The notes below the pieces were generated by a model. The model was not told the DNA's origin. It saw only the letters and a list, made by a program, of their open reading frames with translations, and did not search any database. 28,799 bases of DNA from a virus: positions 1 through 28,799 of the IMG/VR virus record IMGVR_UViG_3300022859_000014. One strand, written 5' to 3'. The translations under genes were made by a program, and so were the position numbers. Shown piece by piece: positions 1 to 28,799 of the stretch. The number at the start of each line of letters is the position of its first letter. Positions within the stretch are counted from its first letter, which is position 1.

Positions 1-664
1 CAATTACTTCCAAAGGAGTCTGTGGTGCGGTCGTCCCAATCCCCACATTCCCATTATCCAATACTGTAAACTTCTCTGCATCTGCAGAATCTGCCACAGA
101 GAAAGCTTTTCCAGTTCCTGTGCCACTTCCTTTTATTGAAAGTTTTGCTGATGGAGAGACTGTCCCAATCCCAACATTCCCACCACCTCTGGCAAGAAGA
201 ACATTGTCAGTAACATAATGATTGATTGATGCTGATTTTCCTGCTGAATCCATAATTAACCAACCATCAGAAGCCCCTGCTTTAATACTAGGAGAACCTG
301 ATACTCTGTCTATTAAAAGTGCATTACCTGATGCTGGTGTTATGTGAAGTTTTGCTGATGGAGAGGCTGTCCCAATCCCGACGTTGCCATTAGTACAGTT
401 CACATTGAAATATGAACCTATTTGAAAGGCTAGACCTGAACACACACCTGATGAGTAGATAGGGGAAACTATTGCACCTGATGTTGTTGTGCCTGATACT
501 GTGAGGTTGCCGAGGATGTTTATATTCTGGTCTACACCATTAACTTTAGCTGGGGTTATTACACCAGCAGTTGTTGAAGTTGCAAGCCAAGGCACAGCTG
601 TTATTGCGTGTGCTTGGAATGGGAAGAGTGCTATTGCGAGTAATATAATAAGTAGTTTGTTCAT
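1..664 (-). CDS. Secreted-type tail fibre protein with NVGIGT repeats, C-terminus beyond window
   Basis: This frame is open from the ATG at 664 to the left edge, giving 221 visible residues with no stop. The first 20 residues (MNKLLIILLAIALFPFQAHA) look like a classical Sec signal peptide: Lys at position 3, a hydrophobic core, and an AHA cleavage site. The remainder is Thr/Ser/Gly-rich beta-type sequence with three copies of NVGIGT followed by SPSAKL or APQTPL. That motif is common in phage tail fibres and bacterial surface proteins, often just before an intramolecular chaperone domain, which could lie beyond the edge. The gene starts one base after the stop of the collagen-like gene, so the two are probably translated together. 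A signal peptide on a virion protein is odd. A secreted host-surface protein is the alternative. Receptor binding is inferred from family and position only. Confidence 0.75.
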   Translation of the reverse strand, partial: MNKLLIILLAIALFPFQAHAITAVPWLATSTTAGVITPAKVNGVDQNINILGNLTVSGTTTSGAIVSPIYSSGVCSGLAFQIGSYFNVNCTNGNVGIGTASPSAKLHITPASGNALLIDRVSGSPSIKAGASDGWLIMDSAGKSASINHYVTDNVLLARGGGNVGIGTVSPSAKLSIKGSGTGTGKAFSVADSADAEKFTVLDNGNVGIGTTAPQTPLEVI

Positions 665-665
665 G

Positions 666-1355
666 TTAAATTGAAAATATGCTAAATGTCGGTGCTACGT
701 CTAAGGTAGCAACGTTTCCTGATAATGTGAATCCGTCACCATTTATAATCGTGCGGCCTTGGTCTACTATGATAACTGTTGGAGCATTTGTGAATGTGAA
801 TGTTTGATTCATGCCGTCTATTGTACCTGTTGGTATTTGAGCATTAGCAGATATACCGGAAATAACCCATGTTCCTGATGAGTCTTTTGTGACTGAAATA
901 TTTGCCCCTGCCCTTATTGGTGTTTCAATAAACCCGCCACGCTCAACTATAATCCTTTCCATTGTCTTAGGAAGATTTTTAATAAGACTAGCATCAAGCT
1001 TATCCACTTTTAAATCTTCTTCCAACTTACGTCTGATTTGTTTAGGTGTATCAGAAGAACCATCTTTACCATCACTACCGTCTTTACCGTCTGAACCGTC
1101 TCTACCATCACGACCATCTCTACCATCCTGCCCATCTTGACCCTCCTGTCCGTCTTTCCCATCTTTACCATTAATTCCATTATCCCCCTTATCACCTTTA
1201 TCACCATTTAAACCTGATTCCCCTTTTCTAACATAACCCTCAATCATATACCCTTTATCAGAAAGGTTTTTTATGATTTCCTCTTTATTAAGATTATCTG
1301 GTGATTCGTCTATAATCTTCTTTATTTCACTTTTTGTTAAAAACTTTACAGGCAT
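666..1355 (-). CDS. Collagen-like fibre protein
   Basis: A 229-residue protein with three parts. Residues 1-44 are a charged, helical N-terminus that is probably a trimerisation or attachment segment. Residues 45-101 form 19 uninterrupted Gly-X-Y triplets of the GKD, GQD, GRD and GSD type. Residues 102-229 are a beta-rich C-terminal domain. The collagen-like part contains no proline, so a triple helix would have to be held by charged Lys/Arg-Asp pairs, as proposed for bacterial and phage collagens that lack hydroxyproline. Phage collagen-like proteins are usually tail-fibre shafts, and the neighbouring genes are other fibre candidates. The start overlaps the stop of the upstream gene by one base (TAATG), suggesting coupled translation. 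A fibre role is inferred; the repeats are seen directly. Confidence 0.8.
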   Translation of the reverse strand: MPVKFLTKSEIKKIIDESPDNLNKEEIIKNLSDKGYMIEGYVRKGESGLNGDKGDKGDNGINGKDGKDGQEGQDGQDGRDGRDGRDGSDGKDGSDGKDGSSDTPKQIRRKLEEDLKVDKLDASLIKNLPKTMERIIVERGGFIETPIRAGANISVTKDSSGTWVISGISANAQIPTGTIDGMNQTFTFTNAPTVIIVDQGRTIINGDGFTLSGNVATLDVAPTFSIFSI

Positions 1356-2722
1356 TATAGTCCTAGGTTATTTAAGTAATCTTGTTCTGGTGATAATGCA
1401 TTAGGCACATTTAATGCACCTCCGACTTGTGTTGGTATATTTCTACCCTGTGTAGCAATTCCTGTTTTTAATACATCCAATCCTCCTGACAATCCCCCAC
1501 CCACAGCAGGACCAACACTTGCACCAATCGCTGTACCGAACCAAGGGTTTATCATTGAACCAAGATATGCACCCATCGCACCTGACGCTATCTTTCCAAA
1601 GAATCCTATATTGTTTTTATTCTTTGTAATATCAAGTATCTTCTTTGCGTTGATTCCGCTAGCATAGTTCTGGTTGAAAGCTCTGATGTCTTTGTTGTTT
1701 ATTTTAATACCTGCATTTTTCAAAGCTTCTGAAAGACTGTTGTATGCAATTTGTCCAACCTGTTCATTAACAGGGTCAAGCACAAGGTTACCTTGTTTAT
1801 CGTAGGACTTTTTGAAAGAAGAACGCTTAAAGTTATTTAATCTATCTACTGGTATTTCATTTGGGAACAGTTCGATTCGTGCTTTTGTTTTATCAATCTT
1901 TCTCTGTATCTGTAATAGATTAACATCATCAGCAAATAAGTCAGACGCTTTTAATTCATCTAGACCTTGGACAAGAGATTGTTTTGGAACAGTTACATCT
2001 TTACCAGCCTTTTGAAGAGTTCTTTCTATTTGTGCCTCATATCCGTCTAATATGTTCTGAGTTTTTTGAGCTCTACTTGTAGCGGTTCCCACTACCTTGT
2101 TTTCAGATAACCATTGAGAAGCATTGTTTACGCTTTCGCCCATTTTACTTGCTTGTGTTGGACTAAGTTTGAATGTACTTTTTTGAACGATATTTCTAAG
2201 AGCTGGGGATACTTTGTTTAATGCACTTACTTCATTAAGCACATTAGCTTTGCCTAAAAGACCTGTTGCTCCACTTATGATACCGAGCAAATCAGCACCG
2301 AATCCAAAAGGGTCGTTTGTAGCGGTTAGTTGTGCTTTTTCTAGTGTTCCGTATCGTTGTTTATAAAAGTCAACAACTGAATCAAAAGACTGTTCCCTTC
2401 CCTGTTGTCCTGGTATCAATTTTTGAACCGCACCAAGTCCTATTGAACCTATGCTTTTTACTGTATCTATTGGATTTGCCATCGCACCAACCAAACCCTT
2501 TCCAACATTATAAAGAGAACTTGGAACATTACCTAGAGACTTTAAACCAGCCTGTGCTGGATTCTCTTGTCCTGTTGCAGGAAATGTTGGAGCATTTTGT
2601 TGCTGTGATATTTGTGCATCACTTGGACCCTGAGGAACATTACCTTGCTCAAAAGAAACTATCTGTTCTACAGATAACCCTTTACTATAAAGCTCGTTGA
2701 ATTGTTCCTGTGTTAATGCCAT
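1355..2722 (-). CDS. Virion protein of unknown function, possible ejection protein
   Basis: A 455-residue protein that I cannot assign to a family. The N-terminus (MALTQEQFNELYSKGLS) is helical, followed by a Pro/Gln-rich linker. The middle is long amphipathic helix with many Lys, Asn and Gln residues. Around residues 375-420 there is a Gly/Ala-rich hydrophobic stretch (GAMGAYLGSMINPWFGTAIG and on), which resembles a glycine-zipper or membrane-inserting hairpin. It sits between the 700-residue internal-protein-like gene and the fibre genes, with a one-base gap upstream. A membrane-active segment in a virion protein next to a putative ejection protein fits a role in passing DNA through the host envelope, but that is inference from composition and position. 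Confidence 0.6.
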   Translation of the reverse strand: MALTQEQFNELYSKGLSVEQIVSFEQGNVPQGPSDAQISQQQNAPTFPATGQENPAQAGLKSLGNVPSSLYNVGKGLVGAMANPIDTVKSIGSIGLGAVQKLIPGQQGREQSFDSVVDFYKQRYGTLEKAQLTATNDPFGFGADLLGIISGATGLLGKANVLNEVSALNKVSPALRNIVQKSTFKLSPTQASKMGESVNNASQWLSENKVVGTATSRAQKTQNILDGYEAQIERTLQKAGKDVTVPKQSLVQGLDELKASDLFADDVNLLQIQRKIDKTKARIELFPNEIPVDRLNNFKRSSFKKSYDKQGNLVLDPVNEQVGQIAYNSLSEALKNAGIKINNKDIRAFNQNYASGINAKKILDITKNKNNIGFFGKIASGAMGAYLGSMINPWFGTAIGASVGPAVGGGLSGGLDVLKTGIATQGRNIPTQVGGALNVPNALSPEQDYLNNLGL

Positions 2723-2723
2723 A

Positions 2724-4826
2724 TTATTTTGCTATCATCTGCTGATAAAGTGCATACGCTTGTGCTTGGTCCATTCCTTGATTTTGGTTTGTTGGGGTTA
2801 CTTGTATCTGTTGTGAGGTTGAAGAAGTATCTCTTATCACATAAGAACTTGGAATACCAAAGGCTGCAGCTCTTTCTGAATATGTCTTATTTGTTGATTC
2901 TTGTTGTTGTTTTGCTGAATTAAATAGTGCTGTAGACCTATTAACAAAGTCATCTCTTTGTGTTTGAGATAATCTTTCTCCTGTCCTTACACTATTATAT
3001 TTAGCTCTAACTATATCTGATATACTTCCAGAGTTTTGTGCTGTAGCAAATTCCCCTTCTCTAACAGTTGAACCTGGGTCAAGAACTTTCATGTAGTTGA
3101 ATATCAAAGCTAGGTCTCCCGCTGCTGATGGGTTTTTTGCCGATGCAATTACTCTATTGTAAGCATCTCTTTGTGCAAAGTAGCCTCCAGATGCTTTTTC
3201 AAAATCATCTGAAAGTTTGAAAGCTGCTTGCTGTTGTGCTGGGCTTAAATCACCTGTTATTGAAGCCTTGCCAACTCCAGATGTTTTCCAAATAACTTTA
3301 CCTGTATTCTTATCAATACCGCTAACATTACCCGCTGAGTCAGTTTCTGTGATGATAGATAGTTCAGGACTTTTAGATGAATCTTTTGCTTTTCTTATAA
3401 CCTCAGCAGAAACACCTGTTGCATTAGCATATTTATTTATATCTGCTTCTGTAAATGCTCCAATAGCACCCGAGTCCATAAATAGTTTAAGTTTAGACAG
3501 TTCTTGCTGTTGTGCGTTCTCATTAGCATTTTGAGAAAATTCTACGATACCAAAAGCACGATTAACGATTTTATCTTGGTCTGAAATTGATTGATTAGTT
3601 AATTCTAACTGATTCAGGAAACCTTCAAGAACGGTCTTTTGTTTCTCCTGTACTTGTTCTAGTCTTCGTGAAGCGAGAGCTTTAGGAAGGTTAGGGTTAT
3701 TTTTAATATCATCTAATATAGGAGAATAAGCTTGATTAAGAGCTTGTATATTTTTAATAACATCTAAACGAGATGTTTGTAATTCTGCAAGGTTAGTATT
3801 TTGTGCTTTGAACTCATCAAGAGCTTGACGAACTCCGAACGGGTCTCCAGAAGCTTCTGCAAAAGCAGACTGTTCTGGTGTGTCTACAATAGGATTTTGT
3901 GGTGTTGGAGATTGTGAATCTATAAGCTGTCGAGATAAAGCGAAAGCTTGGTCTATGTTTTGATTAAGTGAGGCAACATCACTAGAAGTCAAAGCCTCTG
4001 GTGTGTTGATTAGTTTATTTAAAAGCCCTTTTGTTGCCTCAAGGTTACCTACATTTATTGAACCACTTGGAACATTAACACCTAACTGTGCCTGGGGTTG
4101 TATTCCTGAAACATTAGGAAGTACAGGTGCTTGTGCCTGACTACCTGTTTGTTGTGAAATTGTTCGTATACCATTAGCTTGGTCTTGTTTTTTTGTTGCT
4201 TTATCTTGTGATGGTACTGCTGTTGTGCCAATAGGATTAAATACACCAGAGCCACCCATACTAAATGGTGTTATTCCTGATGCACCAGTTGCTGGTGTTG
4301 AAGATATTGATAGTCCCCCACCACCAAATCCACTTAAACCAGAGAAAGCTGTTTTTGGTGTAACTAACTGGTCGGCTCCAAATTCACTAGATATTTTATA
4401 TTGCTGACCGACATCTCTATTACTAACTCTTCCGTATTGGTCTGTTGCCCCTTTAATTGTAGTAGAAGGTCTGGAAACTGTATTTAAGTAATCTAGTGAT
4501 GTTTGATTTTTACTTTGAGTATATTCAGGAGTTGGTGTGAAGTACTGAGGAACAGTAGATTGATATGTTTGATTTTGTGCTGGTTGTGGAATTGTTGATT
4601 GATACTGAGGTGCTGGTGCGATTGATTGAAATTGAGTCTGACTTGATGTCGGTGCAGGTGCAGGTGCAGGTACTTGAGATTGGTAAACACTTGCGGCATT
4701 CGAAGAACCTCCACTAAAAGCATTTGATAATGTAGAACCAACATTATTAACAGTGTTATAAACACCAGAAACTGCTTTCTTTCCTAAATCCATTATTGAC
4801 GAGCCTAAGTTTGAGAAGAAGTTCAT
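2724..4826 (-). CDS. Large internal virion (ejection-like) protein
   Basis: A 700-residue protein. The first 35 residues (MNFFSNLGSSIMDLGKKAVS and on) form an amphipathic segment. Residues up to about 300 are low-complexity, rich in Pro, Gln, Ser and Thr, with a PAPAPAPTSS stretch. From about 300 the protein becomes helical. Near residues 570-600 lies a block reading NYMKVLDPGSTVREGEFATA. In my recollection, similar K-LDPGS-VRE-E blocks occur in large internal or ejection proteins of short-tailed phages. I therefore suggest an internal virion protein released with the DNA. A tape-measure role is the alternative but seems less likely without visible tail-tube genes. A possible promoter lies just upstream, so the gene may be partly independent of the genes before it. 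Confidence 0.6.
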   Translation of the reverse strand: MNFFSNLGSSIMDLGKKAVSGVYNTVNNVGSTLSNAFSGGSSNAASVYQSQVPAPAPAPTSSQTQFQSIAPAPQYQSTIPQPAQNQTYQSTVPQYFTPTPEYTQSKNQTSLDYLNTVSRPSTTIKGATDQYGRVSNRDVGQQYKISSEFGADQLVTPKTAFSGLSGFGGGGLSISSTPATGASGITPFSMGGSGVFNPIGTTAVPSQDKATKKQDQANGIRTISQQTGSQAQAPVLPNVSGIQPQAQLGVNVPSGSINVGNLEATKGLLNKLINTPEALTSSDVASLNQNIDQAFALSRQLIDSQSPTPQNPIVDTPEQSAFAEASGDPFGVRQALDEFKAQNTNLAELQTSRLDVIKNIQALNQAYSPILDDIKNNPNLPKALASRRLEQVQEKQKTVLEGFLNQLELTNQSISDQDKIVNRAFGIVEFSQNANENAQQQELSKLKLFMDSGAIGAFTEADINKYANATGVSAEVIRKAKDSSKSPELSIITETDSAGNVSGIDKNTGKVIWKTSGVGKASITGDLSPAQQQAAFKLSDDFEKASGGYFAQRDAYNRVIASAKNPSAAGDLALIFNYMKVLDPGSTVREGEFATAQNSGSISDIVRAKYNSVRTGERLSQTQRDDFVNRSTALFNSAKQQQESTNKTYSERAAAFGIPSSYVIRDTSSTSQQIQVTPTNQNQGMDQAQAYALYQQMIAK

Positions 4827-4839
4827 ATTTTGTAAATAT

Positions 4840-4868
4840 ATTATATCGTAAATTTCGTGTTAAGTCTA
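4840..4868 (-). promoter_or_regulatory. Possible promoter for the 700-residue virion gene
   Basis: On the minus strand, TATAAT lies at 4845-4840 and TAGACT (4 of 6 to TTGACA) at 4868-4863, with exactly 17 bp between them. The element falls in one of the longer gaps of the leftward structural block (39 bp). The expected start of transcription is about 7 nt before the ATG at 4826, so the mRNA leader would be very short. The region is AT-rich, so a chance match is possible. Confidence 0.4.
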
Positions 4869-6035
4869 CAAAACTGCTACCTGTAATGTAGAACCTGTTA
4901 AGCCAGCTGTACCTGCCACACCATCATTAGCTGGACCTGCTCCGTTATATCCAACACCCCCTCCTGCACCACCTGTACTAGCAGAACCTCCGAGTGATTG
5001 TAGTGTTCCAGACCCACCATAAGTACCATAAACAAGAATTGCAACACCGCCAGCCCCGCCTGCTCCTCCACCTCCTCCACCTCCGCACGATATATTACCA
5101 AATGAAGGGCTACCAAAACATCCACCATTACCACCGTTGCCACCATTACCACCGTTGCACTCTATTGCCCCGTTATTAACAATCTTTGCAGCAAAAATGA
5201 CAATGAATCCTCCTGTGGCTCCTGAACCACCACCTCCACCACCACCTCCTCCTTCGAGTGTTGTATTGTTTGCAGAACCAGCTCCACCACCACCTCCAGA
5301 ACCAGATGATGCTGAGTTTGTTAAGGATGTTATGCTTGGTTGAGTATCTAGTAAATAATACGCTGCCTGAGGAGAACGGGGTTCGTTAAATACTGTTCCT
5401 GTTTTTGAGCCCCCATTTCCTCCTGTACCGCCAGCATTTGTTGTTGCACCCACAGTTCCTCCTGCACCACCACCACCTCCACCAGAACCTGCTGAACCTA
5501 AAGACTTTGCAGAATCCGAACCAGCGGTTGCACTTGAACCATTTGAACTACCTCCGTCTCCACCTGTTCCTCCTGTTCCTCCAACCTTTCCTATAAGTCC
5601 AGGTGGTAGTGAACCCGAACTCTGTGATATTGCACCCGCAGTTCCTCCTGTACCGCCAGCATTTGTTGTTGCATCGCCTTCAGCCCCTGTTCCTCCTGTA
5701 CCTCCGTTGCCTCCGTTTGAAGAAATCGTACCATTGTTAGTTACAAGGTTTTTTACAAAAATACGATAACCGCTTGGACTTAATGTAAATCCACTACCAA
5801 CAATTAAGTTCTCGTAAAACATATCCCTTGAAAGAGAAGTGTTGCTTGATATTGTTACATTACCATCAGAACCATCTCCGTAAATGTTTGCACGAGTTGC
5901 ATTTCTTAAAGCAGAAGAAGATATACCTGCTAGGTTGCGAGGGTTTAATCCTGATAGCTGATTCTCTAAATCAAGTAACTTTTGTTTGATTATTGCCATC
6001 TCATCCTGTCCTGTTGAAAATATATCTTCTGCCAT
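4866..6035 (-). CDS. Glycine-rich tail fibre / adhesin protein
   Basis: A 389-residue protein. Residues 1-50 are helical and probably the assembly end. Residues 50-105 are beta-rich (FYENLIVGSGFTLSPSGYRI). From about 105 to the end, many Gly-rich runs (GGNGGTGGTG, GGGGGGGGG) alternate with short hydrophobic beta strands such as GGFIVIFAAKIV and GVAILVYGTY. This pattern matches glycine-rich tail-fibre tips and adhesins of the polyglycine-II sandwich type, in which variable loops between Gly-rich strands bind the host receptor. The gene lies two bases from its upstream neighbour. The receptor-binding role is inferred from composition. Its repeats make it a likely hot spot for recombination. Confidence 0.75.
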   Translation of the reverse strand: MAEDIFSTGQDEMAIIKQKLLDLENQLSGLNPRNLAGISSSALRNATRANIYGDGSDGNVTISSNTSLSRDMFYENLIVGSGFTLSPSGYRIFVKNLVTNNGTISSNGGNGGTGGTGAEGDATTNAGGTGGTAGAISQSSGSLPPGLIGKVGGTGGTGGDGGSSNGSSATAGSDSAKSLGSAGSGGGGGGAGGTVGATTNAGGTGGNGGSKTGTVFNEPRSPQAAYYLLDTQPSITSLTNSASSGSGGGGGAGSANNTTLEGGGGGGGGGSGATGGFIVIFAAKIVNNGAIECNGGNGGNGGNGGCFGSPSFGNISCGGGGGGGAGGAGGVAILVYGTYGGSGTLQSLGGSASTGGAGGGVGYNGAGPANDGVAGTAGLTGSTLQVAVL

Positions 6036-6036
6036 A

Positions 6037-7575
6037 TTATTTTGGTGATGGTAAATCGTCTTCGGTTATCTTCATAAGTACCGCAGTAAGTTTTGGAGAA
6101 GAAGAACCGTTAGATGTTATTTGGAATTTACACTTAAATACTTTTTTTCGTGCGTGTCCTGTTACTTTGTAATCACCCACTACTGCTGAAGTTGTGTTAA
6201 GTGATGTACCGTCTTCTCTGAAGTATTCTGTATATGAACCATAATCAGAAGCGATAGAAAAGTTTATGTCAGTTGAAGCTGGCATTGGCTGAACACATAC
6301 ATATGCTCTTGTTAATGATTTGTTTGTTGAAGGGTCATCATTATCTATAATTACAGATTCATATATTGCATTTGAACTGCGGGTAGGGGAGTTAAGTGTT
6401 TTACAGGTAGTTCCGGTATTTGTCCCATTATCAGAATAGATACCATAAAAGTTAGGACCTAATGTGAATAGGGAAATAGGAGTATGTAATGAGTAATCAC
6501 TTGTGTGATAGCGTTTTGAAAGTATATATGCGATTGGTTTATCGTTATCTAATTGACCGATAGCATAAACACCCGACTTGTCTGTTTTCCATAATCCGAA
6601 GTATAGGATTGTGTCTTTAACCGCTACTGTTTTAGAAGATGAGATTGCTTGTGTTGTTGTTTCGGTTGCAACATTATCTATAACAATACCTGGTAATTCT
6701 ATTGGAACAGCACCTTGAAAAGCACCAGAGAGTTGATACATTCTCCCTGTTCCGTTTATTGCAGTAAAAAACTTAATAGTTTCTTTATGGTTTATAATCC
6801 ATTGAGGTCCACCAGAAGGAATATCAAAAGAGTCATCAAACTGAGTTGGTGATGTTAAGTCCCACCAAAAGCCTTTGCAGAAGTTTACATTTATATTTAT
6901 ATTACGAGCTAGGATTATTCCTGAACTAGCGGCGATACCAATATCAACGGAAGTCCATTCGTTAGGCATTTCAAAAGCATCTTCTGTGAAAACACCATCT
7001 TTATCCACCTTTGAAATATATTTACCATTAGTTATCAAAAGCTCTCCGAAAACTATCCTCAAAGAGATTTTATCATTTGTACCATCTAACTGAGTTAATG
7101 TTCCTACGGTAGCATCTGCATCTCCTGTTATGTCGTATCTCCTAAGCAATACAGTCGTACCTGATGTTTTTGTACAGTAATAAAGGTAGTTTGTGTTAGA
7201 TTCTGTTGTTTTAAAGAACTGAACAGGGGATACGGAATAGGCTAGGTTTGTTGCATCTGCAGATGTAAAAAGAGTTGATAGGGTAGACGGGTTAGTAGCT
7301 GAACCTGTAGCTGCAGATAGTATTCTAACTTTATCCCCAGCAGTCTCTTTTCCATAAGCATAAACAGTATCATCTGTTCCTGATGTGTAATCATATATTT
7401 CGGTTGTAGCTGGTAGAGCGTAGTTAGAAAATATCTGTTCAGCACGAACCCAGTCAGCGTTACTAAAAATATCTATTTCTTCCACATTAGAGGCAACTCC
7501 AATAGTCTTGGATTTATCATCTCTTGTATTTCCTCCGTAGAACTTATTTATTATCTTTAGTTTTTCTTTTGCCAT
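6037..7575 (-). CDS. Virion protein with repeated beta structure, possible tail hub or stopper
   Basis: A 512-residue protein beginning MAKEKLKIINKFYGGNTRDD. Short hydrophobic beta strands separated by Gly/Asn/Asp turns run through the whole length (DTVYAYGKE, NYLYYCTKTSG, GELLITNGKYIS, GPNFYGIYSDNG), consistent with a beta-propeller. No catalytic motif is visible. Proteins of this size and composition near the adaptor and fibre genes of short-tailed phages often form the tail hub or nozzle, but I cannot identify a family. It is followed at two bases by the glycine-rich fibre gene and lies six bases after the lectin-like gene, so it belongs to the same transcription unit. Confidence 0.6.
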   Translation of the reverse strand: MAKEKLKIINKFYGGNTRDDKSKTIGVASNVEEIDIFSNADWVRAEQIFSNYALPATTEIYDYTSGTDDTVYAYGKETAGDKVRILSAATGSATNPSTLSTLFTSADATNLAYSVSPVQFFKTTESNTNYLYYCTKTSGTTVLLRRYDITGDADATVGTLTQLDGTNDKISLRIVFGELLITNGKYISKVDKDGVFTEDAFEMPNEWTSVDIGIAASSGIILARNININVNFCKGFWWDLTSPTQFDDSFDIPSGGPQWIINHKETIKFFTAINGTGRMYQLSGAFQGAVPIELPGIVIDNVATETTTQAISSSKTVAVKDTILYFGLWKTDKSGVYAIGQLDNDKPIAYILSKRYHTSDYSLHTPISLFTLGPNFYGIYSDNGTNTGTTCKTLNSPTRSSNAIYESVIIDNDDPSTNKSLTRAYVCVQPMPASTDINFSIASDYGSYTEYFREDGTSLNTTSAVVGDYKVTGHARKKVFKCKFQITSNGSSSPKLTAVLMKITEDDLPSPK

Positions 7576-7581
7576 AATATT

Positions 7582-8304
7582 TTATACTCCCATCATTGAT
7601 AGTGTTCCACCTTTAACAAGTGAAGGGAATGGATATTGCAGTCCCATACCTCCATTGTAGAGTTCAGTAACTTCTCCTGAAGTAAGCTCTCTTGACCACA
7701 CTCCAACCTCATCTAACATACCGTCTAGGTCAAATGTAGACCCGTCTCTGTTACCTACTTGGAAGTTTTTTGTACTTTGAATTGATGATGAAAGAGAATC
7801 TGAAGATGTACTTTTAGAAACAGGTGAGCCATTTATGTATAGTGTGAACCCTGCAACATTCGAGGCAGTAGATTTTGTTAATACAATATGAACCCAAGTG
7901 TCTACACTATAAACAGGACTGCTACTGTCGAAAGATAGTACATTTGAACTCCCCGACCAGTCTATTCTTAGTTTTCCTGTATCTAATGTATACATTGAAT
8001 ATCCTGCAAAGTTAGGAGAACCTGTACCATTTTGATGTGTGACAATCATTCCATTCTGAGAAAGAGAGTTTTTCTTCATCCACACAGAAAATGAACAAGC
8101 GTCAGTTCTTTCAAAATTGAAGTTGTTGTATGCTACAGCCAATCTATCTGCTGATGAAGTAAAAACACCTCCATTACTTATTTTTCCTGTAGTATATGTA
8201 ACGTTAGAATTGGTAATAGTATTACCATTACCAGTGGCGTCACTCGCATTTCCACTGCTTTCGTCTAGTTTCCAGTATGCGACTATGTTATCTGTTAGTG
8301 CCAT
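7582..8304 (-). CDS. LamG / concanavalin A-like lectin-domain virion protein
   Basis: A 240-residue protein that is nearly all one laminin-G-like jelly-roll domain. Recognisable stretches are the opening IVAYWKLDESSGNASDATGN, the central FSVWMKK, the WVHIVLTKS strand, FTLYINGSPVS, and the closing FDLDGMLDEVGVWSRELTSG followed by EVTELYNGG. These are the usual landmarks of the family, which binds carbohydrates. The length fits a single domain with a short tail ending SLSMMGV-like. In phage genomes such domains sit on fibres, capsid decorations or adhesins. The sugar bound cannot be predicted. It lies between two virion genes with gaps of two and six bases. Confidence 0.8.
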   Translation of the reverse strand: MALTDNIVAYWKLDESSGNASDATGNGNTITNSNVTYTTGKISNGGVFTSSADRLAVAYNNFNFERTDACSFSVWMKKNSLSQNGMIVTHQNGTGSPNFAGYSMYTLDTGKLRIDWSGSSNVLSFDSSSPVYSVDTWVHIVLTKSTASNVAGFTLYINGSPVSKSTSSDSLSSSIQSTKNFQVGNRDGSTFDLDGMLDEVGVWSRELTSGEVTELYNGGMGLQYPFPSLVKGGTLSMMGV

Positions 8305-8306
8305 AG

Positions 8307-8987
8307 TTATATATTCTTAACTGCCAACATTGTTATTATTACTGATGCAACAGAAGCTGATGATGTTGCTGTCCAGTTATTATTTACGGTTGCCTGATTA
8401 TGTCCTGCTGATTCGTTTAACATAAAGCCTCGTGTTTCACCTGCTGGTACATAGATATTAAATCGTGTTGTACCTGCTGTAGCGTCTTTAAAGGATACAT
8501 TTGTTGCTGTTGCTGATGAGTTTACGACTATTACTCCATAAACATCCAAAAAAGTAGAAGCGACTGCTGTTAGTACAGTTGTTTCTGATGTAGACGATGT
8601 GATTGTGGTTATTTGTGCAACCTTTAAATCACGAATAGAACCTACTACAACTTGTTTTCCTATTTTGTCAAATACAGCATTAACCCTGTCGGCATCTGCT
8701 ACGGCTGTCGGATTTGTAGTACGAGCTTGACCTCCAACTTTTACAGGATTACCTGAATCTGCCGCATCACTTGCAACATCACCCGCTGTAGTTGATTCAA
8801 CAACAATGGGTGTGCTGTTTGCACCTGTGTTTGCTAGGGTTACATTTAAAGGTGCGTCACTTGATACATCTGTTGCTGAACCATCTGCACCTTGTGATAT
8901 TTTTACACGAGGGTAAAGTACGCCAGATATTTCGTCTGCCGCTCCTACTGACCCTGAACCTGCTGTGAAATTAAAGTTATCAGCCAT
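8307..8987 (-). CDS. Conserved-looking virion protein of unknown function
   Basis: A 226-residue protein starting MADNFNFTAGSGSVGAADEI. It is rich in Ala, Thr, Val and Ser, has almost no aromatic residues in its middle, and appears all-beta. The last 90 residues (FLDVYGVIVVNSSATATNVS, then FNIYVPAGETRGFML) look like a compact beta sandwich with no cysteines. No enzyme motif is visible. Its place between the adaptor region and the lectin-like gene suggests a decoration or tail component. I do not recognise the family and give no specific role. Confidence 0.6.
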   Translation of the reverse strand: MADNFNFTAGSGSVGAADEISGVLYPRVKISQGADGSATDVSSDAPLNVTLANTGANSTPIVVESTTAGDVASDAADSGNPVKVGGQARTTNPTAVADADRVNAVFDKIGKQVVVGSIRDLKVAQITTITSSTSETTVLTAVASTFLDVYGVIVVNSSATATNVSFKDATAGTTRFNIYVPAGETRGFMLNESAGHNQATVNNNWTATSSASVASVIITMLAVKNI

Positions 8988-8988
8988 G

Positions 8989-9174
8989 TTAATTTTTATT
9001 TATTGTTGAATAATTTGTTGTATTTTTTGTTGTTGTATTATAAACAGTTTGTGTATTACCTGGCTGCGTGAACCAAAACAACCATCCGAAGAATACCCCA
9101 CCAGCACCAGTAACTCTTTTTGATACTGAATTGAATGTTGTCGTATTCTTTGCTGTGGTGTTGTATGTTGTCAT
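8989..9174 (-). CDS. Small Thr/Asn-rich protein with two mirrored repeats around a hydrophobic core
   Basis: A 61-residue protein. Near-identical segments, YNTTAKNTTTFNSVSK and YNTTTKNTTNYSTINK, stand at the two ends. Between them is a short hydrophobic part, GGVFFGWLFWFTQPG. The start overlaps the stop of the adaptor gene by one base (TAATG) and the next gene begins one base after its stop. This tight packing supports a real gene. The hydrophobic middle is about 12-14 residues, short for a full membrane span. It could be a membrane-active or virion-peripheral peptide; the function is unknown. Confidence 0.6.
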   Translation of the reverse strand: MTTYNTTAKNTTTFNSVSKRVTGAGGVFFGWLFWFTQPGNTQTVYNTTTKNTTNYSTINKN

Positions 9175-9890
9175 TATAGGTAGTTTCTAGTGCTTAACGC
9201 TGGTCTGAATTGTGTACGGGAGTTTCTGTTTTTGTCGCCATAAAACTGTCGCATTTCTGTTCTTAGTTGCTCATATTCTTGACGAATCCTGTCGGTCTTA
9301 TCAGTAGTCCCATTTATCAAAAGCCAGTCATAAGACATACCGAGGGATACTATTCTATGGAATGGTTCTGCGAATCCAGGCTCTTGTGTTGTGTCATCAT
9401 AAGTAAAGCCGTCTATTTCTCGTGAAAAGTACATCTTACCTCCATTTGTTAGAGTTACATCTGTTGATGCCGGAGCTGGATGTAGAAAGGCTGAATCACC
9501 TCTCAAATCATACCTTCTTGGAATACTAGGAGTATCCTCAAAGTCTGTAATAGTGGTTTTCATATCGTCTATGTCCACCTCTGATAGTTTTGTCCAGTTT
9601 CCTGCGGTATCCCTAACTTCAATAGCCCATAATTTTAAAAGGTTTGTTGGTAGTGAATAATCTTTTTGAGAATCAACAAGTGTGAAAGTGTATTCTGGTA
9701 GCGTTGTATGATTAGAATCATCAAACTGAACACGACCTGAAACTTTAAGTATGTCAATAACCGCCTTATAATAATGACGGTTAGCGTTCCTAGCTTTGTC
9801 TGCTAATGGATATGATGTTGAGTCTGTTCCACAAATATAATCTGTGTCCTCAACTAGACCTTGTTTTCCTGATGTATCACTAAATACCAA
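9174..9890 (-). CDS. Head-tail adaptor (connector)-like protein
   Basis: A 238-residue protein with the layout of phage head-tail adaptor proteins. An N-terminal helical region (LADKARNANRHYYKAVIDIL) is followed by a beta section with LPEYTFTLVDSQKDYSLPTN, LLKLWAIEVRD and FLHPAPASTDVTL. The end has helices containing PGFAEPFHRIVSLGMSYDWL and a long coiled tail (RIRQEYEQLRTEMRQFYGD). Residues such as YSLP, YDLRG and FHRI are typical of this group as I remember it. It would sit under the portal ring. No ATG exists near the 5' end of the frame: an in-frame TAA lies three codons before a TTG at 9890, so TTG is the likely start. It follows the Com-like gene by six bases. Confidence 0.7.
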   Translation of the reverse strand: MVFSDTSGKQGLVEDTDYICGTDSTSYPLADKARNANRHYYKAVIDILKVSGRVQFDDSNHTTLPEYTFTLVDSQKDYSLPTNLLKLWAIEVRDTAGNWTKLSEVDIDDMKTTITDFEDTPSIPRRYDLRGDSAFLHPAPASTDVTLTNGGKMYFSREIDGFTYDDTTQEPGFAEPFHRIVSLGMSYDWLLINGTTDKTDRIRQEYEQLRTEMRQFYGDKNRNSRTQFRPALSTRNYL

Positions 9891-9896
9891 TATATA

Positions 9897-10085
9897 TTAT
9901 GGAAGCTCATGGCTCTCTATTGAGATAATTTTATCACTTATATTACAATTAGTCAAAGAGAATGTATTTATCATTTTACATTTACACTTGACCTCTATTG
10001 TTCCAGATACCTTGCCAACAGATATAAACTGTTTCTTTCCGCAAGCAAAACATCTGAATGATTTTCTTATATCTTGTTGAACCAT
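9897..10085 (-). CDS. Com-like zinc-finger protein
   Basis: A 62-residue protein with one predicted zinc knuckle: Cys12-x2-Cys15 (RCFACGKKQFI) and, after a Gly/Thr-Glu linker, Cys34-x-Cys36 (EVKCKCKMINTF). The arrangement resembles the Mu Com family, small zinc-finger proteins that bind the start of the mom mRNA and release its translation. In Com-type proteins the second pair is usually C-x2-C, so the C-x-C pair here is a deviation. The start lies inside the end of the dehydrogenase gene (19-bp overlap). Com normally sits next to the gene it controls, so a translational role on a neighbour is possible but unproven. Confidence 0.6.
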   Translation of the reverse strand: MVQQDIRKSFRCFACGKKQFISVGKVSGTIEVKCKCKMINTFSLTNCNISDKIISIESHELP

Positions 10086-10750
10086 TTTATAAGTGTTGAT
10101 GGAATACTTTTAAATAAACGAGCATTAGGTACTACACAATGCCCACCTATTTTACCCTCCACATATTTCAAATAAGGTCTCATAACTTCATCACGCTTTA
10201 ATTTCCTGTAGCCCTCATTATAGGTCTTGTTTGCATCTGTATAGACAAGGTCAAAATCAGCATCATTCTCATCACACCACTTTTTCATATATTTGTTGAG
10301 TAAAATCATAACCCCGTACTGTGTTGTATCCCACAATTTAAGAGCTTCTGTTGTACGGGCGAATTGAGTAACAACTGTTTTTATACCATGAGCTTCAAAT
10401 AGCTTAGATGCTTTTCTTGCTCCTTTACCACCGAAATACTTTGTAAATGTTTTGATTCCTTTATCTATATTAGGGTGAACTCCACGAACAGGAGAATGAA
10501 CTACACCAAGTGAATCACAAGTTCCAACTGGAACAGTAGAATGTACGATAGTTAATTTTGTATCCCAAAGGTCCTCATACATCTCAACATCTTGAATGAA
10601 TGTGTCTGAATAGGGAAAACAGATGTGCATTACATCGTAACTGTACTCTACTCTGTCAGAAGTCTCACCATGTACATCATAGTAGTCTCCTTTTATTACT
10701 TTATGTAATCCCCGACCTATTTCTCCAAAACCTACAATTATTTGTTTCAT
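10067..10750 (-). CDS. Shortened nucleotide-sugar dehydrogenase (UDP-glucose/ManNAc dehydrogenase family)
   Basis: A 227-residue protein with the landmarks of nucleotide-sugar 6-dehydrogenases, which oxidise the C6 alcohol of an NDP-sugar to a carboxylate using NAD. The Rossmann motif VGFGEIGRG is at 6-14, STVPVGT at 71-77, a Lys in EALKLW at about 138, and the catalytic-cysteine loop GGHC at 202-205 (Cys205). Family members are usually about 390-450 residues. Here the protein ends about 20 residues after the catalytic cysteine, so the C-terminal sugar-nucleotide-binding domain is missing. It may be a specialised minimal form or may have lost full activity. It overlaps the aminotransferase upstream by four bases (ATGA) and closes the sugar cassette. 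Confidence 0.7.
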   Translation of the reverse strand: MKQIIVGFGEIGRGLHKVIKGDYYDVHGETSDRVEYSYDVMHICFPYSDTFIQDVEMYEDLWDTKLTIVHSTVPVGTCDSLGVVHSPVRGVHPNIDKGIKTFTKYFGGKGARKASKLFEAHGIKTVVTQFARTTEALKLWDTTQYGVMILLNKYMKKWCDENDADFDLVYTDANKTYNEGYRKLKRDEVMRPYLKYVEGKIGGHCVVPNARLFKSIPSTLIKWFNKI

Positions 10751-11616
10751 ATTTTTATATAGTTACCTTTCTTTGAATAATAAAGTGCTTTAGGTGATTT
10801 ACATTTACCACCAAACATAGGGAAGCTCGATAAAGGTTTAAAGAAAGGTCTAGTATCTTCTCCTTTGATTTTATTTAAACTATCAAAGACCCAAACAACA
10901 TCTCTTTCTGGCATTGTTTCCCCGTACTTTTTAATATAAAGAGATTCCATCTTTCTTCTTCTTTTAATCTCCTTATCTACACGAGCCAAAGATTTAATCG
11001 CTAGTTTTGCTTGCGATTCTGGCATCCTGTAGTTATATCCTATATGTGAATGAAAATAGTTATGCTTTTTATTGAAACACATATTCTTATAGTAATTCAT
11101 TAGCTCAGAATACTTTTTACTGTTTGTTGTACATACACCGCCCTCCTCAGCGTTTATTATTTTGTTTTGGTATAAGGAGAAACAAGTTATATCAGCTTTT
11201 GAATTAAATACAGCACCATGAGCTTCAGAAGCATCTTCTATAACCTTGAGTTTATATTTGCTGGCAATCCTCATAATTTCTTTCATATTACAAAGCCTTC
11301 CATAAATATGAACAGCCATAATGGCTTTTGTTTTCCCTGTTATCTTTTTCTCTAACAAAGATACATCCATGTTTAAAGTGTCATCACAATCTACAAAAAC
11401 AGGTTTAGCTCCTGTATATGCTATAGCGAATCCACACGCAGCCATTGTAAAGTCTGGAACAATTACCTCATCACCTTTTTTAATATCAAGAGCAAGTAAA
11501 GCTAAATGAAGTGCTGAAGTTCCAGTGTTACAACTAACAGCATATTTATGCTGTACATACTGAGAGAACTTTGATTCAAACTCTTTATATTTTGTAGCAC
11601 CAGCCATTTTTTTCAT
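10747..11616 (-). CDS. DegT/DnrJ/EryC1/StrS-type sugar aminotransferase, short form
   Basis: A 289-residue PLP enzyme of the sugar-aminotransferase family, which transfers an amino group to a keto-sugar nucleotide. Seen are the PLP phosphate-binding NTGTSALHLAL at 30-40, HIYG at 103-106, EDASEAHGA at 127-135 with the Asp expected to contact the pyridine nitrogen, and the Schiff-base Lys152 in SLYQNKIINAEEGG. The usual length is 360-400 residues, so the C-terminal part is about 80-100 residues short. Its partner is likely the dehydratase/epimerase encoded just upstream, since a 4,6-dehydratase plus this aminotransferase gives an amino-deoxy sugar. The ATG at 11616 lies inside that gene (32-bp overlap); ATG 11607 is an alternative start. 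Confidence 0.8.
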   Translation of the reverse strand: MKKMAGATKYKEFESKFSQYVQHKYAVSCNTGTSALHLALLALDIKKGDEVIVPDFTMAACGFAIAYTGAKPVFVDCDDTLNMDVSLLEKKITGKTKAIMAVHIYGRLCNMKEIMRIASKYKLKVIEDASEAHGAVFNSKADITCFSLYQNKIINAEEGGVCTTNSKKYSELMNYYKNMCFNKKHNYFHSHIGYNYRMPESQAKLAIKSLARVDKEIKRRRKMESLYIKKYGETMPERDVVWVFDSLNKIKGEDTRPFFKPLSSFPMFGGKCKSPKALYYSKKGNYIKI

Positions 11617-12559
11617 AGTCTTTAATTGTTTTTATTAAACCGTTTTCAAGTTTCATCGATGGTCTTGCTTTGATTGTTTTATAAAGCTTTGTGTTATCTG
11701 ATTGAAGATGCCATATTTCCCATGGTCTCATTCGTTTTTTATCAGGAACAACTTTAATATCTTTCCCCATCAATTTACCTATTATACTCGCTAGGTCATA
11801 CATCAATATAGTAGACTCGGAACCCATATTATATACATCTCCGAACTGTCCTTTCTCTAATAGCTCTGTTGCCATCTTTACTGCATCATTGGCATACTGA
11901 AAATCTCTTGATGAATTATTACCAAGATATATCTTTCCTTTTTTACCTTTTATATTCGAAATCTGTTCTATGATTACAGGGATAACATATTCATGTGTTT
12001 CATTTTCTCCGTAACAGTTAAATTGGCGAAGTGCGATAGCTGGTGTTTTTGCTTCTTTCCACCTTGCTTGTATAAGCGTATCTATAGCAAGCTTTGATGC
12101 TCCATAAGTTGAATGAGGGTTAGCGACATCTGTTTCTTTAATCATTCCATCTACTTTCCCGTATATTTCAGCAGACGAAACTTGTAGGATACCTTTCACT
12201 CCTGCTTCTTGTGCTGCGTTAAGGACCATTAAAGCTCCTCTAGCGTTTATATCAAATACATGAAGTGGTCTTTCAAATGAAACAGGTATATAAGGCTCAG
12301 CTGCGTAATTAAACACATACTGAATCTTGTTGTCTGTAAAAATCCTTCTTAGTGTGGACTCTGACTGTGTGATGTCGTGGTATGTAAACTTTGCTTTGTC
12401 GTGTACGAAAGACTTTTGTCCTGATATTAGATTGTCAATAACAACCACATTACATTTTCGGTCTTCTATTAGATGTTTAACAAGATGACTTCCTAGAAAT
12501 CCTGCCCCTCCAATAACTGCGACATTACTTTTATATATTTTTCTTTTAGGTTCTCCCAT
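11585..12559 (-). CDS. NDP-sugar 4,6-dehydratase/epimerase (extended SDR family)
   Basis: A 324-residue extended short-chain dehydrogenase. The NAD-binding GGAGFLG is at 17-23, VVVIDNL at 38-44, FNYAAEPY at 83-90, the active-site Ser/Glu region QVSSAEIYGKV at 126-136, and the catalytic Tyr152/Lys156 in STYGASK. FNCYGENE and SRDFQYANDA follow as in NDP-sugar dehydratases and epimerases. A glutamate after the active-site serines is typical of the 4,6-dehydratases rather than simple epimerases, so a 4-keto-6-deoxy product is likely, which would feed the aminotransferase downstream. The start is embedded 67 bp inside the end of the glycosyltransferase gene, an unusually long overlap; no later start preserves the NAD motif. 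Confidence 0.85.
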   Translation of the reverse strand: MGEPKRKIYKSNVAVIGGAGFLGSHLVKHLIEDRKCNVVVIDNLISGQKSFVHDKAKFTYHDITQSESTLRRIFTDNKIQYVFNYAAEPYIPVSFERPLHVFDINARGALMVLNAAQEAGVKGILQVSSAEIYGKVDGMIKETDVANPHSTYGASKLAIDTLIQARWKEAKTPAIALRQFNCYGENETHEYVIPVIIEQISNIKGKKGKIYLGNNSSRDFQYANDAVKMATELLEKGQFGDVYNMGSESTILMYDLASIIGKLMGKDIKVVPDKKRMRPWEIWHLQSDNTKLYKTIKARPSMKLENGLIKTIKDYEKNGWCYKI

Positions 12560-13467
12560 GAATTATATTGGTTAAATAATTGACCCTGTTGTGAGTATGC
12601 TCTTATATCTCTATTGTACCACTCATCAATCTTCTTGGCTATATCTGTTGGTTTATAAATAGCAGAATCAAACGAAACAGCTAGTCTTTCTTTCTTGTAC
12701 GAATCAACTTTTATTAAAGGTTCTTTCGGTAGCCATGTATTTATGGGATAACGGTCTCCAGCCATAACAAGCATTCCACTGGCAAAAGCTTCCTGCAAGG
12801 GAAGTGATAAACCATTAAACTTCTCGGGAAAAATAAATACATCACCCTCATCCCATATATCATTAAAAGTACCTATACGATATTCAATCCTATTGTCTTT
12901 AATCTCTTTTATTGGAACTTGGCTTCTTATGATTAGTTTAATAGGGCTTTTAACATACTTCATAGACTCTAGTAACTCCTTTGTCCCGTTTCTACCACCA
13001 AGACCACCATTACCCGCATTATGAACAAAGGTTATAGCCTTTTCTCTTAGTTTCCATTTAACATCAACAGGAACATTCAACCTCTCCCCTACCCTATCGT
13101 AGTAGTCATAATCTAGCTCGGATGGGCTTAAAATAAGGTCAGGGGAGTAGGGGAGGGGAGAGCGAGTACATTCATACATTGGCATGAGTATTGTCTTTAT
13201 TCCTTTCTCTCTGGCTCTAACAATAAGCTTCCAGTTAAACACTTCTTCGAAGAAGAACAGTACATCACATTCCAATAGACTATCAATGTTTATTAACCTG
13301 TCAGGATACCATTCATAATGATTGGTCCTAGAACTATGAGGGTGAACATACACATCAGTTATGATTCCATTGTCATAAAAAGACTTAGCTAGATAACCAA
13401 GACCTTGCTCTGTAGCTAATACGATTGAGCCAACTTTAAATGATTTCAAATGGTTCCGGGTCTTCAT
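12493..13467 (-). CDS. Glycosyltransferase, GT-B fold (GT4-like)
   Basis: A 324-residue protein with two Rossmann-like halves. The N-terminal half (residues 1-140) binds the acceptor. The C-terminal half starts at KAITFVHNAGNGGLGGRNGT and carries the donor-binding block FPEKFNGLSLPLQEAFASG at 213-231, with its two glutamates and the Gly-Leu-Pro turn typical of GT4-type retaining enzymes. The protein transfers a sugar from a nucleotide donor, with the acceptor unknown. It lies between the methyltransferase (32-bp overlap) and the dehydratase (67-bp overlap), so the cassette is expressed as one unit. No membrane segment is visible, so it should act in the cytoplasm. Confidence 0.8.
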   Translation of the reverse strand: MKTRNHLKSFKVGSIVLATEQGLGYLAKSFYDNGIITDVYVHPHSSRTNHYEWYPDRLINIDSLLECDVLFFFEEVFNWKLIVRAREKGIKTILMPMYECTRSPLPYSPDLILSPSELDYDYYDRVGERLNVPVDVKWKLREKAITFVHNAGNGGLGGRNGTKELLESMKYVKSPIKLIIRSQVPIKEIKDNRIEYRIGTFNDIWDEGDVFIFPEKFNGLSLPLQEAFASGMLVMAGDRYPINTWLPKEPLIKVDSYKKERLAVSFDSAIYKPTDIAKKIDEWYNRDIRAYSQQGQLFNQYNSWENLKEKYIKVMSQLLEGQDF

Positions 13468-13909
13468 ACTCTAGAATTATTACTTTCTTTGATACTCTCT
13501 CAAGTTCTTTCTGCATTAAGTTCCATTCTGCTTCTCCTAGATTATCCATAACCATCTTTTTAATAGATACACAAAAAGACCAATCAAACTCCTCGTCTTT
13601 AAATGGTAGTTCTTTTAAATTACCGACAATAAAGTTTTTATCAGGATATGATGATTTTGCCTTAGCAATAAAATCGGGGCTGAAATCTATTCCAGTATAA
13701 TCTTCAAATAGTTCACTCCAACGACCATACCCACACCCAGCATCTAAAACTTTACCGGAGCAATTATTTAATAATATCTCTTTATGTGTTTTGTTTATCA
13801 AATCCCAATGGTCTTGCTTTGTAACATATACAGAATAATGTTCTCTACTTTTACTAGCCTCATCAATCCTCTTTTTCCAAAAATCTAATCTATCTATTGG
13901 TTTTGACAT
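13436..13909 (-). CDS. SAM-dependent class I methyltransferase
   Basis: A 157-residue protein with the class I methyltransferase core. Motif I is VLDAGCGYG at 54-62, the acidic residue that binds the SAM ribose is in YTGIDFSPDF (about 75), and the later motif reads NLKELPFKDEEFDWSFCVSI. The family is often 200 residues or more, so the C-terminal substrate-binding part is small here. Its position between two glycosyltransferases suggests it methylates the sugar or glycan made by this cassette, as O-methyl caps often do in polysaccharides. That target is inferred; a protein or nucleic-acid substrate cannot be excluded. It overlaps its upstream neighbour by 16 bp and its downstream neighbour by 32 bp. 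Confidence 0.8.
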   Translation of the reverse strand: MSKPIDRLDFWKKRIDEASKSREHYSVYVTKQDHWDLINKTHKEILLNNCSGKVLDAGCGYGRWSELFEDYTGIDFSPDFIAKAKSSYPDKNFIVGNLKELPFKDEEFDWSFCVSIKKMVMDNLGEAEWNLMQKELERVSKKVIILEYEDPEPFEII

Positions 13910-14715
13910 ATATTTAATAGTTCTTTAACCCTGTCTTTATAAGTGAACTTACTATTACATAAATTATAACCCTTTCTCCTCATAACTTCTAACTCACTAG
14001 GATTATCTAAGTAATACTGAATCTTTTGATGCAACTCCTCTGTACTCTTGTAATAAACAAGATTGTCTCCCCATTCCTCATATAAACCTCTTAAATACGG
14101 GTGAATAAGGAACCCACCAGAGCCAACCAAAAGATATACACGATTAGACCAATAATCATTATCTGAAGGGAAGTCTGGAGCTACTATTATTTTTAACGAT
14201 GCACACAGGTCATTAAGGTCATCATTATAGTAACCAAAATAATTATGTATATCGAACTTATCTTTTAGGTCTTTAAACCATTGTATTCTATCTTTATACA
14301 AAGAACCTATAAATCCAACCTCACTGCCTATCTCCTTTTTGTTACCGACAAACCCGTTACCTATACCCTGTCTTAAAACTTTACATTTTGGATATTGTTT
14401 TGCCCAAGTTCCATCTGTCATGAATATTGTATCTGTAAGAGGGTATATATCGTTAAACCATTTAATTCTTAAATCCCATATCTTGTCAAAATACCAGCAA
14501 ACCTTTTTACACTTAGCAACTTTTAGTATTTCTCTTATTTTTTTTCCTCCTTTATGGAAAAGCAACATATCGTAACTTTCAAAGTCCTCAACAAAAACAT
14601 TGTCCTCGTGTATGCGTAAAACATTATGCCCAAATGATTCTAAAGCACGCGTAATATGTCCTTCTGTATTATCTGACATTCTATTACCATGTTTTCCTAT
14701 GTATACGATTCTCAT
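13894..14715 (-). CDS. Glycosyltransferase, GT-B fold (CgeB / Glycos_transf_1_2-like)
   Basis: A 273-residue protein beginning MRIVYIGKHGNRMSDNTEGH. A first Rossmann-like half has VCWYFDKIWDLR. The second half starts at EVGFIGSLYKDR. Its C-terminal donor site reads NRVYLLVGSGGFLIHPYLRG with a following glutamate in LYEEWGDNLVYYKS, then ELHQKIQYYLDNPSELEVMR. This C-terminal pattern (a G-G-F-L/ P-Y-x2-GLE-like loop then a phosphate-binding helix) is that of the CgeB-like glycosyltransferase group. The substrate is unknown. The gene overlaps the GT-A gene by four bases and the methyltransferase by 16, fixing it in the cassette operon. Confidence 0.8.
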   Translation of the reverse strand: MRIVYIGKHGNRMSDNTEGHITRALESFGHNVLRIHEDNVFVEDFESYDMLLFHKGGKKIREILKVAKCKKVCWYFDKIWDLRIKWFNDIYPLTDTIFMTDGTWAKQYPKCKVLRQGIGNGFVGNKKEIGSEVGFIGSLYKDRIQWFKDLKDKFDIHNYFGYYNDDLNDLCASLKIIVAPDFPSDNDYWSNRVYLLVGSGGFLIHPYLRGLYEEWGDNLVYYKSTEELHQKIQYYLDNPSELEVMRRKGYNLCNSKFTYKDRVKELLNICQNQ

Positions 14716-15473
14716 TTGAGTTTTGGTGTTTTCCTAGGTTGTGTTTCTTGTGAAACGCTAAGTTTGTTTAAAAGTTCCTTAGGATTCCATTTACGCATAG
14801 TTAATTCCCTTTGCAAGTCATTATAGTACTCGCCTGCTTTAAATCTTTTGTTAGGGTCAAACTGTTGATACCTTTTAACTTTCTTTGCCCTGTCTTCTGG
14901 GTTCATTAGTCCGTAATGTAAAAGATAGTAAGGGGCGTGCCAGCCATATTTATAATATATAGGAGGTGCAAGTCCACAGTGTAAAGACTTCCTTAAAAAT
15001 TGGAGTCCATATTCTGGTAGAAACTTATAAAAGCGTATATTCCAAAATCTCTGTATCCCAACATCATGAGCAAAGTGTTTTTCGTCATTATAAAGATTAA
15101 CAACAAGGAAGTTGTACGCTATTTCGTCTGACATGGTTAATTTCTCAGCTTCTTCCCGTGTGAACTCAGGTGCGAACACCTCATCCATATCTAAAGCTAC
15201 AATCCAATCAGGATTCATTTCTCCAGCCTTAGTTAATAAGTCTGTTTTTATATCGGGCTGATATACGCCCCATTCTCGGTTGTCTTCGTAGTATTTGAAG
15301 CAATACTTGTCTAGTAGGTCTTTCTCGGCTTGTGTGGCATTACAGAGGGCAATAAGAACATCATCACAGAGTCTTTTAAACTCATCTAATGTCTTTCTCA
15401 TGTATCTTAGTGATTCACCACCACCACAGACACCTATTCCGATGATTCTAATTTCAGAAGTTCTTTGTACCAT
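14712..15473 (-). CDS. Glycosyltransferase, GT-A fold (Glyco_tranf_2_4-like)
   Basis: A 253-residue protein. The N-terminus (EIRIIGIGVCGGGESLRYM) begins a GT-A Rossmann-like fold. The metal-binding DxD-type motif is DWIVALDMDEVFAP, with Asp-Met-Asp-Glu at 95-98. The middle has NEIA-type substrate strands and WNIRFYKFLPEYGLQ, and the tail is basic. The layout resembles the Glyco_tranf_2_4 group, which often occurs in phage and polysaccharide clusters. The C-terminal WHAPYYLLHYGLMNPEDRAK block also recurs in that group. It is the first gene of the sugar cassette in the direction of transcription and starts 40 bp inside the preceding small gene. Confidence 0.75.
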   Translation of the reverse strand: MVQRTSEIRIIGIGVCGGGESLRYMRKTLDEFKRLCDDVLIALCNATQAEKDLLDKYCFKYYEDNREWGVYQPDIKTDLLTKAGEMNPDWIVALDMDEVFAPEFTREEAEKLTMSDEIAYNFLVVNLYNDEKHFAHDVGIQRFWNIRFYKFLPEYGLQFLRKSLHCGLAPPIYYKYGWHAPYYLLHYGLMNPEDRAKKVKRYQQFDPNKRFKAGEYYNDLQRELTMRKWNPKELLNKLSVSQETQPRKTPKLK

Positions 15474-15652
15474 GTTATTTTCTCTAAAGCCTTTTCCATG
15501 TTACGAGTACAAGCATCTATTTGTTTTCTTTGTTCTCCATTAGGTTCTAATACAGCATCGAGTTCTTTTTTAGCCACATAATTAGTAGCATATTTATTCT
15601 CAAGGTCTTCTATAACTTCCTTAATCTTCTTTTGTATTGGTTTTTTCATCAT
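15434..15652 (-). CDS. Small coiled-coil protein
   Basis: A 72-residue, mostly helical, charged protein (MMKKPIQKKIKEVIEDLENK, then KELDAVLEPNGEQRKQIDAC and EKALEKITWYKELLKLESSE). Heptad-like spacing of Leu, Ile and Val suggests a coiled coil. No domain is recognised. It overlaps the gene before it by 32 bp and the glycosyltransferase after it by 40 bp, which supports that it is translated as part of the chain. Position shortly after the capsid gene suggests a head-associated role, but nothing in the sequence proves this. Confidence 0.5.
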   Translation of the reverse strand: MMKKPIQKKIKEVIEDLENKYATNYVAKKELDAVLEPNGEQRKQIDACTRNMEKALEKITWYKELLKLESSE

Positions 15653-15962
15653 TTAAATATAATTTTCTTGGTAAACGCCCGGCTTTGATAGCTTTCTTAA
15701 TCTCTCGATTAACATAATTATCAATCTGCTTTGCGACCTTTTGATTTTCAATAGTTTTGGTTCTTGAAAATTCGCCAGCATCGTAAAGGTTTTGTATCTT
15801 TTCTTTTAACTCAGGGCGGACTTTATCGGAAGTTAAAGCTTCCTCCATAACCATTTTCATTGTCGGAGTTGCTTCTTCTTCATGATAAACAGCCTTCCTT
15901 AGATTTTCTGGAACACTAGCTTGTATTTCTCTTAAAACTTTATTTACTTGTTCTTGTGTCAT
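15621..15962 (-). CDS. Small helical protein of unknown function
   Basis: A 113-residue, strongly charged protein predicted to be all helix (QEQVNKVLREIQASVPENLR, then NYVNREIKKAIKAGRLPRKL). No cysteines, no membrane segment and no known motif are seen. The start overlaps the stop of the 115-residue gene by one base (TAATG), and its end overlaps the 72-residue gene by 32 bp. It lies in a three-gene block between the capsid terminator and the sugar cassette. The function is unknown. Confidence 0.55.
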   Translation of the reverse strand: MTQEQVNKVLREIQASVPENLRKAVYHEEEATPTMKMVMEEALTSDKVRPELKEKIQNLYDAGEFSRTKTIENQKVAKQIDNYVNREIKKAIKAGRLPRKLYLNDEKTNTKED

Positions 15963-16309
15963 TAGAATTGTGATGGATTCCCACGATTATCCATTCGGTC
16001 ATGGTTCGGTGGAGGAACAACTGTTTTGCGTGCAATTTCTATTTCTTCCAACATAGCATCAGAAATTATTTTCTTTGCTCCTTCCATATCTGTCTTTGCC
16101 ACCAGATTAGCTTCAGCCACTTTGGTATTGAACTGTTTACCGTCAGATGTTCCTATTAGTCTTGGAGGTTTTTCTCCAACATAAAGACAGCGTGGATGTG
16201 CGTACTGCTTCCATGCTTCTTTATCTCCGTCTATAGGAAATATAGCACCGTCTTCCTTTTCAAAAAAATAGATTCTGCTCGAGACTCTAGGTCTTCCTTT
16301 AGGATTCAT
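15962..16309 (-). CDS. Small protein of unknown function, first gene after the capsid terminator
   Basis: A 115-residue protein beginning MNPKGRPRVSSRIYFFEKED. The N-terminal 60 residues look like beta strands around WKQYAHPRCLYVGEKPPRLI; the C-terminal part is helical and ends with a Pro/Asn-rich tail (TVVPPPNHDRMDNRGNPSQF). I do not recognise a family. It is the first gene downstream of the terminator that follows the major capsid gene, so its expression depends on read-through or on a promoter I could not identify in 16310-16330. A head-related accessory role is only suggested by position. Confidence 0.55.
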   Translation of the reverse strand: MNPKGRPRVSSRIYFFEKEDGAIFPIDGDKEAWKQYAHPRCLYVGEKPPRLIGTSDGKQFNTKVAEANLVAKTDMEGAKKIISDAMLEEIEIARKTVVPPPNHDRMDNRGNPSQF

Positions 16310-16330
16310 ATATATACATTATACATAATC

Positions 16331-16353
16331 AAAAACCACCTCGCAAGAGGTGG
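16331..16353 (-). terminator. Factor-independent terminator after the major capsid gene
   Basis: On the minus strand the RNA reads CCACCTC-TTGC-GAGGTGG followed directly by UUUUU: a perfect 7-bp stem, a 4-nt loop and a U tract. It lies 27 bp beyond the stop of the major capsid gene, where it would limit transcription into the following genes and keep the capsid message more abundant. On the plus strand the loop would be a GNRA-type GCAA, but no U tract follows there, so the orientation is leftward. Confidence 0.8.
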
Positions 16354-16379
16354 CTGTTGATAACTTTTTAAAGTTAAGA

Positions 16380-17309
16380 CTATGAACCGATGAAAGCAGA
16401 CGAACCGTTCAATAGAACAGCAGCTTCTTCTCTCAATACAGCTACACCGTAAATCATGTCTACGACTGCAAGCATACCGAGGTTGCGAAGTTGATTTTCC
16501 ATCTGAACTCGAACTCTGTTTCCGCCCTTAGTCTGAACAGCGAAGCCAAATGCACTCTTATGGAGCAAAAGGTTTCGATATGTCTGAAGACCTGAAACGA
16601 TAACAGTAGTTGTGAATACTGGAATACCATAAAGTGTTCCTTTGTAGTTCATTTTATATCCTGAAGTACTTCCGAAGTTACCAGTCATTACCATACCTTC
16701 TCCTGTTGAAGAAACAGAATACTGTTGGTAGTACTTAGTAATTGCATGAAGTTGATTCCAGAAGATATAAGGGTGAACGAAGAACGCACACTCTGATAGT
16801 CGGTATTTCAATGATTCAAGTGATTCAATCGCCTGACGGATTTCAGCATCGGCAAGAACTGTTGCAGTATCTCCGATAGTGTTAGTTGTAACACTTGACC
16901 AGAGTCCAGCAATAGCTGACTCCAATGATTCAACGAGCAAACTAACTGCTTCTCGAGCGTAAACTTCGTTTACATTGTACTTAGAAGCAATTTGCTGCAA
17001 GTCTTTATCTCCGATAATCCAAGCTACATACTCATGTGTGTTGATAGCTAGAGTTGTATCAACTGTTGCAGGTCCTGCAGTAGTGATTTCAGCTCCTTGT
17101 GTCGACTGAGTAGAAACTGTCAAAGCGTTGGTATAGAAGTCAGGTACATGAAAAATGTCTGAGCCTTCTGTAGCGAAAGATGATAGGTCAGTTACGAAGT
17201 TTGAGAGAACTGCGTCATCGAAAGTTTTTTCGTTAACAATAGTTGTCCAAGTTTCGCTAATAACTGAGGCTAAATCTGTACTTGTGAATGGGTCTGTGGT
17301 AACAGCCAT
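16380..17309 (-). CDS. Major capsid protein, HK97 fold
   Basis: A 309-residue protein with the composition and layout of a HK97-type major capsid protein. A short N-terminal arm (MAVTTDPFTSTDLASVISET) is followed by the long spine region (EVYAREAVSLLVESLESAIA). The peripheral and axial parts include SLKYRLSECAFFVHPYIFWN, YKGTLYGIPVFTTTVIV and QTKGGNRVRVQMENQLRNL, where strands like the last typically close the A-domain. There is no N-terminal protease or delta domain, so assembly would depend on the separate scaffold-like gene upstream. It is followed by a terminator. The fold is inferred from pattern and gene order (portal, scaffold, capsid), which is standard for this module. Confidence 0.85.
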   Translation of the reverse strand: MAVTTDPFTSTDLASVISETWTTIVNEKTFDDAVLSNFVTDLSSFATEGSDIFHVPDFYTNALTVSTQSTQGAEITTAGPATVDTTLAINTHEYVAWIIGDKDLQQIASKYNVNEVYAREAVSLLVESLESAIAGLWSSVTTNTIGDTATVLADAEIRQAIESLESLKYRLSECAFFVHPYIFWNQLHAITKYYQQYSVSSTGEGMVMTGNFGSTSGYKMNYKGTLYGIPVFTTTVIVSGLQTYRNLLLHKSAFGFAVQTKGGNRVRVQMENQLRNLGMLAVVDMIYGVAVLREEAAVLLNGSSAFIGS

Positions 17310-17341
17310 AATGGTTTAGTAGCCCTTTATTTATTCGGGGG

Positions 17342-17914
17342 TTACTGTGATGAATTAACACCAGTCTTTCGGAATCTTGATTCAAAAGCTTTCTGTTTGT
17401 CCTCTGCTGAGGCGTTGGAGTCTTTTAGAACTTCATGAACAGGTTTGCCGTTGTATGTTGGGATTCTTCCAGATGGTGACGGAGTCGCTTCATTTGACTT
17501 ATTCACTTCGCGATACTCTTTAAGGTGAGATTGACCTGATTTACTTTTAATGTATTTAATAGGGTCAACTCCTAAATCTTTGGCTTCTGAACGAAGCTCA
17601 CTGTATTCTTCCGAAGATAGATTACGCAAAACATCTAGGTTATCAGCGATAATGTCTGAGTCCAATGCTTGTGGCACTGTTTCCTTAGGCTTCTCCTCTT
17701 CTTTTAATGTTGGTTTACTTTTTTCCAGCTCGGCTTTAAGAGATGCAATTTCATCGTCTTTTTTCCTTGCTTTTTCTCGCCACTGTTGTTTTTTTGCGAT
17801 GGTTGTTTTTAGGTTGCTCTTTAGAGCTTCTGTATCAAATTCATCGACTACAATAATGTCGTCATTGTCATTTTCTACATCAGGGACAACTTCCTGTACT
17901 TTATTTTCATTCAT
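17342..17914 (-). CDS. Scaffold-like protein
   Basis: A 190-residue protein directly upstream of the major capsid gene. The N-terminus is very acidic (DVENDNDDIIVVDEFDTEAL), then a long charged coiled coil (TIAKKQQWREKARKKDDEIA, and SLKAELEKSK), a Glu/Lys-rich linker, and a basic, flexible C-terminus ending FRKTGVNSSQ. This is the usual build of phage capsid scaffolding proteins, whose coiled coil multimerises and whose basic tail docks on the capsid protein. No protease motif is seen. An AAGGA at 8 bp before the ATG is one of the few Shine-Dalgarno-like sites in the window, fitting a need for high expression. Confidence 0.75.
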   Translation of the reverse strand: MNENKVQEVVPDVENDNDDIIVVDEFDTEALKSNLKTTIAKKQQWREKARKKDDEIASLKAELEKSKPTLKEEEKPKETVPQALDSDIIADNLDVLRNLSSEEYSELRSEAKDLGVDPIKYIKSKSGQSHLKEYREVNKSNEATPSPSGRIPTYNGKPVHEVLKDSNASAEDKQKAFESRFRKTGVNSSQ

Positions 17915-17973
17915 AGGTTTTATCCTTATATTTATAACTAGGTTTTTATAGAGGTTTGCCTGCCTCTGCTTTT

Positions 17974-18213
17974 TTAATTGTACGGATTCACTTCTACTGA
18001 CTTTGGTTTGCTTGTATTTTTAATCTTGTTTATCAGATGTTCTTCGATTATCTTAGATGCTTTAACGACTGATTCTTTTGAATCCTCATCGGTCATATTT
18101 CTTGCATCGCAGATATGAGACACGAGTCTTTCTGAATAATCAACTAGCCAGTTACCTGTTTCAGTACCTGAAATTGACTTAAATACCTTTATGTCTTGTT
18201 CTGTTAGTTTCAT
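17974..18213 (-). CDS. Small protein of unknown function between portal and scaffold genes
   Basis: A 79-residue protein (MKLTEQDIKVFKSISGTETG, then DARNMTDEDSKESVVKASKI). It is mostly helical with a basic C-terminus (NKIKNTSKPKSVEVNPYN). The start overlaps the stop of the portal gene by one base (TAATG), so it is probably translated with it. Small helical proteins at this place in head modules are common, but I recognise no family and give no role. The 59 bases after its stop hold no gene. Confidence 0.55.
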   Translation of the reverse strand: MKLTEQDIKVFKSISGTETGNWLVDYSERLVSHICDARNMTDEDSKESVVKASKIIEEHLINKIKNTSKPKSVEVNPYN

Positions 18214-19907
18214 TATACTGTTTGTGATACTTGACTAAGTCCTTGAACCGCTTGTGGGGAAGCCAGAGACCCTCCGACCTGTGGCTGTTGTCCTTGCTGT
18301 GGCTGGTCCTCAGTTAGGTTAAGTTCAGCAGGGGAGATTCCTCCAAGTGATAGAAGATAGAAGAGAAGTGAACGAGAAGGGGAGTTAGGTTGTAATACTC
18401 CAGGATTCTGACCTACAATCTGCAAAGCAAGCTGTACAATCTGAGAGCGAGTACCATTGTCAATAGATTCTCCTGTAATGTTCACATCAACCGTATATTT
18501 AGCTGACTTGTAGAAGTCTTTTGGAATATCGTAGTAACGATTCTGTTTTTTACCTAGTTCTGAGAGAATACGAGTTTTCGCTTCATCTCTCTGAGCCTTG
18601 TCAGGATAGAAGCCATGTTTCTCTGCATAGTTTATTGTTGCATCTGCTACTAGGATTTCTGCAACTGCTTTATCTAGCTTATCTCCATCAGCTTCTGAAC
18701 CGGAGAAGGTGAGTGTGTGTTCTTTTGCTGATTGTTTGACACAGTCAGGCAAAAGGTCATTTAGAGTTAATTCTTTTATGAAAAGACCGTAGTTTTCACG
18801 CTTAAGTTCAAAATATGATGTCGCAAATGAAGCTTGGAGGTTTGCTACACCTAATGGAGTTCTAGAAGGGAGGTTTGCACCAGATGTTATGTCAGATGTG
18901 AATGTTTTTCGCTCTGTATTTGTAGACCAGTTGTTTCTTGTATTATTAAATGCACCAAGATTCCTTTCTTCCATAGCAACTGCAGTGATTTCTGAGTTAG
19001 GGGTTAATATATCCCCGTTCTGTGTTCCTGTTAGGAGGTTAGCACCTTTGAGGTCACTATCTCGTGATTGATATAGTTTTAGTGAAGTGAATTTCAATCC
19101 GGCACGCTCCAGGTTCTCAGCTTCGTTAATGGCTACCTGATTTTCCTCAAGATACTCAACAAAACCAAAACCTAACCAGCGACCTGGTACTTTCTCCCAA
19201 GAAAGCTCGCGATATGGCAATTTAGCATCTTCTTCCTCAAACAAAGTAATTCCATCAATAAAATCGTTAGATTCGTCATTCAAATCTGCTTCTGTACCAC
19301 GAACAGTACCTTCTTTGGTCTTTCTATCAAAAAGATTTCCTGTAATATAGCGTTCCCATTTAGAACCGTTACGGGCATAGCAGTCGTAAACTACAAAATC
19401 CTCATCATCTGATGAATTAAGCAACTCTTTAACAGAATCTTTCTCCCATTTCATGTTTTCAATCTCTCCTCGAGACATTGTTATGAGTTCATACACAAAA
19501 GGAGATTTTGCGACACTCTTTGCACTAGGGTGTATACGGATATTTTGGATATTTACCTTTTCCCAGGTGTTTTTTACCTTTTTAATTATTACTGAACCAT
19601 ATTTAGGATAGTCAAAAGAGATTTCGTTTAATAAAGTTCCGAAATTCTCATTTTTTAGATACTGCTTTAGCTTTTTCTGTAGAAACCACACCTTAAACTC
19701 TGACTGGTCAGATTCAGGTGTCAAAATAATGTCCTTAGTGTCTAAATCTACGAACTTTGTTGCTATATCACAAGCTGGTTTAACTACATTAAAGAAGAAT
19801 TTGCGGAATCCTAGGTCGTCATACTTACCAGTCTTAAATTGAGAGTTGTAATATAGGTCTATTAGCTTAAGTGTCTCAGGTATATTATGTGAATAACCCC
19901 CCGGCAT
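18213..19907 (-). CDS. Portal protein
   Basis: A 564-residue protein at the expected place between the large terminase and the scaffold/capsid genes. Portal proteins form the 12-mer ring through which DNA enters the head. Consistent features are the N-terminal helical part (FRKFFFNVVKPACDIATKFV), the beta-rich wing (KYGSVIIKKVKNTWEKVNIQ), a helical stem region around YLEENQVAINEAENLERAGL, and a long helical crown ending in a Gln/Pro-rich tail (EDQPQQGQQPQVGGSLASPQ). Length is typical for the family (450-700). Assignment rests on order and this layout. A separate head-protease domain is not present. Confidence 0.8.
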   Translation of the reverse strand: MPGGYSHNIPETLKLIDLYYNSQFKTGKYDDLGFRKFFFNVVKPACDIATKFVDLDTKDIILTPESDQSEFKVWFLQKKLKQYLKNENFGTLLNEISFDYPKYGSVIIKKVKNTWEKVNIQNIRIHPSAKSVAKSPFVYELITMSRGEIENMKWEKDSVKELLNSSDDEDFVVYDCYARNGSKWERYITGNLFDRKTKEGTVRGTEADLNDESNDFIDGITLFEEEDAKLPYRELSWEKVPGRWLGFGFVEYLEENQVAINEAENLERAGLKFTSLKLYQSRDSDLKGANLLTGTQNGDILTPNSEITAVAMEERNLGAFNNTRNNWSTNTERKTFTSDITSGANLPSRTPLGVANLQASFATSYFELKRENYGLFIKELTLNDLLPDCVKQSAKEHTLTFSGSEADGDKLDKAVAEILVADATINYAEKHGFYPDKAQRDEAKTRILSELGKKQNRYYDIPKDFYKSAKYTVDVNITGESIDNGTRSQIVQLALQIVGQNPGVLQPNSPSRSLLFYLLSLGGISPAELNLTEDQPQQGQQPQVGGSLASPQAVQGLSQVSQTV

Positions 19908-19992
19908 TTCTACATCAGAGTAGTAAGCTTGTATGTTTTTTCTTGTTGAAGTGTAACTCAGATGGAATTAAGGCTCTTGAAGAACTCTTTTT

Positions 19993-21441
19993 TTAATTGT
20001 AAATATATTTTACCACCTTTGTCTTTTTTTGTCTAACTTCCCTGTCAAGCATATTCCTCTCTCGAACAGTGATAGGTTGAATATTCCAGTAAGCGAGCAT
20101 CGTGGACATCAACTGGTCATCATGATAACCATTCTGAGCTCCCGCACCTTTTTTCTGAGCCTCATTAGAATAAATAAACACTTTCATTTCATCTACAGTT
20201 ACAGAATCTCTAATAACTGGGAACTTTTTATCAAACAATGTCCTCATGTGTTCAATCAAAAGATTCTTAGATGAAAAGTTTGTAGAGAATCCTAGCTTCT
20301 TGGTATTCTTTCGTTCTCTCTGGTCAAATATTTCCCTTTCGTAAATCCTATCGTAGATTTTTTTCAAATCATTTACAAACGCCTCCCCTATCCCAGTAAT
20401 CTCAGGGACAACTAAAGGCTTCTTAGATAAAGAATACATCATAGCCAACTGAACGGTCTTCTCTACCTGTACATTAGTCGGTACATAGCCTTTATAAGAC
20501 GCTACAAGCTCCCCGGTATCCTTATTGACTACTTTAATACCACATGGGTCATTAGCTCCAGTAGATGGGTCTACCCCTATCTGATACTCATTGAGCTTAG
20601 GCTCTTCCCATATCTCAATCCCATCCAATACCCTAACAGCCTTCCTAGTATGCAAATCTTGATATTTTATATGCTCCTCATCAAATACCCCACCCTCAAC
20701 CAAAGTATCAGGACTCCAAATACCATGAACATATCTATCCACATACCTCTTCGGCTTAGATAACATATCCGTAATGAAATCAGGACTAAGGTTCTCCTTA
20801 TTATCCAGCATAGAGGTTTCAATCAGCTTAGTCCCATGTCTTGGATTAACCTTAAAATAATCATAAGCCCAGAAATTGGCTGGGTTAGTAGTGAAGTTCA
20901 TTTGCTGAAAAGGTACATTCCTTCTTAGACGACCCGACAACCCATCAAACACCCTCATCTCAATCTCCTCCAACTGGTCAATAAACACAGCTCCTAAGTT
21001 CAAAGACTTAATCGCCTGTTCCGCTTTCTTAATATCCTGCCCTGCCCCAGCCTGCAAAGCATCCAGCCCAAAAAATATAATCTCGCTACCATTAGCAAAC
21101 ACAATCTTTCCAGGACCAACCTTATGAATAAAAGTACCAGAAGGAAATATATCCATAATATCCGGCAAAGTAGCCCTCTCAACATCCTGCCTACTCTTCC
21201 TCCCTAACAGGATACGATTACCAGGAAAGAATACACTCAATAAATATAACTTAATAATAAACCCAGTAGTCTTACCAGAAGCAAACCCTCCACAAACCAA
21301 AGTATATCTCTCCTTAGAATTAACGAAATCTAACTGCTTAGCATTTAACTTCACACCATTAAAATCCTCAATATCAACCTCTCCATCAAGCCATCTCTTT
21401 CCTAGTGCTTCCCATGCTGACCATTCGTTGTTGTTTGACAT
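19993..21441 (-). CDS. terL: Terminase large subunit
   Basis: A 482-residue protein with both catalytic parts of a phage packaging motor. The ATPase part has the Walker A motif GGFASGKT at 51-58, Walker B AVFIDQLEEIE at about 151-161, and the coupling motif FTTNPA at 183-188. The RNase H-type nuclease follows, with the first acidic residue in IGVDPSTG (Asp291), a second in VVPEITGIGEAF, and a third in YHDDQLMSTMLA near 453. It cuts concatemeric DNA and drives it into the head through the portal. Length is normal. It is preceded by a 153-bp gap after the small subunit and followed by an 85-bp gap before the portal, which holds no gene that I can see. Confidence 0.9.
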   Translation of the reverse strand: MSNNNEWSAWEALGKRWLDGEVDIEDFNGVKLNAKQLDFVNSKERYTLVCGGFASGKTTGFIIKLYLLSVFFPGNRILLGRKSRQDVERATLPDIMDIFPSGTFIHKVGPGKIVFANGSEIIFFGLDALQAGAGQDIKKAEQAIKSLNLGAVFIDQLEEIEMRVFDGLSGRLRRNVPFQQMNFTTNPANFWAYDYFKVNPRHGTKLIETSMLDNKENLSPDFITDMLSKPKRYVDRYVHGIWSPDTLVEGGVFDEEHIKYQDLHTRKAVRVLDGIEIWEEPKLNEYQIGVDPSTGANDPCGIKVVNKDTGELVASYKGYVPTNVQVEKTVQLAMMYSLSKKPLVVPEITGIGEAFVNDLKKIYDRIYEREIFDQRERKNTKKLGFSTNFSSKNLLIEHMRTLFDKKFPVIRDSVTVDEMKVFIYSNEAQKKGAGAQNGYHDDQLMSTMLAYWNIQPITVRERNMLDREVRQKKTKVVKYIYN

Positions 21442-21594
21442 GATATTGTTTGTATTGTGTTATAAAAAGTGATTTTGGTGATTTTGGGGAGGGGGCTATT
21501 TATATCTAATTCGCCACAGAATAAGTGGTGATACCGTACCCCCCCCCGTATAGCCCTCGTTTAACTACCGACAATGTATATTGTGCGACACGGG
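21442..21594 (-). other. Structured terminase intergenic region with a nine-C run
   Basis: No gene fits these 153 bases. A run of nine C lies at 21539-21547. Arms GGGCTAT (21493-21499) and ATAGCCC (21550-21556) form an inverted repeat that encloses the run and a smaller hairpin (CGCCAC at 21512-21517 with GTGGTG at 21525-21530, one G-T pair). A packaging (cos/pac) recognition site is a reasonable guess because it lies between the two terminase genes, but nothing proves it. Confidence 0.35.
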
Positions 21595-22065
21595 CTAATC
21601 ATTCTCTTGTGGTATGTCATATGGTGGCTTGGTTGAGCCATCGTTGCGTTCCTTAACAGTTACATTCAATATAGGTACAACTGTTTTACCTTGTTCTTCA
21701 TCACCTAAATCAACTGAGTATTCCTTTGCTAGTGCCTTAACTACTTTTAACCTTGTAGATAGGTCTTTTTCCTGTTGTGCTAGCCATTTAATGTTCTCCA
21801 TCAAATCATCCTTACTAATTCCGACACGTTCTGCCATTGTCTTAACTTCCTTGATATTTAACTTACTTGTATCTACTAACTTAGCCTTTGCTTCTTCCTC
21901 TCTACTATTTAACTCATACCTTAAAGCCGATGCTAATATCCTTTTCTGTTGTGTGTTAGAGGTATGTTCTGAAAACCCTGCCTCTTTAGCTGCCTTAGTA
22001 ACCACATAATTATGCTTTGGTAATACTTCTAAGAACTTCTTATACCTCATAGGTGAACTTGCCAT
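21595..22065 (-). CDS. Terminase small subunit-like protein
   Basis: A 156-residue protein just upstream of the large terminase. The N-terminal 60 residues (YKKFLEVLPKHNYVVTKAAK, then EAGFSEHTSNTQQKRILASA) form a helix-turn-helix with the Ala-x-x-Ala-Gly-Phe-Ser pattern typical of small terminases, which bind the packaging site and load the large subunit. The middle is a charged helix that may form the oligomer ring. The end is Pro/Asp-rich (TKPPYDIPQEND). The start is set by a promoter whose -10 ends 8 bases before the ATG, so translation may be leaderless. Tandem 11-bp repeats lie just behind the promoter and are candidate binding sites for this protein. Confidence 0.75.
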   Translation of the reverse strand: MASSPMRYKKFLEVLPKHNYVVTKAAKEAGFSEHTSNTQQKRILASALRYELNSREEEAKAKLVDTSKLNIKEVKTMAERVGISKDDLMENIKWLAQQEKDLSTRLKVVKALAKEYSVDLGDEEQGKTVVPILNVTVKERNDGSTKPPYDIPQEND

Positions 22066-22072
22066 GCCGTAT

Positions 22073-22101
22073 ATTATACCTAATAGTAAGTTAACTGTCT
22101 A
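22073..22101 (-). promoter_or_regulatory. Sigma70-type promoter of the packaging/head operon, likely leaderless
   Basis: On the minus strand, TAGACA (5 of 6 to TTGACA) at 22101-22096 and a perfect TATAAT at 22078-22073 are separated by exactly 17 bp. Only seven bases (ATACGGC) lie between the -10 and the ATG at 22065, so transcription should start at or next to the A of the start codon. There is no Shine-Dalgarno sequence. The promoter probably serves the terminase, portal and capsid genes. Confidence 0.65.
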
Positions 22102-22110
22102 ACTCATTAA

Positions 22111-22194
22111 AGACAACTTGTCTATAACTTACCTATAACTTACCTACGGATTACCTACGGATTGCCTACGGATTGCCTATAACTTGCCTACGCG
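22111..22194. repeat. Array of 11-bp tandem repeats behind the terminase promoter
   Basis: Six complete 11-bp units run without a gap from 22122 to 22187: two CTATAACTTAC, one CTACGGATTAC, two CTACGGATTGC and one CTATAACTTGC, consensus CTAYRRMTTRC. Degenerate units flank them on both sides. The units are one DNA turn long, so any bound proteins would line up on one face. The array ends about 10 bp upstream of the -35 of the terminase promoter. It could be an activator or repressor site, a packaging site for the small terminase, or an origin iteron set. Confidence 0.8.
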
Positions 22195-22303
22195 TAAAGC
22201 TTGAACACCGGGTAGGGGTAGGGGAAGCTATTGGATTGGAGTTATTCATATCAGCTTATCGTAGGCTATCTAGTAACTCGATACGTTTATCCTTTAGGCC
22301 TGG
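22195..22303. other. Non-coding stretch with a G-rich run
   Basis: No gene is visible. The stretch has a G-rich segment CCGGGTAGGGGTAGGGG near 22208-22224 with three G runs and several short near-repeats (TAGGC, CTCGATA). With the 11-bp array it makes up most of the gap between the small terminase and the leftward small genes. Confidence 0.4.
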
Positions 22304-22506
22304 CTAGGCTCGATAGGAGGGCGGTGTTAATTCCTCTGATATTATTATTCTAATTGTAACATTTATAGTACCAATATCCAAAGTAAGACCATTATCATCA
22401 TAGTAATTACCCTTGATTTCCTTGTATCCTTCATAAAAAATACATTCATGACCATTAAGACCAGTATTGAAAAGTCTATTAGTATTTTCATAGTGTGAAA
22501 TGTCAT
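22304..22506 (-). pseudogene. Small leftward gene with an apparent frameshift near its start
   Basis: An open frame of 67 codons (22507-22304) reads like a real protein: NTNRLFNTGLNGHECIFYEG, then YKEIKGNYYDDNGLTLDIGT and INVTIRIIISEELTPPSYRA. It has no ATG; a TGA lies just before it. In the neighbouring frame an ATG at 22506 overlaps the stop of the zinc-finger gene (ATGA), the coupling used elsewhere in this phage, but that frame codes a Met/Leu/Ile-rich shadow sequence of 47 residues. A -1 shift within the first few codons (around the AAAA at 22486-22489) would join the good start to the good frame. A sequencing or assembly error, a genuine mutation, recoding or an ATT start are all possible. 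Confidence 0.45.
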
Positions 22507-22619
22507 ATCAAATTCTTTATCATCCTATCAATACACTTCAAGCAAATGTATATGCCCAGTAGTTTATGTGCTGGCTCGTGGTACTTTTCCTTTTTGCAGT
22601 ATTGGCAGTTTTTAACCAT
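22503..22619 (-). CDS. Very small zinc-finger protein
   Basis: A 38-residue protein, MVKNCQYCKKEKYHEPAHKL followed by LGIYICLKCIDRMIKNLI. Two Cys-x2-Cys pairs (Cys5-Cys8 and Cys26-Cys29) frame a short loop with two histidines, so a single zinc ribbon is very likely. It starts four bases after the stop of the 70-residue gene and its stop overlaps the next ATG (ATGA). The strong Cys pattern and tight spacing support a real gene despite its size. Phage zinc ribbons of this kind often bind nucleic acid or host polymerase; the target here is unknown. Confidence 0.65.
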   Translation of the reverse strand: MVKNCQYCKKEKYHEPAHKLLGIYICLKCIDRMIKNLI

Positions 22620-22623
22620 CTTT

Positions 22624-22836
22624 TTAGTTATCTAAATCTACATCCAAGTTTAAAGGCACTTTCTTTTGTAATTCTATTCCCATCTCTATTGATTCCTTTG
22701 CATCTCTTACGAGTCTTTGTAGCAAATATGGTTCGGCGAGTAGCTCATTACATTCTTCTGAACCTATCGTAGCTTTAACATTAACGATTGAATCGCCTGC
22801 TTGGTCCGTTATTACTATGTATATTTCGTTTAACAT
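22624..22836 (-). CDS. Small protein of unknown function, first leftward gene
   Basis: A 70-residue protein from ATG 22836 (MLNEIYIVITDQAGDSIVNV). A TTG two codons upstream is the only earlier start and is less likely. Alternating strands come first (EIYIVITDQ, IVNVKATIGS), then a helix (EECNELLAEPYLLQRLVRDA), and an acidic end (KKVPLNLDVDLDN). No family is recognised. It heads the leftward transcript that starts at the divergent switch region, behind a leader of about 140 nt. First genes at such places are often early regulators, but the sequence shows no DNA-binding motif. Confidence 0.6.
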   Translation of the reverse strand: MLNEIYIVITDQAGDSIVNVKATIGSEECNELLAEPYLLQRLVRDAKESIEMGIELQKKVPLNLDVDLDN

Positions 22837-22848
22837 ATTCAAGATACT

Positions 22849-22970
22849 AAGAGCTAAGGTCGGTACTAGGGTATGACCGATTGCTTAGCGAGGGAATTTA
22901 ATCAAATTTTCGTTTTTTATATGCGTTGAGACCTACTGTGCTTAAATGCACAAGAACAACCCTAGCTCTT
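22849..22970 (-). ncRNA. Predicted structured leader RNA of the leftward transcript
   Basis: On the minus strand a 5' arm AAGAGCUAGGGU (22970-22959) pairs with ACCUUAGCUCUU (22860-22849) over 12 bp with one G-U pair. On the plus strand that G-U would be an A-C mismatch, so the minus strand is the likely RNA. Enclosed are hairpins UGUGC/GCACA (22952-22937) and UCGGU/ACCGA (22880-22860). The loop of the second holds ACCCUAG (22872-22866), which can pair instead with CUAGGGU of the outer 5' arm. Two exclusive states are thus possible. Structure was drawn by eye, without folding software. Confidence 0.45.
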
Positions 22971-22986
22971 AACATCCTGTATAACT

Positions 22987-22995
22987 ATTATAGCA
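22987..22995 (-). promoter_or_regulatory. Leftward extended -10 promoter of the switch region
   Basis: On the minus strand TGCTATAAT (22995-22987) is a perfect extended -10 element. No good -35 is seen at 16-18 bp, as is usual for extended -10 promoters. Transcription should start near 22980 and run through the structured leader to the 70-residue gene. It faces away from the rightward promoter at 23059-23064, with the TTATCCACA box (23020-23028) in between. Confidence 0.5.
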
Positions 22996-23019
22996 CTTGT
23001 GTATCATACGCATAGTAGT

Positions 23020-23064
23020 TTATCCACAGGTAGGTAATTACTTTTTATTTGAAAGTAGTATAAT
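23020..23064 (+). promoter_or_regulatory. Rightward promoter P1 with TTATCCACA box (replication operon)
   Basis: The box TTATCCACAGG begins at 23020 and matches the DnaA-box consensus TTATCCACA exactly. A perfect -10, TATAAT, is at 23059-23064, 39 bp after the start of the box. The -35 is weak (TTACTT or ATTACT near 23037-23043). The same box and the same 39-bp spacing recur at two other rightward promoters (24564 and 27752), so box and promoter form one module. Transcription should start near 23071. An alternative TAnnTTTG-type -7 match (TATCTTTG) at 23064-23071 overlaps the -10. Confidence 0.65.
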
Positions 23065-23082
23065 ATCTTTGCTGGAAAAATA

Positions 23083-23161
23083 GTTTGCGTTTTGTGCATA
23101 GGATGGAATGGCGAAAGCTATGAGTTGTCGCAAACACTCATTCAATTCCGTTCTATGCACA
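23083..23161 (+). ncRNA. Predicted pseudoknotted leader RNA before the replication gene
   Basis: Two perfectly paired segments interleave. A 17-bp stem joins 23093-23109 (TGTGCATAGGATGGAAT) to 23145-23161 (ATTCCGTTCTATGCACA), with 15 Watson-Crick pairs and two G-U pairs. GTTTGCG (23083-23089), just before the stem, pairs over 7 bp with CGCAAAC (23129-23135) in its loop. The order is that of an H-type pseudoknot. It lies at the start of the P1 transcript, and its first arm contains the GGA and ATG (23108) of the possible upstream start of the replication gene, which it would hide. Drawn by eye; a DNA operator with two dyads is the alternative. Confidence 0.5.
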
Positions 23162-23203
23162 GAAAAAGATAACAACAGCGATTATAAGTTAATCGTAAAA
23201 CAA

Positions 23204-23977
23204 ATGGCTCAAAGAAGAATGACTAGCTTGGATGTGATAGATACAGATGCGTTTCTTGATATGCCACAAAGTTCTCAACTCTTGTACTTTCATTTGAACG
23301 CAAGAGCTGATGATGATGGTTTTGTGTCTAGTCCAAAAAGAATAGCAAGAAGTATTGGTTCACAAGATGACGATTTGAAATTATTATCAGCCAAAAAATT
23401 TATAATTCCTTTCACAGATGGCGTGTGTGTTATTAAGCATTGGAGGGTCAATAATTTTATAAGAAAAGACATTTACAAAGAGACTCAATACCTCAATTTA
23501 AAGCAATCTTTATTCATCAGAAGTAATGGTTCTTATACAACCACAGATAATGACCGTTCTGTCGAAATACCCAAAGGACACTTCACTTTGGAGAGCGTTG
23601 ACGTTACGTTAACGTCTCGTCAACCTAGGTTAGGTAAGGTAAGGGAAGGGAAGGTAAGTATAGTAAAGGATAAGAAGAGCGATAAATCGCGGGTAAAGAA
23701 CTTTAATGTTTTAGGAGCAGAAGTCATTAAAGCCTTTGAAGAAGTTGATGCTAAGAATAAAACATATTACGCAAACAAAACTCAAAGAGCTTGTGCAGAC
23801 TTTCTTGTTGATGAGTATGGATTAGACAAAGTCCTTAAAGTTATAAAACTAATTCCACAAACAAATGGAAAAGATTTTTATCCAAACATAACTTCTCCTT
23901 ACGACCTAAAGGAAAAATGGATGAAACTAGCTAGTGCATTACAAAAAACCAAAAATAATCAAACAGTAATTTTATGA
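23204..23977 (+). CDS. Replication initiation protein (phage replisome-organiser-like)
   Basis: From ATG 23204 this is a 257-residue protein. The N-terminal ~120 residues (MAQRRMTSLDVIDTDAFLDM, SSQLLYFHLNARADDDGFVS, FIIPFTDGVCVIKHWRVNNF and IRKDIYKETQYLNL) match the winged-helix domain of phage replisome organisers, which bind origin DNA and load the host helicase. A Lys/Ser-rich linker follows and coincides with origin-like repeats. A helical C-terminal domain ends it (ADFLVDEYGLDKVLKVIKLI, then YDLKEKWMKLASALQ), resembling DnaD-type or loader domains. The frame extends to ATG 23108, giving 32 extra residues unlike the family; that start is buried in the predicted leader stem, so I prefer 23204, though no Shine-Dalgarno is seen there. 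Confidence 0.8.
   Translation: MAQRRMTSLDVIDTDAFLDMPQSSQLLYFHLNARADDDGFVSSPKRIARSIGSQDDDLKLLSAKKFIIPFTDGVCVIKHWRVNNFIRKDIYKETQYLNLKQSLFIRSNGSYTTTDNDRSVEIPKGHFTLESVDVTLTSRQPRLGKVREGKVSIVKDKKSDKSRVKNFNVLGAEVIKAFEEVDAKNKTYYANKTQRACADFLVDEYGLDKVLKVIKLIPQTNGKDFYPNITSPYDLKEKWMKLASALQKTKNNQTVIL
23597..23691 (+). other. Candidate replication origin inside the replication gene
   Basis: Inside the linker of the replication protein are, in order: a dyad GTTGACG/CGTCAAC (23597-23603 and 23618-23624) enclosing the perfect palindrome ACGTTAACGT (23606-23615); the palindrome CCTAGG (23624-23629); six direct 5-bp units AGGTT, AGGTA, AGGTA, AGGGA, AGGGA, AGGTA (23627-23656); a purine-rich strand; and the dyad GCGAT-AA-ATCGC (about 23679-23690). 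Lambda-like phages place their origin within the initiator gene in the same way. Function is inferred. Confidence 0.5.
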
Positions 23978-24387
23978 AGTATTTTTTCAAAGTTAAATTC
24001 GGTTTTGGAACACAAGACTATGTTTCCGTTGAAGGCTCTGAATTAGAGAAAGCTATTTACGCACAACTCAAAAGGGTTTCAGTTCGTTTAGGTAATTCTT
24101 TCGTGAACGGAAGTAATATAATTTCAATCACACCACTTCATCATAAATACACAGGTTGGAATGAATCATACGAACCTAAAGAACCAGATGACTTTTTCCA
24201 AATAGAAAGAGATTGCCCAAATTTTGATGGTGTACTAGAAGCTTATACCGACAGGGTGCGTGATTTGATTCAAACTGGAAAAGATAATTTGATTGGAACA
24301 CTTGAACCTTTAGATATTAAACAAATTGAAGTTTCAAAAAGAAGTGATGAAGTACAAAGCATTTCAGACATATTAAAATTACAATAA
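23974..24387 (+). CDS. Protein of unknown function in the replication operon
   Basis: A 137-residue protein that starts with the ATGA overlap at the stop of the replication gene, so it is translated with it. The first half looks like a small beta/alpha domain (MKYFFKVKFGFGTQDYVSVE, then AIYAQLKRVSVRLGNSFVNG). The middle is acidic and aromatic (GWNESYEPKEPDDFFQIERD). The end is a charged helix. No motif is recognised. Position right after the initiator suggests a role in replication, but this is not shown by the sequence. Confidence 0.6.
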   Translation: MKYFFKVKFGFGTQDYVSVEGSELEKAIYAQLKRVSVRLGNSFVNGSNIISITPLHHKYTGWNESYEPKEPDDFFQIERDCPNFDGVLEAYTDRVRDLIQTGKDNLIGTLEPLDIKQIEVSKRSDEVQSISDILKLQ

Positions 24388-24518
24388 TGGAAAAAGAACC
24401 AATAGGACAAACAGAAAGTGAAAGAGAATATGCCGTTCAATGCCTTATAGATTTAGGGCTAACGGAAGACGAAGCTATACGAGAAGCTGAAGATTATTAT
24501 GACGAAAATTATTTGTAA
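24387..24518 (+). CDS. Very small acidic protein
   Basis: A 43-residue protein (MEKEPIGQTESEREYAVQCL, then IDLGLTEDEAIREAEDYYDE and NYL). It starts in a one-base TAATG overlap with the gene before it, which is how this phage joins genes. It is strongly acidic and mostly helical; the part around LIDLGLTEDEAIREAE resembles a UBA-like three-helix fold by pattern only. Small acidic early proteins often bind host enzymes, but no partner can be named. It is the last gene before the second promoter. Confidence 0.55.
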   Translation: MEKEPIGQTESEREYAVQCLIDLGLTEDEAIREAEDYYDENYL

Positions 24519-24563
24519 TTCGTTTATACGGCTGTATGTATAGTTTTATATGTTGATGTGAAG

Positions 24564-24608
24564 TTATCCACAGGTGGTACTTGTACTCCTCTGTAGATGT
24601 GCTATTCT
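24564..24608 (+). promoter_or_regulatory. Rightward promoter P2 with TTATCCACA box (recombination operon)
   Basis: TTATCCACAGGTGG starts at 24564 and is followed by TACTTGTAC; TTGTAC (24581-24586) may serve as -35. TATTCT (24603-24608) preceded by TG-C is an extended -10, 16 bp from TTGTAC and 39 bp from the start of the box, exactly as at P1 and P3. The box contains the dyad CCAC-AG-GTGG. Start of transcription is expected near 24616, about 24 nt before the ATG at 24640. The remaining bases of this 121-bp gap hold no gene. Confidence 0.6.
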
Positions 24609-24639
24609 TTAGATGTAAGAGTTTAATCAACAATTTTTT

Positions 24640-24801
24640 ATGAAAAAGCACGAAATACTAGATACAGGAATATACTCCCATTATCCATACGAAATACACG
24701 AGAGCGTAAACCTAGAATCGGATAAGTATGATTGGTTGTGGGCGTTTGTAGCGATACCTCTCGGATACTTTTTAGCAGTTGCGATAATGTTAATTAAATA
24801 A
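24640..24801 (+). CDS. Small membrane protein
   Basis: A 53-residue protein (MKKHEILDTGIYSHYPYEIH, then ESVNLESDKYDWLWAFVAIP and LGYFLAVAIMLIK). Residues 33-52 (LWAFVAIPLGYFLAVAIMLI) form one clear membrane span near the C-terminus; the first 30 residues are polar and would stay in the cytoplasm or outside. It is the first gene after promoter P2, and the next gene begins after one base. A membrane protein leading a recombination operon suggests an early host-takeover or exclusion role, which is speculative. Confidence 0.6.
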   Translation: MKKHEILDTGIYSHYPYEIHESVNLESDKYDWLWAFVAIPLGYFLAVAIMLIK

Positions 24802-24802
24802 T

Positions 24803-24970
24803 ATGAACTTAATTTTTACAGCAAAAGATTGGAGAAATGAGCTTGGATACAAGCTGAAAGTAAAGTCAGACTCAAAAGAAAACTATGTGCCAATGACAAG
24901 ACAAGTTGAATACGCAGTTTCAGACGGAAATGGTTGCATTGATTTTGAAAGAGATTTTATAACTAAATAA
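24803..24970 (+). CDS. Small protein of unknown function
   Basis: A 55-residue protein (MNLIFTAKDWRNELGYKLKV, then KSDSKENYVPMTRQVEYAVS and DGNGCIDFERDFITK). It appears to be a small alpha/beta unit, with one cysteine and no motif. It begins one base after the stop of the membrane protein and ends four bases before the annealing-protein gene, so it is clearly inside the P2 operon. The upstream sequence is A/T-rich with no Shine-Dalgarno, like its neighbours. Function unknown. Confidence 0.55.
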   Translation: MNLIFTAKDWRNELGYKLKVKSDSKENYVPMTRQVEYAVSDGNGCIDFERDFITK

Positions 24971-24974
24971 AACT

Positions 24975-25682
24975 ATGCTTAAAGAAATAAAAACAAAACT
25001 TCCAACACTTGCCGAGCTATACGGAAATGTTGAAGCGGTAAACAAACAGAATAAACTAAACCTTATTCTAAACGCAGAACCAAAAAAGGAATGGATTAAA
25101 CAACACCCTTTCGTTAAAAATCTAAACTACCTCCCTATCGAGCGTGTTGAGTATCTTCTAACTGTTATCTTTTCAAAATGGCGTGTTGAGGTTAAAGAAG
25201 TTAAGTTGCTCGCAAACAGTATTGTTACAACAGTGCGAGTTCATGTGAAAGACCCTTTGACAGGAGAATGGGATTATCAAGACGGAATCGGTGCTATGCC
25301 AATTCAAATATCAAAAGACGCAGGAAGTGCGATTGCTTTTGAAAAAATGAATACTTCGGCTATTCAGATTGGTGCTCCTGCTTCTGAAAGTTTCGCAATC
25401 AAAGACGCTTGTGAAAAGTTCGGGCGTATCTTCGGAAAAGATTTGAACCGAAAAGACAACATAAGCTACGACAGAATTTACGCCATGATTGACGGAGCAG
25501 AAACTTCTAACAATCCTAGTATCTCCGAAGAATTGCGAAAGGAGGTAAACGATTGTAAGAACGAAAATGAATTGAAAGCGATATGGGACAAAAACAAGGG
25601 ACTTGGAAAAGAGTTCAGTAAATTGATTGCAGACCATAAGGATTTCTTACAAAAGGTTAGACATGAAGAAGAAAATGCGTAA
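24975..25682 (+). CDS. Single-strand annealing protein (Rad52/Sak-like)
   Basis: A 235-residue protein encoded directly before a YqaJ-type exonuclease, the usual order for phage recombinase pairs. The core reads RVEYLLTVIFSKWRVEVKEV, KLLANSIVTTVRVHVKDP and WDYQDGIGAMPIQISKDAGS, then ASESFAIKDACEKFGRIFGK; the last resembles the A-x3-D-A-x-K/R-x-A-x3-FG helix of Rad52-family annealing proteins. It would coat the 3' single strand left by the exonuclease and anneal it to a complementary strand. The tail after about 180 is a charged helix. A RecT/Erf-type relative is the alternative, but the function as recombinase is well supported by context. Confidence 0.65.
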   Translation: MLKEIKTKLPTLAELYGNVEAVNKQNKLNLILNAEPKKEWIKQHPFVKNLNYLPIERVEYLLTVIFSKWRVEVKEVKLLANSIVTTVRVHVKDPLTGEWDYQDGIGAMPIQISKDAGSAIAFEKMNTSAIQIGAPASESFAIKDACEKFGRIFGKDLNRKDNISYDRIYAMIDGAETSNNPSISEELRKEVNDCKNENELKAIWDKNKGLGKEFSKLIADHKDFLQKVRHEEENA

Positions 25683-26289
25683 AATCCACACTGAAATAGT
25701 GCAAGGCACACCTGAATGGCACGCATTACGCTTAAAATACCCACTGACGGCTTCTAAAGCTCAAGCAATAGGAAATCAAGGCTCGGGGCTTGAAACCCTC
25801 GTATACGAGCGTTTAAGTGCCAAATACAGCAAGTATGATGATGAGAAGTATTCAAACAAAGACTTAGAGCGTGGAAAAGAGCTAGAACCACAAGCCAGAG
25901 CGTTATATGAGCTTGAAACAGGTAACGAGGTGGAGGAGATAGGCTTTGTAACTGATGATGAGATTTCAAAAGTCGGTGGAATTTCGCCTGATGGAGCTAT
26001 CATCGGACAAAATGGTGGAGTTGAGATTAAATGCTTTGAAGATAAAAAACATTTCAGATTATCTTTAGAGCAAGACTTCGCCATTGAGAGCGTTTATGTA
26101 TGGCAAATGCAACAACAAATGCTGTTTATGGGATGGGACTTCGTGGACTTCGTTGCATTTAATCCAAATTATCAGCGTTCACTACTCATAAAAAGGGTAA
26201 TGAAAGACGAGGTAATGCAGAAAAAAATAAAGAAGGGGTTGGTGATGGGGGAGAAACTTATTAAAGAAATAGAAACTAAATTAAAATAA
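25663..26289 (+). CDS. YqaJ-type viral recombinase exonuclease (lambda exonuclease fold)
   Basis: A 208-residue protein from ATG 25663, where AAAGG precedes the start by seven bases; an earlier TTG at 25627 would sit deeper in the previous gene. Catalytic landmarks of the fold are visible: GTPEWHALR at 15-23, Glu75 in RGKELEPQAR, Asp110 in GGISPDGAI, and Glu121/Lys123 in GVEIKCF. The later WQMQQQMLFMGWDFVDFVAF is the family's usual helix-strand block. The enzyme degrades one strand from double-strand ends, giving the substrate for the annealing protein encoded just before (20-bp overlap). Length is normal. Confidence 0.85.
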   Translation: MKKKMRKIHTEIVQGTPEWHALRLKYPLTASKAQAIGNQGSGLETLVYERLSAKYSKYDDEKYSNKDLERGKELEPQARALYELETGNEVEEIGFVTDDEISKVGGISPDGAIIGQNGGVEIKCFEDKKHFRLSLEQDFAIESVYVWQMQQQMLFMGWDFVDFVAFNPNYQRSLLIKRVMKDEVMQKKIKKGLVMGEKLIKEIETKLK

Positions 26290-26291
26290 TT

Positions 26292-26615
26292 ATGGAAAAA
26301 CAAGAAAAAATATTTATCAGTGGAATGTACTTTAATTTACCAAGTGAAAAAGCACCTGATTTTGTAAAGGGACAAATATCAATCGAGATACCAGAGTTCC
26401 TAGCGTTCCTTTCAAAGCAAGGATTGAATAATAAAATTAGAATTGACCTTAAAGTTTCAAAAGCTGGAAAAGGTTATGCAGAACTTAGTACATGGAAACC
26501 TGAAAAGCCTGACTTTATGAAAAAAGAAGAAGTTAATGCCCCTGAAGAAGATATATCAAAAGATATTAACCCAAACGACATAGACTTAGGTGCAGAGGAG
26601 ACCTTGCCTTTTTAA
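26292..26615 (+). CDS. SSB-like single-stranded DNA-binding protein
   Basis: A 107-residue protein. The first 75 residues look like a small beta barrel (KIFISGMYFNLPSEKAPDFV, then IRIDLKVSKAGKGYAELSTW). The end is an acidic tail finishing DLGAEETLPF, like the SSB C-terminal tip, which normally ends D-D-I-P-F and recruits replication and repair proteins. The protein is shorter than bacterial SSB (about 170 residues). Position between exonuclease and other recombination genes supports the call. It starts two bases after the exonuclease stop with no Shine-Dalgarno. Confidence 0.65.
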   Translation: MEKQEKIFISGMYFNLPSEKAPDFVKGQISIEIPEFLAFLSKQGLNNKIRIDLKVSKAGKGYAELSTWKPEKPDFMKKEEVNAPEEDISKDINPNDIDLGAEETLPF

Positions 26616-26618
26616 ACC

Positions 26619-27140
26619 ATGAGACCAGTACCATTAAAAATCCATAGACGAGATAAAGGAATACGCTTTGAGATTTCTGAATACTGGCAAACCATGTTGA
26701 GCAAGTTATTGACCGACAATGGCAACGACCCGATAAACTCTCACATAATTCCTTTGGCTACCGATAGTCGCAATCAACGGGGTTTCTTTCATGGTGGATT
26801 GATACCTTTACAAATCGCACTTGACGGAAACGATTACAAAGATAGCAAGGTGTGTGCGTTTTACTTTGATACTTTTATGGAAGAAATGTTTCCAGAAGTA
26901 ATTAAAAGAAACGGAAAGATTTGTGTGATGGGTAAAAGTTCAAAAGGAATACTTAAAAGAGTAACTGATGCGTTTATAACTTATCTTGTGGAGGATTACG
27001 GAATGGAATACACATCAGAAGTTTTAGACCCTCAAAACTATAAAGATTGGCGTGATAAGTATTCTATGACAATAGAATATGAAGACTACTTTGAATATGC
27101 GAAATCTATGAAGTGGTTAGAGTTTAGTAGATTAAACTAA
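26619..27140 (+). CDS. Protein of unknown function in the recombination operon
   Basis: A 173-residue protein beginning MRPVPLKIHRRDKGIRFEIS. Notable parts are SRNQRGFFHGGLIPLQIALD, KVCAFYFDTFMEEMFPEVIK and MGKSSKGILKRVTDAFITYL, then WRDKYSMTIEYEDYFEYAKS. It has charged helices and conserved-looking His/Gly residues, but no motif I can name. NinB-like recombination proteins occupy a similar place in lambda-like phages, which is only a positional argument. It lies three bases after the SSB-like gene and seven before the next gene. Confidence 0.6.
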   Translation: MRPVPLKIHRRDKGIRFEISEYWQTMLSKLLTDNGNDPINSHIIPLATDSRNQRGFFHGGLIPLQIALDGNDYKDSKVCAFYFDTFMEEMFPEVIKRNGKICVMGKSSKGILKRVTDAFITYLVEDYGMEYTSEVLDPQNYKDWRDKYSMTIEYEDYFEYAKSMKWLEFSRLN

Positions 27141-27146
27141 AGTGTT

Positions 27147-27359
27147 ATGACTCAAAAAAAAATAATAATTGAAAAATTAAACAAGGAAAGAAAGATAGAT
27201 AACTTCTACTGCGTAGACAACAAAATAACCTTAAGACTTGGAAGTTATATCAATATGTTAAAGAACGAAGGGTGGCAATTCGACAGAAAATATATCGATG
27301 GTACAAAAAACTTTCAGTACACAGTTATTAAAAAACCTGAATTAACATTGTTCCAGTGA
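27147..27359 (+). CDS. Small winged-helix (HTH_39-like) protein
   Basis: A 70-residue protein (MTQKKIIIEKLNKERKIDNF, then ITLRLGSYINMLKNEGWQFD). The pattern, a first helix I-I-x-K-L, a recognition helix in LRLGSYINMLKNEGW and a C-terminal strand (YTVIKKPELTLF), is that of the small HTH_39-type winged-helix domain common in phages. The normal layout has the R-L/S-x-I-x2-L-x3-G-W motif seen here. It probably binds DNA; regulation of the nearby genes is possible. Its TGA overlaps the GTG start of the next gene (GTGA). Confidence 0.6.
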   Translation: MTQKKIIIEKLNKERKIDNFYCVDNKITLRLGSYINMLKNEGWQFDRKYIDGTKNFQYTVIKKPELTLFQ

Positions 27360-27751
27360 AAAAAACAAAACTAAAAAAGGTCAGCAAACAACCTATATCA
27401 AAAATCCAACGGCAGATATGGGTTGAATGTAAAAGAATTATCAGAGCAAAGTATAGGAACACTTGTTATACCTGTGGCAGAAAAGGTTTAGAAGGCTCTA
27501 ATTGGCACACTGGACATATGTTAGCAAAAGTTTCTTTATCAGCTTACTTGAAATATGACCTGCGAATACTACGCCCTCAATGTTATTTTTGTAACATAAA
27601 TTGTGGTGGTCGTGGTGCAGAGTTTATTGATAATATGCGTAGAATTGAAGGTGATAAATATGTTGATGAGATATTGAAAGATAAACAGAAAACAATTAAA
27701 GCATATGACCATTATGTACTGCTACTTATTCAATACAAGAATATAAAATAG
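27356..27751 (+). CDS. NinG/Rap-like HNH recombination protein
   Basis: A 131-residue protein from a GTG start that overlaps the previous stop (GTGA). A basic N-terminus is followed by Cys37-x2-Cys40 (NTCYTCGRKG), His51 and His54 in NWHTGHMLAK, then Cys76-x2-Cys79 and Cys83 (QCYFCNINCGG). These make a zinc-bound HNH fold. The order matches the NinG/Rap family, a structure-specific recombination nuclease of lambda-like phages that acts on branched joints. It would complete the annealing protein, exonuclease and SSB set. The lambda protein is about 200 residues, so this is a shorter form. Confidence 0.75.
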   Translation: MKKTKLKKVSKQPISKIQRQIWVECKRIIRAKYRNTCYTCGRKGLEGSNWHTGHMLAKVSLSAYLKYDLRILRPQCYFCNINCGGRGAEFIDNMRRIEGDKYVDEILKDKQKTIKAYDHYVLLLIQYKNIK

Positions 27752-27796
27752 TTATCCACAGGTGGCACTTGTACACATTAAAATATAATATATAAT
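27752..27796 (+). promoter_or_regulatory. Rightward promoter P3 with TTATCCACA box, likely leaderless
   Basis: TTATCCACAGGTGG starts at 27752 and is followed by CACTTGTAC; only one base differs from P2 over 24 bp. TTGTAC (27769-27774) may act as -35, with 16 bp to a perfect TATAAT (27791-27796), again 39 bp from the box start. Six bases separate the -10 from the ATG at 27803, so the mRNA should begin at or next to the start codon. Confidence 0.65.
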
Positions 27797-27802
27797 ATAG
27801 TT

Positions 27803-28027
27803 ATGGACAAACAAATTAACAAACTTATTCCACAAAGAATAAAAGTAAAAAACAACACAGTTGTTGCGTTGAAAAATGAAATTAAAATTGAAAAGAAAAT
27901 CTCATCAAGAACGATTAGTTACGACAGCGTGGTAAACAGAGGACTGGACTTTATTGTTGGTATGCGACAGTTACAAAGAAAAGAGCCCGAATTATACAAA
28001 GAAGTGGTTAACCTAATTTTCAAATAA
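27803..28027 (+). CDS. Small basic protein of unknown function
   Basis: A 74-residue protein (MDKQINKLIPQRIKVKNNTV, then EIKIEKKISSRTISYDSVVN). It is basic, with a middle strand-rich part and a C-terminal helix (GMRQLQRKEPELYKEVVNLI). No cysteines or membrane segment. It is the first gene after promoter P3, whose -10 stands only six bases before the ATG, so it is probably translated from a leaderless mRNA. Function unknown; small basic proteins here could bind nucleic acid. Confidence 0.55.
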   Translation: MDKQINKLIPQRIKVKNNTVVALKNEIKIEKKISSRTISYDSVVNRGLDFIVGMRQLQRKEPELYKEVVNLIFK

Positions 28028-28071
28028 ATAGCAAGACTTATAAAGCGGTGTTACTAGATAAATAAAAATAT

Positions 28072-28353
28072 ATGACCACACAAGAACAAAAAGATGAAGC
28101 ATTGAAAGCCTACAGAGCAATCAATGACTCAGCATGGAAAGCCTACAGAGCAATTAGAGACCCAGCATGGAAAGCCTACGAAGCAATCAATGACCCAGCA
28201 TATAAAGCCTACGAAGCAATCAGTATCCCAGCATTGGAAGCCTACGAAGCAATCAGTAACCCAGCATATAAAGCCTATCAAGCAAAAATGAAAGAAATAG
28301 AAGCTACAGAAGGTATTATTGAAATCAAGGGTGTAAAGTATAAAAAAATATGA
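28072..28353 (+). CDS. Protein with 11-residue helical repeats
   Basis: A 93-residue protein. After MTTQEQKDEAL, five and a half copies of an 11-residue unit follow from residue 12: KAYRAINDSAW, KAYRAIRDPAW, KAYEAINDPAY, KAYEAISIPAL, EAYEAISNPAY and KAYQAKMKEIE, consensus KAYEAI-DPA. Eleven-residue periods (hendecads) suit a right-handed coiled coil or amphipathic rod, although the Pro in most units would kink it. The tail is TEGIIEIKGVKYKKI. The DNA repeats are 33 bp (28105-28269) and likely arise by duplication. A structural, surface or membrane role is possible; unknown. Confidence 0.6.
   Translation: MTTQEQKDEALKAYRAINDSAWKAYRAIRDPAWKAYEAINDPAYKAYEAISIPALEAYEAISNPAYKAYQAKMKEIEATEGIIEIKGVKYKKI
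28105..28302. repeat. 33-bp direct repeats encoding the hendecad units
   Basis: Units of 33 bp at 28105, 28138, 28171, 28204 and 28237, plus a diverged sixth at 28270. Each begins AAAGCCTAC or GAAGCCTAC and has AGCAATC in the middle. Differences are scattered, mostly single bases, as expected for coding repeats that diverge after duplication. Confidence 0.85.
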
Positions 28354-28649
28354 CCTACACAGAAAAAAGATTTGAAGATTATTTAGAGACAATATGCTTT
28401 GAAGCTAATCCAAGCGTACTAGATGATGATATGCCCGACTTCTTTGACTCTTGGCTAGGAAGTCAAGATGTAGAGGATATGGGTGGAGGAGGAGTAGCAG
28501 GAACAGGAGGGGCTGGAGGCGCAGGAACAGGAGGGGCTGGAGGCGCAGGAACAGGAGGGGCTGGAGGCGCAGGAACAGGAGGGGCTGGAGGCGCATGGTT
28601 CGTGTGGGAAAAGGGTTATGTCGGAAAGCCCTCAATAGAATGGATATAG
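28350..28649 (+). CDS. Glycine-rich repeat protein (GTGGAGGA)4
   Basis: A 99-residue protein with three parts. Residues 1-44 are acidic (MTYTEKRFEDYLETICFEAN, then PSVLDDDMPDFFDSWLGSQD). A Gly/Ala/Thr run follows, with four copies of GTGGAGGA encoded by identical 24-bp units. The last 18 residues are aromatic (WFVWEKGYVGKPSIEWI). The ATG overlaps the stop of the previous gene (ATGA). The GC-rich repeat stands out in this AT-rich DNA and may be young. The role is unknown; a flexible spacer between an acidic head and an aromatic tail is the only visible design. A second frame through the repeat is open too and is judged a shadow. Confidence 0.6.
   Translation: MTYTEKRFEDYLETICFEANPSVLDDDMPDFFDSWLGSQDVEDMGGGGVAGTGGAGGAGTGGAGGAGTGGAGGAGTGGAGGAWFVWEKGYVGKPSIEWI
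28500..28595. repeat. Four perfect 24-bp tandem repeats
   Basis: Four identical copies in a row at 28500, 28524, 28548 and 28572, each GGAACAGGAGGGGC plus TGGAGGCGCA. Complete identity, including third codon positions, points to recent expansion by slippage or unequal recombination, and copy number may differ between relatives. Because 24 is a multiple of three, all three forward frames stay open across it. Confidence 0.95.
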
Positions 28650-28696
28650 TCCTCTCCTCCCTAGAGAAAGAGATTAACCCTAAAGAATAAAGATAT

Positions 28697-28799
28697 ATGA
28701 CTGACAATGAAATAAACAAAGCAATTACCGACAACGAAGCTCAACTAGGACAAGCCTTTGAAGATGGTATGAAGGTTGGCAAGCAAGAGATGTGGAAGA
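28697..28799 (+). CDS. Partial gene at right edge, function unknown
   Basis: A frame open from ATG 28697 to the window edge, showing 34 residues (MTDNEINKAITDNEAQLGQA, then FEDGMKVGKQEMWK). The N-terminus is acidic and helical. Too little is visible to judge its family. It follows the glycine-rich gene by 47 bp and has the A-rich upstream sequence of its neighbours. Confidence 0.5.
   Translation, partial: MTDNEINKAITDNEAQLGQAFEDGMKVGKQEMWK

Follow-up and report, generated by a model that had tools for sequence, protein, structure and literature searches.

A phage fibre gene with a predicted Sec signal peptide in a putative P22/Mx8-like virus

Tailed phages are taught to assemble wholly in the cytoplasm, and the tailspike of P22, which is signal-less, is a protein of the cytoplasm. 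Some bacterial groups have secreted proteins that combine NVGIGT repeats with signals. In phages of the P22/Mx8 kind, fibre genes are placed after the internal virion genes, according to the available part of PMC10386132, and that part makes no mention of signal peptide, signal sequence, secretion or periplasm. According to the available part of PMC6199706, phage DGR proteins lack the signal peptides that their bacterial counterparts carry, and this absence is counted there in favour of a phage origin. Tail fibres and signal peptides are each known; on the two combined, judged by titles and abstract openings, no paper on exported tail fibres was found among the matches listed.

We analysed a stretch of 28,799 nucleotides of viral DNA (IMG/VR record IMGVR_UViG_3300022859_000014, whole, called the window), which carries at its left edge the start of a fibre gene with a signal-like N-terminus. 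The fibre is like the NVGIGT tail fibres (PHROG 9942 and 18345) in its repeats, its family matches and its virion-gene neighbours. However, 92 of 99 sampled members of this kind, among the loci listed, have no signal even by a lax rule. Its place after internal virion proteins is likewise that of a P22-like fibre or tailspike (as described in the part of PMC10386132 at hand), whereas the P22 tailspike has no signal. Mx8 p64 and Mx9 p14, from two cultured Myxococcus phages, also have a signal before a fibre-type domain, and an Mx8 structural protein matches one of the window; their fibre domain is a different one, no NVGIGT repeat was seen in the p64 sequence displayed, and the p64/p14 gene adjoins a potential antirepressor gene rather than directly preceding known lysis genes. 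Surface-displayed bacterial DGR proteins share with the window fibre an export signal on a binding-type protein, but the window gene is phage-borne and without a lipobox.

The fibre gene and its surroundings

The features of the window used below are the following.

2..664, minus strand: 5' part (221 aa) of an NVGIGT-repeat fibre gene, an open ORF running past the window edge
605..664, minus strand: Sec signal peptide predicted by the lax and the strict rule, MNKLLIILLAIALFPFQAHA, with the cut placed behind AHA
366..514, minus strand: shared module of 149 bases, with 97.3% DNA identity to L121 (the L002 record) and a protein match in L123
666..1355, minus strand: gene for a collagen-like fibre or adaptor with GXX repeats (Pfam Collagen, E 9.3e-10; PHROG tail fiber matches)
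1355..2722, minus strand: probable second internal virion protein, by position only, a convincing family match being absent
2724..4826, minus strand: internal virion/DNA-transfer protein of P22/Mx8 type, the ejection protein (phrog_13634, E 8.5e-31)
16380..17309, minus strand: major head protein (phrog_267, E 8.7e-8)
19993..21441, minus strand: terminase large subunit (phrog_2, E 3.4e-33; PF04466, E 6.4e-7)

The fibre ORF begins with an ATG at 664 and runs without a stop to base 2, the edge of the virus record; the first-pass annotation, which placed it at 1-664, was correct to within one base (ORF 664→2, minus strand). It was also right in calling the product a fibre-like NVGIGT-repeat protein, as three NVGIGT motifs lie within the 221 residues and the PHROG matches are to tail fibers (phrog_9942, E 1.4e-8; phrog_18345, E 1.2e-7). 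No Pfam or NCBIfam match was obtained with this N-terminal part, and the window fibre has no recognised virion-binding domain. The ATG stands 1 nt past the stop of the collagen-like gene, and the only alternative in-frame start in codons 1-73 is a GTG at codon 24. The G+C content is 42.7% in the fibre versus 37.3% in the window. Cys 75 and Cys 90 are both inside the shared module.

Over 110 aa the ejection protein is 47% identical to a virion structural protein of Mx8, and over about 100 aa it is 36.5% identical to DNA transfer proteins of the phages SEN22 and Kapi1. Because of these matches we place the window phage among the P22/Mx8-like short-tailed phages (podoviruses). Terminase, head, ejection protein and fibre all lie on one strand, as in a late or virion region. 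The head protein had no match among isolate phages.

Sugar-type genes are found amid the virion genes (10067-15473, minus strand). Four proteins of this block were scanned, giving a DegT aminotransferase (PF01041, E 9e-75) and an NAD epimerase (PF01370, E 2e-50), and glycosyltransferase- and methyltransferase-like ORFs were recognised by eye. Shine-Dalgarno sequences are scarce in the window: among 24 upstream stretches, from 38 listed genes, a piece of at least 4 bases occurs in 5 of the 24 20-mers, and most of the others are A/T-rich.

Two other records belong to the same phage: over 11.4 kb, L084 (G001) is 99.98% and L085 (G002) 99.86% identical to the window. G002 overlaps window positions 25236-28799 at 99.3% and extends about 5.46 kb beyond. 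Its first 198 bases encode an NVGIGT fibre C-terminus, on the terminase strand, ending GNVGIGTTTPAMKLDVYGQIRATSPTKPTCTASLRGAIQYDESDDHFYGCRTAGWAQLNN and then a stop. This end is followed by a pair of small proteins in which hydrophobic stretches were recognised by eye. Next come proteins resembling a lysin (phrog_873, E 5.4e-14) and, by eye, a holin, and then a transglycosylase of SLT type (PF01464, E 5.3e-10). The N-terminal part in the window and the C-terminal piece in G002 are likely to belong to a single fibre gene, its middle missing, and this gene would most likely lie between virion and lysis genes. Completion of the gene beyond the edge, as proposed earlier, would thus be achieved for the C-terminus through G002, but the middle is missing, and a pattern made from the first 30 bases of the window matched no viral contig. 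Pfam found no Peptidase_S74 in the window N-terminal part, in the 65-aa C-terminal piece or in the complete fibre of locus L005.

Among the window, L002, L123 and the L118 entry, three module-carrying records end within the fibre gene, and G002 begins within it, as if these ends were assembly breaks caused by variation or repeats; a DGR would be a candidate cause. In-frame repeats occur at 28072-28649 (plus strand), of AYEAI/NDPA type and then of GTGGAGGA type. They vary from one record of this phage to another: G002 is 24 bases shorter over the overlap, and related copies stand directly past the window end in G002.

Signal-like starts and their background frequency

The fibre N-terminus reads MNKLLIILLAIALFPFQAHAITAVPW. 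In its residues 1-20, MNKLLIILLAIALFPFQAHA, the third residue is Lys, and a hydrophobic core and an AHA site are present. Signals were judged by two rules of our own writing, a lax and a strict one, the strict rule demanding Ala at -1. By these rules the start has the properties of a Sec (type I) signal, namely a positive n-region, a hydrophobic core and allowed residues at -3 and -1. It has no lipobox with Cys at +1, residues 1-74 being Cys-free.

The lax rule is generous. It accepted all five E. coli control signals, but also 246 of 20,000 random N-termini matched to the window in composition and, when many starts were tried per ORF, 63 of 579 other ORFs (at least 150 aa, all frames, in the surveyed loci). 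Four of 43 genes of the window phage passed, the fibre among them; the other three (11585-12559, 12493-13467 and 14712-15473) are all within the sugar-gene stretch and resemble, by eye, nucleotide-binding starts. The strict rule accepted 110 of 50,000 random N-termini (0.22%), and the fibre alone among 27 minus-strand window genes. Its first accepted site in the fibre falls between QA and HA, two residues from the lax-rule cut. The Sec-type signal claimed at first sight therefore holds up against a 0.22% chance level, and the fibre appears to start with an export-type signal for which cleavage is predicted.

Frequencies of such starts were then counted on viral contigs. Of at least 120 stretches with the NVGIGT motif 80 loci were listed, and the best 80 of 123 were taken with the C-terminal piece (79 counted, the remaining one being G002 itself). 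These 159 loci gave 99 distinct NVGIGT ORFs with a 5' end, 29 5'-open ORFs having been dropped. Among the loci listed, seven of the 99 were lax-positive (L168, L258 twice, L281, L287, L332 and L335). The first reading, that phage fibres normally have no export signal, agrees with the 92 of 99 NVGIGT ORFs that were lax-negative. The positive start of L168 is codon 42 of its frame, and the two positives of L258 may be bacterial; the L258 pair was left out of the strict test, and the five ORFs submitted (L168, L281, L287, L332, L335) all passed. The motif survey alone, among the loci listed, gave 3 lax-positives of 45: the window, L002 and L168.

We rejected the idea that signals are enriched among NVGIGT ORFs, since 7/99 does not exceed the 63/579 that the lax rule accepts among other ORFs. 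The count therefore shows no enrichment, and weight rests on single cases only.

A search by the ejection protein gave 80 loci, many of which end soon after the ejection gene; in nine of the 80, a downstream ORF of 150 aa or more passed the lax rule. The large downstream ORFs of L005, L030 and L072 passed the strict rule and that of L015 failed, while L037 and L038, which are one identical protein, were outside the strict test. Of 520 ORFs with 350 aa or more across the loci examined, 18 look signal-bearing, fibres and others.

Signal-bearing fibres in other phages

Single-protein searches gave few relatives of the fibre, and L002 and L123 were recovered through its body. Their fibres start MKKYIILILIVVAMLWLIPMKGNA/QT and MKTKLTIILITVAFLIPFFSYA/QS, respectively (the slash marks the cut), and both pass the strict rule. 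The two signals are strong and intact but unlike each other, and stand ahead of a module (LTVSGTTTSGAIVSPIYSSGVCSGLAFQIGSYFNVNC..GNVGIGTA) that is nearly identical in the window, L002 and L123 proteins. Between window and L002, the 97.3% identity is confined to the 149 bases, and both flanks, signal included, have diverged. The body was therefore swapped between phages, each of which kept a signal.

The L002 fibre starts one base after a collagen-like gene, and additional in-frame starts are present in its signal region; the L123 fibre is not preceded by a collagen-like gene. When 21 proteins of the window phage were compared with 9.6 kb of the L002 record, only fibre pieces and the collagen-like gene matched, and with 6.3 kb of L123, the fibre alone. 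The ejection protein had no match across the whole L002 record, nor the terminase in the L123 record. By these comparisons, the L002 and L123 phages appear otherwise unlike the window phage.

L005 was recovered via the ejection protein (60% over 144 aa). Its gene order is ejection protein, second protein, collagen-like gene, fibre, membrane protein, lysin and holin-like protein, where the membrane and holin-like proteins were called by eye and the lysin by phrog_873 (E 2.3e-14). The lysin is 47% identical to that of the window phage over 116 aa. The L005 fibre is complete (1,024 aa), of NVGIGT type (phrog_9942, E 3.4e-11) and signal-bearing, with the start MKKILSILIGILATPLLVFA/ASVF and no other in-frame start within 120 codons. 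In L287, a collagen-like gene is followed after 18 bases by a signal-bearing fibre of 865 aa starting MYKKIIYFLSLIALSLPLTAYC. The repeat style of L005 and L287 is one that, we assume, recalls Patescibacteria proteins. The available parts of two papers on Patescibacteria phages (PMC12911398, PMC13059738) had no bearing on it.

The collagen-like gene at 666..1355 was compared, with the low-complexity filter off, with the genes at the same place in L005 (28%, E 3e-8), L287 (C-terminus, 45% over 58 aa, E 2e-7) and L002 (29%, E 2e-4). These matches are weak to moderate as sequence comparisons go, and the L005 gene had no Pfam and no PHROG match.

In Mx8 and Mx9, the signal stands before a start known from ordinary fibres. 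Mx8 p64 starts MRYLPSAAGLAVGVLLGVIISVSTPASA/TRNSVGTYTLPGGNPVVSG, and Mx9 p14 is alike but for TRNAV: in both, the signal ends ASA and is immediately followed by TRN[SA]VGTYTLPGGNPVVSG. Signal-less relatives from a Stenotrophomonas phage (MPRNGSGTYLLPTGINPVV) and a Bradyrhizobium phage (MENATLPRQANGTYLPPANTAAVSG), both annotated hypothetical, begin at or near the p64 domain at the matching place, such that the Mx8 cut leaves almost exactly the start of a signal-less relative. Mx9 p14 is annotated as a putative tail fiber protein. For Mx8 p64 the PHROG matches to tail fibers are weak (best E 4e-5), and p64 has no virion-protein label, while other proteins in the Mx8 record have one. The 28-residue signal is identical in the two phages. 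Its 28 codons show no change at all, versus 28 synonymous and 3 other changes in codons 29-180; in the absence of silent changes, the signal therefore gives no measure of selection. Among nine cultured-phage CDS (CRP-227, CRP-901, Bylgja, S-CRES1, Mx8), Mx8 p64 alone was lax-positive.

In L072, a signal stands about 40 residues ahead of a fibre N-terminal domain, and the protein also has a Tail Collar domain (E 6e-16). The same N-terminal domain begins ORFs in L008, L017, L051, L054, L060, L082 and L248, and none of these seven has a visible signal. L281 starts MIKIILVALLSSTAAQA/GSYTTFLNLYKP, which looks like a common fibre start; its neighbour genes resemble, by eye, those of a long-tailed phage, and tblastn of 60 L281 residues against isolates gave no match. 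Together with the window, other phages, two of them cultured, appear to carry the same combination of fibre and signal.

Fate of the fibre

We propose that the window gene encodes the host-recognition fibre of a P22/Mx8-like short-tailed phage, synthesised with a cleavable Sec signal. The signal would carry the fibre across the inner membrane, with the export and cleavage step as in the established Sec pathway. Beyond the membrane the fibre would fold, perhaps forming disulfides, and the mature protein would join virions outside the cytoplasm once lysis mixes both. That the window protein is an exported protein of fibre type is probable. Its attachment to virions outside the cytoplasm is held more tentatively, at a little short of an even chance, and the same caution applies to late attachment of an exported fibre as our best overall explanation. 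The gene, its signal-like N-terminus, its virion-region neighbours and its recurrence in other phages are observed; from there we infer export, cleavage, disulfides and a place before the lysis genes. In support stand the strict-rule pass, the L002 and L123 signals, the gene order of L005 and L287, Mx8 and Mx9, and L072. On the other side weigh the incompleteness of the window gene, the lax-rule count that shows no enrichment, the signal-like starts of large ORFs that are not fibres, the missing virion label of Mx8 p64 and the additional starts in the L002 signal region.

The first-pass annotation had set a virion fibre against an exported protein. Export, to the periplasm or the cell surface, is indeed the natural reading of the start, but the alternative was drawn too sharply, because in Mx8, Mx9 and L072 the signal precedes an ordinary-fibre domain, and a protein could be both exported and part of the virion. 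The same proteins bear on the next reading, a decoy that is secreted or displayed, covers receptors or neighbours and blocks re-adsorption of progeny or superinfection without ever being part of a virion. A decoy would fit the export-type signal that passes the strict rule, the absence of an S74 chaperone from the window N-terminal part, the C-terminal piece and the complete L005 protein, and the adjoining collagen-like gene, which could serve as the virion fibre. Yet Mx8, Mx9 and L072 proteins keep the N-terminal domains of signal-less fibres, for which a decoy has no need. We therefore favour late attachment and regard the decoy as rather unlikely, a preference that is weaker for the window fibre taken alone, which has no recognised virion-binding domain.

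The gene could also be a bacterial surface protein captured by the phage, as first suggested: an adhesin taken from the host together with its signal, and active in the lysogen or the infected cell. The signal-bearing NVGIGT proteins of some bacterial groups and the G+C content of the fibre (42.7% against 37.3%) are in line with such an origin. However, no relative was found in two scans of bacterial and archaeal genome collections, which reach only close relatives, the top PHROG matches are phage tail fibres, and the fibres of L002 and L287 have a collagen-like neighbour. The place between virion and lysis genes, found in L005 and, by the record overlap, in the window phage, argues against a passenger gene. 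Capture is therefore improbable. We give a similarly low weight to an uncleaved membrane anchor, in which the hydrophobic N-terminus is retained and anchors the protein or aids contact between tail and membrane. Cleavage is not provable from sequence, and the lax and strict cuts are two residues apart; but allowed residues at -3 and -1 are present in window, L002, L123, L005, L335, L281 and Mx8, and the Mx8 cut yields nearly the exact start of a signal-less relative. Finally, contamination, misassembly or a wrong start codon mimicking a signal is very improbable, even though the window, L002 and L123 records all end within the fibre gene, as the start lies 1 nt past the upstream stop in the window and in L002, alternative starts are few (GTG24 only over 73 codons in the window, none over 120 in L005), L005 is a complete example and cultured Mx8 and Mx9 have the identical 28-residue signal.

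With signals ahead of fibre domains in several phages, some fibres would take a route other than cytoplasmic assembly, or fibre proteins would reach the envelope of the infected cell. Some phage fibres may thus pass out of the cell interior ahead of virus completion. A whole, so far unrecognised class of tailed phages that export receptor-binding fibres via Sec, let them fold and be oxidised outside and attach them at lysis, the signal having been gained repeatedly on ordinary fibre N-termini, is conceivable but doubtful. Both Mx8 and Mx9 are in culture, which makes the question accessible to bench work.

Cys pairs had been considered as proof of export and were dropped, since a signal-less fibre-like ORF of L245 has a like motif. 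At its end, this ORF (2876-4759) carries a Cys-Cys-Trp motif resembling the one in the fibre C-terminus of the window phage.

Two observations concern neighbouring proteins. A laminin-G-like protein is encoded in the virion region of the window (7582-8304, minus strand) and has a relative in L335 (34%, E 3.5e-26), which there lies downstream of the signal-bearing fibre with one ORF between. In L072, the gene at 15904-16623 adjoins that of the signal-bearing fibre, and its product too opens with a strong signal-like sequence, MIRRVLLACLAVLFLCGAALA, so the L072 phage may export two adjacent proteins.
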